Positions 1-64,000 of a stretch of DNA of 64,000 nt are shown in pieces. The notes under the pieces are model-generated. The model was not told where the DNA came from and made no database searches. It saw nothing but the letters and a program-made list of their open reading frames with translations. Source of the DNA: Hypericibacter adhaerens (GTDB lineage: Bacteria > Pseudomonadota > Alphaproteobacteria > Dongiales > Dongiaceae); contig NZ_CP042582.1 in NCBI RefSeq assembly GCF_008728835.1, forward strand, positions 682,001 to 746,000, written 5' to 3'. A program made the position numbers and the translations under genes. The first letter of the stretch is position 1; the number at the start of each line of letters is the position of its first letter.

Positions 1-1
1 C

Positions 2-478
2 ATCAAGCCGGACGTCGTGGCGACGGCGAAGGGCATCGGCGGCGGCTTCCCGATGGGCGCCTGCCTCGCGACCGAGAAGGCCGCGGCGGCGCTCACCCCC
101 GGCAGCCACGGCTCGACCTTCGGCGGCAATCCGCTCGCCATGGCGGTCGGCAACGCGGTGCTCGACGTCATGCTGGCCGACGGCTTCCTGCCGCGCGTCG
201 AGGCGATCGGCGGGATTCTGCACAAGCGTGTCGCGGCGCTGGTCGCGAAATATCCGAAGCTGTTCGAGGAGCTGCGCGGCAAGGGCCTGATGCTGGGCCT
301 CAAATGCCGCGTGCCGAACACCGACATGCAGAACAAGCTGCGCGAGGCGGGGCTGCTGACGGTGGGAGCGGGCGACAATGTCGTCCGCCTGCTGCCGCCG
401 CTCATCCTCGAGGAACGGCATATCGACGAGGGCGTCGCGATCCTCGACGGGGTCGCCAAGGCCTGGCCGGAGCACTGA
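2..478 (+). CDS. argD: Acetylornithine aminotransferase, C-terminal part (5' end outside window)
   Basis: Partial class-III PLP aminotransferase of arginine biosynthesis, which converts N-acetylglutamate semialdehyde to N-acetylornithine in the cytoplasm. The reading frame is open from base 2. The first residues contain the VVATAKGIGGGFPMGA stretch, whose lysine is the PLP Schiff-base residue in this family, followed by the GSHGSTFGGNPLA motif. The stop TGA lies three bases before argF, so the two are surely co-transcribed. Succinyl- versus acetylornithine preference cannot be decided from this fragment. The argF neighbour supports the arginine role. Confidence 0.93.
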   Translation: MKPDVVATAKGIGGGFPMGACLATEKAAAALTPGSHGSTFGGNPLAMAVGNAVLDVMLADGFLPRVEAIGGILHKRVAALVAKYPKLFEELRGKGLMLGLKCRVPNTDMQNKLREAGLLTVGAGDNVVRLLPPLILEERHIDEGVAILDGVAKAWPEH

Positions 479-481
479 ATC

Positions 482-1417
482 ATGTCGTCATCTTCGGCGG
501 GCAAGACCCCGCGGCATTTCCTCGATCTCGACAAGCTCGACACCGCCACGCTCCGGCAGATCCTCGATGCCGGCCATGCCTGCAAGAAGGGCAAGGTCCC
601 GGGCGGCAAGGACAAGCCTCTCGCCGGCAAGTCGCTGGCCCTGATCTTCGAGAAGCCTTCGACCCGCACCCGCGTCTCCTTCGAGCTCGGCATCAAGGAG
701 CTGGGTGGCGAGGCGGTGGTGCTGGAGCGCGACGCCATGCAGCTCGGGCGCGGCGAGACCGTGGCCGACACGGCGCGCGTGCTCTCGCGCTATGTCGACT
801 GCATCATGGTGCGCACCACCAAGGAGGAGAAGCTCCTGGAGCTGGCGGAGAACGCGACGGTGCCCGTCATCAACGGCCTCACCGACCGCACCCATCCCTG
901 CCAGCTCATGGCCGACGTGATGACCTTCGAGGAGCATCGCGGCCCCATCGCCGGCAAGCGCATCGCCTGGATCGGCGACGGCAACAACATGGCGACCTCC
1001 TGGACCCATGCGGCCGTGCGCTTCGGCTTCGAGCTCCAGATCGCCTGCCCGCCGCAGCTCACCCCGCCCGGCCAGGTGCTGGGCTGGGCCAAGGCGGAGA
1101 AGGGGAAGGTCCATGTCACGGCCGACCCCAAGGAAGCGGTCAAGGGCGCCGATTGCGTCGTGACCGACGTCTGGGTCTCGATGGGCGATACCGACGCCAT
1201 GGGGCGCCATGTGCTGCTGGCGCCCTATCAGGTGACCGAGGGGCTGATGGGCCAGGCCAAGCCCGGCGCCATCTTCATGCATTGCCTGCCCGCCCATCGC
1301 GGCGAGGAGGTGACGGCCGGGGTCATCGACGGCCCGCAATCGGTCGTCTGGGACGAGGCCGAGAACCGCCTTCATGCCCAGAAGGGCATCCTGCTCTGGG
1401 CCCTCGGGGCGATCTGA
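482..1417 (+). CDS. argF: Ornithine carbamoyltransferase
   Basis: Joins carbamoyl phosphate and ornithine to give citrulline in cytosolic arginine synthesis. The 311-residue protein is the usual length. It shows the carbamoyl-phosphate signature STRTR at about residues 60-64, HPCQ at about 138-141, the ornithine-side SMG loop in the VWVSMGDTD segment, and HCLPAHRG near the C terminus. The ATG follows the argD stop almost directly, so it relies on read-through translation of an argD-argF operon. The acetylornithine-type transcarbamylase is unlikely given the canonical HCLP motif. Confidence 0.96.
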
Positions 1418-1597
1418 CGGCGGGTTTACGGATGAGCGGGGCCGGGGCGGGTTCGGAAGGAAGCCGCCCGGGCCTTGTTTCCGAGCGTTTTCCCCTCACA
1501 TGAGGGCGGTAAACTGCTCTGGAGCCGCTCGTTGGGATGCGTTTTCAGCGCGAAAGACCCTTCACCCGGCGCTGACGACGCCCTTTGGGAGCCCGAA

Positions 1598-2527
1598 TTG
1601 AGCCTGGAAACCAGAGTCGAGACCGAGGGCGACGACCGCGTCCTCCCCTTCCAGATCGAGGCCAGCGCGCTGCGCGGCCGCGTGGTGCGGATGGGACCCC
1701 TGCTGGACGAGGTGCTGCGCCACCACGCCTATCCGAAACCGGTGGCCGAGCGGCTGGCCGAGATGCTGGCGCTGGCGGCGCTGCTCTCCGGTGCGCTCAA
1801 GTTCGAGGGCGTTTTCACCCTCCAGATCAAGGGCGACGGGCCGGTCAAGCTGATGGTGGCCGATGTCACCAGCGCCGGCCATATGCGCGGCTATGCGCAG
1901 TTCGACGCGGCGGCGGTGGCGGCCCTCGGCACGGGGCCTGCGCCCTCGGTGCCGCGGCTGTTCGGCGCGGGCTACCTGGCCCTGACGGTCGACCAGGGTG
2001 CCCATACCGAGCGCTATCAGGGCATCGTCGAGCTCACCGGCGCCACGCTCGCCGAATGCGTCCATGGCTATTTCCGCCAGTCCGAGCAGCTCGAGGCGGC
2101 CGTCATGGTGGCGGCGCGCGCACCCGCCGGCGGCGGCAACCGGGGCTGGCGCGCCGGCGCGCTGATGCTGCAACGCCTACCGACCGAGGGAACGGAGCTG
2201 GTGCGCGACGATGCCGACGAGGCCTGGCGGCACGCGCTCATCCTGATGTCGAGCTGCAGCCCCGCGGAGCTCACGTCCGCCGATCTGCCGGCCGAGGATC
2301 TGCTGTTCCGCCTGTTCCATGAGGACGGGGTGCGGGTCTTCCGCGACCATGCGCTCGAGGCGCGCTGCCGCTGCTCGCGCGAGCGCGTGGAGCGCGTGCT
2401 CGAGGCCCTGCCGCAGCAGGATCTCGAGGAGATGAAGGTCGAGGGCGAGGTGGTGGTAACTTGCGAGTTCTGCAGCCGGGTCTACCGCTTCGGCGACAGC
2501 GAGATCGCGGCGCTGGCCAAATCCTGA
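1598..2527 (+). CDS. hslO: Redox-regulated chaperone Hsp33
   Basis: Cytosolic holdase activated by oxidation of a zinc-bound cysteine cluster. The N-terminal domain begins with LPFQIEASALRGRVVRMGP, typical of Hsp33. The C terminus carries the CxC (RCRCSRER) and CxxC (CEFC) pairs that bind zinc in the reduced form. I choose the TTG at 1598 because GGGAG sits six bases upstream and homology starts directly after it. A longer in-frame ATG at 1475 would add a 41-residue tail unlike the family. The resulting length is 309 aa. It lies downstream of argDF, an arrangement common in alphaproteobacteria. Confidence 0.92.
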   Translation: MSLETRVETEGDDRVLPFQIEASALRGRVVRMGPLLDEVLRHHAYPKPVAERLAEMLALAALLSGALKFEGVFTLQIKGDGPVKLMVADVTSAGHMRGYAQFDAAAVAALGTGPAPSVPRLFGAGYLALTVDQGAHTERYQGIVELTGATLAECVHGYFRQSEQLEAAVMVAARAPAGGGNRGWRAGALMLQRLPTEGTELVRDDADEAWRHALILMSSCSPAELTSADLPAEDLLFRLFHEDGVRVFRDHALEARCRCSRERVERVLEALPQQDLEEMKVEGEVVVTCEFCSRVYRFGDSEIAALAKS

Positions 2528-2600
2528 GGGCGAAGGTTCCCTCGGGCCCCGGCGCCGCTTCGACCGGGGCCGGCGCCTGTTGAGCTTCGGGGAGGAACCC

Positions 2601-2912
2601 ATGGAGATCGACGCCTATGGAACCTGGGCCGCGGCCACGGGCGGGGTGCGCCCGCAAGGGGCCGCCGATCCGCGCGAGCTCTCCTATCTCGGGCTGGGTC
2701 TTGCCGGCGAAGCCGGAGAAGTGGCGGGCGAGATCAAGAAGCGGCTGCGCGACGGCAAACTCGATGCGGCGCGGCTGGCGGACGAGCTGGGGGATGTCGC
2801 CTATTACTGGACGCGCCTCTGTCTGGCGCTGGGGCTCCGTCCGAGCGAGATCCTCGATCAGAGCCGCGCCAAGATCGAGGCGCGGCTGGCGGAAAGCCCT
2901 CGCGCCAGGTAA
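2601..2912 (+). CDS. MazG-like nucleotide pyrophosphohydrolase
   Basis: Small all-alpha NTP pyrophosphatase of the MazG/dUTPase superfamily (103 aa). The metal-binding pattern ExxE(n)ExxD is visible as GEAGEVAGEIKK followed by LADELGDVAYY. Members hydrolyse nucleoside triphosphates to monophosphates, often non-canonical ones; the substrate cannot be read from sequence. The ATG at 2601 has GGGGAGG 5 bases upstream and is preferred to an in-frame TTG at 2580. It stands alone between hslO and a lipoprotein gene. Confidence 0.8.
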   Translation: MEIDAYGTWAAATGGVRPQGAADPRELSYLGLGLAGEAGEVAGEIKKRLRDGKLDAARLADELGDVAYYWTRLCLALGLRPSEILDQSRAKIEARLAESPRAR

Positions 2913-3010
2913 GCGGTCGACGCCTGCCGGCTTGACCGGGCCTTCCCCCGGCGGCAGTTAGGGGCCGCGCCGACGATCCTGCCTTTCCCCCGAGTCGCGC
3001 CGGAGCCCTC

Positions 3011-3601
3011 ATGATGAAGCGAATCCCTGCGTTCCTGCTGCTGGCCGCGGCCGGGCTTTCCCTCGCCGCCTGCGATACGCCGCCGCATCGCGAGCCCTTC
3101 CCACAGCTCACCTATCAGCATCTGGCGCCGATCCATCTCGACGTGGCGAAGATCGTGATCGTCGACGCCTATCAGCCGCCCATGACCGATCCGCATGTCG
3201 AGCAGGATTTCCCCACGCCGCCCGCCACCGCCGCGCGGCAATGGGCACAAGACCGGCTGAAGGCCGTGGGCAGCGACGGGGTCGCGACCTTCACCATCAC
3301 CGACGGCTCCGCGATCGACGTGCCGCTGCCCCGCACCACCGGCCTCACCGGCGTCGTCACCGAGGACCAGTCGGACCGTTACGACGTGACCGTGACGGTG
3401 CGGCTCGAGGTCGAGAACCGGATGGGCAACCACCGGGGGGCCATCACCGCGACCGCCAAGCGCAGCGAAACCGCCGCCGAGGACATGACCCTGAACGAGC
3501 GCGAGAAGCTCTGGTTCGAGATGACCGACGCGCTGATGAAGTCGCTCAATGCCGAGCTGGAGCAGCGGATCGGGACGGGGCTGAAGGAGTTCGTGAGGTA
3601 A
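3011..3601 (+). CDS. Predicted lipoprotein of unknown function
   Basis: A 196-residue protein with a lipoprotein signal: MMKR, a hydrophobic stretch, then LSLAAC with the lipobox cysteine at about residue 21. It should be exported and lipid-anchored in the envelope. The mature part has alternating strand-like segments and no motif I recognise. Either of the two adjacent ATG codons could start it. It reads alone and ends before a pair of inverted palindromic repeats. Confidence 0.72.
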   Translation: MMKRIPAFLLLAAAGLSLAACDTPPHREPFPQLTYQHLAPIHLDVAKIVIVDAYQPPMTDPHVEQDFPTPPATAARQWAQDRLKAVGSDGVATFTITDGSAIDVPLPRTTGLTGVVTEDQSDRYDVTVTVRLEVENRMGNHRGAITATAKRSETAAEDMTLNEREKLWFEMTDALMKSLNAELEQRIGTGLKEFVR

Positions 3602-3640
3602 TCGCTTCGCGACTTCGAAGTTTCGATCGCGATTACTCGT

Positions 3641-3722
3641 TCATCACCCCCGCGAAAGCGGGGGCCCATGGCCAGGTCGGAGCGCGAGACATCGTTGGGT
3701 TCCCGCTTTCGCGGGAATGACG
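3641..3722. repeat. Inverted pair of REP-like palindromes
   Basis: Two copies of one palindromic unit face each other. Copy 1 is CCCCCGC-GAAA-GCGGGGG at 3647-3664. Copy 2 is TCCCGC-TTTC-GCGGGA at 3701-3716. The flanks also match when one copy is inverted (TCAT on the outside, CCCA/TGGG on the inside). They sit between converging genes (lipoprotein and trkH), a usual place for REP/BIME elements, where they may act as a bidirectional terminator. Confidence 0.75.
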
Positions 3723-3752
3723 GCAGAGCGGTGGCGATAACGAGCGTCGCGC

Positions 3753-5204
3753 TCACCCCCGCCAATAGGTCCGGCTCAGCAGCACCAGCACCGTGAGGAG
3801 CTCGAGGCGCCCCAGCATCATGGCGAGCGAGAGCAGCCATTTGGCGCCGTCGGGCAGATGGGCGAAGTTGCCGACCGGGCCGATCTCCGGCGCGAGGCCC
3901 GGGCCGACATTGCTGATCGCCTGCGCCACGCCGCTCATGGACGAGACCAGATCGAGGCCGAAGGCGCTGATCGCGATCGAGATCGCGGCGAAGACGGCGA
4001 TATAGAACACGATGAAGCTCAGGACCGAGCGCACCACCTCGTCGCTCACGGGCTCGCCGTTATAGAAGGGCAGGGAGACCCGGTGCGGGTGGATCAGGTG
4101 GCGGATCTGCGAGCGCGCCACCGCACCCACGACGCAGATGCGGAAGAACTTGATGCCGCCCGAGGTCGAGCCGGTGCAGGCGCCCAGGAACAGCAGCACC
4201 ATGAACATCACCATCGGCATGCTGCCCCATTGCAGATAGTCCTCCGAGGCGAAGCCGGTGGTGGTGATGACCGAGACCACGTTGAAGCTGGAGCTGCGCA
4301 GCGCCTCGCCGAAGGCCCGGCCGTTGGCGTCCCACTGCCAGAGCGTCATGCCGACGATGAAGACCAGGATGCAGGTCAGGTACCAGCGGGTCTGGTCGTC
4401 ATGCCAGAGCCAGGTGAAGTCGCCGCGCGCCGCGCGGGCCAGCTGCACGAAGGCCATGCCACCGATCAGCATGAAGACGGTCAGGATCCATTCGATCGCC
4501 GGGTTGTGGAAATAGCCGATCGAGGCGTCGTGGGTCGAGAAGCCGCCGGTCGCCAGCGCCGCCATCGCGTGGCAGACCGCGTCGAAGGCCGGCATGCCGG
4601 CGACCACCAGCGCCACGGCGCAGAGCGTGGTCAGCGTCACATAGACCGAGATCAGCACGCCCGACACCTGGCTGACGCGCGGGCGGATCTTTTCGGAACG
4701 GTCGGAGGATTCCATGCGGAAGAGCTGCATGCCGCCGACGCGCAAGACCGGCAGCACCGTGACCGCGATCACGATGATTCCGATGCCGCCGATCCAGTGG
4801 AGGAGCGCGCGCCAGAGCAGCACGCCCATCGGTCTGCCGTCGAGATCGGGCATGACCGACGCGCCGGTCGTGGTCAGGCCGGACATGCTCTCGAAATAGG
4901 CGTCGGTGAAGTCGAGGCCGGCACGGGTGAGCATCAGCGGCAGCGTGGCGAAGCCCGCCATGATCGCCCAGCTCGCGGTGACCAGGAGAAAGCCCTCGCG
5001 GGCCCGGAGCTGCGGCGCCTCGGCCGGCCGGAAGCCCAGCACCAGGGCGCCGCCGGCAACACCCGTGATCACCGCCGAGGCGGCGAAAGCCCTCCAGTCG
5101 GGATCGGACGCCAGCGCGTCGATCGCCGCCGGCAGCAGCATCGCGACCGCCAGCGCCAGAAGCAGAAAGCCGATGATGAAGAAGACCGCACGGAAATCAG
5201 GCAT
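3753..5204 (-). CDS. trkH: TrkH-family potassium uptake membrane subunit
   Basis: Ion-translocating subunit of the Trk/Ktr K+ uptake system in the inner membrane. The 483-residue, highly hydrophobic protein has the repeated membrane-pore-membrane organisation. Selectivity-filter-like glycines are visible in TTTGASVM, ATGGFSTHD, TTTGFASED and SNVGPGLAP, and ACTGSTSGGIKFFRI matches the conserved TrkH loop. No TrkA partner gene lies nearby, so the regulatory subunit must be encoded elsewhere. Start ATG at 5204 begins directly with the first membrane segment. Confidence 0.92.
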   Translation of the reverse strand: MPDFRAVFFIIGFLLLALAVAMLLPAAIDALASDPDWRAFAASAVITGVAGGALVLGFRPAEAPQLRAREGFLLVTASWAIMAGFATLPLMLTRAGLDFTDAYFESMSGLTTTGASVMPDLDGRPMGVLLWRALLHWIGGIGIIVIAVTVLPVLRVGGMQLFRMESSDRSEKIRPRVSQVSGVLISVYVTLTTLCAVALVVAGMPAFDAVCHAMAALATGGFSTHDASIGYFHNPAIEWILTVFMLIGGMAFVQLARAARGDFTWLWHDDQTRWYLTCILVFIVGMTLWQWDANGRAFGEALRSSSFNVVSVITTTGFASEDYLQWGSMPMVMFMVLLFLGACTGSTSGGIKFFRICVVGAVARSQIRHLIHPHRVSLPFYNGEPVSDEVVRSVLSFIVFYIAVFAAISIAISAFGLDLVSSMSGVAQAISNVGPGLAPEIGPVGNFAHLPDGAKWLLSLAMMLGRLELLTVLVLLSRTYWRG

Positions 5205-5256
5205 GGGGCCTGGTTCGCCGCATCAGTGGGATGACCCCGGACGCCGTCCGCGGCAC

Positions 5257-5934
5257 TCACACATTGACCATGGCCGCAGCCGCGGGCTGGCCGATGATGG
5301 CGAGGAATTCGCGCCGGGTGCGGGCATCGGTGCGGAACAGGCCCAGCATGCGGCTGGTCACCATGCTCATCCCGGGCTTATGCACGCCGCGCGTCGTCAT
5401 GCATTGATGGGCGGCGTCGATCACCACTGCGACCCCCTGGGGCTGCAGCACCTCGTCGATCGTGTTGGCGATCTGGGCGGTGAGCTTCTCCTGGATCTGC
5501 AGCCGCTTGCTGTAGATGTCGAGCACCCGGGCGAGCTTGCTGATGCCGACCACGCGCTTGCTGGGAAGATAGGCGATATGGGCGCGCCCGATGATGGGGG
5601 CGAGGTGATGCTCGCAATGCGACTCGAAGCGCATGTCGCGCAGCACGACCATCTCGTCATAGCCGCCGGTCTCCTCGAAGGTGCGCTGCAGCACCTCGAC
5701 CGGATCCTCCTCGTAGCCGCCGAAGAATTCCTCGAAGGCGCGCGCGACTCGGGAGGGCGTGCCGACCAGCCCTTCGCGGCTCGGATCGTCCCCGGCCCAG
5801 CGAATCAGGGTGCGGACGGCCTCCTCGGCCTCGTCGCGCGACGGCTTCGCCAGCAGCACGCCGCCATTCTTCTTCACCAGGCGCGGGCGCGGGCCGGCGG
5901 CGCGTTCGGGTTTGGCGGGGCGGGGCTGCTTCAT
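5257..5934 (-). CDS. folE: GTP cyclohydrolase I
   Basis: Converts GTP to 7,8-dihydroneopterin triphosphate, the first step of folate (and preQ) synthesis. It shows the zinc/catalytic motif SHCEHHLAP, then GISKLARV, the QIQEKLT segment, and [11 protein letters not shown] that supplies the second zinc cysteine. The start at 5934 (MKQPRP) has AAGGA 9 bases upstream. An in-frame ATG at 6015 would add 27 arginine-rich residues. A basic tail of about 30 residues precedes the core, common in alphaproteobacterial FolE. The final length is 225 aa. Confidence 0.95.
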
Positions 5935-6051
5935 CGCGTCATGTCCTTGTTCGGGGCGCCGGGCGGCCGCTGATCGCGGCTCCCGGAAACGTCGGGAACG
6001 CGCCGGAAACTTCAAGGGGGCCCGGCTCGTCCGTCGGCGGGCGGGTCTCGG

Positions 6052-6444
6052 TCAGTTCAGGCGTTTGGGCTGGTGCGGGCTGTCGAGCGAGAAGGCGGGA
6101 ACCGCCACGTCGAACCGCTCGCCGGTTTCGTTCTCCATCTGGTAGGTGCCGACCATGAAGCCCGACGAGGTCGGGAGCGGCGTGCCGCTGGTATATTCGA
6201 ACGACTCGCCTGGCTTGAGCACGGGCTGCTCGCCCACCACGCCCGCGCCGCGCACCTCCTGCACCTTGCCGCGCGCGTCGGTGATCCGCCAGTAGCGCGA
6301 CCGCAGCTGCACCGTCTCCGCGCCCTGGTTCTCGATGCGCACATGGTAGGCCCAGACAAAGCGCTGCTCCTCGGGTGCCGACTGGTCGTCGAGATAGGTC
6401 GGCTCGACCGTGATGCGGATGGATCGCGTGCTCTGGCTGTACAT
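6052..6444 (-). CDS. apaG: ApaG domain protein
   Basis: A 130-residue single-domain protein with the immunoglobulin-like ApaG fold. Characteristic segments are [46 protein letters not shown] and a GFMVGTYQM turn. ApaG has been linked to Co2+ resistance and, more recently, to dinucleoside-polyphosphate capped RNA metabolism, but its exact role here is not shown. It is close to the family length of about 125-130 aa and lies upstream of folE on the same strand. Confidence 0.92.
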
Positions 6445-6664
6445 GGGGCACCTTGGCGTGGGGGGGCACCTTATCGACGCGGACTGCCGTCGGCGACCGA
6501 AAACGGCAGCGTCCCGTGGCCCGTCGTTCGTGAAGGCATTCTAGGCGGCAGCAGGGCTATGTCCAGCCGCGCAGCCTCGCCTTATCCCCACGCTCGCTGG
6601 GGCGATCGATCGGTGAAGCGATCGCATCGAGCTTCGAGTCATCCCTCAAACGAGGGCGCTGGCG

Positions 6665-6933
6665 TTTCTTCCGGCGCTCGCTGGTCCGGCCGATCCCCGA
6701 AAGAAAAACGGCACCGGAATTTCTTCCGGCCCTGAGCCGGACCCTGTCGGTCCGACCGATCCCCAAAGGAAAAACGGCGCCGGAATTTCTTCCGGCCCTG
6801 AGCCGGACCCTGTCGGTCCGACCGATCCCCAAAGGAAAAACGGCGCCGGAATTTCTTCCGGCCCTGAGCCGGACCCTGTCGGTCCGACCGATCCCCAAAG
6901 GAAAAACGGCGCCGGAATTTCTTCCGGCGCCGT
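6665..6933. repeat. 66-bp tandem repeat array of terminator-like hairpins
   Basis: Three essentially identical 66-bp units lie at 6720-6785, 6786-6851 and 6852-6917. They are preceded by a shorter degenerate copy (6665-6719) and followed by the first bases of another. Every junction contains CCGGAA-TTTC-TTCCGG next to an A5 tract, which on the minus strand reads as a GC stem with a GAAA loop followed by T5. Each unit also contains GGACC-CTGTC-GGTCC. The array is intergenic, between the ompA-like gene and apaG, and downstream of the ompA-like stop. Confidence 0.92.
6902..6933 (-). terminator. Intrinsic terminator of the OmpA-like lipoprotein gene
   Basis: On the minus strand a perfect 12-bp stem (ACGGCGCCGGAA / TTCCGGCGCCGT) with a GAAA tetraloop is followed by TTTTT, 27 bases after the stop codon at 6961. 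It is the best-formed member of the hairpin series in the adjacent tandem array. Confidence 0.88.
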
Positions 6934-6960
6934 CTTCGGGTCGAAACCCTGTCGTCGAGA

Positions 6961-7809
6961 TTACTGCTGGATGATGATCTCGACGCGGCGGTTGGCCTGC
7001 TCGCGCACGCCATCGGCCGTGGGCACTGCGGGCTCGTCTTCGCCGCGGCCGGCCGTCGTGATCTGGTCGGCGGCGATGCCACCGGAGATCAGGGCGTCAC
7101 GGACCGCGTCGGCACGACGCAGCGACAGGGCCATGTTGTAGTCCTCCGGACCGGCGCGGTCGGCATGACCGGTCACCGAGATCGGCGGCGTGCCGATCTT
7201 GTTGGCGTCGGAGATGACCTGGTTCACCACCGTCTGGCCATCCGGGCGGATGTTCGACTTGTCGAAGTCGAAATAGACGATGTAGCTGGACGGCATCGCC
7301 GGCTCTGCAGCCGCTTGCTCGGCGGCCGGCTTCATCGCCGCTTCGAGCTCTTCGAGGGCGGCGTAGAAGGCGTTGCGGCAAGCCGCGATGTGGTCGGGCT
7401 GATGGTTCTCTTCGGCCTGCTCGATCCAGCAGTCGAAGCGACCCTGGGCGCGTGCCGCCAGGTCGGGGTGCGAATCACGGGCGCCGGATTCCAGCGCGAC
7501 CATGAGACGGTTGCGGCCTTCGGCAAGATCGCCTGCCCATTCGGCGGGCAGATCCCAGTTGGCCAGCTCTTCCGGCTGCACCACCTCGCCGGCCGCGGCC
7601 TTCAGGCCCTTCTGGGCGAAGTAATCCGCATCCGGCCAGTCGTACATCTGGTCGGCTTCGAAGGTGACGATCTGCCGGTATTCCTCGGCGAGAGCCTTGG
7701 TGAAGGGCGAACCGGTCGCCTCCACCGATTTCATGGCTTGGATGTTGGTCGTGCACCCGGCCAGAAGGCCGACCAGGGCGACAACCCCCAAGGACTTCCA
7801 ATTCAACAT
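6961..7809 (-). CDS. OmpA-family outer-membrane lipoprotein
   Basis: A 282-residue envelope protein. The N terminus MLNWKSLGVVALVGLLAGC is a lipoprotein signal with the lipobox cysteine at residue 19. The C-terminal about 110 residues form an OmpA/Pal peptidoglycan-binding domain: YFDFDKSNIRPDG, ISVTGHADRAGPEDYNMALS, RRADAVRDALI, and a C-terminal NRRVEI. A central helical, acidic region of about 120 residues is not recognised. The start at 7809 has GGGGAG about 10 bases upstream. It probably anchors outer membrane to peptidoglycan. It is not the Pal of a tol operon, since no tol genes adjoin. Confidence 0.88.
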   Translation of the reverse strand: MLNWKSLGVVALVGLLAGCTTNIQAMKSVEATGSPFTKALAEEYRQIVTFEADQMYDWPDADYFAQKGLKAAAGEVVQPEELANWDLPAEWAGDLAEGRNRLMVALESGARDSHPDLAARAQGRFDCWIEQAEENHQPDHIAACRNAFYAALEELEAAMKPAAEQAAAEPAMPSSYIVYFDFDKSNIRPDGQTVVNQVISDANKIGTPPISVTGHADRAGPEDYNMALSLRRADAVRDALISGGIAADQITTAGRGEDEPAVPTADGVREQANRRVEIIIQQ

Positions 7810-8210
7810 CTTTTTTATCTCCCCAAAACCCGCGGGCCACGTTGCCCGTGTGCCGCGGTATTGCACCAGCCCCATGCCCAACCAACCCCCTAGAGGGGCG
7901 CCGAACCAGGCTTTCCGGCGGTACCACCACTGGGCGGATAGTAGGGACGGTACGGTAAATTGTCAAAGCCAGCCGGTGAAATTGGCTGGCTTTCGAACCC
8001 CTTGTGACCAATTTACCACAGTCTGTGGTAAAAATGCAGCCGAACTTGGAGCGCTATCAGAAGGCGATTATCCCTAGCCTTTTGGCTGAGGCTGGCGCCC
8101 GCCCAAGAGCCGGCGGCCGAGGTTGTCAAACCTTCGCCGGGCGGACTCACCGGTGCCTTCCGCGATTCTTGTCGCCTCTCCGGGCATTGCCTATAACGTC
8201 CGGCAGGGAT
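7810..8210. other. Intergenic region between OmpA-like gene and tRNA-Gly, with two inverted repeats
   Basis: No gene is seen in about 400 bases. It contains a 10-bp hairpin AAAGCCAGCC / GGCTGGCTTT (7965-7993, 9-base loop) and a perfect inverted repeat TTTACCACA-GTC-TGTGGTAAA (8012-8032). The first could be a transcription stop. The second has the look of a protein-binding site. Promoters for the lipoprotein gene (minus) and the tRNA (plus) should lie here, but I cannot assign -35/-10 boxes with confidence. Confidence 0.5.
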
Positions 8211-8284
8211 GCGGGTGTAGCTCAATGGTAGAGCAGAAGCTTCCCAAGCTTACGACGAGGGTTCGATTCCCTTCACCCGCTCCA
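8211..8284 (+). tRNA. tRNA-Gly (anticodon CCC)
   Basis: A 74-base cloverleaf: acceptor GCGGGTG pairs with CACCCGC, D arm GCTC/GAGC, anticodon loop TTCCCAA (anticodon CCC, reads GGG), and T arm GAGGG-TTCGATT-CCCTT. An encoded TCCA end completes it. The outermost anticodon-stem pair is G-A, otherwise the fold is regular. Confidence 0.96.
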
Positions 8285-8439
8285 GCTTTCGATTCCCCCC
8301 GCCCCGATATTCCTCGCCGCCTTCGCCCGGTGAATGAAGCCGATTCCCGGATGCCGAGCGCAGACGGAAGAACGCACGCATGTCCGCCGTGTTTCGGATC
8401 GAGCCCGAAGCGGCAGCATCGACGCCGACCGCCGAAAAA

Positions 8440-9393
8440 TCACGCCGGATTCCCGCGCTTCACGTCCGACGGCCGTATCCCGAACTTGCGGCGGAACGTC
8501 GTGCTGAAGTGGGAGGAGCTGTTGAAGCCGACGCGGTAGGCGATCTCCGTCAGCGTCTGCGCCTCGTGGCCACTCTTGAGCAGCATGTCGTAGCTGCGCT
8601 CCAGCCTCCGGTTCCAGACCCAATGGGACACGGAGGTTCCTTCGAGGCGGAAAAGCGCGTGGAGATAGCGCAGCGAGATCCCGTTGCCCTTGGCGATGGC
8701 CTCGACCGTCAGGTCGGGCTCGCAGAGATGGTCTTCGATCCAGGCCTTGACGGAGCGCAGGCGCGCCTTCTGCACGGCCTGGTCCGACAGTGGCTCCTCG
8801 CCATGGGCCGAATCGAAGGCCAGCGCCAGGACGTCCATCAGCTCTTCGCCGAGACGGGCGCGAATGGGGGCCTCGAGCGGAGCGCCTTGCGTGGCCAGCA
8901 TGGAGCAGAATTCGACGGCGATGCGGCCCAGCCCTTGGCCGGTGCTCAAGGTCGCGGAGAGCGGGGCGCGATCCTTCGCGAAGCGCGAGGCGAAAGCCTC
9001 GCGCGGGATCTCGAGATAGTAGGACCGGATCTTCCCCTGGCACTGCAGGTCGTAAGGCTCGGAGGCGCAGAAGAGCGCGCCCGTTCCGGCATTGGTCGAC
9101 AGCGCGGCGCTGGACTGGAGAACATTGATGTTGCCGCTCTGGATGAATTGAACGTAGTAGCAATCCTTGTCGAGCTTCGCCAAATGCGAGCGCCGGCGCG
9201 AGATCTGCTGATGCGAGAGCAGGATGTCGGTCACCGTGACGGCGCCGAACTGCGCTTCGCGGATGAAGCCTTCGTAGTTGGACGGATCCTCCGCCTTGAC
9301 ATCGACATGGACATAGACGTCGCAGATCGCGTCGCGCCAGGCAGCATAGCGCTTCGCCTGCGCCAGGCTCTCCGTCGAGAAGACTAGGTCCAC
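8440..9393 (-). CDS. AraC-family transcriptional regulator
   Basis: A 317-residue regulator with an N-terminal AraC-binding-like sensory domain (about 1-190) and a C-terminal double helix-turn-helix (about 215-315). Recognisable segments are TVEAIAKGNGISLRYLHALF and TLTEIAYRVGFNSSSHFSTTFRRKFGIRPSDVK. The start is GTG at 9393 with GGGAGG 5 bases upstream. It is transcribed away from the ABC-transporter/CoA-ligase operon that begins at 9694, so it most likely controls that operon in response to the imported compound or an intermediate. Confidence 0.9.
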   Translation of the reverse strand: MDLVFSTESLAQAKRYAAWRDAICDVYVHVDVKAEDPSNYEGFIREAQFGAVTVTDILLSHQQISRRRSHLAKLDKDCYYVQFIQSGNINVLQSSAALSTNAGTGALFCASEPYDLQCQGKIRSYYLEIPREAFASRFAKDRAPLSATLSTGQGLGRIAVEFCSMLATQGAPLEAPIRARLGEELMDVLALAFDSAHGEEPLSDQAVQKARLRSVKAWIEDHLCEPDLTVEAIAKGNGISLRYLHALFRLEGTSVSHWVWNRRLERSYDMLLKSGHEAQTLTEIAYRVGFNSSSHFSTTFRRKFGIRPSDVKRGNPA

Positions 9394-9553
9394 CGTTCCC
9401 TCCCTGGTCTGGCTCGAGGAACCTCATCGGCCCGTCCGGGGCGCGGCCTGTGGCCACGGCGCCGCCGAGTCGAAGGGCCCAGTTTTTTCTAGGTTTTTTA
9501 TCCCTTTATTTCATTCTTCGCCTTTCGGGTTGCGGCAGCAATAAAAACTTCAA

Positions 9554-9595
9554 GTGCACGGGCAAGCAAAAATCCTGCACGCCCAGGCAAGAATC
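9554..9595 (+). promoter_or_regulatory. Candidate AraC-type operator: two tandem 21-bp direct repeats
   Basis: Two adjacent 21-base segments (9554-9574 and 9575-9595) match at 16 of 21 positions; both share TGCACG and end in AATC. Direct repeats with about 21-bp period on one helix face are the usual binding pattern of AraC-family activators. They lie in the regulator-operon intergenic region (9394-9693), 99-140 bases before the permease start. The rest of that region holds AT-rich tracts around 9482-9515 and no gene. Confidence 0.5.
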
Positions 9596-9693
9596 GCCTT
9601 TTCGGCCGGTGGTACTCCGCCACACACGGCAATTGGCCAAAAGACGCCAAAGACCCGTGAGCCCGACGGGATCGTCGGGGTGGAGGAATACCC

Positions 9694-10668
9694 ATGTTCC
9701 GCGTCTTCAATCTGACGCAAGAACGCATCGTCTTTCTGTTCGCGCTGGCCCTTCTGGCGGCGTTTGCCGTCTTTCTCCCCGGCTTCTCCGCGCCGGACAA
9801 CCTGCTGGCGCTGGTTCGCAGCGTCTCGGTGCTGGGGATCCTCGGCGTCGCGATGGCCCTTGTCGTAATTGGCAGAGGTATTGACCTATCTCTGGTCTCC
9901 CTCATGGCCATGTCGCTGGCCTGGTCCCTCCAGCTCGTGACCAACGGCATGTCGCTGGCCGGCGGGCTCGCCCTGGGACTGGTCATGTCCCTCGTCTTCG
10001 GGATCATCACCGGCTTCCTGATCGCCTATATCGAGATCCCCGCCATCTTCGCGACGCTGGCGATGGGGATCCTGATCTACGGCTTCGGCCGGCTCTTCCT
10101 CATCGATCTCGACGTCGTCTACCTGCCGGACGCGGCGCATCCGATCGTCTGGATCGGCGCCGGGAACCTCGAAGGCATTCCGGTCCCCGTCCTCGTCTTC
10201 GTCCTCGTCTGCGCGCTCGCCGCCCTGTTCCTCCGCTACGTCAAATCGGGCCGCTTCATCCGCGCGATCGGCGACAACCCGCTGACCTCGCGGATCACCG
10301 GCCTGCCGGTCCGTCCGGTCGTCGTGATGCAGTATGCGCTTTCCGCCATGGTGGGATTTCTCGCCGGGCTCGTCACGGTGACGTCGGTCAACAGCATGAA
10401 CACGCGCATCGCGATCTCGACCTTCGTCTACGACATCATCCTCGTCGTGGTGCTGGGTGGGATCGGTCTCTCGGGCGGCCGCGGCGGCATCCGCAACGTC
10501 ATCGTCGGCACGCTCCTCATCGGCATCCTGATCAACGGGATGACGATCATGAACATCCAATACACCGTCCAGAACGTCATCAAGAGCGTCATCCTGCTCG
10601 CCGCGATCGTCGCCGACACCATCATCAACCCGCGCGACGAGCAGACGGCTCAACAAGGCGACATCTGA
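9694..10668 (+). CDS. Ribose-type ABC transporter permease
   Basis: Inner-membrane permease of the RbsC/BPD_transp_2 family, 324 aa with 8-10 hydrophobic segments. Family motifs include GILGVAMALVVIGRGIDLSLVS near residues 50-70, and VVLGGIGLSGGRGGIRNVI, the EAA-like loop before the last helices. The ATG has GGAGGA about 7 bases upstream. It is the first gene of the operon; a second, fused permease follows at 11799, so the channel is probably a heterodimer. Confidence 0.9.
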   Translation: MFRVFNLTQERIVFLFALALLAAFAVFLPGFSAPDNLLALVRSVSVLGILGVAMALVVIGRGIDLSLVSLMAMSLAWSLQLVTNGMSLAGGLALGLVMSLVFGIITGFLIAYIEIPAIFATLAMGILIYGFGRLFLIDLDVVYLPDAAHPIVWIGAGNLEGIPVPVLVFVLVCALAALFLRYVKSGRFIRAIGDNPLTSRITGLPVRPVVVMQYALSAMVGFLAGLVTVTSVNSMNTRIAISTFVYDIILVVVLGGIGLSGGRGGIRNVIVGTLLIGILINGMTIMNIQYTVQNVIKSVILLAAIVADTIINPRDEQTAQQGDI

Positions 10669-10713
10669 TCCATCCGTGAAACAACCAACAAACGGCTTAC
10701 CAGGGAGAACACC

Positions 10714-11709
10714 ATGAGAAGCGTGAAAGCATTGCTGCTGGCGGCAGCCATCGGGCTCATCGGCACGACGGCGATGGCCGACGGCATCGACGATCCGGCG
10801 CGGGCATCCTACTACGACGCCTTCAAGGGCAAGCGGGTCGCCTACGTCCCCGTCGCGATGGGCTTCGACCTGACCGAAGGCTGGGCCGCCGGCCTCCGCA
10901 AGTATCTCGAGCCTCTCGGGATCAAGTTCGAGGTCCGCGATCCGAACTGGAGCACCGACGCCGGCGCCCAGGCCATCACCTCGCTGATCGAGGAGAAGCC
11001 GGACGTCATCGTCGTCCATAACCCCGACGTCCAGTCCTACGCCAAGCTCCTGAAGAAGGCCGAGCAGGCGGGCATCTATGTCGTCCAGGTCAATATGCGC
11101 TCGAGCTACTCGACCGACGCCTTCATCGGCGCCGACTATGTCGGCATGGGCGAGTATCTGGGCAACCGCCTGGTGGAGAAATGCTCGCCGGCCAACGGCG
11201 GCAGCGGGAAGGTCTCGATCACGCAAGGCGTGCTGACGGCCGCGGCCAGCGCCTATCAGATGAAGGGGATCGAGAACGTCCTGTCCCAGCATCCCGAGAT
11301 CAAGGTCGTGTCCAACCAGGCCGCCGACTGGGATGCCACCAAGGCCCGTACCATCATGGCGACCGCCCTGCAGCAGAACCCCGATCTGTGCGGGGCCGTG
11401 GGCTTCTGGGACGTGATGGATGTGGGCACGGCTTCCGCCATCAAGGAGGCCGGCAAGAACGTCTATCTGATCACGCAGGGCGGCGGCAACCAGGCGGCTT
11501 GCGACAATCTGGAGAAGGGTCTCTTCAGCGAGGTCGTCGTCTATCACGTGCCGAGCCAGGCCCGCGACATGGCCGACATGATCAAGAGCCTGCTGCAGAA
11601 CAAGCCGAAGCCGGGCGAGACGCATACGACGCTGTTCACGCCTCTCACCATCCTGACCAAGGACACGATGAAGCCCGGCGACTGCTGGAGCCTCGACGCC
11701 AAGGGCTGA
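10714..11709 (+). CDS. Periplasmic sugar-type binding protein of the ABC importer
   Basis: A 331-residue Peripla_BP_4-type solute-binding protein. It has a Sec signal peptide ending in TTAMA-DG (cleavage about residue 22). The mature protein has the two-lobe layout, with VIVVHNPDVQSYAKLLKKAEQAGI in the first lobe and DLCGAVGFWDVMDVGTASAIKEAG in the second. It delivers substrate to the permeases encoded on both sides. The real ligand is unknown; the operon's CoA ligase and hydratase argue for a carboxylate or lactone rather than a plain sugar. Confidence 0.9.
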   Translation: MRSVKALLLAAAIGLIGTTAMADGIDDPARASYYDAFKGKRVAYVPVAMGFDLTEGWAAGLRKYLEPLGIKFEVRDPNWSTDAGAQAITSLIEEKPDVIVVHNPDVQSYAKLLKKAEQAGIYVVQVNMRSSYSTDAFIGADYVGMGEYLGNRLVEKCSPANGGSGKVSITQGVLTAAASAYQMKGIENVLSQHPEIKVVSNQAADWDATKARTIMATALQQNPDLCGAVGFWDVMDVGTASAIKEAGKNVYLITQGGGNQAACDNLEKGLFSEVVVYHVPSQARDMADMIKSLLQNKPKPGETHTTLFTPLTILTKDTMKPGDCWSLDAKG

Positions 11710-11798
11710 CCGCCCGTTGCCGTCGCCGGCGGCGTTCCCCTCGAGGAACGCCGCCGGCGCTTCTCTCCTGGCCTGCACCGCTTGACGTCGAGTTCGAG

Positions 11799-13919
11799 AT
11801 GTCCCTCGCTGAGACCGTCACCTATTGGCGTTACCGGCTGATCCCCGACCATATCGTTGGCGAGATTCTCGCCAAGCGGTGGATCGACAACGCCATCCCC
11901 TTCTTCATCCTGGTCGTCGTGGTCGCCGGCTTCAGCTATCTGATGCCGGGCTTCTTCAGCCTGGGCGGCCTTTCGACGCTGACGCGGCAGCTGGGCGAGT
12001 TCGGGCTCGTCGTCATCGCGATGACGATCGTGATGCTGGCGGGCGGCATCGATCTGAGCGTCGGCTCGAACTTCGCGCTGGCGAACATCACCACGCTGGC
12101 GCTCCTCAACGTCTATGAGCTCCCGCTGGGCGTGGTGTTCGTCCTGACGATCGCCGTCGGCGCCCTGGTCGGGCTGGTGAACGGCATCCTGGTCGGCTAT
12201 CTGCGCCTGCGCGCCTTCCTGACGACGCTCGTCACGCTGATCATCGTCCGTGCGGTCGTGGATATGCTGCTGCTGCAGCTGGCGGTGCGGATTTCCGCGG
12301 GTTTCGTCGACAACGACCTGTGGGACTATCTCGGCGACGGCACGGTCCTCGACATCCCGTTCAGCTTCGCGCTCTTCATCGTGATCGCGATCCTCGCCCA
12401 TATCGTGCTCAGCCGGACGAGGCCCGGCTGGCAGCTCATGGCCGTGGGCGGCATGCGCCGCTCCGCCTACAATGTCGGGATCCCGGTCCGGCGCACGATC
12501 TGCCTCGCCTATGTCGCCTCGGGCATGCTGGTGGCGCTCGCGGGCTTCCTGTTCGCAGCGAGGCTCGGCGGCGCCGGCTCCGACACCGGCCTCGGCATGG
12601 AGATCACGGCCCTGACCGCGGCGGTCCTGGGCGGCAACAGTCTCGGTGGCGGGCGCGGCTCCGTGGCCAAGGCCATGTTCGGCGCCATCATCGTCATGAT
12701 CCTCATCAACGGGCTGGTGCGGCTGGGGATCCCCAGCGGCGCCAACTCGTTCATCCTGGGATTGATCCTGCTGATCGCGGTCGCGATCGACGTGCGCTGG
12801 CTCAAGAACCGCCACAAGGTGCTGGCCAAGGTCTATGTCTCCCCGACCTTCCAGAGCCTGCCCGAGACCTTCGGCACGGAGCGGAATTCCTCCTCGCCCT
12901 TCGCGCTGAACGACAAGCTGCGGGAGGTGTCGGCGATCGGCCTCGACGAGATCGACGGGCCGGAGGACGTCATCCTCGACGGGGAGGATCACCTCTATGC
13001 CGGAACCCGCACCGGCGACATCGTCCGGTTCCTGGCGCCCGACTATCGGCAACAGGAGGTGTTCGCCCATGTCGGCGGGCGGCCGCTCGGCATGGCCTTC
13101 GCCAAGGACGGCACGCTTCTGTGCTGCATCGGCGGCATGGGGCTCTACCGCATCGGCAAGGACCGCCAGGTCGCGAAGCTCACCGACGAGACCAACCGGA
13201 CGCCCTTCTCGATCATCGACGATTCGCGCCTCAAGCTGGCCGACGATCTGGACATCGCGCCCGACGGCCGGGTGTTCTTCAGCGAGGCGACGATCCGCTA
13301 CGAGATGCATGAATGGCCGGTGGATTGCCTGGAATCGCGGGGCAACGGCCGGATCGTCTGCTACGACCCCAACAGCAACTCGACGCGCACGGTGCTGCGG
13401 AACCTGATCTTCCCGAACGGGATCTGCATGACCCACGACGGCGTCTCGTTCCTGTTCGCCGAAACCTGGGGATGCCGGGTGAGCCGGTATTATTTCGACG
13501 GGCCCAAGGCCGGCACCGTCGAGCCGGTGATTCCCAATCTCCCCGGCTATCCGGACAACATCAACCGCGCCTCCGACGGCAGCTATTGGCTGGCGCTCGT
13601 GGGCATGCGCACGCCGTCCCTCGATCTCGCGCTGAAGATGCCGGGCTTCCGCCGGCGCATGGCCCGTCGCGTGGCCCCGGACGAGTGGCTCTATCCGAAC
13701 ATCAACACGGGATGCGTGCTGCGCTTCGACGAGGCGGGGCGGATCCTGGACGTGATGTGGGATCTGGGCGGCCAGAACCACCCGATGATCACCTCGATGC
13801 GCGAGCATAAGGGCCACCTTTATATCGGCGGCATCCTGAACAACCGTGTCGGCCGGCTGCCGCTCAAGGGCGCCGATCCGAACTGGTCGGGTCCGGAATC
13901 CTATTGGGGACGGGGATGA
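11799..13919 (+). CDS. Fusion: ABC permease plus C-terminal SMP-30/strictosidine-synthase-like beta-propeller
   Basis: One uninterrupted 706-residue frame. Residues about 1-345 form an RbsC-type permease (VVIAMTIVMLAGGIDLSVGSN, LGGNSLGGGRGSVAKAMFG). Residues about 370-706 form a six-bladed propeller of the SMP-30/gluconolactonase or strictosidine-synthase-like group, with blades such as GPEDVILDGEDHLYAGTRTG, KLADDLDIAPDGRVFFSEAT, FPNGICMTHDG and LPGYPDNINRASDGSYWLAL. RbsC-type permeases end in the cytosol, so the propeller should face incoming substrate. Such enzymes include lactonases. The start at 11799 is chosen because membrane-protein homology begins there. Family members with this fusion may exist; I cannot check. 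Confidence 0.85.
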   Translation: MSLAETVTYWRYRLIPDHIVGEILAKRWIDNAIPFFILVVVVAGFSYLMPGFFSLGGLSTLTRQLGEFGLVVIAMTIVMLAGGIDLSVGSNFALANITTLALLNVYELPLGVVFVLTIAVGALVGLVNGILVGYLRLRAFLTTLVTLIIVRAVVDMLLLQLAVRISAGFVDNDLWDYLGDGTVLDIPFSFALFIVIAILAHIVLSRTRPGWQLMAVGGMRRSAYNVGIPVRRTICLAYVASGMLVALAGFLFAARLGGAGSDTGLGMEITALTAAVLGGNSLGGGRGSVAKAMFGAIIVMILINGLVRLGIPSGANSFILGLILLIAVAIDVRWLKNRHKVLAKVYVSPTFQSLPETFGTERNSSSPFALNDKLREVSAIGLDEIDGPEDVILDGEDHLYAGTRTGDIVRFLAPDYRQQEVFAHVGGRPLGMAFAKDGTLLCCIGGMGLYRIGKDRQVAKLTDETNRTPFSIIDDSRLKLADDLDIAPDGRVFFSEATIRYEMHEWPVDCLESRGNGRIVCYDPNSNSTRTVLRNLIFPNGICMTHDGVSFLFAETWGCRVSRYYFDGPKAGTVEPVIPNLPGYPDNINRASDGSYWLALVGMRTPSLDLALKMPGFRRRMARRVAPDEWLYPNINTGCVLRFDEAGRILDVMWDLGGQNHPMITSMREHKGHLYIGGILNNRVGRLPLKGADPNWSGPESYWGRG

Positions 13920-15010
13920 GCTTCATCCTCACCCGGTTCCTGGACGCGGTCCTGGGGCGTGGCGAGAGCGCCATCACCGTCCCCGCCCTGGATGGCGCCT
14001 TCAAGCCCAACCGCAAGCTGGACGAGGCGTCGCGCCGGTTCGCGATCGATCGTCCGAGCGGGATCGTCGCCGGCGAAGGCGGCGTGCTGGTCGCCAGCGG
14101 CGAGGAGATCAGACGGCTGGATGCCGGCGGTTCCTGGTCGCTCGTCCATCGGGCGGAGGCGACGATCGCCTGCCTGGGCGCGGCCTGGGACGGCATCGCC
14201 GTCGGGCTGGAGAACGGCATCGTCAAGATCGTGGGCGGCCGGTTCGACGGTGTGCGGTTCGAGCCCGTTCCCGACGCGCGGTGCCCGGTGGCGATCGCGG
14301 TCAGCGGAGACAGCCTCCATGTCTGCCACGGCTCGGCCTCGAACGGCCCGTCCGACTGGCAGCGCGATCTCATGGAGCGCAACAGGTCGGGTTCCGTCTG
14401 GGAGCTGGCACCTGTCTCGGGAAGCCGCCGCCGGATCGCCGGCGCGCTGGCGTTTCCTGCCGGCATCGTCGCGGACGGGGAGACGCTGATCGTCTCCGAG
14501 AGCTGGAACCACCGCCTCGTCCGCCTGGATCGGTCGTCGGGCGCGCTGCGCGACGTGCCGCTGGGGGACCTGCCGGGCTATCCCGGCCAGATCGTCCGCG
14601 ACGGCAAGCAGGGCTATCTCCTCTGCGTCTTCGCGCCGCGCAGCCAGCTCGTCGAGTTCATCCTGCGCGAACCCGGCTATCGGCGGCATATGCTGGCCGA
14701 GATCGAGCCCCGGTACTGGGTGGCGCCGGCCTACCGGGCCGGCCAGTCCTTCTACGAGCCCCTGCAGGGCGGCGGCGTCAAGCATCTCGGGATCTTGAAG
14801 CCTTGGGCGCCGACGCGCTCCTTCGGCATGGTCGTCCGCCTGGACGAGAACGGCCTTCCCCTCGAAAGCTTCCAGAGCCGTGCCGACGGGACGACCCACG
14901 GCATCGTCGGCGCGGTCCGGCACGCCAACGGCCTCTATGTGGCATCGAGAGGGGATGGCGTCGTCGCCAGGCTGGAGACCGGGGCCGGCGGCGGGGCAGG
15001 CGCGCCATGA
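13916..15010 (+). CDS. SMP-30/strictosidine-synthase-like beta-propeller protein
   Basis: A 364-residue soluble protein related in plan to the propeller half of the preceding gene. It contains SGIVAGEGGVLVASG, GALAFPAGIVADGETLIVSESWNHRLVRLD, DLPGYPGQIVRDGKQGYLLCVF and THGIVGAVRHANGLYVASRGDG. There is no obvious signal peptide, so it is likely cytoplasmic. The ATG overlaps the previous stop (ATGA), which couples its translation to the fusion gene. It probably acts on the same imported compound, perhaps hydrolysing a lactone or ester; the catalytic residues cannot be assigned from sequence alone. Confidence 0.78.
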   Translation: MSFILTRFLDAVLGRGESAITVPALDGAFKPNRKLDEASRRFAIDRPSGIVAGEGGVLVASGEEIRRLDAGGSWSLVHRAEATIACLGAAWDGIAVGLENGIVKIVGGRFDGVRFEPVPDARCPVAIAVSGDSLHVCHGSASNGPSDWQRDLMERNRSGSVWELAPVSGSRRRIAGALAFPAGIVADGETLIVSESWNHRLVRLDRSSGALRDVPLGDLPGYPGQIVRDGKQGYLLCVFAPRSQLVEFILREPGYRRHMLAEIEPRYWVAPAYRAGQSFYEPLQGGGVKHLGILKPWAPTRSFGMVVRLDENGLPLESFQSRADGTTHGIVGAVRHANGLYVASRGDGVVARLETGAGGGAGAP

Positions 15011-16503
15011 CGGTCATTCTCGAGCTCAGGGACGCGACCAAGGAATATCGCGGCGTTCCGGCCCTCAAGAACGTCACCTTCACGCTCGAGCGCGGCGAGG
15101 TGCATGCGCTGCTCGGCGAGAACGGGGCCGGCAAGTCGACCTTGACCAAGATGCTGGCCGGCGTGGTGCCGCCGACCGCGGGGCAGATCCTGCTCGACGG
15201 CAGGCCGATCGAGCTGGCGAACCCCGCGGATGCCCTCAAGAAGGGCATCGCCATGGTCTATCAGGAGACGAGCCTGGTTCCCTCCCTGACCGTGGCCCAG
15301 AACCTCTATCTCGGGGATGCGCGCTGGTTCAACCGCCTGCGCGGGATCTATATCGCGGCCCAGCAGTTCCTGCAGTCCCTGAACTTCCCGGTCGATCCGA
15401 CGGCGCTGGTCTCGAGCCTCGGCGCGGGCCAGAAGCAGATGGTCGAGATCGCCCGGGCCGTCCATCACAAGGCGCGGGTCATCGTTTTCGACGAGCCGAC
15501 GGGCACGCTGACGCCCGAGGAGAAGCACCACTTCTTCGCCCTGGTCAAGCGTCTGCGCGAGCGCGACGTCTCGATCATCTTCATCTCGCACGCCATCGAG
15601 GAGGCGCTGCAGATCTCCGACCGCATCACGATCCTGCGCGACGGCGAGCATGTGGTCACGGATGCGACCGCCAATTTCGACCGGGCCCGGATCGTCAGAT
15701 CGATGGTGGGCCGCACGCTCTCCGAGGAGCTCTATGGCAAGGCCGGCCAGCGCCGGTTGCGGCCCGCCGGCCGCAAGGTGCTCAGCGTCCAGAACCTCTC
15801 CATGGGCAACCTGGTGCGGAACAACACCTTCTCCGTCTTCGCCGGCCAGATCACGGGTGTCTTCGGGCTGATCGGTTCGGGCCGCACGGAGACCGCGAAG
15901 GTGGTTGCCGGCGTGATGAAACGCGATTTCTTCCATGGCGGCCAGGTGCGGCTCGAGGGCCGCCCCGTCCGCTACCGGGTGCCCCGGCCGGCCGTGCGCG
16001 ACGGCATCCTCTATGTGACCGAGGACCGCAAGCTCGAGGGCTTCTTCGAGACCATGTCGGTCGCGGAGAACATCTATCTGGCCGCGGTCGCCGGCGGCCA
16101 GAGCCGCGCCCGGATCATCAGCTTTTCGGAGATGAGGGCGCTCGCCGAAGAGTGGACCAAGGCGCTCGCTATCAAGGTGATCAATGCCGATGCCCGCGTG
16201 ATCGAGCTTTCCGGCGGCAACCAGCAGAAGGTCGTGGTCGCGAAGGCGCTGGTGCAGAAGCCCAGGCTGATCATCTTCGACGAGCCGACGCGCGGCGTCG
16301 ATGTCGGCGCCATCGCCGAGATCCATCAACTGATCAACAGGCTCGCGGACCAGGACCTCGCGGTGATGGTCATTTCGTCCTATCTTCCGGAGATCCTCCA
16401 TCTCTCCGACCGGATCCTGGTCTCGAGGCAGGGGCGCATCGTCGAGGAGTTCACGGGCGCGGAAGCCGACGAGGAGACGATCATGTATGCGGCGGTGCAT
16501 TGA
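15007..16503 (+). CDS. Sugar-type ABC transporter ATPase (two nucleotide-binding domains)
   Basis: A 498-residue RbsA/MglA-type ATPase that drives the importer. Domain 1 has Walker A GENGAGKST (about residues 38-46), a variant signature LGAGQKQ instead of LSVGQ, and Walker B VIVFDEPT. Domain 2 has a degenerate Walker A (GLIGSGRTE), the signature LSGGNQQK and Walker B LIIFDEPTRGVDVG. The ATG overlaps the preceding stop (ATGA) and its own stop overlaps the next start (TGATG). Only the first site is expected to hydrolyse ATP efficiently, as in the family. Confidence 0.93.
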   Translation: MTVILELRDATKEYRGVPALKNVTFTLERGEVHALLGENGAGKSTLTKMLAGVVPPTAGQILLDGRPIELANPADALKKGIAMVYQETSLVPSLTVAQNLYLGDARWFNRLRGIYIAAQQFLQSLNFPVDPTALVSSLGAGQKQMVEIARAVHHKARVIVFDEPTGTLTPEEKHHFFALVKRLRERDVSIIFISHAIEEALQISDRITILRDGEHVVTDATANFDRARIVRSMVGRTLSEELYGKAGQRRLRPAGRKVLSVQNLSMGNLVRNNTFSVFAGQITGVFGLIGSGRTETAKVVAGVMKRDFFHGGQVRLEGRPVRYRVPRPAVRDGILYVTEDRKLEGFFETMSVAENIYLAAVAGGQSRARIISFSEMRALAEEWTKALAIKVINADARVIELSGGNQQKVVVAKALVQKPRLIIFDEPTRGVDVGAIAEIHQLINRLADQDLAVMVISSYLPEILHLSDRILVSRQGRIVEEFTGAEADEETIMYAAVH

Positions 16504-18404
16504 TGTCGCCGGCAGCGAACTCGCTGAGGACGACAAGGGCGGCCCGCGATGTCCTGTCGATCGCGGATATCGAGGCGCTGGAAGCCTTGCCTTATGACGA
16601 GCTCGTCCCCGCCCGCACGCTGCTCGACCTGCTGCGCGCGACGGCGACGCTGCATCCCGATCGGCCGGCGGTCACCACCATTCCGGCCGGTGGGTTCACC
16701 GGTCGTTCCTTGACGCTCTCGCACCGGGAGCTCCATCGGCGCGTTGTCCAGGCGGCGAACCTCTTTCGCGGCCTGACGGGCCGCTCGGACGGCGGCACCG
16801 TCGCGTTCCTCGGTCCGGTCGTCGACGGCATGATGGAGGCGCTGCTCGGCGCCCAGGTCGCGGGCGTCGCCAGCACCATCAACTATCTGCTCAGCGCCGA
16901 GGTGATCGCCGATCTGCTGACCGCGGAGAACGCGACCGTCCTGGTCCTGACGCCGCCCGAGGCCGATGCGGCGATCTGGCAGAAGGCGCAGGCCGTCATC
17001 GAGCGGACCTCTTCGCTTCGCCATGTCGTGGTGCTGGGCCGCGCGGGCGCCGGCGTGCGGCCGATGCTCGAGTTCGCCGAGGCGGCGAACCGGCATCGGG
17101 AGGAGGCGCTGGAATTCGAGATGCAGGCCTCGCGCGAGACGGTCTGCGCGCTGTTCCATACCGGCGGCACGACGGGACGGCCCAAGCTCGTCCCGCTCAC
17201 CCATGGCAATCAGATCCATGCGGCCTGGAGCTTCGCCCAGGTCCATGGCTTCGACGAGACCGATGTCGTCATCGACGGGTTTCCCCTCTTCCATGTGGGC
17301 GGCACCATCACCGCCGGCCTGTCGGTCCTGGCCGCCGGCGGCCATGTCATCGTTCCCTCTCCCTATGGCCTCAGGGACCGGGAGGCGGTACGGACCTACT
17401 GGAAGATCGCCGAGGCCTTCCGCGCCACGATCGTCGGCGGCGTGCCGACCTCGATCGCGACGCTCACGGACATCCCGATCGCGGGCGCCGATCTTTCCTC
17501 CGTGCGGATGGCGGTGACGGGCGGGGCGGTCTGCCCCAAGGCCGTGAGCGAACGCTTCTCGGAACAGACCGGAATCCGCCTGTTCGAGACCTACGGCATG
17601 ACCGAGACGGCCGCGGCCATCGCCTTCAACCCGGGCCGCGGCACGCCGCTCCAGGGGAGCGTGGGCTTCCGGGCGCCCTTCGCCCAGACGCGGATCGCGA
17701 GCCTCGATCCCGCCCAGCGCGGCGCGAGCTGCCCGCCTCTGACGAGCGGTCTGGTCCTGGTCAAGGGACCGCAGGTCTTTCCCGGCTATGTCGATCCCAA
17801 GCATAACCAGGGCGCCTGGAGCCCGGATGGCTGGCTCATCACCGGCGATGTCGGCTACCTGACCGAGGACCAGCGGCTGGTCCTGACGGGCCGGGAGAAG
17901 GATCTCATCGTCCGCAGCGGCCACAACATCAACCCCGCCGACATCGAGGACGTGGCCAACGATTTCCCGGGCGTGCAAATCAGCGCCGCCGTCGGGATGC
18001 CGGACGCCTATGCGGGCGAGGTGCCGGTTCTCTTCGCCGTGCCGGCGCCGGGTGCCGAGCTCGATGCGGGCCGGCTGCAACGGCATATGGACGAGCATGT
18101 CGCCGAGCCGCCGGCGCGGCCCCGGCGGGTCTTCCTGATCGACGCCCTGCCGATGACGGCCGTCGGAAAGATCACCAAGGGCGATCTCAGGGACCGTGCC
18201 ATCGTCGAGAAGGTCCGGATGGAATCGGAGCGGATTTTCGGTCCCGCCCTCGTCCCCACCGTCACCGTCGCCAGGGACGAGAAGCTGAACACGGTGGTGC
18301 AGGTCGAGATTCAGACGGGAGACGAAGCGGCCCTCCAGAAGTTGAAGGAAGCGCTGGAGCCGCTGCCGCAACGTTACACCGTGGTCACGAGAAGCAGAAC
18401 ATGA
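16503..18404 (+). CDS. AMP-forming acyl-CoA synthetase
   Basis: A 633-residue adenylate-forming ligase that activates a carboxylic acid to its CoA thioester. Motifs in order: P-loop ALFHTGGTTGRPKLVPLTHGN, FETYGMTETAAAI (A5), GWLITGDVGYL (A7), and GREKDLIVRSGHNINPADIED (A8 hinge). The C-terminal catalytic lysine lies in TAVGKITKGDLRD (A10). About 70 residues follow A10, longer than usual. Start and stop overlap both neighbours (TGATG and ATGA), so it is translationally coupled to the importer. The substrate is presumably the imported acid or its hydrolysis product. Confidence 0.9.
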   Translation: MSPAANSLRTTRAARDVLSIADIEALEALPYDELVPARTLLDLLRATATLHPDRPAVTTIPAGGFTGRSLTLSHRELHRRVVQAANLFRGLTGRSDGGTVAFLGPVVDGMMEALLGAQVAGVASTINYLLSAEVIADLLTAENATVLVLTPPEADAAIWQKAQAVIERTSSLRHVVVLGRAGAGVRPMLEFAEAANRHREEALEFEMQASRETVCALFHTGGTTGRPKLVPLTHGNQIHAAWSFAQVHGFDETDVVIDGFPLFHVGGTITAGLSVLAAGGHVIVPSPYGLRDREAVRTYWKIAEAFRATIVGGVPTSIATLTDIPIAGADLSSVRMAVTGGAVCPKAVSERFSEQTGIRLFETYGMTETAAAIAFNPGRGTPLQGSVGFRAPFAQTRIASLDPAQRGASCPPLTSGLVLVKGPQVFPGYVDPKHNQGAWSPDGWLITGDVGYLTEDQRLVLTGREKDLIVRSGHNINPADIEDVANDFPGVQISAAVGMPDAYAGEVPVLFAVPAPGAELDAGRLQRHMDEHVAEPPARPRRVFLIDALPMTAVGKITKGDLRDRAIVEKVRMESERIFGPALVPTVTVARDEKLNTVVQVEIQTGDEAALQKLKEALEPLPQRYTVVTRSRT

Positions 18405-19180
18405 CATCGGATCCGGTCGCCTTGAGCCGCTCCGGCGGCATCGCCCTCCTCACGCTCAACCGTCCGGCGGCTCTGAACGCCATGTCCGAGGAGATGGTCG
18501 CCGGCTTCGACCGGGTGCTGGACGAGCTCGCCGCCGACGGCACCCTGCGCGCGGCCATCGTGACCGGCGCCGGCAAGGCGTTCTCCGCCGGCGGGGATCT
18601 TCGCGAATTCGGCCGAAAGCTGGAGCAGGACCCGCAATCGCTCCTGGCCACGCTGGCCCACAATCAAGGGGTTCTCGGCAAGGTGGAGCGGCTGCCTTTT
18701 CCCGTCATTGCGGCGGTCAACGGCGTCGCGGTGGCCGGCGGGCTGGAGCTCATCTTGTGCTGCGATGTCGTGCTGGCTTCCGAGCAGGCGATGATCGGCG
18801 ACGGCCACGCGAAATATGCGATCGTGCCGGCCGCCGGCTCCTCGGTGCGCCTCTTCACCAAGATGCCCGCCAACCGGGCCTTGCACATGCTCTACAGCGC
18901 GGAGCTGTTCCCGGCCGCCAGGCTGCAGGAGTGGGGATTGGTGAACGAGGTCGTCGCCGCCGACCGCCTGCTCGACCGGGCCCGGGAGATCGCGGAGCAA
19001 TATTGCCAGCAGAGCCCCCAGGTTCTAAAGCACATGAAGGCCCTGGCGCGTGCCGGGGTCGAGGCCCGTATCGAGGCGGGGCTGCAAGCGGAGCTGCGCG
19101 CCTTCGAAATCCATCTGGGAAGCCGCGATCTGGCGGAGGGCCTCAAGGCCTTCCGGGAAAAACGGAAACCCACCTACTAG
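18401..19180 (+). CDS. Enoyl-CoA hydratase/isomerase
   Basis: A 259-residue crotonase-fold protein. It shows LTLNRPAALNAMSEEM at the N terminus, the oxyanion-hole segment GKAFSAGGDLREF, and GVAVAGGLELILCCDVVLAS. The position of the second catalytic acid seems replaced within KYAIVPAAGSSVRLF, so whether it is a hydratase, isomerase or hydrolase is open. It overlaps the ligase gene by four bases (ATGA). It likely acts on the CoA ester made by that ligase, before the dehydrogenase encoded next. Confidence 0.88.
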   Translation: MTSDPVALSRSGGIALLTLNRPAALNAMSEEMVAGFDRVLDELAADGTLRAAIVTGAGKAFSAGGDLREFGRKLEQDPQSLLATLAHNQGVLGKVERLPFPVIAAVNGVAVAGGLELILCCDVVLASEQAMIGDGHAKYAIVPAAGSSVRLFTKMPANRALHMLYSAELFPAARLQEWGLVNEVVAADRLLDRAREIAEQYCQQSPQVLKHMKALARAGVEARIEAGLQAELRAFEIHLGSRDLAEGLKAFREKRKPTY

Positions 19181-19192
19181 AAGAGCCTGTCG

Positions 19193-20083
19193 ATGGACAT
19201 ACGTTTTGACGGCCGGGTCGCGATCGTCACGGGTGCGGGCCGGGGGCTGGGCCGCAGCCATGTGCTGGGCCTGGCCGCGCGTGGCGCGAAAGTGGCGATC
19301 GTCGATTTCGACCCCTCCACCGACGGCGCGCCGCCCGCCGCCTCGGCGGTCGCGGCGGAAATCGGCGCGCAAGGCGGCGAGGCCATCGCCATCGGCGCCA
19401 ATGTCGCGGATGCGGCCTCTGTGCAGACCATGATCGAGCAGGTGCTCGCCCGGTGGGGACGGGTGGACATTCTCGTCAACAATGCGGGCATCCTGCGCGA
19501 CAAGAGCTTCGCCAAGATGGAGCTGGCCGATTTCCGCCTCGTGCTCGAGGTGCATGTGATGGGCACCGTCAACTGCACCAAGGCCGTGTGGGAGCGGATG
19601 CGCGAGCAGAAATACGGGCGCATCGTCCTGACCGCGTCCTCCTCGGGCCTCTACGGCAATTTCGGGCAGTCCAACTACGGCACGGCCAAGGCCGCCATGG
19701 TCGGGCTGATGAACGTGCTGCATCTCGAGGGCGAGAAGTACGATATCCGCGTCAACGCCTTGCTGCCGACGGCGGCCACCCAGATGACAGAGGGCCTGTT
19801 CCCCGAGGCGGTCGCCCGGCTGGCGACGCCCGAATCGATCACGCCCGGGCTGCTGTTCCTCGTTTCGGAGAACGCCCCGTCGCGCGTGATGCTCTGCGCC
19901 GGTGCGGGCACCTTCGCGCGCACCCTGATCACGGAGACGGTGGGCGTCCATTTCCCGGAAGCGGATCGCACGCCCGAGGCCATCGCCGCCGCCTTCGACC
20001 GGATCTCAGATCCCACGGGCGCCACCGGCGTCGCGACCGCCTTCGCGCAGACCGAGAAGCTCGTGGCGCTCGCTCGCTCGTAG
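19193..20083 (+). CDS. Short-chain dehydrogenase/reductase
   Basis: A 296-residue classical SDR. The cofactor loop is TGAGRGLGRSHVLGLA, with VDFD suggesting NAD(H). NNAG is at about residue 92-95, and the active site is S-S-S-G-L-Y...SNYGTAK (Ser/Tyr/Lys). The closest architecture I know is the 3-hydroxyacyl-CoA dehydrogenase domain of multifunctional enzyme 2, which fits its place 12 bases after the enoyl-CoA hydratase. It would oxidise the 3-hydroxyacyl-CoA product. It is the last gene of the operon and converges on a lipoprotein gene. Confidence 0.88.
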   Translation: MDIRFDGRVAIVTGAGRGLGRSHVLGLAARGAKVAIVDFDPSTDGAPPAASAVAAEIGAQGGEAIAIGANVADAASVQTMIEQVLARWGRVDILVNNAGILRDKSFAKMELADFRLVLEVHVMGTVNCTKAVWERMREQKYGRIVLTASSSGLYGNFGQSNYGTAKAAMVGLMNVLHLEGEKYDIRVNALLPTAATQMTEGLFPEAVARLATPESITPGLLFLVSENAPSRVMLCAGAGTFARTLITETVGVHFPEADRTPEAIAAAFDRISDPTGATGVATAFAQTEKLVALARS

Positions 20084-20131
20084 AAGGGCCGTCCCGTCGA
20101 CAGGCTGTACCGCTCGGGCCCCGCACTCTTT

Positions 20132-20758
20132 CTATTGTTGCAGCGCCTCTACGACCTTCGGGTCGTTCAGCAGCGCCTCGAGCTTCGTCTGATAGGCCTT
20201 CGCGACGGCGATTCTGGCATCGCGAGGCAAAGCGGCAGGCCCGAGGTTGTCCTTGGCCGCGCCGATCTTGCTTTCGGCGAGGATGCCGCCACTCCTGTCT
20301 AATACCGTCAATGTGACGTCATAGAGCAGGCTGGTATTGAAGTAGGTATCGGACTTCCATTCCTTGATCACGAGCAGCAGCGCGCGATCCTTGGCTGCCG
20401 CCAGCAACGCCTGCTTTGCTTCCTGATCACTCGATGCCAGCGCTGTTTCGACAGGATCGGCGCTGAAGCCTTTGCTCTTGAGCGCTGCGACGATGGTATT
20501 CCTGAAATCCATGCTGAGCGGATTCTTCGACAATGTCGTGATGTCGAAGGGGTTGCCGAACCCGCCGCGATAAAGGCCGCAGAAATTTTCTTTCTTGTCG
20601 TGATCGAGAATGTAGGGCCGCTGGTCCTGCACGGCGACTACTACCGAGCTGCTGCCTTGGGCCGTCAGCTGCGGCATGGCGGTGGTGTAGTCATGCTGAT
20701 TGCCGACCGCACAGGCGCTGAGCAACAGCGCCGCCAGACAGGCCAGAAGCCTGTGCAT
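20132..20758 (-). CDS. Predicted lipoprotein of unknown function
   Basis: A 208-residue protein with signal MHRLLACLAALLLSAC, lipobox cysteine at residue 16, so a lipid-anchored envelope protein. The mature part opens with strands SSVVVAVQDQRPYIL and later LLLVIKEWKSDTYFNTSLLYDVTLTVLD. This layout recalls YajG-like and other small outer-membrane lipoproteins, without certain assignment. It is not coupled to a neighbour. Confidence 0.7.
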   Translation of the reverse strand: MHRLLACLAALLLSACAVGNQHDYTTAMPQLTAQGSSSVVVAVQDQRPYILDHDKKENFCGLYRGGFGNPFDITTLSKNPLSMDFRNTIVAALKSKGFSADPVETALASSDQEAKQALLAAAKDRALLLVIKEWKSDTYFNTSLLYDVTLTVLDRSGGILAESKIGAAKDNLGPAALPRDARIAVAKAYQTKLEALLNDPKVVEALQQ

Positions 20759-20917
20759 GGTCTGTTTCCCCCTGAGAACCAGTATTCGCTCCTGACGCCA
20801 TTATGCGGGGACTTTGGCGCTCTCGCAACCTTCGCGGGAGAAATCCACTGCCTGACTTTCAACCGGAGAGCGGCGAGGTCCCATCACTGGTTGGAAAACA
20901 GAAGGGTGGGTATCCCT

Positions 20918-23900
20918 TCAGGGATGCTGGTCGCCGCTGGCCGGCGCCGGCCGGTCGGCGGACGGATAAGTCTCCGCCGGCTTGCGCCGCGAGAAGGTCT
21001 GGCGGATCACCACGAAGAACATCGGGATCAGGAAGATCGCGAGGAAGGTCGCGGTGACCATGCCGCCGATCACGCCGGTGCCGATCGCATGCTGGCCGGC
21101 CGATCCCGCGCCGTTGCTGACCGCGAGCGGCAGCACGCCGAGGATGAAGGCCATCGAGGTCATCAGGATCGGGCGCAGCCTGAGGCGCGCCGCTTCCAGG
21201 GCCGCTTCCACCGCCGTGCGCCCTTGCGTTTGCAGCTCGCGCGCGAACTCGACGATCAGGATGGCGTTCTTCGCCGACAGGCCGACCGTGGTCAGCAGCC
21301 CGACCTGGAAATAGACGTCGTTGGAGAGGCCGCGGCCGGTCGCGGCCAGCAGCGCGCCGACGATGCCGAGCGGCACCACCATGATGACCGAGAAGGGGAT
21401 CGACCAGCTCTCATAGAGCGCCGCGAGGCTGAGGAACACCACCAGGATCGAGATGGCATAGAGCATCGGCGCCTGGGAGCCTGCCTGCCGCTCCTGGAAC
21501 GAGATGCCGGTCCATTCGTAGCCGATGCCGTCGGGGAGCTGATGCGCCAGCCGCTCCATCGCGTCCATCGCCTCGCCGGTGCTGCGGCCGAGGGCGGCGC
21601 TGCCCTGGATCTCCACGGACGAAACGCCGTTATAGCGCTCGAGCTTGGGCGAGCCCGAGCTCCATTTGGCGCTGGCGAAGGAGGAGAAGGGCACCATCGT
21701 CCCGTTGATGTTGCGCACATACCAGCGGTTGATGTCCTCCGGATTCATCCGGAAGGGCGCGTCGGACTGGACATAGACCCGCTTGATGCGGTTGTCGATG
21801 TCGAGGAAGTTGTTCACGTAGGACGAGGCCCAGGCGATCGAGAAGGTCTGGTCGATCGCCGTCAGCGTGACGCCCAAGGCACTCGCCTTCTCGCGATCGA
21901 TCTCGACGCTGAACTGGGGCTGGTCGTCGAGGCCGTTGGGACGGACCAGCGTCAGGACCGGGTCCTTGTTCGCCGCGGCCAGGAGCTGGTTGCGGGCGGC
22001 CATCAGCGCGTTGTGGCCGAGGCCCGCGATGTCCTCGAGCTCGAAGTCGAAGCCCGAGGCGGTGCCCAGCGCCGGGATCGGCGGCAGGTTGATCGGGATC
22101 ACGACCGCGTATTTGTAGGCCGCGAAGGCCTTGGCGAGGCGCTGGATGATGGCCTGGACCTTCTGCTGGGTCTCCTGGCGGTCGCCCCAGTCCTTGAGCC
22201 GCGCGAAGACGAGGCCGGAATTCTGGCCGCGGCCGGCAAAGCTGAAGCCCACGATCTCGAAATCCGATTCGACGAGATCCTTCTCCTGCGTGAAGAGATA
22301 GTTGTGGACGTCGTCCAGCACCTTCTGCGTGCGCTGCAGCGTCGTTCCGGGCGGCGTCTGCACCTGGACCAGGAGCGAGCCCTGGTCCTCGTCCGGCAGG
22401 AACGAGGTCGGCATGCGCAGGAAGAGGAAGGCCACGCCCCCCAGCAGCAGCACATAGACGAAGAGCCAGCGCAAGGGGCGCCGGATCACGCGCCGCACCC
22501 CGCCATGGTAGCGCTCGCGCCCGCAATCGAAGGCGCGGTTGAACCAGCCGAAGGGCCCGCGCTTCTGGATATGGTGGCCCTTGGGGATGGGCTTGAGGAT
22601 GGTGGCGCAGAGGGCGGGCGTCAGGATCAGGGCGACGAGCACCGACAGCACCATGGCGGCGACGATCGTCAGCGAGAACTGGCGGTAGATCGCGCCCACG
22701 GCGCCGCCGGAGAAGGCCATCGGCACGAACACCGCCGAGAGCACCAGCGCCACGCCGATGAGGGCCCCGGTGATCTGGCCCATCGCCTTGCGCGTCGCCT
22801 CGCGCGGCGACAGGCCCTCCTCGGCCATCACGCGCTCGACATTCTCCACCACCACGATCGCGTCGTCGACCAGAAGGCCGATGGCGAGCACGAGGCCGAA
22901 CATCGAGAGCGTGTTGATGGTGAATCCGGCCGCCGCCATGATGCCGAAGGTGCCCAGCAGCACCACCGGGACCGCGATGGTCGGGATGAAGGTCGCGCGG
23001 AAGTTCTGCAGGAAGAGATACATCACGCAGAACACCAGCACGATGCCTTCGAGCAGCGTCGTGACCACCGCCTCGATGGAGATCCGCACGAAGGGCGTGG
23101 TGTCGTAGGGGTAGCGGGCCTCGAGCCCATGCGGGAAATAGGGGGCGAGCTGCGCCACCTTCGCCCGCACCGCGGCCGCGGTCTTGAGGGCGTTGGCGCC
23201 GGTCGCGAGCTGGATGCCGAGGCCGGCCGCGGGCTGGCCGCTGTATTTGGTGTCGACGTTGTAGTTTTCGCCGCCGAGATCGATCCGCGCCACATCCTTG
23301 AGGCGCACCTGCGATCCGTCGGGATTGACCTTGAGCAGCACGTTGCCGAACTGCTCGGGCGTGCGCAGCAGGGTCGCCTCGCTGATAGTGGCGGTCAGCA
23401 TCTGGCCGGCGACCGCGGGCGTGCCGCCGAGCTGGCCGGCCGCGACCTGCACGTTCTGGCCTTCGAGCGCGGCGCTCACATCGACCGGCGTCAGGTTCAC
23501 CCGCGTCAGCTTGTCGGGATCGAGCCAGATGCGGATGGCGTATTGCGTGCCGAAGACGGTGACGGTGCCGACGCCGTTGATCCGGCTCACCGGGTCTTGC
23601 ACATGCGAGACCAGGTAGTTGGCCAGGTCGTAGCGGTTCATGGTGCCGTCGGTCGAGACGAAGGCGATCACCATCAGGAAGCTGCTGCTGGATTTCGTCA
23701 CGCTGACGCCGGCCTGCTGCACCGCCTGCGGCAGGAGCGGGGTCGCGAGCTGCAGCTTGTTCTGCACCTGCACCTGGGCGATGTCGGGGTCGGTGCCGGG
23801 GGCGAAGGTGAGGGTGATCGTCGCCGCACCCGAATTGTCGCTGTTGGACGAGATGTAGAGCAGGTTGTCGAGGCCGTTCATCTGCTGCTCGATCACCTGG

Positions 23901-24085
23901 GTGATCGTGGCCTCGACGGTGGCGGCCGAGGCGCCGGCATAGTTCGCGCGGACCTGCACCGAGGGCGGGGCGATGGTCGGATACTGCTCCACCGGCAGGG
24001 TGAAGATCGCGAGCGCGCCCGCCAGCATGATGACGATCGCGATCACCCAGGCGAAGATCGGGCGATCGATGAAGAAATTGGCCAT
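20918..24085 (-). CDS. RND multidrug efflux transporter (AcrB/MexB, HAE1 family)
   Basis: A 1055-residue inner-membrane proton antiporter. It begins [23 protein letters not shown] as HAE1 pumps do. It has 12 transmembrane segments with two large periplasmic loops, and the proton-relay aspartate pair in [22 protein letters not shown] near residue 405. The TM segment around [13 protein letters not shown] is also typical. It forms a tripartite pump with the periplasmic adaptor encoded 18 bases upstream; no outer-membrane factor gene is nearby. Substrates are probably amphipathic drugs or solvents. Confidence 0.95.
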
Positions 24086-24103
24086 GACCGGTCTCGCCCC
24101 GAC

Positions 24104-25312
24104 CTACTGCATCTTGGGGGCGCCGGCGGGCTGGGCGGGCGCGGCGTTGGCCGTGTCGGCCGGCTGCGCCGGCTCCTCGACCGGCTTCACCACGGCGCCG
24201 GGCTGCACCTTCTGCAGCCCGGCGACGATGACGCGGTCGCCGGGATTGAGGCCGCTCTCGACGATCCAGTTGGCGCCGTAGGTGCGGCTGGCCGCGATCG
24301 CCCGGACCACCACCTTGTTGTCGCCGTCGACGATCATCACGGTCGGGTTACCCTTGGCGTCGCGGCTGACGCCGGCCTGCGGCACGAGCAGCGCGCTGTC
24401 GTTGATGCCTTCCTGCACGCGCGCGCGCACGAACATGCCCGGCAGGAGGGTGCGGTCGGGATTGGGGAAGATGGCCCGGAGCTTCACGCTGCCGGTGGTC
24501 GGATCGACGGTGATGTCGGTGAAGGCGAGCTTGCCGTCGAGCGCATAGGCCGACCCATCGTCGAGGATGAGCTGCACCTTGGCCTCGTCCGGCCCCACGC
24601 CCTGCATCTTGCCGTTGGCGAGCTCCCGGCGCATGCGCAGGAGATCGACCGTCGACTGCGTGACGTCCACATAGACCGGATCGGTCTGCTGGACGGTCGC
24701 CATCAGGGTCGCATCCGTCGCCCGCACGAAGGCGCCCTGCGTGACCTCGGAAGCGCCGATGATGCCGGTGATCGGCGAGGTCACGTCGGTATAGCCGAGA
24801 TTGATCTGCGCGCTCTGCACCGCGGCCTTGCCGGCCGCGACATCGGCGACGGCCTGCCCGTTGGCCGCCACCGCGTTGTCATAATCCTGCCGGCTGGCGA
24901 AGCTGTTGCCGAGCAGCGCCTTGAGGCGCTGCACCTGGGCCTGGGTCGCGACCACGTTGGCCTGGGCCCGCTGCAGGGTGGCGTTCGCGCTGTCGAGCGT
25001 CGCCTGATAGGGCGCGGGATCGATCTTGTAGAGCCGCTGGCCTTCCGTGACCCGCGCCCCTTCCTCGAAGTCGCGGCTCAAGACGATGCCGTCCACGCGG
25101 GCGCGCACCTGGGCCACGAGGAAGGCCGAGACGCGGCCCGGCAGCTCCGTCGTGACCGTCACGCTCTGCGGCTGCAGCGTGACGACGCCGACCTCGAAGG
25201 GCGGCGGGGCCGCCGGCGCCGAGGCCTGCTCCTTGCCGCATCCCGTCAGCATCAGGGCCGTGGCCGCAACGGCGCAGAAAGCAAGTCTCAGGCGAATCCG
25301 GCCAACGGCCAT
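24104..25312 (-). CDS. RND efflux periplasmic adaptor (AcrA-like lipoprotein)
   Basis: A 402-residue membrane-fusion protein. It has a lipoprotein signal ending LMLTGC (about residues 19-24), then the lipoyl half-motif around VTTELPGRVSAFLVAQVRARVDGIV, a coiled-coil hairpin (about residues 100-165), and ADVAAGKAAVQSAQINLGYTDVTSPITGIIG. The C terminus is Pro/Ala-rich. The start at 25312 has AAGGA seven bases upstream; a further upstream in-frame ATG (25588) would add 92 residues ahead of the signal and is rejected. It is first in the operon with the RND pump, and divergent from a TetR gene. Confidence 0.93.
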   Translation of the reverse strand: MAVGRIRLRLAFCAVAATALMLTGCGKEQASAPAAPPPFEVGVVTLQPQSVTVTTELPGRVSAFLVAQVRARVDGIVLSRDFEEGARVTEGQRLYKIDPAPYQATLDSANATLQRAQANVVATQAQVQRLKALLGNSFASRQDYDNAVAANGQAVADVAAGKAAVQSAQINLGYTDVTSPITGIIGASEVTQGAFVRATDATLMATVQQTDPVYVDVTQSTVDLLRMRRELANGKMQGVGPDEAKVQLILDDGSAYALDGKLAFTDITVDPTTGSVKLRAIFPNPDRTLLPGMFVRARVQEGINDSALLVPQAGVSRDAKGNPTVMIVDGDNKVVVRAIAASRTYGANWIVESGLNPGDRVIVAGLQKVQPGAVVKPVEEPAQPADTANAAPAQPAGAPKMQ

Positions 25313-25681
25313 GACATATCCTTTGTCTCGGTCCCGGTCTTCATCGCGACCGCGCCCACCCTTCCGGGAGAGCGGCGCCGGGACGAATTCCGTTCCGTCG
25401 ATCCTGCATCGGTCGCGGGTCCATCCGGCCGCCGCTTCGGAGGGCCTGACGTGACAATCTCGTTTCGCAGCGGCGTCTCGGTTCCCTGCCAGAGCGGCCC
25501 GCCCCGCCTGCGGGCCTGTTCGGGGCCGAAGACCCCATGTCCCGCAGAAGGTCGCGACCGTTCTATCCGGCCAGAGGAAACGTGGCATCGGATTTGCTGA
25601 ACCGGCGCAACGCGGGGTTGGCGTGGGAGGAAACGGTACAGTATCGTATCATTATTTCGGTCGCAAGCTTGCGGGACGGTC
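25313..25681. promoter_or_regulatory. Divergent promoter region of RND pump and TetR regulator
   Basis: 369 bases with no gene. The only AT-leaning part is near 25630-25665, close to the regulator start. It contains GTACAGTATCGTATC (two GTATC copies, partly palindromic with GTAC), the likeliest place for TetR binding. I cannot delimit -35/-10 boxes. Confidence 0.4.
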
Positions 25682-26329
25682 ATGCCGAGGGGCAAGCCTA
25701 AAAAATATGCAATGAAGCCACGCCGCGCCGGGCGGCCGAGAAATTCGGAGCTGGCGCAACGGGATCAGCACATCCTCCAGGTCGCCGGCGAAACCTTCCT
25801 GCATGCCGGCTTCGACGGGACGACGATGGACGCCGTTGCGGAAACGGCGCGGATCTCCAAGCGTACCCTCTATGCGCGCTACGAGGACAAGACGGCCCTG
25901 TTCAAGGCGGTGTTGAGCGACTTGATCGCACGCTGGCTCGTGCCCATCGACCGGTTTCAGTGCGGGTCGGCCGGACTTACGGAAACCTTGCTGGAGCTGG
26001 CACGCTATCTGACGACCTTTGCGCTGACGCCGCAGTCGATCGGCGTCACCCGCATCATCATCGCCGAGGCCGAGCGCCAGCCCGAGTTCGGGCGGCTGGC
26101 GCTCGAGACTGGCCGGAAGCCCGCCGTCCGCGTGATCGCCTCGATCCTGCGACGCCACCGCGAGGAGCTGCGGCCCCTCGATCTCAACCGGGCCGCCGAG
26201 CAGTTCATGAATCTCGCGATCGACGGCCATCTGCAGCTCGCCTGCCTCGGGGTGAGATCGAGCCGGCAGCAGATCGAACGGCAGGCGCAGGCCGCGGTGG
26301 CGCTGTTCCTGGCGGGGACGCGGCGGTGA
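25682..26329 (+). CDS. TetR-family regulator, probable repressor of the RND pump
   Basis: A 215-residue regulator. The N-terminal helix-turn-helix is visible in ILQVAGETFLHAGFDGTTMDAVAETARISKRTLYARYEDKTALF (about residues 30-75), followed by a helical ligand-binding domain of the AcrR/AefR C-terminal type. A basic tail (MPRGKPKKY, RRAGRPRN) precedes it; the ATG at 25692-25715 alternatives are possible. It is divergent from the adaptor/pump operon, the standard arrangement for local repression relieved by pump substrates. Confidence 0.88.
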   Translation: MPRGKPKKYAMKPRRAGRPRNSELAQRDQHILQVAGETFLHAGFDGTTMDAVAETARISKRTLYARYEDKTALFKAVLSDLIARWLVPIDRFQCGSAGLTETLLELARYLTTFALTPQSIGVTRIIIAEAERQPEFGRLALETGRKPAVRVIASILRRHREELRPLDLNRAAEQFMNLAIDGHLQLACLGVRSSRQQIERQAQAAVALFLAGTRR

Positions 26330-26342
26330 TCGGCGATTGTTG

Positions 26343-26371
26343 TCCCCTCTCCCGGAAGACGGGGGAGGGGA
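26343..26371. repeat. G/C-palindrome intergenic repeat, locus A
   Basis: CCCCTCTCCC and GGGGGAGGGG arms around GGAAGAC, between the converging tetR and thiolase genes. It is one of six loci in this window with the same CCCTCCCCC/GGGGGAGGG core (others near 31.0, 32.7, 56.9, 57.3 and 60.7 kb). Here it may act as a bidirectional terminator. Confidence 0.7.
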
Positions 26372-26387
26372 TCGGTAACTAACAGCC

Positions 26388-27575
26388 TCACACCGTCTCG
26401 ATCGCCAGCGCGATGCCCTGGCCGCCGCCGATGCAGAGCGTGACGATGCCGCGCTTCAGGCCGTCGCGGCGCATCGAATGGATGAGCCGCGTCGTCAGTA
26501 CGGCACCGGTGGCGCCGATCGGATGGCCATGCGCGATGGCGCCGCCCTCGACATTGACGATCGCCTCCGGCAATCCCAGCTCGCGCGTCACGGCGATGGC
26601 GATCGCGGCGAAGGCCTCGTTGATCTCGACGCGCTCGAGATCGCCGATGCTCCAGCCGGCGCGGGCGAGCGCCTGCTTCACGGCGGGGATGGGCCCGAGC
26701 CCGAAATAGCCGGGCTCGACCGCGGCGATGCCATAGGCGACGAGACGCGCCACGGGCTCGAGATGCCGCGCTTCGGCCCAGGCCTCGCTGGCGAGCAGCG
26801 TGGCGGCGGCAGCGCTGTTCAACCCCGGCGCGTTGCCGGCGGTGATGGTGCCGCCCTCGCGGAAGGCGGGCTTCAGGGCGGCCAGCTTCTCGAGCGTGGT
26901 GTCGGGCCGGTTGGCCTCGTCGGTCTCGAACAGCCTGCGGCCCTTGCGGTCCTCGAGGGCCACGGGAACGATCTCCGGCTTGAAGCGGCCGGCCTTCTGC
27001 GCCTCGGCGAAACGCTGCTGCGAGCGCAGGGCCCAGCGATCCTGCGCCTCGCGGGAGATCTCGAACCTCTTCGCCAGATCCTCGGTGTGCCAGCCCGACG
27101 CCTGGTCCGAGAAGGCGTCGTAAAGTCCGTCATGCAACATGGAGTCGATGAGCTGGCCGTCGCCCATGCGATGGCCCCAGCGTCCCTGCGGGATGAGGTA
27201 GGGCGCGCGGTCCATGTTCTCCATGCCGCCGGCGACGGCGCTGTCGATGGCCTCGAGCCAGATCTCCTGCGCCGCCGAGACGATGGCCTGGGCACCCGAG
27301 CCGCAGACGCGATTGACCGTCAGGGCGGGCACCGTCACCGGGAGCCCGGCATGGATCGCCGCCTGGCGCGCCGGGTTCATCTTGGCGCCGGCCTGCACCA
27401 CCTGGCCCATCACGACGGTGTCGACGGCGCCGGGCTCGACCCGGGCCCGCTCGATCGCGGCCTTGATCGCGATGCTGCCCAGATCAGGGGCGGGGAGGCC
27501 CTTCAGGCTACCGCCGAAGCTGCCGATCGCGGTCCGGACGGGCTCGAGAAAAACGACGGAAGGACGGGTTGCCAT
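26388..27575 (-). CDS. Thiolase (acetyl-CoA C-acyltransferase)
   Basis: A 395-residue thiolase. It has the nucleophilic cysteine in NRVCGSGAQAIVSA, the active-site histidine in GHPIGATGA and the second cysteine in CIGGGQGIA. NEAFAAIA completes the four motifs. It catalyses either acetoacetyl-CoA formation or beta-ketoacyl-CoA cleavage; sequence alone does not decide. The start at 27575 is 9 bases after AAGGAG, better placed than the in-frame ATG at 27584 that touches the Shine-Dalgarno. It is divergent from a MarR gene and shares its operator region. Confidence 0.93.
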   Translation of the reverse strand: MATRPSVVFLEPVRTAIGSFGGSLKGLPAPDLGSIAIKAAIERARVEPGAVDTVVMGQVVQAGAKMNPARQAAIHAGLPVTVPALTVNRVCGSGAQAIVSAAQEIWLEAIDSAVAGGMENMDRAPYLIPQGRWGHRMGDGQLIDSMLHDGLYDAFSDQASGWHTEDLAKRFEISREAQDRWALRSQQRFAEAQKAGRFKPEIVPVALEDRKGRRLFETDEANRPDTTLEKLAALKPAFREGGTITAGNAPGLNSAAAATLLASEAWAEARHLEPVARLVAYGIAAVEPGYFGLGPIPAVKQALARAGWSIGDLERVEINEAFAAIAIAVTRELGLPEAIVNVEGGAIAHGHPIGATGAVLTTRLIHSMRRDGLKRGIVTLCIGGGQGIALAIETV

Positions 27576-27675
27576 GGCGATCATCTCCTTGTCGCGGGTC
27601 GAGGGGTTTCGTTCCGAATCAACCGGCTCTGGACCGTGACCGCCGCCATCGCGGCGCCCGGGTGCGGGCGGTCGA

Positions 27676-27703
27676 TTGACTTAGGCGTATATGCGCCTAT
27701 ATT
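27676..27703 (+). promoter_or_regulatory. Promoter of the marR-emrAB-type operon
   Basis: TTGACT (27676-27681) and TATATT (27698-27703) are separated by 16 bases, a near-consensus sigma-70 promoter. The -10 box and spacer lie within the palindromic operator, and the start codon is at 27738. Confidence 0.65.
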
Positions 27704-27717
27704 AGGCGCATATACGC
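27683..27717. promoter_or_regulatory. Palindromic MarR-type operator
   Basis: A perfect inverted repeat with 15-base arms: GCGTATATGCGCCTA (27685-27699), spacer TAT, and TAGGCGCATATACGC (27703-27717). The left arm also forms its own near-palindrome TAGGCG-TATATG-CGCCTA (27683-27700), so two overlapping sites are possible. It covers the promoter 20 bases before the MarR gene and lies 110 bases from the thiolase start, so it could control both directions. Confidence 0.8.
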
Positions 27718-27737
27718 ATAAAGCAAGCGAGGGTTCC

Positions 27738-28214
27738 ATGACCGCGATCCTGGTGGACGGGTATCCCAAGGCCGATCTCTGCAACTGCCTCGCCCTGCGC
27801 CAGGCGGCGCGGCATGTGACGCAGTTCTATGACCAGTTCCTGGTGCCGACCGGCCTGCGCATCAGCCAGTTCGGGATCCTCGCCAAGCTCCGGCGCATCG
27901 GCCCGATGACGATCAACGCGCTGGCGCGCGATCTGGTGCTGGATCGCACCACGCTCGGCCGCAACATCCTCCCGCTCGAGCGCGAGGGCCTGATCGAGAT
28001 CAAGAAGAGCCGCACCGACCGGCGCAGCAAGGAGCTGCATCTGACCGAGCGCGGCCGCGAGCGGCTGCGCGCCGCGGTCGAGGGCTGGGTCAAGGCGCAG
28101 GAGCAGTTCGAGGCGAAGTTCGGCGATGCGCGCAGCGCGGAGCTGCGCGGGATGCTGCGCTCCATCACCGCCCAGGATCTCGGCGTCGACGGGGACGCCG
28201 AGGTCGAGATCTGA
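27738..28214 (+). CDS. MarR-family transcriptional regulator
   Basis: A 158-residue winged-helix regulator. The DNA-binding core is visible as LAKLRRIGPMTINALARDLVLDRTTLGRNILPLEREGLIEI, with the wing KKSRTDRRSKELHLTERG. Flanking helices form the dimer interface. The N terminus carries two cysteines (DLCNCLAL) that could sense oxidants or electrophiles, an inference. The ATG at 27738 follows GAGGG closely. It heads an operon with EmrA- and EmrB-type genes and is very likely autoregulated through the palindrome directly upstream. Confidence 0.9.
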   Translation: MTAILVDGYPKADLCNCLALRQAARHVTQFYDQFLVPTGLRISQFGILAKLRRIGPMTINALARDLVLDRTTLGRNILPLEREGLIEIKKSRTDRRSKELHLTERGRERLRAAVEGWVKAQEQFEAKFGDARSAELRGMLRSITAQDLGVDGDAEVEI

Positions 28215-28252
28215 CGGCTCCGGCCACGCAAACCCTCGCGGGAGACATCGTC

Positions 28253-29389
28253 ATGACGACCGTTGTTGCCGATCGGGCCGTGGTCGCCACACCCGGCAAG
28301 GGAGGCCCGGCCAAGGGCGGGCTCAAGCGGCGGCTCCGGCGCGCTTTGCCGCTCGGCCTGGGGCTGCTGATCGCCGCCGGCGCTGCCTGGTACGGTTACG
28401 ACTGGTGGCGCGAGGGTCGCTTCATCGAGACCACCGACGATGCCTATGTCGGCGGCGACGTGACGGTGATCGCGCCCAAGGTCTCGGGGCTCATCCAGCA
28501 GGTGGCGGTCACCGACAACCAGGTCGTGCATCAGGGCGACCTGCTGGTGAAGCTCGACGATCGCGACTATCGGGCGGCGCTGGCCAAGGCGGAGGCGGCC
28601 GTCGCGGCCGAGCAGGCGACGCTCGCCAATCTCGACGCCACCCGCCGCCTGCAGGAGGCGGTAATCGCGCAGACCGCGGCTGAGATCGCCGCGGTCGATG
28701 CCGAGATCGTGCGGGCCCGCGACGATCAGAGCCGCTATCAGAAACTGCTGGCCACCTCCGACGCCTCGACCCAGCGCTTCCAGCAGGCCGATGCGGATTA
28801 CAAGTCGGCGGTCGCCAACGGCCAGAAGGCGCGCGCCGCCCTCGACGCCGCCCAGCGCCAGCTCGACGTGATCGAGACGCAGAAGCAGCAGGCCGAGGCG
28901 GCGCTGGCCGAGGCCGTCGCCGAGCGCGACCTCGCCGCCCTCGATGTCGGCTATACCGAGCTGCGCGCGCCCATCGACGGCGTGATCGGCAACCGCGCCG
29001 CGCGCGACGGCGCCTATGCCACGATCGGCGCGCGGCTGCTGGCCGTGGTGCCGGCGGAGGGCCTCTGGGTCGACGCCAATTTCAAGGAGAGCCAGCTCGC
29101 CCGGATGCAGCCGGGCCTGGAAGCGACCATCGAGGCGGACGTGCTGCCGGGCCGCCGGTTCCATGGCCATGTGGTGAGCCTGGCGCCGGCGACCGGCGCC
29201 ACCTTCAGCGTGCTGCCGCCCGAGAACGCCACCGGCAACTTCACCAAGATCGTGCAGCGCGTGCCGGTGCGCATCCTGCTCGACGGCGACGCCTCGGTGC
29301 TGGGGCTGCTGCGCCCCGGCCTCTCGGTCACGGTCGCGGTCGATCTGCGACCCACAAACGGCAATCCGAACGACCGAGCCGCGCCGTGA
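28253..29389 (+). CDS. HlyD/EmrA-type membrane fusion protein
   Basis: A 378-residue adaptor anchored by one N-terminal membrane helix (about residues 32-50, LPLGLGLLIAAGAAWYGY). The biotinyl-lipoyl segments are ETTDDAYVGGDVTVIAPKVSGLIQQVAVTDNQVVHQGDLLVKLDD and LGYTELRAPIDGVIGNRAAR-like GYTELRAP, around a coiled coil (about residues 105-210). It links the inner-membrane MFS pump encoded next to an outer-membrane channel. Its stop overlaps the pump's GTG start. Confidence 0.92.
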   Translation: MTTVVADRAVVATPGKGGPAKGGLKRRLRRALPLGLGLLIAAGAAWYGYDWWREGRFIETTDDAYVGGDVTVIAPKVSGLIQQVAVTDNQVVHQGDLLVKLDDRDYRAALAKAEAAVAAEQATLANLDATRRLQEAVIAQTAAEIAAVDAEIVRARDDQSRYQKLLATSDASTQRFQQADADYKSAVANGQKARAALDAAQRQLDVIETQKQQAEAALAEAVAERDLAALDVGYTELRAPIDGVIGNRAARDGAYATIGARLLAVVPAEGLWVDANFKESQLARMQPGLEATIEADVLPGRRFHGHVVSLAPATGATFSVLPPENATGNFTKIVQRVPVRILLDGDASVLGLLRPGLSVTVAVDLRPTNGNPNDRAAP

Positions 29390-30984
29390 GCGCCTTGTCG
29401 CGGGCGTTGGGCGGCTCCGTCACCGATCCGGCCCTTCTCCCGCTGCCGGCGAAGGTCTTCGCCTTCGCCACGATGGCCGTCGGCTTCTTCATCGCGCTTC
29501 TCGACATCCAGATCGTCTCGGCCTCGCTCGCCGATATCGGCGGCGGGCTCTCGGCCAGCCCCGACGAGGTCTCCTGGGTCCAGATCAGCTATCTGATCGC
29601 CGAGATCATCGTGATCCCGCTGTCGGGCTGGCTGTCGCGGGTGATGTCGACGCGCTGGCTCTTCAGCATCTCGGCCATCGGCTTCACGCTGACGAGCCTG
29701 CTCTGCGGCTGGGCCTGGAACATCGAGAGCATGATCGTCTTCCGCGCGGCTCAGGGTTTTCTCGGCGGCTCGATGATCCCGACGGTCTTCACCGTCGCCT
29801 TCATCTATTTCAGCGGCCATCAGCGCGTGATCGCGGCGGCCGTGATCGGTGCCTTGGCCTCGCTGGCGCCGACGCTGGGTCCCACGGTCGGCGGCTGGAT
29901 CACGGACAGCTATTCCTGGCATTGGCTCTTCTTCGTCAACCTGCTGCCGGGCTTCTTCATCGCCGTGATGGTGCCGATCCTGGTCAAGGTCGACCGGCCG
30001 AACCTCTCGCTGCTCAAGGGCGCCGACTATCCGGGTATGGTGCTGATGGCGGTCTTCCTCGGCTGCATCGCCTATACGCTGGAGGAGGGGCCGCGCTGGA
30101 ACTGGTTCGAGGACGACACCATCCGCACCACCGCCTGGACCGCGGCGATCTCGGGCATCGCCTTCATCTGGCGCAGCCTCGTCTTCGCCAACCCGGTCGT
30201 GGATCTGCGCGCGCTCAAGAGCCGGAACTTCGCGCTGGGCTGCTTCTTCTCCTTCGTGACCGGCGTCGGTATCTTCGCCACCATCTACCTGACGCCGATC
30301 TTCCTCGCCCATGTGCGGGGCTTCAGCGCGCTGCAGATCGGGCTCGCCGTGTTCTCGACCGGCATCTTCCAGATCCTGGGGATCCCGATCTATACCTTCT
30401 GCGCCCGGCGCTTCGACCTGCGCTGGCTCATGATGGTCGGGCTCGCCGGCTTCGCCCTCTCCATGTGGAACTTCACGCCCATCACCCATGACTGGGGCTG
30501 GCGCGAGCTCCTGCTGCCGCAGGCCTTCCGCGGCTTCGCCCAGCAGTTCGCCGTGGCGCCGACCGTGACGCTCACGCTGGGCTCGCTGGCGCCCGAGCGC
30601 CTCAAGCTCGCTTCGGGCCTCTTCAACCTGATGCGCAACCTGGGCGGCGCCATCGGCATCGCCGGCTGCGCCACCATCCTCAACGACCGCACCAACCTGC
30701 ATTTCCTGCGGCTGGCGGATCACCTCAACGCCGCCAACGCGGCGCTCGGTGAGCTAACGGACCGGGTCGCCGTTCTCTATACGGATGCGATGGGCGGCGA
30801 CGTGGTGAGCGGCCAGACGGCAGCGCTCAAGCAGCTCTGGGCGCTGACCTATCGCGAGGCGCAGGTGCAGACCTTCGCCGACGCCTTCTGGATCATCTTT
30901 ATCTGCTTCGTGATCGCGACCGCGATGGTGCCGTTGATGCGCAAGGTGGCGCCCCCGAAGGCGCCGACGGCGGATGCGCATTGA
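29386..30984 (+). CDS. MFS drug efflux transporter, DHA2 (EmrB) family
   Basis: A 532-residue inner-membrane antiporter with 14 predicted helices. Segments typical of EmrB are FFIALLDIQIVSASLADIGGGL (TM1, with the conserved Asp), SYLIAEIIVIPLSGWLSRV, and the motif-C-like region GALASLAPTLGPTVGGWITD. The GTG start overlaps the adaptor's TGA by design (GTGA), so the pair is co-translated. It probably exports hydrophobic toxic compounds sensed by the MarR protein upstream. Confidence 0.92.
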   Translation: MSALSRALGGSVTDPALLPLPAKVFAFATMAVGFFIALLDIQIVSASLADIGGGLSASPDEVSWVQISYLIAEIIVIPLSGWLSRVMSTRWLFSISAIGFTLTSLLCGWAWNIESMIVFRAAQGFLGGSMIPTVFTVAFIYFSGHQRVIAAAVIGALASLAPTLGPTVGGWITDSYSWHWLFFVNLLPGFFIAVMVPILVKVDRPNLSLLKGADYPGMVLMAVFLGCIAYTLEEGPRWNWFEDDTIRTTAWTAAISGIAFIWRSLVFANPVVDLRALKSRNFALGCFFSFVTGVGIFATIYLTPIFLAHVRGFSALQIGLAVFSTGIFQILGIPIYTFCARRFDLRWLMMVGLAGFALSMWNFTPITHDWGWRELLLPQAFRGFAQQFAVAPTVTLTLGSLAPERLKLASGLFNLMRNLGGAIGIAGCATILNDRTNLHFLRLADHLNAANAALGELTDRVAVLYTDAMGGDVVSGQTAALKQLWALTYREAQVQTFADAFWIIFICFVIATAMVPLMRKVAPPKAPTADAH

Positions 30985-30994
30985 AGGCGAGGTT

Positions 30995-31101
30995 GACCCC
31001 TTCCCCCGCACGGTGGGGGAAGGTCAGGAAGGGGGCTGCTCGGTTTCTGATAGCGCGCAGCCTCCTCCCTCACCCTCCCCCGTAAGACGGGGGAGGGGAG
31101 A
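30995..31101. repeat. G/C-palindrome intergenic repeat, locus B
   Basis: Two hairpins about 45 bases apart: CTTCCCCC-GCACGGT-GGGGGAAG (about 30999-31022) and CCTCCCCC-GTAAGAC-GGGGGAGG (about 31074-31097). The linker begins GGGGGCTGCTCGGTTT, also seen at 56.89 kb and inverted at 32.74 kb. It lies between converging emrB-type and aldehyde dehydrogenase genes. Confidence 0.75.
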
Positions 31102-31132
31102 TTTCTAGTTACCTCATTGGCGCGAGGGCGCC

Positions 31133-32560
31133 TCACGCCCCGTAGCCGATGATGCCCTTCACTTCCAGGAAGTCGTGGATGCCCCAGTCGGCATATTCGC
31201 GGCCGTTGCCGGACTGCTTGTAGCCGCCGAAGGGGGCGAAGGTGTCCCAGGCGGGATAGTTGATCTTGACCTGCCCGGCCCGGATCTGGCGCGCCACCTT
31301 GCGGGCATGGTCGATGTTCTTCGATTCCACGTTGGCCGAGAGGCCGTAGACCGTGTCGTTGGCGATCTCGATCGCCTGCGCCTCGCTGTCATAAGGCATG
31401 ATCGCGATCACCGGCCCGAAGATCTCCTCGCGCGCGATCGTCATCTCGTTCTTGACGTTGCCGAACACGGTCGGCCGCACGTAATAGCCGCGATTGAGGC
31501 CCTCCGGCCGGCCGGTGCCGCCCGTCACCAGCGTGGCGCCTTCCTTGATGCCCGCCTCGATCAGCTTCTGGATCTTGCTGAACTGGATCTCGCTGACCAC
31601 GGGGCCGAGGATGGTGCCCGGAGCCTTGGGATCGCCGACCTTCTGCGTCTCGGCCGTCTTCTTCGCGACGGCGAGCGCCAGGTCATGGCGGTCGCGCGGC
31701 ACCAGCATGCGGGTCGGCGCGTTGCAGGACTGGCCGCTGTTGGAGAAGCAATTCTCGACGCCGCTGCGCACGGCGGCCTCGAAATCCGCGTCCGCCAGCA
31801 CGATGTTGGGCGACTTGCCGCCCAGCTCCTGGCTGATGCGCTTGACCGTGTCGGCACCGGTCTTGGCGACGATGATCCCGGCGCGGGTCGAGCCGGTGAA
31901 GGAGATCATGTCGATCCCGGGATGCGCCGCCATGACCTGGCCGACCGAGGGGCCGTCGCCGTTGATCATGTTGTAGACGCCGGCCGGGACGCCCGAGGCA
32001 TGGACGATCTCGGAGAAGATGACGCCGCTGATGGGCGCGATCTCCGAGGGCTTCAGGATCATGGTGCAGCCGGCCGCGATCGCCGGCGCCACCTTGCAGA
32101 CGATCTGGTTGAGCGGCCAGTTCCAGGGGGTGATCAGCCCGACCACGCCGATGCCTTCGCGCAGGATGCGGGTGTTGCCGCGCTGCTCCTCGAACTCGAA
32201 TTCCTCGAGCGCCTTGATCGTCGAGAGCAGGTGAATCTCCCCCGCCGTGGCCTGGGCGTTCAGCGCCCAGTCCGAAGGCGCCCCCATCTCCTCGGAGACG
32301 GCGTCGGCGATCTCCTGCTTGCGCTTGCGGTAGTTCTCGAGGATCCGCTTCAGCAGTGCCAGCCGCTCGGCCTTGCCGGTCTGGCCGAAGGAGGCGAAGG
32401 CCTTCCGCGCCACCGCGACGGCCTTGTCGACATCGGCGGAAGAGCCGATTGAGATCTTCGTGTAGGCTTCCTCGGTCGCGGGGTTGATGACGTCGAGGGT
32501 CTTGGGCGTCACCGGATCGACCCAGGCGCCGCCGATATAGAATTTTAGATGGTTGGACAT
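31133..32560 (-). CDS. Aldehyde dehydrogenase (NAD(P)-dependent), copy 1
   Basis: A 475-residue ALDH-superfamily enzyme oxidising an aldehyde to its acid. It shows NAD-site TPWNWPLNQ and FTGSTRAG, the catalytic glutamate in QELGGKSPN, and the nucleophilic cysteine in FSNSGQSCNAPTR. EEIFGPV and KQSGNGREY follow near the end. The start at 32560 has AGGAA a few bases upstream. It is highly similar to the next gene on the same strand, with a repeat element between them. The substrate is unknown. Confidence 0.93.
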   Translation of the reverse strand: MSNHLKFYIGGAWVDPVTPKTLDVINPATEEAYTKISIGSSADVDKAVAVARKAFASFGQTGKAERLALLKRILENYRKRKQEIADAVSEEMGAPSDWALNAQATAGEIHLLSTIKALEEFEFEEQRGNTRILREGIGVVGLITPWNWPLNQIVCKVAPAIAAGCTMILKPSEIAPISGVIFSEIVHASGVPAGVYNMINGDGPSVGQVMAAHPGIDMISFTGSTRAGIIVAKTGADTVKRISQELGGKSPNIVLADADFEAAVRSGVENCFSNSGQSCNAPTRMLVPRDRHDLALAVAKKTAETQKVGDPKAPGTILGPVVSEIQFSKIQKLIEAGIKEGATLVTGGTGRPEGLNRGYYVRPTVFGNVKNEMTIAREEIFGPVIAIMPYDSEAQAIEIANDTVYGLSANVESKNIDHARKVARQIRAGQVKINYPAWDTFAPFGGYKQSGNGREYADWGIHDFLEVKGIIGYGA

Positions 32561-32647
32561 GGTGTTCCTTTTGACGTGATGCGTTCGAGAGGCGAAAGGG
32601 GGCGCGGGGAATCTCGTTTGTTGTCCCTTCTCCCGCTTTCCATTCAT

Positions 32648-32780
32648 CCTTCCCCCCTTGAGGGGGAAGGTTAGGACTTGTCCTCCGTAGCCCGAAGGGC
32701 GAAGGAGGAAGGGGGACGACGCGATATTGGATACCGAGCAGCCCCCTCCCTCGCCCTCCCCCGCGCAGCGGGGGAGGGAA
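32648..32780. repeat. G/C-palindrome intergenic repeat, locus C
   Basis: Two hairpins: CCTTCCCCC-CTTGA-GGGGGAAGG region (32648-32670) and CCCTCCCCC-GCGCAGC-GGGGGAGGG (32754-32778). The linker contains CCGAGCAGCCCCC, the inverse of the GGGGGCTGCTCGG linker in loci B and D, so the whole composite element is inverted here. It occupies the 228-base gap between the two aldehyde dehydrogenase genes, which holds no other feature. Confidence 0.75.
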
Positions 32781-32788
32781 CAATGCTG

Positions 32789-34219
32789 TCAGGCCGCGCC
32801 GTAGCCGATGATGCCCTTCACCTCGAGGAAGTCGTGAATGGCCCAGTCGGCATATTCGCGGCCGTTGCCGGACTGCTTGTAGCCGCCGAAGGGGGCGAAG
32901 GTATCCCAATCCGGATAATTGATGTTGACCTGCCCGGCGCGCAGGCGGCGCGCGATCTTGCGGGCATGGGCGATGTCCTTCGACTGCACATAGGCGGCGA
33001 GGCCATAGACGGTGTCGTTGGCGATCTCCACCGCCTGGTCCTCGTTGTCATAGGACATGATGGCGATGACGGGGCCGAAGATCTCCTCGCGCGCGATCGT
33101 CATCTCGTTCTTGACGTTGCCGAACACGGTCGGCCGCACGTAATAGCCGCGGTTGAGGTCTTCCGGCCGGCCGGGCCCGCCGGTCACGAGCGTGGCGCCT
33201 TCCTTGATGCCCGCCTCGATCAGCCGCTGGATCTTGTTGTACTGGATCTCGCTGACCACGGGGCCCAGGATCGTGCCCTCGGCCTTGGGGTCGCCCACTT
33301 TCTGCGCCTCGGCGGTGAGCTTGGCGATGGCAAGCGCCTCGTCATGGCGGCCGCGTGGCACCAGCATGCGGGTGGGCGCATCGCAGGACTGGCCGGTGTT
33401 GCTGAAGCAGGATTCGACGCCCTTGCGCACGGCGGTCTCGAAATCGGCATCCGGCAGGATGATGTTGGGCGACTTGCCGCCCAGCTCCTGCGCGACGCGC
33501 TTGACCGTGTCGGCGGCGGTCTTGGCGACGATGATGCCGGCGCGGGTCGAGCCGGTGAAGGAGACCATGTCGACGCCGGGATGGCCCGCCATCACCTGGC
33601 CGACCGAGGGGCCGTCGCCGCTGACGAGATTGTAGACGCCGGCCGGAACGCCGGCCTCCTCCATCACCTCGGTGAAGATGATGCCGCTGATAGGCGCGAT
33701 CTCGCTGGGCTTCAGCACCATGGTGCAGCCGGCCGCGATCGCCGGCGCCACCTTGCAGACGATCTGGTTGAGCGGCCAGTTCCAGGGCGTGATCAGCGCC
33801 GCGACGCCGATGCCTTCATAGACGATGCGCGTGCCGCCGCGCTGCTTCTCGAACTCGAAGCCTTCCAGCGCATGGATGGTGGCCTCGAGATGGACCCGGC
33901 CGGCCCAGAGCTGGGCGTCGCGGGCCCAGGCCATGGGCGCGCCCATCTCGTCCGACACGGCGCGCGCGATATCCTCGCCGCGCTTGTTGTAGACCTCGAG
34001 GATGCGGCGCAGGAGGCGGAGCCGCTCGGCCTTGCTCGTGAGCGTGAAGGCGGGGAAGGCGGCGCGGGCGGCCGCCACGGCGCGATCGACATCGGCGGCC
34101 GAGCCGACCGAGATCCTCGTGTAGGCCTCCTCGGTCGCGGGGTTGATGACGTCGAGGGTCTTGGGCGTCGCCGGGTCGACCCAGGCGCCGTTGATGAAGA
34201 ACTTCAGCTCGTGAGACAT
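32789..34219 (-). CDS. Aldehyde dehydrogenase, copy 2 (tandem paralogue)
   Basis: A 476-residue ALDH with the same motifs as copy 1: TPWNWPLNQ, FTGSTRAG, QELGGKSPN, and catalytic cysteine in FSNTGQSCDAPTR. The two proteins are mostly identical, and the 3' ends of the genes are nearly identical in DNA, which points to a recent tandem duplication or gene conversion. Differences cluster in the N-terminal half, at the substrate tunnel side. It probably precedes copy 1 in one transcript, with an isochorismatase-like gene further upstream. Confidence 0.93.
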   Translation of the reverse strand: MSHELKFFINGAWVDPATPKTLDVINPATEEAYTRISVGSAADVDRAVAAARAAFPAFTLTSKAERLRLLRRILEVYNKRGEDIARAVSDEMGAPMAWARDAQLWAGRVHLEATIHALEGFEFEKQRGGTRIVYEGIGVAALITPWNWPLNQIVCKVAPAIAAGCTMVLKPSEIAPISGIIFTEVMEEAGVPAGVYNLVSGDGPSVGQVMAGHPGVDMVSFTGSTRAGIIVAKTAADTVKRVAQELGGKSPNIILPDADFETAVRKGVESCFSNTGQSCDAPTRMLVPRGRHDEALAIAKLTAEAQKVGDPKAEGTILGPVVSEIQYNKIQRLIEAGIKEGATLVTGGPGRPEDLNRGYYVRPTVFGNVKNEMTIAREEIFGPVIAIMSYDNEDQAVEIANDTVYGLAAYVQSKDIAHARKIARRLRAGQVNINYPDWDTFAPFGGYKQSGNGREYADWAIHDFLEVKGIIGYGAA

Positions 34220-34368
34220 GACAGGATTTCCGTTGCTGGTTCGGGTTTCGGATGTGAGAGCGGCAAAGGGTTCCGGCGGGACGCGGCCGATCGTTCGCGC
34301 GGGCCTTCGGCACGCGGCCGTTCTTCCCTGCGGCGGGCCGGACCCCGAGCCTGCCGCAGCGGGGATTC

Positions 34369-35013
34369 TCAGGCGGCCTCGTAGCCGCGGGACTTGCCGC
34401 CGGCGGCCGTCTGGCCGCCGAGCTCGCGGAGGAATTCCTTGTGCGTCAGCGGCCGCGAGAACATCGGATAGTTCTTCTCGACCGCCATGCGCTGCTCCTC
34501 CTGGCTCAGGGTCGCGGTGCAGTCGGTCAGGGTGACGACGTTGTAGCCCTTCTCATAGCCGGTGCGCATGGTGGATTCGACGCAGCAATTGGTGAGGAAG
34601 CCGCCGAGCGCGATGTCCGTGATGCCGCGGCTGCGCAGGATGAAATCGAGATTGGTGCTGGAAAAGCCGCAGAGGCCGCGCTTGCCTTCGGCCACGATAT
34701 CCCCGGGCTGCGGCTTCAGCGCGGCGACGATCTCGGCCCCCCAGCTTCCCTTGCGGAAGGACTTGGAATCGACGACGCCCTTGAGGATGCCGTAGGGCGT
34801 CGGGCTCAGCTCGTGATAATCGTCGGTGAAGGTGATCGGCACGTAGATGATCGTGGCGCCGAGCGCGCGCGCCTTCTCCACCGTCTCGACGGTATTCGCC
34901 AGCATGTTGCTGCTCTCCATCACCGGCTTCACCGCCTGGTGGAGTGTGCCTCCCTCGCTGGTGAAGTCGTTCTGATACTCGATCAGCACCAGGGCGGTCT
35001 TCTTCGGGTCCAT
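34369..35013 (-). CDS. Isochorismatase-family cysteine hydrolase
   Basis: A 214-residue hydrolase of the isochorismatase/nicotinamidase fold. The catalytic triad can be proposed as Asp in LVLIEYQNDF, Lys in AEGKRGLCGF and Cys in GGFLTNCCVESTMR, with the cis-peptide just before it. Members hydrolyse amides, carbamates or isochorismate. The location upstream of two aldehyde dehydrogenases suggests a catabolic amide hydrolase, an inference only. About 150 bases without feature separate it from the ALDH. Confidence 0.87.
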   Translation of the reverse strand: MDPKKTALVLIEYQNDFTSEGGTLHQAVKPVMESSNMLANTVETVEKARALGATIIYVPITFTDDYHELSPTPYGILKGVVDSKSFRKGSWGAEIVAALKPQPGDIVAEGKRGLCGFSSTNLDFILRSRGITDIALGGFLTNCCVESTMRTGYEKGYNVVTLTDCTATLSQEEQRMAVEKNYPMFSRPLTHKEFLRELGGQTAAGGKSRGYEAA

Positions 35014-35156
35014 CGTCGCCTCCTTTTGCGGGGACTATCGGGCCGTTCCGGCGGTCGGAAGGGCGGCCGCGGTGCCGCGCCATCGATATATTGGAATGAA
35101 CATAACGCCGCCGGAAACCGGCTGGCAAGGCGGCCCTCCGCCCGTTCCCGGCCGCC

Positions 35157-35948
35157 TCACCGCCTGCCGGTGGCGACCCAGGCGGTGGCGGCCAGGGAGC
35201 GAAGGCCGTCGGGCCTGCCCGACAAATAGGCGTCCCGGATCTTGCCCCGGATCTCCGCCAGCAATGCCGGCGGGGTGGCACGGACATAGTCGCCGACCGG
35301 CCCGGTCGCCGCCGCGATCGGCTCCCAGTAATCGGCAAAATCCGCATAATCCATGCGGATTGTCATGCTGCTGCCATGAACCTCCGTGAAGCCGGCCGCG
35401 GCCAGCGCCGCCGCGAGCGCGCCCGGCGCCAGGAGCGGGGCCGAAAGCTGCTTTGCCCGGGCGCGGCTCGCGGCGGGATCGAGCGCCGCGGCCGTGTCCC
35501 AGAAGATACGCTGGTAGACGAGCCCGCCCGCGAAATCCCACACCGCGGCGGCGACCCGACCGCCGGGCCTGACGACGCGATGAATCTCGCTCATGGCTTG
35601 AGCCGGGTTCGAGACGAAATTGAGCGCCAGCAGCGAGAGCGCGTGATCGATGCTGGCATCGGCGAAGGGCAGGGCGCAGGCATCGCCCGTGACGAAGGCG
35701 ACACGGCTCTCTTGTGCCGCGGCGAAACGGACGAAGGGGAAGGCGATGTCGACGCCGATGACGGCGCGTGGCTCCGCGCGCGCCGCCAGCGCGGTCGTCA
35801 GGCTGCCCGTGCCGCAGCCGATATCGAGCACCGTCTCGCCCGCGACAAGACCGGCATGATCGAGGAACGGCTCCGCCAGACGGGGGCTCCAGCGGCCCAT
35901 CAAGCGCTCATAAGCGCCGGGATCGGAGGCGGTGTAGCGCGATGCCAT
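35157..35948 (-). CDS. SAM-dependent class I methyltransferase
   Basis: A 263-residue methyltransferase of the Methyltransf_11/UbiE-like group. Motif I VLDIGCGTGSLT (about residues 43-54) and the acidic loop AVIGVDIAF follow a short N-terminal helix. The motif-II-like DHALSLLALNFV and HRVVRPGGRVAAAVWDF are also seen. The start at 35948 (MASRYTASDPGAYERLMGRWS) matches the family; a longer in-frame start at 36005 is unlikely. The acceptor is unknown, and the gene is divergent from a binding-protein gene. Confidence 0.87.
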   Translation of the reverse strand: MASRYTASDPGAYERLMGRWSPRLAEPFLDHAGLVAGETVLDIGCGTGSLTTALAARAEPRAVIGVDIAFPFVRFAAAQESRVAFVTGDACALPFADASIDHALSLLALNFVSNPAQAMSEIHRVVRPGGRVAAAVWDFAGGLVYQRIFWDTAAALDPAASRARAKQLSAPLLAPGALAAALAAAGFTEVHGSSMTIRMDYADFADYWEPIAAATGPVGDYVRATPPALLAEIRGKIRDAYLSGRPDGLRSLAATAWVATGRR

Positions 35949-36011
35949 CTTCGCGGGCCCTCTCCCCGCCGCTATAGTTGAAGGAATACAGCGAGCCCCG
36001 GGCAATGGCTG

Positions 36012-37046
36012 GTGACGATGGGCACTAGGATAAGACGGTACAAGCTGTCCGCCATCACGTTGCTTGCGCTCACCATGCTATGGCTGGCCCCGCCAGCCTG
36101 GGCCCGTACCATAACAGACGCGGCCGGGCGGACCGTCGAGATTCCCGATCTTATCGCGCGTGTCCTGCCGGCCGGGCCGCCGGCGGCGCTGCTGCTCTTC
36201 ACGCTGGCGCCGCGGAAGATGCTGGGCTGGGCGCACAAGCCGCATGACGACGCGCTGGCGCTGCTCGATCCCGCGGCCGCGCAACTGCCGGAGCTGGGTG
36301 CCTTGACCCATGGCGACGAGATCGATTCCGGCCTCATCCGGCGCCAGAAGCCCGATCTCATCCTCGATATCGGCACCGTCTCGCCGCGCTATCGCGACCT
36401 GGCCGACCGCGTGCAGAAGGAGACGGGCGTGCCCTATCTCCTGCTGGATGGCAGCCTCGCCCGTACGCCCGGGCTCTATCGCCAGCTCGGGGAGATCCTC
36501 GACGAGACCGCGACGGCCGACCGGCTCGCGGCGGAAGCGGATCGCATTCTCGCGCAGACGCGGCAGGCCGTCGCCGCGTCTTCGGTGCCGCGCCCGAGCG
36601 CCTATTACGGGCGCAACGAGAACGGGCTCGCCGCCGTCGGCCCCGCTTCCATCAGCGCCGAGCCCCTGGCCCTGCTGGGCCTCGCCAATGTCGTGCCGGC
36701 CGATCAGCCGCGAGGCGATATCGAGGCCTCGACGCTGCTCGCCTGGAATCCGGCGCTGGTTCTCACCATGAGCGAGAGCTTCGCCCTGCGGCTGCGCACC
36801 GACGCGGCCTTCGCCTCGCTGGCGGCGGTCGAGGACCAGCGCGTCCTGCTGCTGCCCAAGCTGCCGTTCGGCTGGATCGACGAGCCGCCCTCGGTCAATC
36901 GCCTGCTGGGCCTGCTCTGGCTGGGCCACAAGCTCCACCCGGCGGGCTTCACCGACGATCTGCGGACGTCGGTGCGCTCGTTCTTCCACGATTTCTACCG
37001 CCGCGACCTGTCCGAAGCCGAACTCGACCGGATCCTGCAACCCTGA
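36012..37046 (+). CDS. TroA-like periplasmic binding protein (metal-chelate or oxyanion type)
   Basis: A 344-residue class-III solute-binding protein with a Sec signal peptide (hydrophobic core about residues 12-26, cleavage after WA). It has the two alpha/beta lobes of the FepB/BtuF/MolA group: RTITDAAGRTVEIPD opening strand, RRQKPDLILDIG, and RVLLLPKLPFGWIDEPPSVNRLLGLLWL. No permease or ATPase gene adjoins, so it is an orphan. The molbindin gene 18 bases downstream hints at molybdate or tungstate, while the family majority binds iron chelates. Start GTG 36012 or ATG 36018. Confidence 0.82.
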   Translation: MTMGTRIRRYKLSAITLLALTMLWLAPPAWARTITDAAGRTVEIPDLIARVLPAGPPAALLLFTLAPRKMLGWAHKPHDDALALLDPAAAQLPELGALTHGDEIDSGLIRRQKPDLILDIGTVSPRYRDLADRVQKETGVPYLLLDGSLARTPGLYRQLGEILDETATADRLAAEADRILAQTRQAVAASSVPRPSAYYGRNENGLAAVGPASISAEPLALLGLANVVPADQPRGDIEASTLLAWNPALVLTMSESFALRLRTDAAFASLAAVEDQRVLLLPKLPFGWIDEPPSVNRLLGLLWLGHKLHPAGFTDDLRTSVRSFFHDFYRRDLSEAELDRILQP

Positions 37047-37064
37047 CGCAAGAGGAGAGGCATC

Positions 37065-37274
37065 ATGAAGATGAGTCCGCGTAACCGCTTCGCCGGCACG
37101 ATCACCCAGCTCAAGAAGGGCGCCGTGATGGCGCAGGTCACGGTCGATATCGGCGGCGGCAACACCGTCACCTCCGCGATCTTCGTCGACAGCGCCGAGG
37201 ATCTGGGGCTCAAGACCGGCGACAAGGTCCTGGCGGTGATCAAGTCGACCGACGTGATGATCTTCAAGGAATAG
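37065..37274 (+). CDS. Molbindin (single Mop/TOBE domain)
   Basis: A 69-residue cytoplasmic oxyanion-binding protein. The sequence SPRNRFAGTITQLKKGAVMAQVTVDIGGG followed by LGLKTGDKVLAVIKSTDVMI is the standard Mop domain. Molbindins assemble as hexamers that store or buffer molybdate/tungstate. AGAGGAGAG lies ahead of the ATG. Only 18 bases follow the TroA-like gene, so they probably form one transcript. Confidence 0.92.
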   Translation: MKMSPRNRFAGTITQLKKGAVMAQVTVDIGGGNTVTSAIFVDSAEDLGLKTGDKVLAVIKSTDVMIFKE

Positions 37275-37295
37275 GGGCGGGCGGCCTGACGCGGG

Positions 37296-38615
37296 TCACG
37301 CGGGCGGCGCTTCGGCCTCGACCGGCAGCTCGCCGCGCAAACCCGCGACGAAGGAAGCGAGGCTGGCGCTGCGCAGCGGCCGGTAGGGCTTGGCCGCGTT
37401 GCGGCAGAGCCGCTTGATGGTCGCGACCGCGCCGTGGCTGACGCAGTCGACCGGGAACATCACCATGTCGGCGCGGCTGATCAGGCCCGCCAGCAGCGCG
37501 ATCTGATCCTCGACGCCGCCGTCGTGATGCAGCAGCGTGGCGTGCCACTGCTCGGCGGCCCGCCGGAAATGCGGCGTCTGCACCGCACGGCCGCCGACAT
37601 AGAGGATCGAGCGGCCGCCGAGATCGATCGGCTCGGGATCCTCCGCGCCATCGCCGCTGGCCGCGGCCAGGGCCGCTTCGGTCGCCCCGACCTCGGCCTG
37701 GAGCGCGCGTTCGCGGCGTTCCAGGTCGTGCCGGGCGGCGGTCGCCTCGGCGAGCGCCGTCTCGGCGACGCCGAGACGGGCCTCCGCCCGCTCGCGGCGC
37801 CGGGATTCGGCCGAGAGCCGATGCTCCAGATCGGCGAGGGTCCGGCCCAGCGTCGCCTGCTCCGACGCGCTGCCGGCCGATCCGCCGGCGGGCTCGGCCG
37901 TGCCCTTGGCGAGGGCCTCGACCAGGAGCTGGCGCAGGTTCCGGATCTCGGCGTCGCGGGCCAGGATCGCGTCGCGAAGCTGGTCCTGCTGGCGCGCCGC
38001 CTTGCTCTGGAGCGCGGCATTCTCGCTTTCGAGCTGGCGCAGCCGGCGGATATCGGCGCGGTTCGCGGCCCCCACCAGATGCGAGAGCATATGCACATCG
38101 CCGAAGACGCGGCGGATCAGCGTGTCCTTCGCCTGCGGATGGGTCAGGGCCGCCCAATAGGCACCCGGGATCTCGCCCTGTTCCACCGCCTGTTCCCAGA
38201 GCTGGTGCAGCTCCGGCTCCGTCTTGGCGCGGGCGAAGCGCTTGATGGCGAGGCCGTGGCGGCGGTCGAGCGCCTTGTTCAGCAACTTGGCGGCGCCGTC
38301 ATGGCGACCGGCCGCATGGACCGCCTCGCTGTGAAGCTCGTGATCGGTGGCGGTCGAGACCGGCGTCATCTGCGCCTTGATCAGGATCTGGCGCAGCTCG
38401 GCGGTCGACAGGCAGGTGCCGATGATCGAGCAGTGAAGATAGCCCGAGAGCTCCCAGAGACGCCGACGACGCGGCGCCTGGTCCATGCCCAGCGCCTCGC
38501 GCAGGCCGGCGTGAGGGTCGGGTGTCCGCAGGATGAGATTGGATGCCGCCGCGCCGCCGAAGGCCGGCGAGCGCTGGAGGGGGCCGAAGACGGTGGCTTC
38601 TCGAAGGCGGCTCAT
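37296..38615 (-). CDS. DUF2325 domain protein with central coiled coil
   Basis: A 439-residue protein without assigned function. The N-terminal about 190 residues are helical (ELSGYLHCSIIGTCLST). A coiled coil with heptad-like, Arg/Glu-rich sequence spans about 195-330. The C-terminal about 95 residues carry the DUF2325 pattern: SILYVGGRAVQTPHFRRA, LLHHDGGVEDQ and MVMFPVDCVSHGAVATIKRLC. Conserved Cys and His in the last motif (DCVSH) could bind a metal or cofactor. It converges on the molbindin gene. Confidence 0.8.
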   Translation of the reverse strand: MSRLREATVFGPLQRSPAFGGAAASNLILRTPDPHAGLREALGMDQAPRRRRLWELSGYLHCSIIGTCLSTAELRQILIKAQMTPVSTATDHELHSEAVHAAGRHDGAAKLLNKALDRRHGLAIKRFARAKTEPELHQLWEQAVEQGEIPGAYWAALTHPQAKDTLIRRVFGDVHMLSHLVGAANRADIRRLRQLESENAALQSKAARQQDQLRDAILARDAEIRNLRQLLVEALAKGTAEPAGGSAGSASEQATLGRTLADLEHRLSAESRRRERAEARLGVAETALAEATAARHDLERRERALQAEVGATEAALAAASGDGAEDPEPIDLGGRSILYVGGRAVQTPHFRRAAEQWHATLLHHDGGVEDQIALLAGLISRADMVMFPVDCVSHGAVATIKRLCRNAAKPYRPLRSASLASFVAGLRGELPVEAEAPPA

Positions 38616-38715
38616 GCAGGGGTGATGTCGTTGCCGGAAATGAAGCGGATATCCGTCACGCCGGCGGTCCGGATGCGGCGGCGGTCCGCCGCATCCGGTG
38701 CCGGGCGCCTGGGCG

Positions 38716-40218
38716 TCAGAGCTTGACGGTGATGGCCTTGGTCTCGGTGTAGTTGTTCAGTACTTCGCTGCCCATCTCGCGACCCCAGCCCGACTGCTTG
38801 TAGCCGCCGAAGGGGAGCGAGGCGTCGAACACGTTGTGGCAGTTCACCCACACGGTGCCCGAGCGGATCAGGCTCGCCATCTTGTGGGCTTTGCCGATGT
38901 CCTTGGTCCAGACGCTGGCGGCGAGGCCGTAGAGCGTGTCGTTGGCCTGCTTCGCCATCTTCTCGAGATCCTCGTCGCCGAAGGGCTCGGCGCAGACGAC
39001 CGGTCCGAAGATCTCCTCCCGCACGATCTTCATGTCGCGGGTGGTGTTGGTGAAGACCGTCGGCTCGACGAAATAGCCGTTATTGTCGCCGGTCTTGTGG
39101 CCGCCGACCGCCGCCTTGGCCCCTTCCTTGAGCCCGGCATCCATATAGCCGGTGACGCGCTGGAACTGCTCCTCGGAGACCAGCGGGCCCATATTGGTCT
39201 TGGGATCGAGCCCTTCGCCGACCTTGATCTTCTTGGCTTCGTTCACGATACCGTCCAGCACCTTGTCGAACACCTTCTTGTGGGCGTAGAGGCGCGAGCC
39301 GGCGCAGCAGCATTGGCCGTGGTTGAAGAAGATGGCGCTGGCCGTGCCCGGGATCGCCGCGTCGATGTCGGCGTCGGGGAACACGATCGCCGGCGACTTG
39401 CCGCCGAGCTCGAGCGAGACCTTCTTGAGATTGCCGGCCGCCGCCTTGACGATCAGCTTGCCGACCTCGGTCGAGCCGGTGAAAGCCACCTTGTCGACGG
39501 CGTCATGCGCCGCGAGCGCGGCACCGGCGGTCTCGCCATAGCCGGCGAGGATATTGACGACGCCGTTGGGGAAGCCCGCCTCCTGGATCAGCTCGCCCAG
39601 GCGCAGCGCGCTGAGCGGGGTCTGCTCCGCGACCTTGAGCACGATCGTGCAGCCCGCCGCGAGCGCCGGCCCCAGCTTCCAGGCGGCCATCAGCAGCGGG
39701 AAGTTCCAGGGGATGATCTGCCCGACCACGCCGACCGGCTCGCGCTGCGTATAGGAGAGGTATTCGTTCGGCACCGACCAGGGCAGGGTGGAGCCGGGGA
39801 TCTTGGTGGCCCAGCCGCCCATATAGCGGAACATGTCGACCGTGAGCGGCACGTCCGCCACGCGCGCGACCGTCACCGGCTTGCCGTTGTCGATGGATTC
39901 GAGCTCGGCGAACTCCTCGAGATGCTGCTCGATGAGATCGGCCAGCTTCCACATGAGGCGCCCGCGCTGCGAGCCCGTCATCTTGCGCCAGGGACCTTCG
40001 TCGAAGGCCTTGCGCGCGGCCTTCACCGCCTCGTCGACATCCGCCTTGTCGGCCTCGGCGACCTGCGCCAGGAGCGTGCCCGTCGCCGGGTTGTAGACCG
40101 GGAAGAGCTTGCCCGATTTGGCGGCCACCCATTCGCCGTTGATCAGGAGCTTGTGGCGGCGCGACAGGAAATCTGCAGTCGGCTTGCTCAGCCGATTGTC
40201 GAGCGCAATCGTATCCAT
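38716..40218 (-). CDS. Aldehyde dehydrogenase (ALDH1/2-like class)
   Basis: A 500-residue NAD-dependent ALDH, unlike the tandem pair at 31-34 kb. It contains IIPWNFPLLMAAWKLGPALAAG, FTGSTEVGK, the catalytic Glu in LELGGKSPAIV and the nucleophile in NHGQCCCAGSRLYAH. KQSGWGREMG is near the C terminus. The three consecutive cysteines around the active site resemble ALDH2-type and phenylacetaldehyde dehydrogenases. A monocistronic arrangement is likely; it is divergent from moeA. Confidence 0.93.
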   Translation of the reverse strand: MDTIALDNRLSKPTADFLSRRHKLLINGEWVAAKSGKLFPVYNPATGTLLAQVAEADKADVDEAVKAARKAFDEGPWRKMTGSQRGRLMWKLADLIEQHLEEFAELESIDNGKPVTVARVADVPLTVDMFRYMGGWATKIPGSTLPWSVPNEYLSYTQREPVGVVGQIIPWNFPLLMAAWKLGPALAAGCTIVLKVAEQTPLSALRLGELIQEAGFPNGVVNILAGYGETAGAALAAHDAVDKVAFTGSTEVGKLIVKAAAGNLKKVSLELGGKSPAIVFPDADIDAAIPGTASAIFFNHGQCCCAGSRLYAHKKVFDKVLDGIVNEAKKIKVGEGLDPKTNMGPLVSEEQFQRVTGYMDAGLKEGAKAAVGGHKTGDNNGYFVEPTVFTNTTRDMKIVREEIFGPVVCAEPFGDEDLEKMAKQANDTLYGLAASVWTKDIGKAHKMASLIRSGTVWVNCHNVFDASLPFGGYKQSGWGREMGSEVLNNYTETKAITVKL

Positions 40219-40367
40219 CGTCTCCTCCGTTCAGGGTTTACGGTCAGCGATGTGGTCAATTGACTATATCGATGCGTTATAGTCGTCTGAATAGATCGCT
40301 TGGTCAATGCGGCGGAATCCTGCTATCCGAAGGGCCTCGCAAACCCGAGGAAGGCCCGGCGGAGAGG

Positions 40368-41612
40368 ATGGCCAAACCCCGACAACCAAACGATTCCGTG
40401 CGGAGCCTGGCGGAGGCGCTGGCGCTTCTCCTGCCCGATGTCGAGGTGACGATCCGGTCCGAATGGGTGCCGCTCGCCCGCGCGCGCGACCGCATCCTGT
40501 CGACGCCGCTCCTGGCCCCCGCCGATCTGCCGCCTTGCGACAACGCCGCCATGGACGGCTATGCGGTGCGAACCGCCGATCTTGCTGCACATGCGAAGAG
40601 CGGCTTTCGGATCGTCGGGCGCGCCGCGGCCGGCCATCCCTTCGAGGGCGGGCCCGGTGAAGGCGAGGCTGTCCAGATTTTCACCGGTGCGCCGATGCCG
40701 GCCGGCACCGACATGGTCATCATGCAGGAGGCCTGCCTGTCCGACGGCCAGTCGCTGCGCCTCGTCGGCGAGGCCAAGCCCGGCGCGCATTGCCGGCGGC
40801 AGGGCGAGGATGTGCGGCGCGGATCGACCATATTCCCGGCCGGGCGGCGGCTGCGCGCGATCGATATCGCGCTCGCGGCGGCCTTGGGATTCCACGAGCT
40901 CACGGTGTTCAACCGGCTGCGGGTGGCGCTGTTCTCGACCGGCGACGAGCTGCGCGAGCCGGGGGCGCCGCTGGGCCCCGGCCAGATCTGGGATGCCAAC
41001 CGCCCGCTGCTGCGCGCCCTTCTCGAGGAGCTGGGTTTCGAGACCGTCGATCTCGGCATCATCCCCGACGATCCGGTGGCGCTCGACCGGCGTCTCTCCG
41101 ACGCGGCCCACAGCCACGATTTCATCGTGACCTCGGGCGGCATGTCCGTGGGCTCGGAGGACTATATGCGCCGCGTCATCCGGGAACGCGGCGCGCTGGA
41201 GATGTGGCGCCTGGCGATCAAGCCCGGCAAGCCGGTCGGGTTCGGCGACATCGACACCTGCCCGATCCTGGCGCTGCCGGGCAATCCGGTGGCGGCGCTG
41301 GTGACCTTCCTCATGTTCGGCCGGCCGATCCTGCTGCGCTTCGCCGGCGCCGGCGCCGAGACTTTGCCCGTGCTCCGCGTCGCGGCCGGCTTCGACTATC
41401 GCAAGAAGGCGGGCCGGCGCGATTTCCTCTTCGGCACCGTCACGCCCGATGGCGAGGGCATCAGCCGCGCCGTGCCGACGCCCAAGCAGGGTTCCGCCAT
41501 GCTCTCGCCGCTTGTCGGCATGCAGGGCTTCATCGCGCTCGAGGAGGCGCGCGAAGAGGTGAAGCCGGGCGAGCCCGTGGACTTCATCCCGATCGGGCCG
41601 GTGGCGAGCTAG
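40368..41612 (+). CDS. moeA: Molybdopterin molybdenumtransferase MoeA
   Basis: Inserts molybdate into adenylated molybdopterin in the last step of Moco synthesis. The 414-residue protein shows DNAAMDGYAVR, FTGAPMPAGTDMVIMQE, RQGEDVRRG, and the MoCF-domain motifs STGDELREPG, SGGMSVGSEDY and ALPGNPVAALVTF. I start it at the ATG at 40368 where homology begins; an upstream in-frame start at 40260 would add 36 unrelated residues. It lies 3 kb from the molbindin gene. Confidence 0.93.
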   Translation: MAKPRQPNDSVRSLAEALALLLPDVEVTIRSEWVPLARARDRILSTPLLAPADLPPCDNAAMDGYAVRTADLAAHAKSGFRIVGRAAAGHPFEGGPGEGEAVQIFTGAPMPAGTDMVIMQEACLSDGQSLRLVGEAKPGAHCRRQGEDVRRGSTIFPAGRRLRAIDIALAAALGFHELTVFNRLRVALFSTGDELREPGAPLGPGQIWDANRPLLRALLEELGFETVDLGIIPDDPVALDRRLSDAAHSHDFIVTSGGMSVGSEDYMRRVIRERGALEMWRLAIKPGKPVGFGDIDTCPILALPGNPVAALVTFLMFGRPILLRFAGAGAETLPVLRVAAGFDYRKKAGRRDFLFGTVTPDGEGISRAVPTPKQGSAMLSPLVGMQGFIALEEAREEVKPGEPVDFIPIGPVAS

Positions 41613-41649
41613 AGTCCGGACCGGTGATGCGGCCGCGACGCGATCGGCG

Positions 41650-42189
41650 TCATTTCGGTTTCGATGCGGGGTAGGGCAATCGCGAGACGTGGCGGTGGTA
41701 GAGCGTCGCGATGCCGAAGATGATCAGCGTTCCGGCCAGCACCGGCGCCAGCAGGAACGGCCAGGCGGCCTGGGTCGAGATGATGACGATGGGATCGGCG
41801 CCGGCCGGCGGATGAACGGTTTCGGACAGCACCATCAGCAGGATGGCCAGGGCCACCCCGAGGCCCAGCGCCCAGGGGCCGTCGCCGAGCGCGGCCAGGA
41901 TCACGAGCCCCGCGAGGGACGAGAGCAGATGGCCGCCGATCAGGTTGCGCGGCTGGGCGAGCGGGCTTGCGGGCACGGCGAAGACCAGCACGCAGCTCGC
42001 GCCGAAGGGCGCGATCAGAAGAAGGGTATGAAGATGGTCGGTCAGCTGCGCCAGCGCCGCGATGGCGATGAACCCGCCGAGCGCCGCGAGGGCGGCCTGG
42101 CGCCAGGGCCGCGAGCGCAGGAGAGCCACGACAGGGGCCCGCCACAGATCGAGCCGGGTGCTGCGGGCCTGGTCTTCCGGCGACGGCAT
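41650..42189 (-). CDS. HPP-family integral membrane protein
   Basis: A 179-residue protein with about four to five membrane helices. The namesake motif is seen in SETVHPPAGADP, and PFGASCVLVFAVPASPLAQPRNLIGGH is the other family hallmark. Some HPP proteins are implicated in nitrite transport in plastids and cyanobacteria, which may or may not apply. It is downstream of the formate dehydrogenase gene on the same strand, 87 bases from its stop. Confidence 0.9.
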   Translation of the reverse strand: MPSPEDQARSTRLDLWRAPVVALLRSRPWRQAALAALGGFIAIAALAQLTDHLHTLLLIAPFGASCVLVFAVPASPLAQPRNLIGGHLLSSLAGLVILAALGDGPWALGLGVALAILLMVLSETVHPPAGADPIVIISTQAAWPFLLAPVLAGTLIIFGIATLYHRHVSRLPYPASKPK

Positions 42190-42276
42190 GGGAATTGGGA
42201 ATGATGGGGATGAACGAGGGAACGGGCGGGAAGGCCGCGAGGCCGGACGGACAACCCGGCCTCGCGGTGCCTTGCG

Positions 42277-43482
42277 TCAGGCCTTGGTCTTGAACTTGGC
42301 CGCTTCCTCGGAGCCCGAGGTCGCGTTGCCGGCGCTGTAGGAATGGGCGCCGGTGCCGGCGAGCTTGCCGCCGGAGACGATCAGATACTCGTTGCGGATC
42401 GGCCGCTTCTCGAACCAGCATTCGAGGATCTCGCGCACGCCGGCCGCGTAACGCGTCTGCGCGGAGAGCGAGGTGCCGGAGATATGCGGCGTCATGCCGT
42501 GATGGGGCATGGTCCGCCAGGGATGATCCTTCGGCGCCGGCTGCGGGAACCAGACGTCGCCGGCATAGCCCGCGAGCTGTCCCGTCTCGAGCGCGCGCGC
42601 GACCGCATCGCGGTTGCAGATCTTGCCGCGTGCCGTGTTGATGAGGTAGGCGCCGCGCTTCATCTTGGCGATCAGCGTCTCGTTGAAGAGATTCTCGGTC
42701 TCCGGATGGAGCGGCGCGTTGATGGTGACCACGTCGCAGACCTTCACCATGGCCTCCGCGTTCGGATGCCAGGTGAGATTGAGTTCCCTTTCGACCTCGG
42801 CCGGCAGGCGATGGCGGTCGGTATAATGGAGCTTGACCTCGAAGGGCTTGAGCCGGCGCAGCACGGCGAGGCCGATGCGGCCGGCCGCGACGGTGCCGAC
42901 ATGCATTCCCTCGAGATCGTAGGAGCGGGCGGCGCAATCGGCGATGTTCCAGCCGCCCTTCACCACCCACTGGTAGGAGGGGATGTAGTTGCGGACCAAC
43001 CCCAGGATCATCATCACCACATGCTCGGAGACGCTGATCGAGTTGCAGTAGGTGACCTCGGCGACCGTCATGCCGCGATCCATCGCCGCCTGCAGGTCGA
43101 CATGGTCCGAGCCGATGCCGGCGGTGACGGCGAGCTTCAGGTTCTTCGCCTTGGCGATCCGCTCGGCCGTCAGATAGGCCGGCCAGAAGGGCTGGGAGAT
43201 GACGATCTCGGCATCGGCCAGCTCACGCTCGAAGCGCGAATCCGGCCCGTCCTTGTCCGAGGTCACGACGAACTTGTGGCCCTGGCTTTCGAGATACTTC
43301 CGCAGGCCCAGCTCGCCCGAGACGCTGCCCAGGAGGGCGCCGGGCGCGAAGTCGATGGCCTTGGGCGTGGGGAGTGTCTGGCCGTCCGGATATTTCTCGA
43401 TCTTGGGAAGGCCATCGCGGGGATAGGACTTCGGATATCCGTCGACCGGATCATCATAGAGAACGCAAACGACCTTCGACAT
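42277..43482 (-). CDS. fdh: NAD-dependent formate dehydrogenase (metal-free)
   Basis: Oxidises formate to CO2 with NAD+ in the cytosol. The 401-residue length equals that of the well-known Pseudomonas enzyme. Substrate-site residues are in FWPAYLT and TYCNSISVSEHVV (formate-binding Asn), cofactor loop GTVAAGRIGLAVL, catalytic Arg in NTARGKICNRDA and catalytic His in TPHISGTSLSAQTRY. It needs no molybdenum. A LysR-type gene lies upstream on the same strand, and formate could arise from one-carbon metabolism. Confidence 0.95.
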   Translation of the reverse strand: MSKVVCVLYDDPVDGYPKSYPRDGLPKIEKYPDGQTLPTPKAIDFAPGALLGSVSGELGLRKYLESQGHKFVVTSDKDGPDSRFERELADAEIVISQPFWPAYLTAERIAKAKNLKLAVTAGIGSDHVDLQAAMDRGMTVAEVTYCNSISVSEHVVMMILGLVRNYIPSYQWVVKGGWNIADCAARSYDLEGMHVGTVAAGRIGLAVLRRLKPFEVKLHYTDRHRLPAEVERELNLTWHPNAEAMVKVCDVVTINAPLHPETENLFNETLIAKMKRGAYLINTARGKICNRDAVARALETGQLAGYAGDVWFPQPAPKDHPWRTMPHHGMTPHISGTSLSAQTRYAAGVREILECWFEKRPIRNEYLIVSGGKLAGTGAHSYSAGNATSGSEEAAKFKTKA

Positions 43483-43610
43483 GGGAGCGCTCCTTTCGGT
43501 GCAAGCGGCTGGTGGGGAGGACCGGGGTCGGTCCCGGGTGCCGTTGAAAAACGGCCGCCAGCTTTGCGTCGCGCTTCGTCCGCGATCAAATGAATGTGTT
43601 TAAAGGCCTC

Positions 43611-43625
43611 ATAGAGAATCCCTAT
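43611..43625. promoter_or_regulatory. Candidate LysR-type binding site upstream of fdh
   Basis: ATAG-AGAATCC-CTAT, a dyad with seven-base spacer of the T-N11-A class used by LysR regulators. It lies in the 142-base gap between the lysR stop and the fdh start, about 130 bases before the fdh ATG. Confidence 0.45.
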
Positions 43626-44545
43626 CAAGTCTCGCGGCCCATCGCCCGCGCCAGCTCGCGCTCGAAATCGACGCCGGTGACGGCCGCCACCAGCGCGCTC
43701 GTCATCGGCGACAGCGGATCGCGGTCGGACAGCACCAGCCCGATCGCCTGGCTGTGAACGGGCTCGACCAGGTCGAGCTTCAGCAGATCGGGCGTGTCGC
43801 CGATGATGAAGGAGAAGATATGCGGCACGATGCTCGACCAGCCGCCCTGGCGGAGATGGGAGAGGATGTTGAGGAACGAGTTGCCGGTGATGGTGGGATC
43901 GATCGGAACGCCGGTGGATTCGACAATCTTGTTGATGATGCGCCGGTTCTGCATGTCTTCGCTGAGGAGGCACAGGCGCTCGCCGGCGGCTTCCTTCCAG
44001 GTGATCGTCGATCTTCCCTCGTGGCGGCCGCCGCGGCGGGTCACGAAGATGTAGCGCTCGAGATAGAGCGGGACCGTGCGGGCATGCTCGAGCGGCTCGT
44101 TGTCGAGATAGGTCAGCCCGGCATCGATCTCGAAGGCGTTGAGCCCGCGCTGGATGTCGCGCGAGTTCATCGATTGCACGCTGACCTTGGCCGCGGGATG
44201 GGCGCTGCAGAAGGGCTCCGTCACGAACGCCACCGACGCCATGGCGGCCGGGATCACGCCCAGCCGCAAGGTTCCCTCGAGCCCCTTCTTGAGGCCGCCG
44301 AGATCGACACGCAGGCTGTCATAGTCGGCCAGGATCTGCTGCGCCCAGGCCAGCACATGCTCGCCTTCATGCGTCAGCCCCACATAGCGGTGGCTGCGCA
44401 CCACCAGGCGGGCCTCGAGATCGGCCTCGAGCTTCTGGATCGCGACGGTCAGGGTCGGCTGCGTGACGTTGCAGACGGCCGCGGCCCGGGCGAAATGCCG
44501 CTCACGCGCCAGGGCCACGAAATAAGAGAGGTGCCGAATCATCAT
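43625..44545 (-). CDS. LysR-family transcriptional regulator
   Basis: A 306-residue LTTR. The helix-turn-helix is at the N terminus (MIRHLSYFVALARERHFARAAAVCNVTQPTLTVAIQKLE), followed by an effector-binding domain with the family's two-lobe fold. It lies upstream of fdh in the same direction; a LysR dyad occurs between them, so it probably activates fdh in response to formate or a related metabolite. It is divergent from the dipZ-msr operon, which could also be a target. Confidence 0.88.
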   Translation of the reverse strand: MMIRHLSYFVALARERHFARAAAVCNVTQPTLTVAIQKLEADLEARLVVRSHRYVGLTHEGEHVLAWAQQILADYDSLRVDLGGLKKGLEGTLRLGVIPAAMASVAFVTEPFCSAHPAAKVSVQSMNSRDIQRGLNAFEIDAGLTYLDNEPLEHARTVPLYLERYIFVTRRGGRHEGRSTITWKEAAGERLCLLSEDMQNRRIINKIVESTGVPIDPTITGNSFLNILSHLRQGGWSSIVPHIFSFIIGDTPDLLKLDLVEPVHSQAIGLVLSDRDPLSPMTSALVAAVTGVDFERELARAMGRET

Positions 44546-44857
44546 TGGGCATCACACCGTTCCCGATGAAGCTCATGCCTGGGCGGCGCGGGACCGCGCC
44601 TGAAGGATCGGCGATGCGCTCCGGATCGCCGGCCCGGTTCGATCCATCGGCAGGGAGAAGTTCTTTCTCCCGAGAACCTGCCAGCGGGGCCGGCCGGGCC
44701 GCTCACCATCTATCACGAATCCGTTATATCCTATTAAATATAACGGTCTACACCGGATCGTGAGCAACGTTCCGGCCGGTCCGAACCTACTTATCGAGGA
44801 GCCGCCGTTTCCCGCTCCGCCGGCGGCCGCTTGTTTGCCCCGAGGTGATGCCCGCTC
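44546..44857. promoter_or_regulatory. lysR-dipZ divergent intergenic region with AT-rich palindrome
   Basis: 312 bases with no gene. The striking element is CCGTTATAT-(8 bases)-ATATAACGG at 44721-44746, a perfect 9-bp inverted repeat inside the only AT-rich stretch, 112 bases before the dipZ-like ATG. It overlaps TATAT/TAAAT -10-like sequences, so a repressor or an activator could act on the msr operon promoter. Confidence 0.55.
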
Positions 44858-46621
44858 ATGTTTTTCGTCCTGTCCTATCTCGCCGGCGCCTTGACCATCG
44901 TCAGCCCCTGCATTCTCCCGGTCCTGCCTTTCGTCTTCGCCAGCGGTACGCGCCCGTTCCGCCGCGGCGGCCTGCCGCTGCTGATCGGGTTGGCCGCGAC
45001 CTTCGCGCTGGTCGGCTCGGTCGCGACGCTGGGCGGCAACTGGCTTACCCAGGCGAACGAAGCGGGCCGGTGGCTGGCCCTGAGCCTGCTGGCGCTGTTC
45101 GGCCTGATGCTGCTGTCGAGCGGTCTCGCCGAGCGCGCGATGCAGCCGCTCGTGCGGCTGGGCGAGAAGCTGGCGGCGAAAGCGGGTGAGGGCGGCGGCT
45201 TCGCCGGCTCCTTCGTTCTCGGCATCGCCACGGGGCTGCTCTGGGCGCCCTGCGCGGGGCCGGTGCTGGGCCTGATCCTGACGGGTGCCGCGCTCAGCGG
45301 CGCCAATGCGCGAACCGTGCTCCTGCTGCTCGCCTATGCCGCCGGTGCCGCGACCTCACTGGCCGTGGCCCTTCTCGCCGGCAGCCGGGTCTTCACCTGG
45401 CTCAAGCGCTATCTGGGCGCCGATCGCTGGGTCAGGCGCGGTCTCGGTGTCGCCGTGCTGCTCGGTGTCGCCATCATCGCGACCGGCATGGATCGCGGCC
45501 TGCTCACCCGCTACTCGGCGGCCAATACCGACGCCATCGAGCAGTGGCTGATCGCCCGGCTCCCCACCGGCCAGGCGCCGGCCGCCATGACGGGATCGGG
45601 CAGCATGACCGGCAGCACCGGCATGACGGGCACGGGTATCGGTACGGGGGAGCCGACGGATTCCGATCTGCTCCAGTTCGCGGGCGCCGTGAGCTGGCTG
45701 AATTCGGCGCCGCTCGACGCCGCCGCGCTCAAGGGCAAGGTGGTGGTGGTCGATTTCTGGACCTATTCCTGCATCAACTGCCTGCGCTCGATCCCCTACA
45801 CCGAGGCCTGGGCCCGGAAATATGCGGATCAGGGGCTGGTGGTGATCGGCGTCCATTCGCCCGAGTTCGCCTTCGAGCGCGATCCCGACAATGTGAAGCG
45901 CGCGATCCGGGATCTGGGCATCACCTATCCGGTCGCGATCGACAACGACTATGCGATCTGGCGGGCGTTCCAGAACCAGTATTGGCCGGCGCACTATTTC
46001 TTCGACGCGACCGGCCGGATTCGCTACCAGCATTTCGGCGAAGGCAAATACGAGCAGTCGGAAGGCGTGATCCAGGGTCTGCTTGCCGAGCGCAACGGCG
46101 CCAAGCCGGCCGTCGGCTTCGTCCAGGTGAACGCCACCGGCAGCCAGGCGGCTTCCGACGAAACCGACCTGCAATCGCCGGAGACTTATATCGGCTATCG
46201 CCGGACCAGCGATCAGTTCGCCTCGGCCGGCGGCCTGAAGCCCGATGAGGCGGTGCTCTATGCGGCGCCGGGCGATCTGCCGCTGAACGATTGGGCCTTG
46301 GCCGGCAACTGGACCGTCAAGCCCGAGCAGGCCACGCTGAACGAGCCTTCGGGCCGCCTCCTCTTCAAGTTCCATGCGCGCGATCTGCATCTGGTCCTGG
46401 GACCCTCGGTGCCGGGTCAGGCGATCCGGTTCCGCGTCACCATCGACGGCGCGCCGCCCGGCGAGGATCGCGGCGCCGACATCGCGGCCGACGGCACCGG
46501 CATGATCGACGGGCAGCGGCTTTATCAGCTCGTCCGGCAAAGCGGCGCGGTGCGTGACCGGCTGTTCGAGATCGAGTTCCTGGATCCCGGCGCCCAGGCC
46601 TATGCCTTCACCTTCGGTTGA
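44858..46621 (+). CDS. DipZ-like CcdA-thioredoxin fusion protein
   Basis: A 587-residue thiol-electron transporter. Residues about 1-235 form a CcdA/DsbD-beta membrane domain (ten hydrophobic blocks merge into about six helices, with [13 protein letters not shown] and [12 protein letters not shown] bearing the redox cysteines). About 280-420 is a TlpA-like thioredoxin domain with active site [10 protein letters not shown]. About 425-587 matches the DipZ-type C-terminal carbohydrate-binding-like module ([27 protein letters not shown]). A Met/Gly/Ser/Thr linker with MTG repeats lies at about 244-262. It passes cytosolic reductant to the extracytoplasmic MsrB/MsrA encoded next. Confidence 0.9.
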
Positions 46622-46637
46622 CGCGGGAGGAGCTTTC

Positions 46638-47234
46638 ATGATCGACAGCGCGAAGAGAACGACCAGGCGCGGCGGTCGAGCCGCCCTCGGCCGGCGCCTG
46701 TTCCTGGCGGGAACGGCGGCCGCGGTCGGGCTTTCGGCCCTGCGCTTGCGGGCATCGCGGCCGGCCGCCGCTGCGGCTTCGCAGGCCGTCCTCATCGTGC
46801 CCGTCAGCAATGACGGGCAGCCGCAAGCACCCGTCCTGCAATCGAAGGTGATCAAGTCCGACGAGGACTGGCGCCGGCAGCTTTCGCCCGAGGCCTATGA
46901 GGTGACGCGCCGGGAGGGGACCGAAGCGCCCTTCTCGGGCGAGAACCTCAATATCCACGATAGAGGGATCTTCCGCTGCATCTGCTGCGACAATGCCCTG
47001 TTCGACTCCGCGACCAAGTTCGAATCCGGCACCGGCTGGCCGAGCTTCTGGCAGCCGATCGCCAAGCAGAATATCGTCGAGACCGTGGATCGCAGCTTCG
47101 GCATGACGCGGACCGCCGTCTCCTGCAGCTTGTGCGACGCGCATCTGGGCCATGTCTTCGACGACGGGCCGGCGCCGACGGGCCTGCGCTACTGCATGAA
47201 CTCGGTCGCGCTGCGTTTCGCACCGATCGCCTGA
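46638..47234 (+). CDS. msrB: Peptide-methionine (R)-S-oxide reductase, exported
   Basis: Reduces R-methionine sulfoxide in proteins. The 198-residue protein has a twin-arginine-like N terminus ([22 protein letters not shown]), so it acts outside the cytoplasm. Zinc-binding pairs CICC and [12 protein letters not shown], and the catalytic cysteine in [11 protein letters not shown] are present. GGGAGGAG precedes the ATG by 6 bases, 17 bases after the dipZ-like stop. Electrons probably come from the thioredoxin domain of that protein. Confidence 0.93.
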
Positions 47235-47257
47235 CCCCGCTCCTCGGGAGGAAACCC

Positions 47258-47929
47258 ATGAGACATGCGCTGAAGATCATCGGATGTGCCGGCATCATGG
47301 CGCTCGCGGCCCTCTGGGCCTGGCCCCGTGCCAGCGCCGGCGTTCCCATTCCCGATCCCAAGCTCGATGCGCCGCTGGCTTCGGCACCGGCCAAGGCGAC
47401 GGCGGTGCTCGCCGGTGGCTGCTTCTGGGGCCTGCAGCTCGTCTTCGAGCACCTCAAGGGCGTCAGCCATGTGACCGCGGGCTATGCCGGCGGCGAGGCC
47501 TCGACTGCCGAGTACGAGCTGGTGAGCTCGGGCACCACCGGCCATGCGGAATCGGTCCAGATCGAGTACGACCCCTCGCAGGTGACCTATGGCGAGATCC
47601 TGAAGGTCTATTTCTCGGTGGCGCACGACCCGACCGAGGTCAATCGCCAGGGCCCGGACGAGGGCACGCAATACCGCTCCTCGGTCTTCGCCGCCGATGC
47701 CGATCAGCAGAAGATCGCCGAGGCCTATATCGCGCAGCTCGACGCGGCCGGCAATTATCCGGCGCCGATCGCGACCCAGGTGGTACCGCTCAAGGGCTTC
47801 TATCCGGCCGAGGCCTATCACCAGGATTACGCGATCCACAATCCCTGGAACCCCTATATCCAGATCAACGACCTGCCCAAGGTTGCGGATTTCAAATCGA
47901 CGCTGCCGGATCTCTATGTCGAGCGGTGA
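47258..47929 (+). CDS. msrA: Peptide-methionine (S)-S-oxide reductase, exported
   Basis: Reduces S-methionine sulfoxide. The 223-residue protein begins with a signal or anchor segment (IIGCAGIMALAALWAWPRASA), then the catalytic GGCFWGLQLVFE, GYAGGEASTAEYELVSSGTTGHAESVQIEYDP and the HDPTEVNRQGPDEGTQYRS block. GGGAGGA lies 7 bases upstream of the ATG, and the gene follows msrB by 23 bases. Together with msrB and the dipZ-like gene it forms a complete extracytoplasmic repair system. Confidence 0.94.
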   Translation: MRHALKIIGCAGIMALAALWAWPRASAGVPIPDPKLDAPLASAPAKATAVLAGGCFWGLQLVFEHLKGVSHVTAGYAGGEASTAEYELVSSGTTGHAESVQIEYDPSQVTYGEILKVYFSVAHDPTEVNRQGPDEGTQYRSSVFAADADQQKIAEAYIAQLDAAGNYPAPIATQVVPLKGFYPAEAYHQDYAIHNPWNPYIQINDLPKVADFKSTLPDLYVER

Positions 47930-47938
47930 GCCTTTCGC

Positions 47939-48757
47939 TCACCAGTGCAGGGTCCAGGTGCCGTTGATTCGGACACCGTGGCCCTGCAGCGTGATGCGCT
48001 CGTCATCGTCGCGGATCTTCTCGACGCGGCCGAGGCGGTGCAGCAGCAGGCCCGAATGGAGCGAGAGCGTGCCCAGCTTGTAGGGGTGGAAGCTCTTGAA
48101 CTTGGTCTCCTTGACCTTGTCGAGATCGGGCTCCTGGCCGAGCTGCACCATGCGGGTCACGTCGTTGGGCGTGACGTTCCAGCTGTCGAGCCCGCCGCCG
48201 GCCTTGGGCAGCACGATCGGCATGGTGAAGGAGAGCGGCGGCACGCCGTCGAGCTTCCGGCCCCAGGGGAGATACTGGTACTGCTGGTCGAAATGGACCG
48301 GCGCGCCCGAGGCGCGATAGATCGCCTGGCCGAGGAAGATGTGGAAGCCGGGCAGGGCGAAACGGTCGGTCAGCGTCACCGGCTCGCCGATCTCGGCCTC
48401 GATCCCGGCGCGAACCCGCTCGTACATGGCGCTCAAGGCCTTGCGCAGCGGCTTGTTCGCCTTGGGCGCGCCCTTGACGTAATCCTCGATCGGATTCTCC
48501 GAGCAGCAGAAATCGAGATAGGCGGCGGTGCCGAGCGAATAGAACTCGGTGACGCCCGTCGTGCCGCGCGGGATCCAGTGCGGACGCAAGGGGCCCGTCA
48601 CCGTCTTGTAGAGGGCCCTGGTCTCGGACAGGCTGAAGAGCGGGATGTCCTTGATTACGGGCGAGATCTCAGCCGTTCGACCAACGAACGCGATATGGCG
48701 CCGTTCGCGCGCGTATCGTAGCCGTCGTAGCCCGGCATCGGGTTCGCTTCCAGACAC
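47939..48757 (-). CDS. Putative 2-oxoglutarate/Fe(II)-type oxygenase of the ATP-grasp cluster
   Basis: About 272 residues, function not known. The C-terminal two-thirds look like a double-stranded beta-helix oxygenase: HFD (H155, D157) in GAPVHFDQQYQYLPWG, a distal histidine in GTLSLHSGLLLHRLG (H234 or H240), and an arginine in DDERITLQGHG that could bind 2-oxoglutarate. The start is uncertain: GTG at 48757 has AAGGGAGG 5 bases upstream and overlaps the ATP-grasp gene by 103 bases; GTG at 48601 is the next canonical choice but drops conserved-looking sequence. It is the last gene of the cluster and probably hydroxylates the peptide substrate. Confidence 0.62.
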   Translation of the reverse strand: MSGSEPDAGLRRLRYARERRHIAFVGRTAEISPVIKDIPLFSLSETRALYKTVTGPLRPHWIPRGTTGVTEFYSLGTAAYLDFCCSENPIEDYVKGAPKANKPLRKALSAMYERVRAGIEAEIGEPVTLTDRFALPGFHIFLGQAIYRASGAPVHFDQQYQYLPWGRKLDGVPPLSFTMPIVLPKAGGGLDSWNVTPNDVTRMVQLGQEPDLDKVKETKFKSFHPYKLGTLSLHSGLLLHRLGRVEKIRDDDERITLQGHGVRINGTWTLHW

Positions 48758-49536
48758 CAGAACCTCCCTTTGTCGTCGAGCTTGAAATCCCATCCGGCGA
48801 AGACGAGGCCGGCCGCCTCGGTCGCACGCGCGAGCCGGCGCGCCAGGTCCGCCGGAACCGGAAATTCGCGAAAGCGGGCGACCTCGGTGCGGTAGTCGAC
48901 CGCGTCGCTCTCGATCATCTCGCCATGGACGTCCGCGCCGACCACATGGATGCGCAGGTCGCGGCCCAGGATGCGGCGCTGCAGATGGACGGGGCCCCGC
49001 GCGGCGACGAAGCCGGTGAAGTCCTCGGGCGCGACCGCGCGCGTGTCGGCGCGGATACCCTGAACGGATTTGGCGATGGTGGGCCCTTGCCCCGCGAAGA
49101 CCGACAGCCGCTCGGCGCTGCTGGAGGTGAGGCTCGCCGGCACGTCGAAGCCCTGCCGGCGCAGCCAGGCCTCGTGCAGCGGCTTCGAGCCGTTGTCGGC
49201 GGCATGGCCCGGGCGGTTGATGACGACACCTTCGCTCTGCTCGAGCCAGGCTGCGAGCCCGCCCACCAGCGAGCGCCAGCGCCGCCTCGCGTCGCGTTCC
49301 TCGAGCACCGGCGAGAGATCGATCAGCCGGCAATAGACGGCATCGCCGGGCGCCAGGGCCAGGCTTTCGCCGCCGAAGGCGAAGCGCGCCGGCTCGCCCG
49401 AGCCCAGCGGCAGCCGCCAGCTTCCCTCGACCGCGGCACGCAGGTTGAGCAGCTTGAGATCGGCGCCCATGCCGGCCGCGGTCTCGACGAAATGGACCAG
49501 CGTCGGGTCGCTGTCGATGCCGATCGCGGTCAGCAT
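48655..49536 (-). CDS. RimK-type ATP-grasp ligase (candidate peptide-modifying)
   Basis: A 293-residue ATP-grasp enzyme. Visible features are the pre-ATP region with INRPG and NGSKP (about 107-119), ATP-binding Lys in TIAKSVQG (K156), QRRILGRDLRIHVVG (187-200), and the metal-binding WDFK (249-252) and EANPMPG (263-269). This is the layout of RimK and of graspetide ligases, which make isopeptide or ester bonds to side-chain carboxylates. Its ATG overlaps the stop of the upstream gene (ATGCTGA). With a repeat-bearing small protein and an oxygenase nearby, a peptide crosslinking role is the best guess. Confidence 0.8.
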   Translation of the reverse strand: MLTAIGIDSDPTLVHFVETAAGMGADLKLLNLRAAVEGSWRLPLGSGEPARFAFGGESLALAPGDAVYCRLIDLSPVLEERDARRRWRSLVGGLAAWLEQSEGVVINRPGHAADNGSKPLHEAWLRRQGFDVPASLTSSSAERLSVFAGQGPTIAKSVQGIRADTRAVAPEDFTGFVAARGPVHLQRRILGRDLRIHVVGADVHGEMIESDAVDYRTEVARFREFPVPADLARRLARATEAAGLVFAGWDFKLDDKGRFWCLEANPMPGYDGYDTRANGAISRSLVERLRSRP

Positions 49537-50339
49537 GCAAGCGCCTCGATCAGGGCCGGCGCCGCCTCCTGCCAGACCGGCAGGAGCTGGTCGACGCGCG
49601 GATAGGGATCGATGCGGGCGAGGCGGGCCTGCGCCAGCCTCGGATCGAGGCCCCAGGTCACGACCGCGAAGCCCAGCCCCAGCTCGCCGGCGATGGCGAT
49701 GCTGCGTCCTTCCAGGTCGAAGCCGTCGAGGGCTGCCAGCGTCGAGCGCCAGGCCTGCCGGTTCACCACCACCACGCGCTCATAGGCTTCGTCCTCGATC
49801 ACGGGCCTCGCCCGGTAGGGCGCATCGCCGGTATCGGGCCGGACCCAGCGCCGCGCGCGGCCCCGCACATCCTCCACCGCCCAGCTGCGATCGTCGGGCG
49901 GGCCGGCATCGGCCTCGTCGCGGGCATAGAGCTCGGGCGCCATCGCGGCCCGGGCGCGGCGCTCGGTGATGGCGGCGGAATAGCACCAGCCGGCCTCGAA
50001 GCCTTGCAGCGTCGGCCGGTTCAGCACGGGCGAGCGGGCGAGGGCCGCCGCCGCCCAGAGCGCCGCGTGGCTCTCGCCGCTGAGGAAGCGCGCACCGGCA
50101 TCGCGGTTCGGGATCGGCGGCGATGTCGGGCGCAGCAGCATCGGCAGGTCGGGTTCGACGCGGGTCGCGTCGGCCTCGCCGACGATGGTGAACATGCGCC
50201 CCGCATCCTCATGCTCCATCACCACCAGCCGGCGGTCATGGCGCCGGGCTTCCGCGGCGATAAGGGTCGCCACCGGATCGCGCCGGTCGGCGATCAGGAG
50301 CAGATCGGCCGCGGCTTCGTTCGCGCAAGGGCGGGGCAA
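49530..50339 (-). CDS. Degenerate ATP-grasp-like protein, partner of the ligase
   Basis: A 269-residue protein not assigned to a family with certainty. Its plan resembles the neighbouring ligase: NRPT at residues 107-110 (same spacing as NRPG in the ligase), and near the end ELGLGFAVVTWGLD and RIDPYP where the ligase has WDFK and EANP. The metal ligands are altered (E to R, N to D) and no lysine-bearing ATP motif is evident, so it is probably inactive in catalysis, perhaps a substrate-binding partner. The stop overlaps the ligase start (ATGCTGA), so the two are made in equal amounts. Confidence 0.55.
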   Translation of the reverse strand: MPRPCANEAAADLLLIADRRDPVATLIAAEARRHDRRLVVMEHEDAGRMFTIVGEADATRVEPDLPMLLRPTSPPIPNRDAGARFLSGESHAALWAAAALARSPVLNRPTLQGFEAGWCYSAAITERRARAAMAPELYARDEADAGPPDDRSWAVEDVRGRARRWVRPDTGDAPYRARPVIEDEAYERVVVVNRQAWRSTLAALDGFDLEGRSIAIAGELGLGFAVVTWGLDPRLAQARLARIDPYPRVDQLLPVWQEAAPALIEALAC

Positions 50340-50361
50340 GAGCGTCCCTCCCGCCGGCCGG

Positions 50362-50886
50362 TCAGATGACCGGGCCGCTCTTCAGCAGGTTCTGCATCCG
50401 CTCGCCATGGACGCGGCCCACCTGGTCGATGAGGCTCCAGTTGAGCATGGCGGGAAGGCCGTAGCGGATCATGGGGTCGCCCTGGTTCTCGGCATTGCCG
50501 AGCTTGGTGTCGCTCTTCTCCTTGAAGTCCTTCCCTTCCTTGAAATCTTTTCCCTCCTTGAAGTCCTTGCCCTCTTTGAAATCCTTTCCTTCCTTGAAAT
50601 CCTTGCCTTCCTTGAAGCCCTTGCCTTCGACCGGCGGCTTGCCGAGGCCGCCCAGCGAGCCGGCGAGGCCGCCGGCCTTCCAGCGGTCGATGCCGTCGAC
50701 GGCGCCGTTCTTGCCGTCTGTCTTGCGGTCGGGGGAGGCGGCGATGGCGGCGCTGATCAGGTCCTGCACGGTCTTGGCGGTGACGCGCCGGTTCTCGCGC
50801 GCCATCTGCAGGAGGATGTCCCGGCGATGGCTGAGGGACAGGAACGCACCCGGCTTCTGGGATTTCGGTTTCGCACGGCGAGACAT
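50362..50886 (-). CDS. Small protein with six Lys/Asp/Glu hexapeptide repeats, candidate peptide precursor
   Basis: A 174-residue protein. A basic, helical N-terminal region (about 1-60) and a Gly/Lys linker lead to six perfect or near-perfect hexapeptides at residues 89-124: KGFKEG, four KDFKEG, and KDFKEK. A further 50 residues (DPMIRYGLPAMLNW and HGERMQNLLKSG) close it. The repeats supply regularly spaced Lys, Asp and Glu, the donors and acceptors used by ATP-grasp peptide ligases. GAGGGAGGGG precedes the ATG by 3 bases. Between repeats the codons differ while the amino acids do not. Confidence 0.72.
   Translation of the reverse strand: MSRRAKPKSQKPGAFLSLSHRRDILLQMARENRRVTAKTVQDLISAAIAASPDRKTDGKNGAVDGIDRWKAGGLAGSLGGLGKPPVEGKGFKEGKDFKEGKDFKEGKDFKEGKDFKEGKDFKEKSDTKLGNAENQGDPMIRYGLPAMLNWSLIDQVGRVHGERMQNLLKSGPVI
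50515..50622 (-). repeat. 18-bp coding repeat (six KDFKEG-type units)
   Basis: Six 18-base units encode residues 89-124 of the small protein. Third positions vary freely (Asp GAT/GAC, Glu GAA/GAG, Gly GGC/GGA/GGG, Lys AAG/AAA), while the encoded units stay nearly constant. The repeat is therefore old and conserved at protein level rather than a fresh DNA slippage product. Confidence 0.9.
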
Positions 50887-50897
50887 GGGCCCCTCCC

Positions 50898-51263
50898 TCA
50901 GCGGCCGGTGAGCTGCTTCAGCAGCTCGCCGACATTGATGCCGTCGATGACGAGGCCCTCGACATCGCAATTGCGCAGCTCGACGCCGCGCAAGCTCGCA
51001 TTCTCCACGACGCAGCCGTCGAAGCCGCAACCCTGGAAGCTGCTGCCTTCGAAGTTGGTCTCGCTGAAGAGGCAGTTGAGATAGCGCGTCTCGGAGATGA
51101 CCGAATGGTCGTGGCGGATCCGCGTCAGGGTCGAGCTCGCGATATCGGCATTGGCGACCAGCATGTTGGGCTGGAACAGCGGCTGCACGGTGGCGCCGTC
51201 CTTCGCCGCGCCGCGAGGCTTGGCCACGGCCCGCTTCGGCCGCAGCTTTCTGGCTGCATTCAT
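50898..51263 (-). CDS. Pentapeptide-repeat protein
   Basis: A 121-residue protein. After a basic N terminus (NAARKLRPKRAVAKPRG) it has about ten five-residue turns of the A(D/N)LXX type: RYLNC LFSET NFEGS SFQGC GFDGC VVENA SLRGV ELRNC DVEGL VIDGI. It should fold as a short right-handed quadrilateral helix. It ends in NVGELLKQLTGR, as many pentapeptide proteins do. It is probably the first gene of the minus-strand cluster; only 11 bases separate its stop from the repeat-protein start. The start at 51263 has GGGGAGG 7 bases upstream. Confidence 0.78.
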   Translation of the reverse strand: MNAARKLRPKRAVAKPRGAAKDGATVQPLFQPNMLVANADIASSTLTRIRHDHSVISETRYLNCLFSETNFEGSSFQGCGFDGCVVENASLRGVELRNCDVEGLVIDGINVGELLKQLTGR

Positions 51264-51817
51264 CGGAAAACCTCCCCAAAGGGGCCGGCCGCCCACCCAA
51301 AGGGCACCGTCACCGGCCCGGAATACAATCTTATGTGCGCGCAGCCGTGTTACAACGGGAGCAGAGACGAAGGGCGCGGCACCGGAGCGCGATCGATGGT
51401 CGTCATCGGTGCACCATCATCGGCGGCGAGTCCGGTGGCGGCGAGCTGCGACATCGCGAAGATGGGCTTGATGGCGATTCAATCTCTGCCCGCGATGCTG
51501 TCCGCTTGTGGTTGCGCGGTGACGACCGCAATAGATATGGGAATGCGGTCCTTAGATGGCGCGCCAACCAAATCGCCGGCGATGTACGATCCGGAGCCCG
51601 CGGCGATGCGGGATTCATTCCGATCGCAGCCCCAAGACGGGGCTTCTCGATGCTGTGGTAAATCTGTGTTGGTGGCCGGCGCCAGGCGCCGACGGGCATC
51701 CGGCCTTCCCGCCGACCCACCCCTGCCGGGGTATTGCGCCGGTCCAGGGGGGCGGGTTTGGTGCTCCCGGATCACGATCTTCCTTCCGGATTCCGCAACC
51801 GACAGGCAAAGCGACTT
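51264..51817. other. Intergenic region between the ATP-grasp cluster and a serine hydrolase
   Basis: About 550 bases with no supported gene. Open frames here lack a ribosome site and codon bias. It must hold the promoter of the minus-strand cluster (near 51264-51400, including the AT-leaning TACAATCTTATGTG at 51332-51345) and the promoter of the hydrolase. No palindrome with strong arms was found. Confidence 0.45.
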
Positions 51818-53023
51818 ATGGACCAGGCCCCCTTGATGCAAGGTTTCCCGCCCGCCCAAGACCGCCAGGTGACGCTGGCCAATTGGCGGCTGCCGCCCTT
51901 CAACCGCTGGGGCTTCCAGCATGTGCGCGAGATCCTGCCGACGGCCAGCATCGCGGGGGCCGGCCGGCGCCACGGCGCGCTGGGCCGTTCCGAGCGCCGG
52001 ATCGCCAAGCTCGCCTTCCCGGGGCCGGACGGCAAGGAATGGACCGTCGGGCGGATGCTGCCGGAGACCTTCACCGACGGCTTCGTGCTGATGCAGCGCG
52101 GCCGGATCCTGGCCGAATGGTACGACGCCGGCATGACCCCCGAGACGCCGCATATCGTGTTCTCCGTCAGCAAGTCGCTCACGGGCGCGCTCGCGGGCAT
52201 CCTGGTCGAGCGCGGCCAGCTCGATCCCGATCTGCCGGTGACGCGCTACATCCCCGAGGCCGCGGGCTCGGCCTATGGCGACTGCACGGTGCGCCATGTG
52301 CTCGACATGACCGTCTCGATCGAGTTCGAGGAGAACTATCTCGATCCGCACGGCGTGTTCGGCCGCTACCGCCTGGCCACGGGCTGGAACCCGCTGCCGG
52401 AAGGCATCAAGCCGACCGATCTGCGCAGCTTCCTCGTGACCCTCAAGCGCGACAAGCGCGCTCATGGCAGCCTGTTCCACTACGTCTCGCCCAACTCGGA
52501 CCTGATGGGCTGGATCCTCGAGCGCGCCTCGGGCGTGCCCTATGCCGAGCTCCTGAGCGAGGCGATCTGGAAGCCGCTCGGCACCGAGCAGGATGGCTAT
52601 GTCACGGTCGACCGGCTGGGCGCGCCGCGCTCGGCCGGCGGCATCTGCGTGACCACGCGCGATCTCGCGCGCTTCGGCGAGATGATGCGGCTGCGCGGCC
52701 TCGCCTCCGGCCGGCAGATCGTGCCGGGGCGCTGGATCGACGACATCACGGAAGCGGGCGATCCCAAGCCCTGGCAGATCTCGGAATCCGGCAAGCTCTT
52801 CGCGCCCGAGGGCCGCTACCGCAGCAAGTGGTACATCATGGGCTATCCCTCCGGCGCCTATTGCGCGGTGGGCATCCACGGGCAGTGGATCTATATCGAT
52901 CCCGCGGCCGACATGGTGATCGCGAAACATTCCTCGCAGCCGCTGCCGGTGGACATGCCGACCGACAACCTGCTGCTGGCGGCGTTCGACGCGCTCGGGC
53001 GCTGGCTCGAGAAAAGCGCTTGA
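51818..53023 (+). CDS. Serine hydrolase of the beta-lactamase/6-aminohexanoate-dimer hydrolase family
   Basis: A 401-residue penicillin-binding-like hydrolase. The SxxK nucleophile is in VFSVSKSLTGALAG (about residue 113), the YxN-type motif is replaced by HYVSPNSDLMGWIL, and the third motif is GIHGQWIYIDP. No signal peptide is visible, so it probably acts in the cytosol, as the nylon-oligomer hydrolase relatives do, on an amide, ester or peptide. The ATG at 51818 is chosen where homology begins; an in-frame ATG exists at 51734. It is divergent from the ATP-grasp cluster. Confidence 0.88.
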   Translation: MDQAPLMQGFPPAQDRQVTLANWRLPPFNRWGFQHVREILPTASIAGAGRRHGALGRSERRIAKLAFPGPDGKEWTVGRMLPETFTDGFVLMQRGRILAEWYDAGMTPETPHIVFSVSKSLTGALAGILVERGQLDPDLPVTRYIPEAAGSAYGDCTVRHVLDMTVSIEFEENYLDPHGVFGRYRLATGWNPLPEGIKPTDLRSFLVTLKRDKRAHGSLFHYVSPNSDLMGWILERASGVPYAELLSEAIWKPLGTEQDGYVTVDRLGAPRSAGGICVTTRDLARFGEMMRLRGLASGRQIVPGRWIDDITEAGDPKPWQISESGKLFAPEGRYRSKWYIMGYPSGAYCAVGIHGQWIYIDPAADMVIAKHSSQPLPVDMPTDNLLLAAFDALGRWLEKSA

Positions 53024-53048
53024 GCGAGGCCAAGCCGCAGGAAGTGAC

Positions 53049-53294
53049 TCAGTTTGAATTTTTGTTCGCCCGCGCCCATAGGCCCGGCTCGGGTGACATT
53101 GGATGCCTATAATCGAAAAGCAACGTCGCCTCGATGGTGTAATCGCCACATTCGGGATCACAGAGGAAAACCGTATCTCCATCCTTAAGACCGAGGTCGT
53201 TCAATTGCTCCTGTAGCGGACGGTCGTTGTGATACAGCACAAAAAAGTAGCCGTCGCCGGGAGTGTCTTGAAAGCTGGTTTGGACTCGAAGCAT
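53049..53294 (-). CDS. Small hypothetical protein
   Basis: An 81-residue frame in a less GC-rich patch. The sequence (SFQDTPGDGYFFVLYH, LGLKDGDTVFLCDPE, YTIEATLLFDY) shows alternating strands and a GDTV turn as in small beta-barrel immunity-like or TOBE-like proteins, but it is not recognised. The ATG has a weak GGGC-type site. Codon use is plausible; it converges on the hydrolase gene, with 25 bases between stops. Confidence 0.5.
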   Translation of the reverse strand: MLRVQTSFQDTPGDGYFFVLYHNDRPLQEQLNDLGLKDGDTVFLCDPECGDYTIEATLLFDYRHPMSPEPGLWARANKNSN

Positions 53295-53638
53295 CGGGGC
53301 GCCCGTTCCTCTGCCTGACCAGTAGCGATCCGCATGACCTTGACGGCGTTGCCGATCACGTCGGCGGGGCGCTTCTGGTCCCTGGGTTCCTTACGCATTC
53401 CTAATCCTCACCATCGCGAAGGAGTTCGTCCAGTTCCTCGGGGCACATATGTCTCACAGATTCAACCGTCTTCCGACTGCAGGAACGGCCATTTGGCTGA
53501 TGCCGGCATGCTCGACGTGGTCGGCTTCGACACGGCCACGCCGGGGCTAATCGCCGACTTCATCCGGCAGTGAACGGAAGAGCCACGTCGAAGCTTCAGG
53601 CTTCGGCGTGGCGATTCCCGATATGATGGGGCCGGACC
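53295..53638. other. Gene-poor stretch with a possible gene remnant and hairpin
   Basis: An open frame ending at 53573 encodes AGMLDVVGFDTATPGLIADF near its stop but has no ribosome site or complete domain; it may be the tail of a broken gene. A hairpin GCCACGTCGAAGC / GCTTCGGCGTGGC (53582-53594 and 53600-53612, loop TTCAG) follows at once, which could be its old terminator. No intact gene is seen. Confidence 0.35.
53582..53612 (+). terminator. Hairpin, possible terminator
   Basis: 13-bp stem with one G-T pair and a TTCAG loop, nine bases after the stop at 53573. There is no T tract, so Rho-independent function is doubtful. Confidence 0.4.
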
Positions 53639-53989
53639 ATGAATGGGGAACTGACAGCCACGCTCTACAGGCCCGTGGGTCCTGAAGAACTGGAGCTGAT
53701 TCGGCAAAGCGGATTTCGCAAATTTCCGCCGCGTCTTCCAGAACAGCCGATTTTCTATCCAGTGCTGACAGAAACCTATGCGGCGAGGATCGCGAGCGAC
53801 TGGAACGTCAAGGCGTCCGGCAAGGGTTACGTGACGCGTTTCCAGGTTCAAAAGTCGTTCCTCGATGGGTACGCGGTGCAGAATGCTGGCGGGTCCCAGT
53901 TCCAGGAATATTGGATACCTGCCGAAGATTTGGCCGTATTCAATGAGAACATCGTCGGCTTGATCGAGGTGACGGCCGAGTTCCCTTGA
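53639..53989 (+). CDS. Small protein resembling those annotated ADP-ribosylation/crystallin J1
   Basis: A 116-residue protein. The pattern TLYRPVGPEELELIRQSGFRKFPPRLPEQPIFYPVL, followed by YVTRFQVQKSFLDGYAVQNAGG and EYWIPAEDLAVFNENIVGLIEVTAEF, is shared by a widespread family that databases often label ADP-ribosylation/crystallin J1. A catalytic role is not shown. ATG at 53639; spacing suggests a single gene with no operon partner. The encoding patch is less GC-rich than the surroundings. Confidence 0.65.
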   Translation: MNGELTATLYRPVGPEELELIRQSGFRKFPPRLPEQPIFYPVLTETYAARIASDWNVKASGKGYVTRFQVQKSFLDGYAVQNAGGSQFQEYWIPAEDLAVFNENIVGLIEVTAEFP

Positions 53990-54095
53990 CCCGGATCGCG
54001 ACTCATTCCGAGTTCCGCCAGCTTTCCTGCGCCTTTCCGCCGCTCATAAAGCGAGTTGCGTCGGCCCCGGTGCCTCTCTAAATTCCCGCCATCCA

Positions 54096-54230
54096 TTGGG
54101 GAGTAGCCGTCTCCGGCGTTTAGGGAGAGTTCGCGTCAACAGACTTGGCCGCTCGTTTCGGCGGGCCGCCATGGCGCGAATGGCGAAGCGGGGTTTCGAT
54201 CCCGTTCCGACTGGCGAGACCTTTGGCATC
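54096..54230 (+). promoter_or_regulatory. yybP-ykoY manganese riboswitch
   Basis: The leader of the following exporter gene opens with TTGGGGAGTAGCCG (54097-54110), has the internal CGTCAACAGAC segment (54133-54143), and ends with GGCGAGACCTTTGGC (54212-54226). These are the conserved elements of the yybP-ykoY (mntP/alx) Mn2+ aptamer; a variable GC hairpin lies between them. The gene start is about 85 bases further on, so the expression platform sits in 54231-54313. It implies the exporter is switched on by Mn2+. Confidence 0.85.
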
Positions 54231-54313
54231 GATCCCTTTCACCCGGGCCGGGCGAGGGGGCATCGAAGCCATCGGTCCTTTCACTCTCGCCTGGCCCCGT
54301 CGGATGCCGCTTT

Positions 54314-54886
54314 ATGGAATCCCTGCTCGTCTCGACCGGTGCCGTCGCCATCTCCGAGATCGGCGACAAGACCCAGCTCCTGGCGCTGCTGCTGGCCACG
54401 CGCTTCCGCCAGCCGGTCCCGATCATCCTCGGCATCCTGGTCGCGACGGTGCTCAACCATGCAGTGGCGGCGCTGGCCGGAAGCTGGGTCGCGAGCGCCG
54501 TCGATCCCGAATGGCTGCGCTGGGGCGTGGCCATCCTCTTCCTCGCCATGGCGGCCTGGGCCCTCATCCCGGACAAGATCGACGAGGGGGAGGTCAAGAG
54601 CTTCGGCGCCCATGGCGCCTTCCTTGCCACCACGATCGCCTTCTTCCTCGCCGAGATGGGCGACAAGACCCAGATCGCGACCGCGGCGCTCGCTGCGCGC
54701 TTCGAGACCGTGATCCCGGTCGTGATCGGCACCACCGCCGGCATGCTGATCGCCGACGTCCCCGCCGTCCTTTGCGGCCACGCCTTCGCCCACAAGATCA
54801 ACCCGCGCTATGTGCGCTACGTGGCGGCCGTGATCTTCGCGGGGCTCGGCATCACGATGCTGATGGAGGACGGCCTCTTCGCCTGA
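54314..54886 (+). CDS. TMEM165/GDT1 (UPF0016) family cation exporter, probable Mn2+ exporter
   Basis: A 190-residue membrane protein with six helices in two repeats. Each repeat carries the signature ExGDKT: ISEIGDKTQLLALLLATRF at the N terminus and LAEMGDKTQIATAALAARF in the second half. GDT1 proteins move Mn2+ or Ca2+ against protons. The manganese riboswitch in its leader supports Mn2+ efflux. It is a single gene with no partner; the stop is 10 bases before the converging PAS_5 gene. Confidence 0.92.
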   Translation: MESLLVSTGAVAISEIGDKTQLLALLLATRFRQPVPIILGILVATVLNHAVAALAGSWVASAVDPEWLRWGVAILFLAMAAWALIPDKIDEGEVKSFGAHGAFLATTIAFFLAEMGDKTQIATAALAARFETVIPVVIGTTAGMLIADVPAVLCGHAFAHKINPRYVRYVAAVIFAGLGITMLMEDGLFA

Positions 54887-54896
54887 GGCGGCTTGG

Positions 54897-55418
54897 TCAG
54901 CGCTCGCCCTCGCCGCTCTCCCGCCAGGGCGCGATCCGGTCCTCGATCTGCTTCAGCCGCGGCTCGCGCCCGCCATAATCCTCGATTGCGATGAACTGCC
55001 CGATGCCGTCGCCGCCCCGGCTCAGCGGAAAGATGCCGAACTCGTAGCGGAACTCGTCGCCATGGAGCGTGGGCACCGTCACCTCGCCATAGACCGGGAT
55101 CCGCCGGCGCCAGGCTTCCTCGTAGAATTCGAGCCAGTGGCCTTCCTCGTCGGCGGCGATGAGCTCGTCCAGGTAGCGACCGGTGAGGTCCATGCCGGAC
55201 GCCGCGGCGATGCGGCTGCCGATCAGGCGGTAGCGCACACGGAAGGGCGGATCGCTGGCGTCGGCGATCAAGATGTTGGGGAGGAGCGGCTTGATCTCGG
55301 CGGGATCGATGTCCGTGCGGTCGGGGATATCGCGGCCCCGGCGCTTGGACTGCCAGTAGTCGTGAAGCTGTCTGACCATCGGCGCGGTCGTCCGGCCGAT
55401 GTCGGTCCATCTGGGCAT
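54897..55418 (-). CDS. PAS_5-domain protein, copy 1
   Basis: A 173-residue single-domain protein of the PAS_5 (DUF1491-like alphaproteobacterial PAS) type. It contains VRQLHDYWQSKRRGRDIPDRTDIDPAEIKPLLPNILI, then RVRYRLIGSRI and GEVTVPTLHGDEFRYEFGIFPLSRGG, ending IAIEDYGGREP. PAS domains bind small ligands or mediate signalling; no output domain is present. It is a close paralogue of the next gene. Confidence 0.82.
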   Translation of the reverse strand: MPRWTDIGRTTAPMVRQLHDYWQSKRRGRDIPDRTDIDPAEIKPLLPNILIADASDPPFRVRYRLIGSRIAAASGMDLTGRYLDELIAADEEGHWLEFYEEAWRRRIPVYGEVTVPTLHGDEFRYEFGIFPLSRGGDGIGQFIAIEDYGGREPRLKQIEDRIAPWRESGEGER

Positions 55419-55580
55419 GCGGCCCCGAATCCACCTGGCGACGCGAGAACGAACGATCGGGCGCGGTTCCCGAATCGAGAACCACCCCTCAACCTAACAT
55501 GACGGCGGCGCGACGGTCATCCCGAGGCCAGGCGCCCCCCGGGCGTGGGATCGGGCACCGCCGCGCGCCGCGATCAGACG

Positions 55581-56090
55581 CTACCGCTTCTCGCCCCAGG
55601 GTTTGAGCTGGTCCTCGAGCTGGCGCGTGCGCGGTTCGCGCCCGCCATAATCCTCGATGGCGATGAACTGCCGCACCGCCTCGCCGCCAAGCGTGAGCGG
55701 GAAGATGCCGAACTCGTAGCGGAACTGGTCGCCCTGGACCGTCGGCACCACCACGGCCCCCAGGATCGGCACGCGATCGTCGCGGGCCTCGCGGTAATCG
55801 TCATGCCAGCGGTTCTCGGAATCGGTCGGCAGCAGCTCGTCGAGATAGCGGCCGGTGAAATCGAAGCCGGTCACCTTGCAGATGCCGCCGCCGACCAGGC
55901 GGTAGCGGATGCGGAAGGGCGGCTCGCTCCACTCGCTGAGAAGGATGTTGGGCAGGAGCGGCTTGATCTCGGCGGGGTCGATGTCGGCCCGGTCGGGGAC
56001 GTCGCGGCCGCGGCGCTTCGCTTGCCAATAGTCGTGGAGCTGGCGCACCAGCTTGGCCTCGGTCTTCTCGATCTCGCGCCAGCTGGACAT
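55581..56090 (-). CDS. PAS_5-domain protein, copy 2
   Basis: A 169-residue paralogue of copy 1, sharing VRQLHDYWQAKRRGRD, DIDPAEIKPLLPNIL, RIRYRLVGGGI, and FRYEFGIFPLTLGGEA. The ATG at 56090 (MSSWREIEK) is taken because homology starts there; an upstream in-frame ATG at 56156 would add 22 residues. The two genes are 160 bases apart on one strand and probably arose by tandem duplication. Confidence 0.82.
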   Translation of the reverse strand: MSSWREIEKTEAKLVRQLHDYWQAKRRGRDVPDRADIDPAEIKPLLPNILLSEWSEPPFRIRYRLVGGGICKVTGFDFTGRYLDELLPTDSENRWHDDYREARDDRVPILGAVVVPTVQGDQFRYEFGIFPLTLGGEAVRQFIAIEDYGGREPRTRQLEDQLKPWGEKR

Positions 56091-56200
56091 GAGCGGCGGC
56101 GGCCTCCTTCCCGACCGTCCGCCCGAAGGCACAAGACGGCTCCCGGAGCCTAGCAAAATCGCGACCGGCTGCCAGTGGCGCCGGGGTGGCCGTGGGCTAT

Positions 56201-56245
56201 CCGATGGCTAGCTGGCCGATGGCTAGCTGGCCGATGGCTAGTTGG
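56201..56245. repeat. 15-bp tandem repeat (three copies) at the end of the GST gene
   Basis: CCGATGGCTAGCTGG occurs at 56201-56215 and 56216-56230; a third copy with one change lies at 56231-56245 and includes the GST stop codon (56238-56240). Confidence 0.85.
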
Positions 56246-56828
56246 GCCGGCTCGCCACCATGCTCGGGCGCTCGGCGAAGGCGCGCGACCAGCGGTCGAG
56301 CTTCGGGCAGCGCTGGCGCCAGCCGTCGTTGAACCGGAAATCGGTGTAGGCGAGGGCGCAGGCGGTCACGATCTGGTCCATGGCCAGCGGCTTGTCGATG
56401 ATCCGGTCGGCAATGGTCTCCAGATGGTCGATCGAGCGGCCGATGCGGGCTTCCTGCTTCTGGATGAAGGCGGGGCTCTTCTCGCCCTCGGGCCGTACCA
56501 CCTCCATGCGCCGCTGCAGCCCCGCCTCGGTGATGCCGATCGCGATCGAGATGCGGGTCTCGAGGCCCCAGTAATCGTCCTTGGGATAGAGCGTCGGGCG
56601 GCCGGAGATGCTGTCGAAATAGCGGCAGATGATGCGGCTGTCGGCGATGGCCGTGCCGTCGGCGAGCGCCAGCGTCGGGATCTGGCGCAGGGGGTTCAGC
56701 TTGTCGAGGAACTCGGCCGCGTAGACATCGACCACCTTCTCCTCGACCGGAAGCCCGAGCTCGAGCGCCGTCACCTTGACGCTGCGCCCGAACGGGCTCG
56801 TGGGGCCGCTATAGAGGATCATGGGCAT
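56238..56828 (-). CDS. Glutathione S-transferase family protein
   Basis: A 196-residue GST. The thioredoxin-like N-terminal domain reads MILYSGPTSPFGRSVKVTALELG with the catalytic Ser/Thr region in TSPFGRSV, and the cis-Pro QIPTLALADGTAIADSRII. The C-terminal helical domain includes DQIVTACALAYTDFRFNDGWR. It conjugates or binds electrophiles. The start at 56828 has GGAAG 8 bases upstream. It follows the biotin carrier gene on the same strand beyond repeat locus D. Confidence 0.88.
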   Translation of the reverse strand: MPMILYSGPTSPFGRSVKVTALELGLPVEEKVVDVYAAEFLDKLNPLRQIPTLALADGTAIADSRIICRYFDSISGRPTLYPKDDYWGLETRISIAIGITEAGLQRRMEVVRPEGEKSPAFIQKQEARIGRSIDHLETIADRIIDKPLAMDQIVTACALAYTDFRFNDGWRQRCPKLDRWSRAFAERPSMVASRPN

Positions 56829-56856
56829 GGGAGGTTCTTCCGGAGATGAATTGAAT

Positions 56857-56996
56857 CCCCTCCCCCGTTCAGGGGGAGGGCAAGGGAGGGGGCTGCTCGG
56901 TTTATCAGGAGAGAGGAAGCAAGGCTCACGCGCGCCCCCGTATCCACGATCGCGTCGTCCCCCTCCCTGACCCTCCCCCTCGAGGGGGGAGGGGAT
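56857..56996. repeat. G/C-palindrome intergenic repeat, locus D
   Basis: Hairpins CCCTCCCCC-GTTCA-GGGGGAGGG (56859-56880) and CCCTCCCCC-TCGA-GGGGGGAGGGG (about 56970-56994) with a linker starting GGGGGCTGCTCGGTTT, as in locus B. It fills the gap between the biotin carrier stop (57000) and the GST start (56828). Confidence 0.78.
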
Positions 56997-56999
56997 CAA

Positions 57000-57218
57000 T
57001 CACTCGATCTCGACCGCGAGCGCGCCGGCGTCGACGCCTTCCTGGCCCTCGGTGATATGGACGGCCTTGACCGTGCCGTCCGCTTCGGCCGCGTGCGGCA
57101 CCTCGGTCTTCATCACCTCGAGGATGAAGAGCGTGTCCCCCGCCTTCACCTTGTCGCCGGGCTTCACCAGCACCTTCCAGACATTGCCCGGCACCATCGT
57201 CGAAACCTGCTCAGCCAT
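57000..57218 (-). CDS. Biotin (lipoyl) carrier protein
   Basis: A 72-residue biotinyl domain. The attachment lysine is in FILEVMKTEVPH (K about 38 of the domain), and the pattern GNVWKVLVKPGDKVKAGDTL matches the biotinyl/lipoyl fold. The EVMKT variant of EAMKM is usual in biotin carriers of the acetyl-CoA carboxylase-like group. It pairs with the biotin carboxylase encoded upstream in the same operon. Start at 57218 (MAEQVS) preferred over an in-frame upstream ATG at 57305. Confidence 0.9.
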   Translation of the reverse strand: MAEQVSTMVPGNVWKVLVKPGDKVKAGDTLFILEVMKTEVPHAAEADGTVKAVHITEGQEGVDAGALAVEIE

Positions 57219-57280
57219 GTGACTCGCTCCATCCCTGAAATGCACCGTCGGGTGCCGGATAAATCTCGCTCTGTCTTCTA

Positions 57281-57370
57281 CCCCTCCCCCTACCCCCTCC
57301 CGCAAGGGGAGGGGAGAAGACGAATGAAAACCCAGCCCCCTCCCCTTGCGGGAGGGGGTAGGGGGAGGGG
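57281..57370. repeat. G/C-palindrome intergenic repeat, locus E: perfect 34-bp inverted repeat
   Basis: Arms 57281-57314 and 57337-57370 are perfect reverse complements over 34 bases, separated by 22 bases. It sits in the gap between the pxpC stop (57380) and the biotin carrier start (57218), so any transcript crossing it forms a very strong hairpin ahead of the carrier gene. Confidence 0.92.
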
Positions 57371-57379
57371 ACTCTCGGT

Positions 57380-58351
57380 CTATGCGATACTGGCCGCCGT
57401 GCAGATGGCGTTGAGCTTCTTGCGCAGCTCCTGGGCCTGGTCGACGGTCACCGCCTTGAAGCGATAGATGTCGCCGGGCTTGGACTGGCCGAGCTTCCAG
57501 AAGGCGGCCGAGGGCACGGTATAGGGGTTGATGAAGCCGCCCATGCTGGGCCCGTCATTGACCAGGATGATCGGCGTCTGGCCGGCGAGGTTGATGGCGC
57601 CCAGGGGATAGCCGTGGTCGATGATGTTGGAGGGCTCGGAGCCGTGCTCCGGCGCCTTCTTGTAGGCCTTCTCGGTGAAGGTCCATTGCGGGCCCTCGAG
57701 GCGGAAGCCGGTGCGGTCGCTCTTGGAGGAGAGCTTCCAGTCGCTGGTGAGGAAGCGCTGCTGGCCGGCCTCGTCGATCCAGTCGTCGTTGGGACCGGGC
57801 ACCACCTCGATCTCCCAGCGCTTGTCGGTCGAGAAATGCGGCCGCGCCTCGGGCTTGACCTTCTTGCCGACGGTGCCTTTGACGCCGGTTGCGACCGGCA
57901 CCACCTGCTTGGGCTTGAGCGCGCGGCCTTCCATGCCGCCGACGCCGGCCTTGTGGAAGGTCGAGCGCGAGCCCAGCCAGGGCGGCGTATCGATGCCGCC
58001 GGCGATCGTGACATAGGCGCGCACGCCCGACTTGGCCGGGCCCATCGCCAGGGTCTGGCCCGATTTCACGGCGATGCTCTCCCAGAGCGGCACCGGTTGC
58101 CCGTCGAGCTTGGCCTGCATGTCGGCGCCGGTCACGGCGATCACGCCGTCGCGCTGAAACTTCAAGGTGGGGCCCATATACTGGCATTCGAGCCCGGCGG
58201 CCCCCGCCGGATTGCCGACCAGCAGGTTGCCCAGCCGGAAGGACCAGCTGTCCATGGGCCCCGACGGCGGGAAGCCCTGGTTCCAATAGCCGATGCGGCC
58301 GGGATAATCCTGGATCGAGGTCTCGAGACCGGGCTGGATCACTTCGAACAT
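57380..58351 (-). CDS. pxpC: Biotin-dependent carboxyltransferase / 5-oxoprolinase subunit PxpC-like (KipA)
   Basis: A 323-residue protein of the KipA/urea-amidolyase-associated family. It begins MFEVIQPGLETSIQDYPGRIGYWNQGFPPSGPMDSWSFRLGN, the family hallmark, and contains GIDTPPWLGSRSTF. With PxpB and PxpA it makes ATP-dependent 5-oxoprolinase; in urea amidolyase the same domains carry carboxyltransfer. It lies 14 bases downstream of pxpB. Confidence 0.9.
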   Translation of the reverse strand: MFEVIQPGLETSIQDYPGRIGYWNQGFPPSGPMDSWSFRLGNLLVGNPAGAAGLECQYMGPTLKFQRDGVIAVTGADMQAKLDGQPVPLWESIAVKSGQTLAMGPAKSGVRAYVTIAGGIDTPPWLGSRSTFHKAGVGGMEGRALKPKQVVPVATGVKGTVGKKVKPEARPHFSTDKRWEIEVVPGPNDDWIDEAGQQRFLTSDWKLSSKSDRTGFRLEGPQWTFTEKAYKKAPEHGSEPSNIIDHGYPLGAINLAGQTPIILVNDGPSMGGFINPYTVPSAAFWKLGQSKPGDIYRFKAVTVDQAQELRKKLNAICTAASIA

Positions 58352-58365
58352 GGCGAGGCCTCCCC

Positions 58366-59235
58366 TCAGAACCGCTGCGTCTTATCGAGCGTCTTGATCC
58401 AGCTCTTGTAGTTCCGGACCGAGAAGCGCTGATACTCGACGACGTTGTAGACGTAGCTGCCGTCCTTCACCTGGGCCTCGACATGGAGGAACTCCTCGGG
58501 GCTCACCGGCACGAACTTCACCCGGTCGCCCGGGCGGAACAGGCAGATCGATTTCTCGAACTGCGGGAAGCGCTTCTCCGTGTCCCAGATCGGGATCGGG
58601 ATGCGGGCGAAGATCTGATAGCCGCCCGGCGTGGCCACCGGATAGATCGCGGTCGAGGCACCGCCCATGCCGACCGTGCCCTGGGGCGTCCAGGTGCGGG
58701 GCGGGTTGTATTTGGGCGCGGTGATGACGCAGCGCGGATCGAGCGCCATCATGAAGGGCAGGCCCGGCCAGAAGCCCAGCGAGGCCACCCAGTATTCCGT
58801 GCCGGAATGGACGCGCACGAGCTGCTGCGCGTCCTTGAGGCCGTTGATCTCGGCGACGAAGTCGGGATCGTATTTCTTCTTCGTGATCTTGTTGCAGTAA
58901 TCCTCGATGCATTCCTTGGTCCAGGGATCGAGGTAGCAGGTCGGGAAATAGAACAGCCGGCTGTCGAGCTCGATATCGTCCGAGGGCCCGAGCGAGCCGA
59001 TCAGCGACTTCATCTCCTTGGTCAGGTCCTTGAAGGTGACCTGATCCGGATCGTAATGGATCAGCATCGAGGCGAAGCAGGGCGCCGTCTCGATCACGCC
59101 CTTGGTGCCGTTCTGGACGATGGCGCTGGCCAGCCCCTGGGCCATGAAGTTCAGCTCGAGATTCATCTCGTTGCCGAACTCGATCAGCATGTAGCGATCG
59201 CCGCCGGGCATGAATTTCGGTTCTTCGTAGATCAT
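58366..59235 (-). CDS. pxpB: 5-oxoprolinase subunit PxpB-like (KipI, allophanate hydrolase subunit 1)
   Basis: A 289-residue KipI-family protein, longer than the typical 230-240 residues by an N-terminal extension (MIYEEPKFMPGGDRYMLIEFGNEMNLELN). Core segments include HYDPDQVTFKDL, HSGTEYWVASLGFWPGLPFMMALDP, GTVGMGGASTAIYPVATPGGYQIFARIP and FRPGDRVKFVP. The start at 59235 has GGAGG 9 bases upstream. It acts with PxpC and PxpA, or with the biotin subunits encoded in the same operon. Confidence 0.9.
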   Translation of the reverse strand: MIYEEPKFMPGGDRYMLIEFGNEMNLELNFMAQGLASAIVQNGTKGVIETAPCFASMLIHYDPDQVTFKDLTKEMKSLIGSLGPSDDIELDSRLFYFPTCYLDPWTKECIEDYCNKITKKKYDPDFVAEINGLKDAQQLVRVHSGTEYWVASLGFWPGLPFMMALDPRCVITAPKYNPPRTWTPQGTVGMGGASTAIYPVATPGGYQIFARIPIPIWDTEKRFPQFEKSICLFRPGDRVKFVPVSPEEFLHVEAQVKDGSYVYNVVEYQRFSVRNYKSWIKTLDKTQRF

Positions 59236-59273
59236 CGCGAAGGACCTCCCCCTTTTTCCCTGTTTCTCTCGCG

Positions 59274-60644
<1,371 letters not shown>

Positions 60645-60665
60645 TCTCTGCTACTCCCGCGTTTG

Positions 60666-60770
60666 CCCCCTTCCTAGCCCTCCCCCTGGACGGGGGAGGG
60701 GACAGGTCGGAGCCTCAATCCCCTCCCCCGATTTCCGGGGGAGGGTCAGGGAGGGGGCCCCCCCCCCCTC
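60666..60770. repeat. G/C-palindrome intergenic repeat, locus F
   Basis: Hairpins CCCTCCCCC-TGGAC-GGGGGAGGG-like (about 60678-60701) and CCCCTCCCCC-GATTTC-CGGGGGAGGG (about 60720-60745), followed by a run of ten C at 60758-60768. It lies between the pxpA stop (60786) and the accC start (60644). Confidence 0.78.
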
Positions 60771-60785
60771 GATCAGCCTACCCCA

Positions 60786-61511
60786 TTAGTTCAACATCGG
60801 CTTCAACGCCTCATGCACCGCCTTGGCGAGCTCGACGGCGCCCGGCGTGTCGGAATGGACGCAGATGCAGTCGGCGCGCATCGGGATGTCCGGGCCCTCG
60901 ACCGACTTCACCTTGCCCTCCTTGATCGCGCGTAGGGTGCGGGCGACCGCCTGCTTCGGATCGACCGCCGCATGCTCGCGGGTGATGATGAGCTTGCCGG
61001 TCTGGTCGTAATCGAGGTCGACATAGTATTCGGCGAGGAAGCTGTGGCCGCGCGCCTTGTAGATCTTCTCATGCAGCGTGCCGGCCATCCCCAGGAGCGT
61101 CACCTTGAAGGCGTCGGCCGCGTCGCAGATCGCGTTCGCGACCTCCTCGTTGCGTGCCGCCATGCCGTAGAGCGCGCCATGCGGCTTGATATGGTTGAGC
61201 TTCATGCCCTCGGCGTCGAGGAAGCCCTTGAGCGCGCCCACCTGGTAGATGATGCAGTCGGCGAGCTCGTCGCGGTTCATCTTCATCTCGCGCCGGCCGA
61301 AGCCCTGCAGGTCGGGCAGCGAGGGATGCGCGCCGACCTTGACGTTGTGCGCCTTGGCGAGCTTGACGGTCTTGTGCATCACGTTCGGGTCCGAGGCATG
61401 GAAGCCGCAGGCCACGTTGGCGATGCTGATATAGGGCATGATGGCCGCATCGTCGCCCATATGGTAGAGGCCGAACGCCTCGCCCATGTCGCAATTGATC
61501 GCCAGTCCCAT
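60786..61511 (-). CDS. pxpA: 5-oxoprolinase subunit A (LamB/YcsF family)
   Basis: A 241-residue PxpA-type protein that acts with PxpB and PxpC to hydrolyse 5-oxoproline to glutamate with ATP. Motifs: INCDMGEAFGLYHMGDD, SIANVACGFHASDPNVM, GAHPSLPDLQGFGRREM, and HIKPHGALYGMAARN. It is the first gene of the operon. Its ATG is 8 bases after GGAGGAGA. The family is close to universal in pxp clusters. Confidence 0.92.
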   Translation of the reverse strand: MGLAINCDMGEAFGLYHMGDDAAIMPYISIANVACGFHASDPNVMHKTVKLAKAHNVKVGAHPSLPDLQGFGRREMKMNRDELADCIIYQVGALKGFLDAEGMKLNHIKPHGALYGMAARNEEVANAICDAADAFKVTLLGMAGTLHEKIYKARGHSFLAEYYVDLDYDQTGKLIITREHAAVDPKQAVARTLRAIKEGKVKSVEGPDIPMRADCICVHSDTPGAVELAKAVHEALKPMLN

Positions 61512-61596
61512 CTCTCTCCTCCTTGATCCGATCCTTCGACGTCGTTGCCGGCTATCCGGCGGTCATTGTCTGAGCGGGGGCGCCGCAGGGCCCCGG

Positions 61597-62583
61597 TCAA
61601 AAGGCGGGCTTCACCGGCGCGCCATCCGCGGCGGCCGAGGCCACCATCGCCTCCATCACCGCCACGGTATGGATCGCGTCCTCGGGCGGCACCGGGAAGG
61701 CGGGGCCGCCGGCGACGGCGCGCGCGAAGGCCTCGAGCTCGGCATGGAGCGTATCGACCGGCGTCAATGCCACGGGTTCCGGCTTGACGGCACCGGCCCG
61801 CTGCAGGGTGAGCTCATTGTCGTCGACCCGCGCATAGGCGTTGGCGGCCGTCCCATAGAGATAGAAATAGTTCTGGCGCGGCGAGGCGGTGAGCGTGCCG
61901 AGATAGGCGGTCTGGCCCGAAGCGAACTCGAAGAGGGCGCTGGTGGTGTCGTCGATATCCACCTTCAGCGCCTGGCGCTTGGCGAGGCTGCGCACGCGCG
62001 CGATCGGCCCCAGCATCCATTGCAGCAGGTCGATCATATGGACGCCCATGCCGGCGATGCCGCCGCCCGGGCTCTCGGCGCGGCTCGCGCGCCAGCGCTC
62101 GGGCGTGTAGCTCAGGGCGCTGGGGTTCGAGAACTGCGCCTCGGCATGGAGGAGCTGGCCGAAGCCGCCTTCGCCGACCATCCTTTTGATCGCCAGGGCC
62201 GCCGGGGCGAAGCGCCGGTTATGGCCGACCGCCAGCACGACACCCGCCTTCCGGCAGGCCTCGGCCGCGCTCTGGGCGGCGCGGGCGCTCACGTCGAACG
62301 GCTTCTCGACGAAGACATGCTTGCCGGCCCGGGCCGCCTGCGTCACATGGGCGGCGTGGAGCGAATGGGGCGTGGTCAGGATCACCGCGTCGATCGCGGG
62401 ATCGGCCAGCACCGCCTCGTAGGTCTCGCAGGGCTTGGCGCCGAACTTCTGCGCGAAGGCGGCGCGCTTGTCGGCGGAACGCGAGCTGCAGGCCGTGATC
62501 CGGAGCAGGGCGGACTTGCCCTGGATCGAGCCCGCCAGCTCGTCCGACCACCAGCCCAATCCGACCGAAGCCGCGCGCAGCAT
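61597..62583 (-). CDS. Gfo/Idh/MocA-family oxidoreductase
   Basis: A 328-residue NAD(P)-dependent sugar or inositol dehydrogenase. It has the Rossmann start LRAASVGLGWWSDELAG, PAIDAVILTTPHSLHAAHV, and the family motif GKHVFVEKPFDV. The middle GGGIAGMGVHMIDLLQWMLG carries the expected Gly/His/Asp segment. It is downstream of a ribose-type importer on the same strand, so it probably oxidises the imported polyol or sugar. Confidence 0.88.
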   Translation of the reverse strand: MLRAASVGLGWWSDELAGSIQGKSALLRITACSSRSADKRAAFAQKFGAKPCETYEAVLADPAIDAVILTTPHSLHAAHVTQAARAGKHVFVEKPFDVSARAAQSAAEACRKAGVVLAVGHNRRFAPAALAIKRMVGEGGFGQLLHAEAQFSNPSALSYTPERWRASRAESPGGGIAGMGVHMIDLLQWMLGPIARVRSLAKRQALKVDIDDTTSALFEFASGQTAYLGTLTASPRQNYFYLYGTAANAYARVDDNELTLQRAGAVKPEPVALTPVDTLHAELEAFARAVAGGPAFPVPPEDAIHTVAVMEAMVASAAADGAPVKPAF

Positions 62584-62593
62584 ATCCTGGCCC

Positions 62594-63619
62594 TCAATCC
62601 TTGAGACTGGCGACGAAGCGCTGGCGCAGCTGGTCGGCCACCACCGCCAGGATCAGCAGCACGCCGATCACCACCGTCTGCAGGTAGGATTCGATCCGCG
62701 CCAGGTTCATGCCGTTCTGCACCAGCCCGATGAAGATGGCGCCCAGCACCACATTGAGCAAGCGGCCCGAGCCGCCGCGCAGAGAGACGCCGCCGATGAC
62801 GCAGGCCGCGATCGATTCGAGCGGCATGGTGGCGCCGATATTGGCCTCGCCGGTCTCGAGCCGCGCCGTCAGCATGATGCCCGAGATCGCGGTCAGGAGC
62901 GCGCAGAGCACATAGGCCATGAACAGGTTGAGGCGCGTGTTGATGCCCGACAGCAGCGAGGCCTTGGCGTTGCCGCCGATGGCATAGAAATAGCGGCCCA
63001 TCCGGGTCCAGTTCAGCAGCACATACATGAACAGGATCAGCGCGACCGTGACATAGATCGGCACCGGGATGCCGAACCACTGGCCGAAGCCGAACAGCTT
63101 GCCGAAGATGTCGGGCATGCCATAGACCGGCACGCCGCCGGTGAGGAAGAGGGCGATGCCGAAGCCGACCGAGGCCATGCCCAGCGTCATCATGAAGGGC
63201 GAGACGTTGAAGAGCGCCACGCCGATCCCGTTGACGACGCCGATGGCGGTGCCGGCGGCGACCCCGGCCAGCACGCCGGCGGCGATCGCCAGCAGGATCG
63301 CATCGGGGGAGACAGCGAAGACCGCCGCCATGGCCATCGCGCCCACGACCGAGGTCAGGGCGAGGATGGTGCCGACCGAGAGATCGAATCCGCCCGTCAG
63401 CAACGCCAGCATCTGCCCCATCGCCACCATGGTGAGGTAGGTCGACTGGCGGGCGACGTTGATGAGGTTCTGGCCCGACAGGAACTTGCCGGACATCAGC
63501 GTGAAGACGATGACGGCGATCACCAGCAGGAAGGGCAGGACGCCCAGGCGCACGAACGCCACCTGCAGCCATTCGACGAAGCTGCGCGTCCTCTTCGTGC
63601 CCTCCACGGCTTCGGCCAT
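62594..63619 (-). CDS. Ribose-type ABC transporter permease (second system)
   Basis: A 341-residue RbsC-family permease with 8-10 membrane segments. Motifs include MGQMLALLTGGFDLSVGTILALT and VIGGVSLRGGSGRLLNVVLGAIF. The start at 63619 (MAEAVEG) overlaps the upstream ATPase stop by one base (TGATG), so they are coupled. A small gap of 10 bases separates it from the MocA gene. Confidence 0.9.
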   Translation of the reverse strand: MAEAVEGTKRTRSFVEWLQVAFVRLGVLPFLLVIAVIVFTLMSGKFLSGQNLINVARQSTYLTMVAMGQMLALLTGGFDLSVGTILALTSVVGAMAMAAVFAVSPDAILLAIAAGVLAGVAAGTAIGVVNGIGVALFNVSPFMMTLGMASVGFGIALFLTGGVPVYGMPDIFGKLFGFGQWFGIPVPIYVTVALILFMYVLLNWTRMGRYFYAIGGNAKASLLSGINTRLNLFMAYVLCALLTAISGIMLTARLETGEANIGATMPLESIAACVIGGVSLRGGSGRLLNVVLGAIFIGLVQNGMNLARIESYLQTVVIGVLLILAVVADQLRQRFVASLKD

Positions 63620-64000
63620 CACGCCGCCTCCCTCTCGAAGAAATATCTCAAGACCTTGTCCTCGGTAATATCGGCACCCTGCAGCTCCGCCCGCAAGCTG
63701 CCACGGTACATGACATAGGCCCGGTTGGTGAGATGCAGAATCTCCGGCAGGTCCGAGGAGATCAGCAGCACCCCGGCTCCCGCTTCGCACAGGCCGCGGA
63801 TGAAATCGTAGATCGCCACGCGCGTGCCGACATCCACGCCCACCGTCGGCTCGTCGAAGACGAAGAGCTTGACCTCGCGCGTCAGGGCCTTGGCCAGCAG
63901 CACCTTCTGCTGGTTGCCGCCGGAGAAATGCTCGACCGGCCGCTCGATGTTGAAGGGATGGAGCTGGAGCTTCTGCGCCAGGCCCCGCGCGGTCGATTTC
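63619..64000 (-). CDS. Ribose-type ABC transporter ATPase, C-terminal part (5' end outside window)
   Basis: The frame stays open to the window edge, so only the last about 127 residues are seen. It shows the second-domain signature FSGGNQQKVLLAKAL, Walker B LFVFDEPTVGVDVG, and the switch region VLLISSDLPEILHLTNRAYVMYRG, typical of RbsA/MglA domain 2. It belongs to the importer with the permease and the MocA dehydrogenase. Confidence 0.92.
   Translation of the reverse strand, partial: KSTARGLAQKLQLHPFNIERPVEHFSGGNQQKVLLAKALTREVKLFVFDEPTVGVDVGTRVAIYDFIRGLCEAGAGVLLISSDLPEILHLTNRAYVMYRGSLRAELQGADITEDKVLRYFFEREAA

Follow-up and report, generated by a model that had tools for sequence, protein, structure and literature searches.

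A Conserved Five-Gene Locus in Hypericibacter adhaerens Proposed to Make a Corallotide-Like, Cross-Linked and Hydroxylated Repeat Protein

Results

A Tightly Packed Unit of Five Minus-Strand Genes

We analyzed a 64,000-nucleotide window of the Hypericibacter adhaerens genome (contig NZ_CP042582.1, positions 682,001 to 746,000), which is assembled as a single contig of 5.87 Mb and is 99.5% complete. Positions 47939-51263 of the window hold five minus-strand genes that encode, in coding order, a pentapeptide-repeat protein, a repeat protein that we propose as the precursor, a second protein, an ATP-grasp ligase and an oxygenase (Table 1). Their coordinates agree with the initial annotation in its description of a packed set with two short gaps and two overlaps: 11 nt (50887-50897) separate the pentapeptide-repeat and precursor genes, 22 nt (50340-50361) separate the precursor and second-protein genes, and the start of the ligase gene overlaps the end of the second-protein gene by 7 nt. 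The oxygenase reading frame runs open into the ligase gene; its probable start is the GTG at 48757, inside that gene, which is the nearest ATG, GTG or TTG upstream of the conserved fold and gives a 103-nt overlap. This spacing suggests a single transcript, and a search for a sigma-70-like promoter for the unit returned none.

Table 1. Genes and features of the locus, in window coordinates
Feature	Coordinates	Strand	Remarks
Pentapeptide-repeat protein	50898..51263	-	121 aa; first gene of the unit; PF00805
Proposed precursor/substrate	50362..50886	-	174 aa; repeat array between conserved N- and C-terminal parts
Repeat array of the precursor, K89-D126	50509..50622	-	KGF KEG KDF KEG ... KDF KEK SD
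Second protein, proposed catalytically dead ATP-grasp partner	49530..50339	-	269 aa; TTG start
ATP-grasp ligase, graspetide synthetase-like	48655..49536	-	293 aa; TIGR04187, 7drm
2-Oxoglutarate/Fe(II) oxygenase, predicted WelO5-like fold	47939..48757	-	HxD...H...R site; model and Foldseek
Beta-lactamase-family gene, adjacent, divergent	51734..53023	+	PF00144 (3.7e-39); probably outside the unit

The pentapeptide-repeat assignment is based on a PF00805 match (7.1e-06; 25.9 bits, cut-off 20.2). Profile searches with Pfam and NCBIfam identified none of the five genes as a protease or exporter. None of the five proteins matched PADLOC at 1e-3, and a reading of the unit as a defense system was dropped on that result.

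The Five Genes Travel Together

The initial annotation had called for a check of co-occurrence, and we find the five genes as a unit, in identical order, in three genomes: that of the window, one other genome of the same genus (hereafter the sister genome), and a metagenome-assembled genome titled Rhizobium sp. Q54. Identities between the window and sister proteins are 88% for the pentapeptide-repeat protein, 87% for the precursor, 80% for the second protein, 86% for the ligase and 92% for the oxygenase; the corresponding values for Q54 are 70%, 65-66%, 56%, 67% and 71% (73% over a longer stretch). Against the sister genome dN/dS lies between 0.14 and 0.39 for all five genes, which are under purifying selection. 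The shared flanks of window and sister say little, because the two genomes are colinear around the unit. The nucleotide match to Q54 is confined to window positions 47938-51182, with unrelated sequence on either side, and the transferable unit is therefore the five genes. The locus is thus real and conserved. Two ABC-transporter-like genes, read by eye, lie downstream of the Q54 copy in convergent orientation, so the product may be exported in that genome.

The Ligase Resembles Graspetide Synthetases

The best profile match of the ligase is TIGR04187, the ATP-grasp ribosomal peptide maturases (1.5e-18), at 67 bits, far under the curated cut-off of 350 bits and hence outside the subfamily proper; it also matches the RimK-family profile TIGR00768 (4.2e-08). 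Used as a profile, the ligase finds PDB entries 7drm (4e-22), which we take to be the plesiocin enzyme PsnB, and 9bou (4.1e-11). Its residues K156, D193-L-R195, D250, E263 and N265 align with like residues of 7drm and other maturases, which substantiates the earlier description of intact motifs. The protein thereby has the ATP/Mg residues and the D(F)R motif that mark graspetide ATP-grasp synthetases, the F being replaced by L in the window and by V in Q54.

Beyond the window, sister and Q54 trio, the ligase is only 18-29% identical to the 13 ligases with which it was compared. At 1e-10 it has matches in 9 of 385 genomes of the class, eight besides the window's own, and we read all eight neighborhoods by eye. 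Two (L114 and L115) carry another grasp-like gene immediately ahead of the ligase, two (L116 and L107) have Gly/Ser-rich small ORFs nearby, two (L117 and L111) have classical-looking acidic cores, one (L118) places the ligase in a C1-metabolism-like cluster, and one (L110) gave no clear reading. The modification model had been said to fail if ligase homologues occurred without the repeat protein. The outcome is mixed: both close homologues (2/2; 67% and 86% identity) accompany it, whereas the eight distant ones (E <= 1e-10) are found with other or no evident substrates.

In a tree of 16 ligases the trio groups with those of L114, L115, L116 and a Candidatus Megaera plasmid, a relationship that is only a hint because support is weak (76/72, with long branches). 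The window ligase matched seven plasmid records at 1e-5 and the L115 ligase 62, of which eight records were examined. On the Megaera plasmid a related ligase, which scores 73 bits against the window-type profile, occurs together with a 53-aa ORF rich in K/D, a degenerate ATP-grasp protein (TIGR04185, 1.9e-06, 27/425 bits) and two PF03171 dioxygenases. At 1e-20 the L115 ligase had no further relatives in two sets of other genomes, 18 around G094 and 16 around G086, and no ligase relative was found in viral contigs.

A Proposed Inactive Partner

The second protein had been described as ATP-grasp-like, a link that profile search, hhalign, HMMER and a model did not establish; the hhalign and HMMER matches to ligases were not significant, and the model (pLDDT 34.8, from two sequences) is unusable. 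By eye the protein has an NRP motif and an ATP-grasp-like C-terminus in which the Glu/Asn metal ligands are replaced, and it occupies the position of the ligase-like partner in L114, L115 and the Megaera plasmid. The Megaera partner is tied to ATP-grasp by the TIGR04185 match above, and those of L115 (0.026) and L114 (10.7 bits to a ligase profile) are tied weakly. We propose that the second protein is a catalytically dead ATP-grasp partner of the ligase, a reading that rests on position and by-eye motifs since no test of the window protein was significant. Among 367 class genomes it was found in two, in one of these by a weak match (1.6e-4). No plasmid match turned up at E <= 0.01 for the oxygenase, the second protein or the L115 partner.

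The Oxygenase Is Predicted to Hydroxylate

The HxD...H pattern from which a 2-oxoglutarate/Fe(II) oxygenase had been recognized sits in a well-modeled fold. The AlphaFold2 model (mean pLDDT 87.9; 42 sequences) matches the WelO5 halogenase 5j4r in Foldseek (1.9e-11) and superposes on WelO5 5iqs_A with Z 20.1 and rmsd 3.2 over 231 aligned residues; the next solved relative is the N-substituted amino-acid dioxygenase 3w21 (Z 13.9, rmsd 4.4, 200 aligned). H135, D137, H220 and R234 (P0005 numbering) are invariant in the 42 sequences, and the protein is predicted to be a 2OG-type enzyme that has the WelO5 fold and whose HxD...H...R site is intact. It differs from the WelO5 halogenases in the Asp of HxD, with which hydroxylation is expected rather than halogenation, and a halogenase reading was set aside because this Asp is kept. 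The WelO5 G166D variant 5iqu is among the structural matches.

The oxygenase was found in 2 of 41 related genomes (the window's own and the sister) and in 3 of 385 class genomes (its own and two whose proteins are 30% and 34% identical); a profile search of 398 phylum genomes found it in two (its own and G543). Neither of the two class relatives has such a ligase within the 20 kb read; by eye, one lies beside an NHLM-type export locus and the other in a phage-like (phage-tail-like) region. The family is common in IMG/VR contigs, where 128 of 134 pattern matches were confirmed, and it matches phrog_24927 (4.8e-21), a PHROG without assigned function. At 0.01, none of the 80 viral oxygenase loci that were retrieved matched a profile of any of the four remaining proteins within the stretch of DNA retrieved.

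A Gapless Array of Lys/Asp/Glu Hexapeptides

The six hexapeptides first noted in the small protein are present in both the window and the sister genome as five exact FKEGKD units and one FKEKSD; Q54 has four FKEGKD units and FKEGSD. K2, E3 and D6 are invariant across all units, and G4 and K5 vary in the last unit only. KEGKD is a KxxxD motif, of which the array has six in the window, six in the sister and five in Q54. The array DNA has an 18-nt period (6.1 copies, 83% match; Tandem Repeats Finder), and no two of the five FKEGKD units in the window share a DNA sequence, the differences lying at third codon positions only. The repeat is therefore held at the protein level and is not a fresh duplication.

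The precursor has no family at 1e-3 in Pfam or PHROGs, and its sole NCBIfam match is to a collagen-like adhesin (5.3e-4; 19/325 bits). Its profile found, in the 385 class genomes, its own genome and six weak matches, none better than 8.1e-07, that fall on the profile's repeat part; these were not counted as relatives, and the one inspected (L096) is a SKESKP repeat. DNA encoding FKEGKD-FKEGKD was not found in viral contigs.

Within the window array Lys is the only possible donor. We counted Lys to Asp/Glu pairs at each offset, with array bounds that we set from the shared ends. At +4, 12/12 acidic residues and 12/13 Lys of the window are paired, leaving K124 alone, and the sister is the same; in Q54, 10/10 Lys and 10/10 acidic residues are paired. 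The +1 offset leaves K89, K124 and D126 unpaired in the window and K91 and D122 in Q54. K89 retains its partner E93, and the position following K89, elsewhere Asp, is Gly; the last Asp likewise retains its partner Lys, and the Lys preceding that Asp is lost. As +4 is better than +1 at the array ends only, offsets in a periodic array differ only there, and the bounds are our own, the +4 register is suggestive; it agrees with the experimentally shown KxxxD of corallotide (see below). The distant K-rich sequences add no support to it: in the K/E tail of L115, +4 is not enriched (7 vs. 6.2 shuffled) and +5 is (15 vs. 6.3), and the Megaera ORF shows no clear enrichment at +4 (3 vs. 1.1; P 0.077) and shows one at +1 (6 vs. 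1.2).

Discussion

The initial annotation proposed a graspetide-like modification locus, and the TIGR04187 and 7drm matches of the ligase, the predicted 2OG oxygenase and the joint travel of the five genes favor that proposal. We think it probable that the protein product of the unit is cross-linked and hydroxylated. The kept K2, E3 and D6 of the units, the corallotide precedent (PMC13097080) and the related combination on the Megaera plasmid also speak for this. The ligase, for which the second protein may be an obligate partner, would phosphorylate Asp/Glu side chains of the array, probably guided by the conserved N-terminal part of the precursor; the Lys four residues upstream would then attack and form Lys(i)-Asp/Glu(i+4) isopeptide bonds, at the KxxxD sites at the least. 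The bridged Lys would next be hydroxylated by the oxygenase, as by CorC in corallotide. Because the five genes include no protease or exporter and conserved sequence flanks the array, the product probably stays in the cell as a rigid stapled protein, which the pentapeptide-repeat protein may scaffold. Several observations count against this reading: the 67 of 350 bits of the ligase and its 18-29% identity to ligases outside the trio, the lack of a significant tie between the second protein and ATP-grasp, the advantage of +4 over +1 at the array ends only, the other offsets enriched in L115 and the Megaera ORF, the frequency of oxygenase relatives in phage contigs and their occurrence in a phage-tail-like locus without such a ligase, and, for retention in the cell, the ABC-transporter-like genes beside the Q54 copy.

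The combination with an oxygenase had been thought undescribed, a view overtaken by corallotide (CorA-D, graspetide group 15; PMC13097080, March 2026), which pairs an ATP-grasp ligase and a 2OG oxygenase with a large precursor whose five KxxxD motifs carry cross-linked, 5-hydroxylated Lys-Asp. According to the available text of that paper, the Lys-Asp cross-link in KxxxD is made by CorB; CorC acts on the cross-linked product, hydroxylating the Lys at its delta carbon, and is also an activator of CorB, and CorD (PF00144) is considered dispensable. The authors call corallotide the first 5-hydroxyisopeptide, and state that it occurs only in Corallococcus, predatory soil bacteria, and its oxygenase only in that architecture. 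The window locus shares the two enzyme types and an unusually large precursor with repeated KxxxD behind an N-terminal domain. It differs, as far as the available text of PMC13097080 describes CorA-D, in that the CorA motifs are separate (KIVAD being the one shown) and the window hexapeptides gapless, in that CorC belongs to PF13640 and the window oxygenase has no PF13640 match in Pfam at E <= 1 despite its predicted 2OG fold (CorC being compared by its described family), and in that corallotide has a PF00144 partner, the PF00144 neighbor of the window unit being probably outside it, and no second ligase-like or pentapeptide-repeat gene. The unit also occurs in a genome titled Rhizobium, and oxygenase relatives occur in phage contigs. 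As neither the PF13640 oxygenase nor the restriction to Corallococcus applies, we do not file the locus as group 15; our best reading is a corallotide-like variant with graspetide-type enzymes, corallotide-type logic and partly different parts.

A more specific form of this reading is tentative and, on balance, unlikely: that the array is an uninterrupted ladder of overlapping, Lys-hydroxylated Lys(i)-Glu/Asp(i+4) staples, a fully stapled rigid rod within a protein that stays in the cell, whose ligase needs its dead ligase-like partner. In the window such a ladder would use the 12 acidic residues and 12 of the 13 Lys, each ring overlapping the next, and the array ends, with K89-E93 and the partner of the last Asp kept, would fit it.

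Alternatively, the ligase could be RimK-like and attach amino acids such as glutamate to the side chains or the end of the repeat protein instead of closing rings, with the oxygenase hydroxylating free Lys. RimK enzymes share the ATP-grasp ligase fold, and the TIGR00768 match speaks for this reading, but the match to the peptide-maturase profile is the stronger one, 7drm is the best solved relative, no chain among the matches listed is named RimK, and tailing needs no +4 Lys/acid register; we regard this as improbable.

There is a similarly small chance that the locus follows corallotide strictly, with one KxxxD staple per unit (six in the window), an oxygenase that activates the ligase, and the PF00144 neighbor as the CorD equivalent. 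The enzyme types and the motif are shared, and a PF00144 gene adjoins the unit in the window and in the sister genome, which are colinear there. The 1.85 kb between the Q54 copy and the upstream end of its contig contain no such gene, and the best match of the window gene in the Q54 genome is 31% identical, on which evidence the CorD equivalence was set aside; the lack of a PF13640 match at E <= 1, the two extra conserved genes and the stated confinement of group 15 to Corallococcus (PMC13097080) also argue against it. Very improbable is a chance neighborhood, in which a structural repeat protein, an oxygenase and a ligase share an operon without being functionally related. It would suit the products never having been observed and the other settings of oxygenase relatives, but not the block kept intact between different flanks, the purifying selection on all five genes or the corallotide precedent (PMC13097080).

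Returning to the corallotide-like variant, a second system of ligase, oxygenase and KxxxD repeats, with an oxygenase that has no PF13640 match, together with the combination on the Rickettsiales plasmid, would point to more than one origin of hydroxylated Lys-Asp staples and to a general purpose for them. An array without gaps would provide a stapled rod that is genetically encoded and can be tuned.

Among graspetides at large (plesiocin, microviridin, tgm clusters), the window ligase is related to the TIGR04187 maturases and 7drm. Many characterized graspetide cores are Thr/Ser to Asp/Glu esters. The window array has Lys as sole possible donor and its unit has no exporter, whereas several graspetide groups carry a protease or exporter (PMC13097080). 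The locus may already be present, without a name, among groups 25-43 of that paper's data set, for example in group 34, which the paper describes as having long repeat precursors and unmatched proteins. The ATP-grasp branches 7 and 8 of Makarova et al. (2022, PMC8939145), as described in its available text, are linked to peptidases and have no detectable precursors, whereas the window unit has a candidate substrate and no peptidase among its five genes. Branch 8 pairs an ATP-grasp enzyme with a truncated, inactive ATP-grasp (PMC8939145), the arrangement proposed here for the second protein, which is a direct test case for partner-dependent ligase activity.

Possible substrate tails and other settings of the enzyme families

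In the Burkholderia stagnalis plasmid locus L131, the ATP-grasp ligase gene directly follows that of an M43 peptidase, whose C-terminal tail consists, by eye, of repeated T/D-rich motifs of the D-V-H-P-T type. The tail of the peptidase itself may be the precursor that is missing from peptidase-linked ATP-grasp loci. The kelch-domain protein of L115, a locus with a distant relative of the window ligase, ends in K/E hexads of the EIKEKA type; a possible modification target at this locus is the tail of a large protein.

Plasmid pPCS109 of Candidatus Megaera polyxenophila (L119) carries another combination of ligase and oxygenase. Relatives of the window oxygenase also occur in other surroundings: the adjoining HlyD-like and NHLM-type ABC-exporter genes at L008 suggest another peptide-modifying setting, and the surroundings of the tandem pair at L102, with an AAA ATPase nearby, resemble by eye a phage-tail-like system. 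Two consecutive family members are also found in several phage contigs. The genes convergent to the five-gene unit in the window are an ordinary set for methionine-sulfoxide repair.

Table. Features of the loci compared
Locus	Position	Strand	Feature	Pfam match
L131	2109-3716	+	M43 peptidase	PF05572, 8.9e-16
L115	4032-6380	+	Kelch-domain protein	PF01344, 3.1e-07
L115	6415-7092, 7089-7964		Weakly grasp-like gene, then ligase, after the kelch gene	
L119	4696-8196		In succession: K/D-rich 53-aa ORF, another small ORF, ATP-grasp ligase, degenerate ATP-grasp, two dioxygenases	PF03171 (dioxygenases)
L008 (genome G289)	1299-8796		Distant oxygenase relative, HlyD-like gene, two NHLM-type ABC-exporter genes (by eye)	
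L102 (genome G543)	9223-10666		Two tandem members of the window-type oxygenase family	
Window	44858-47929		DsbD/thioredoxin-like protein, MsrB, MsrA	PF01641 (MsrB), PF01625 (MsrA)
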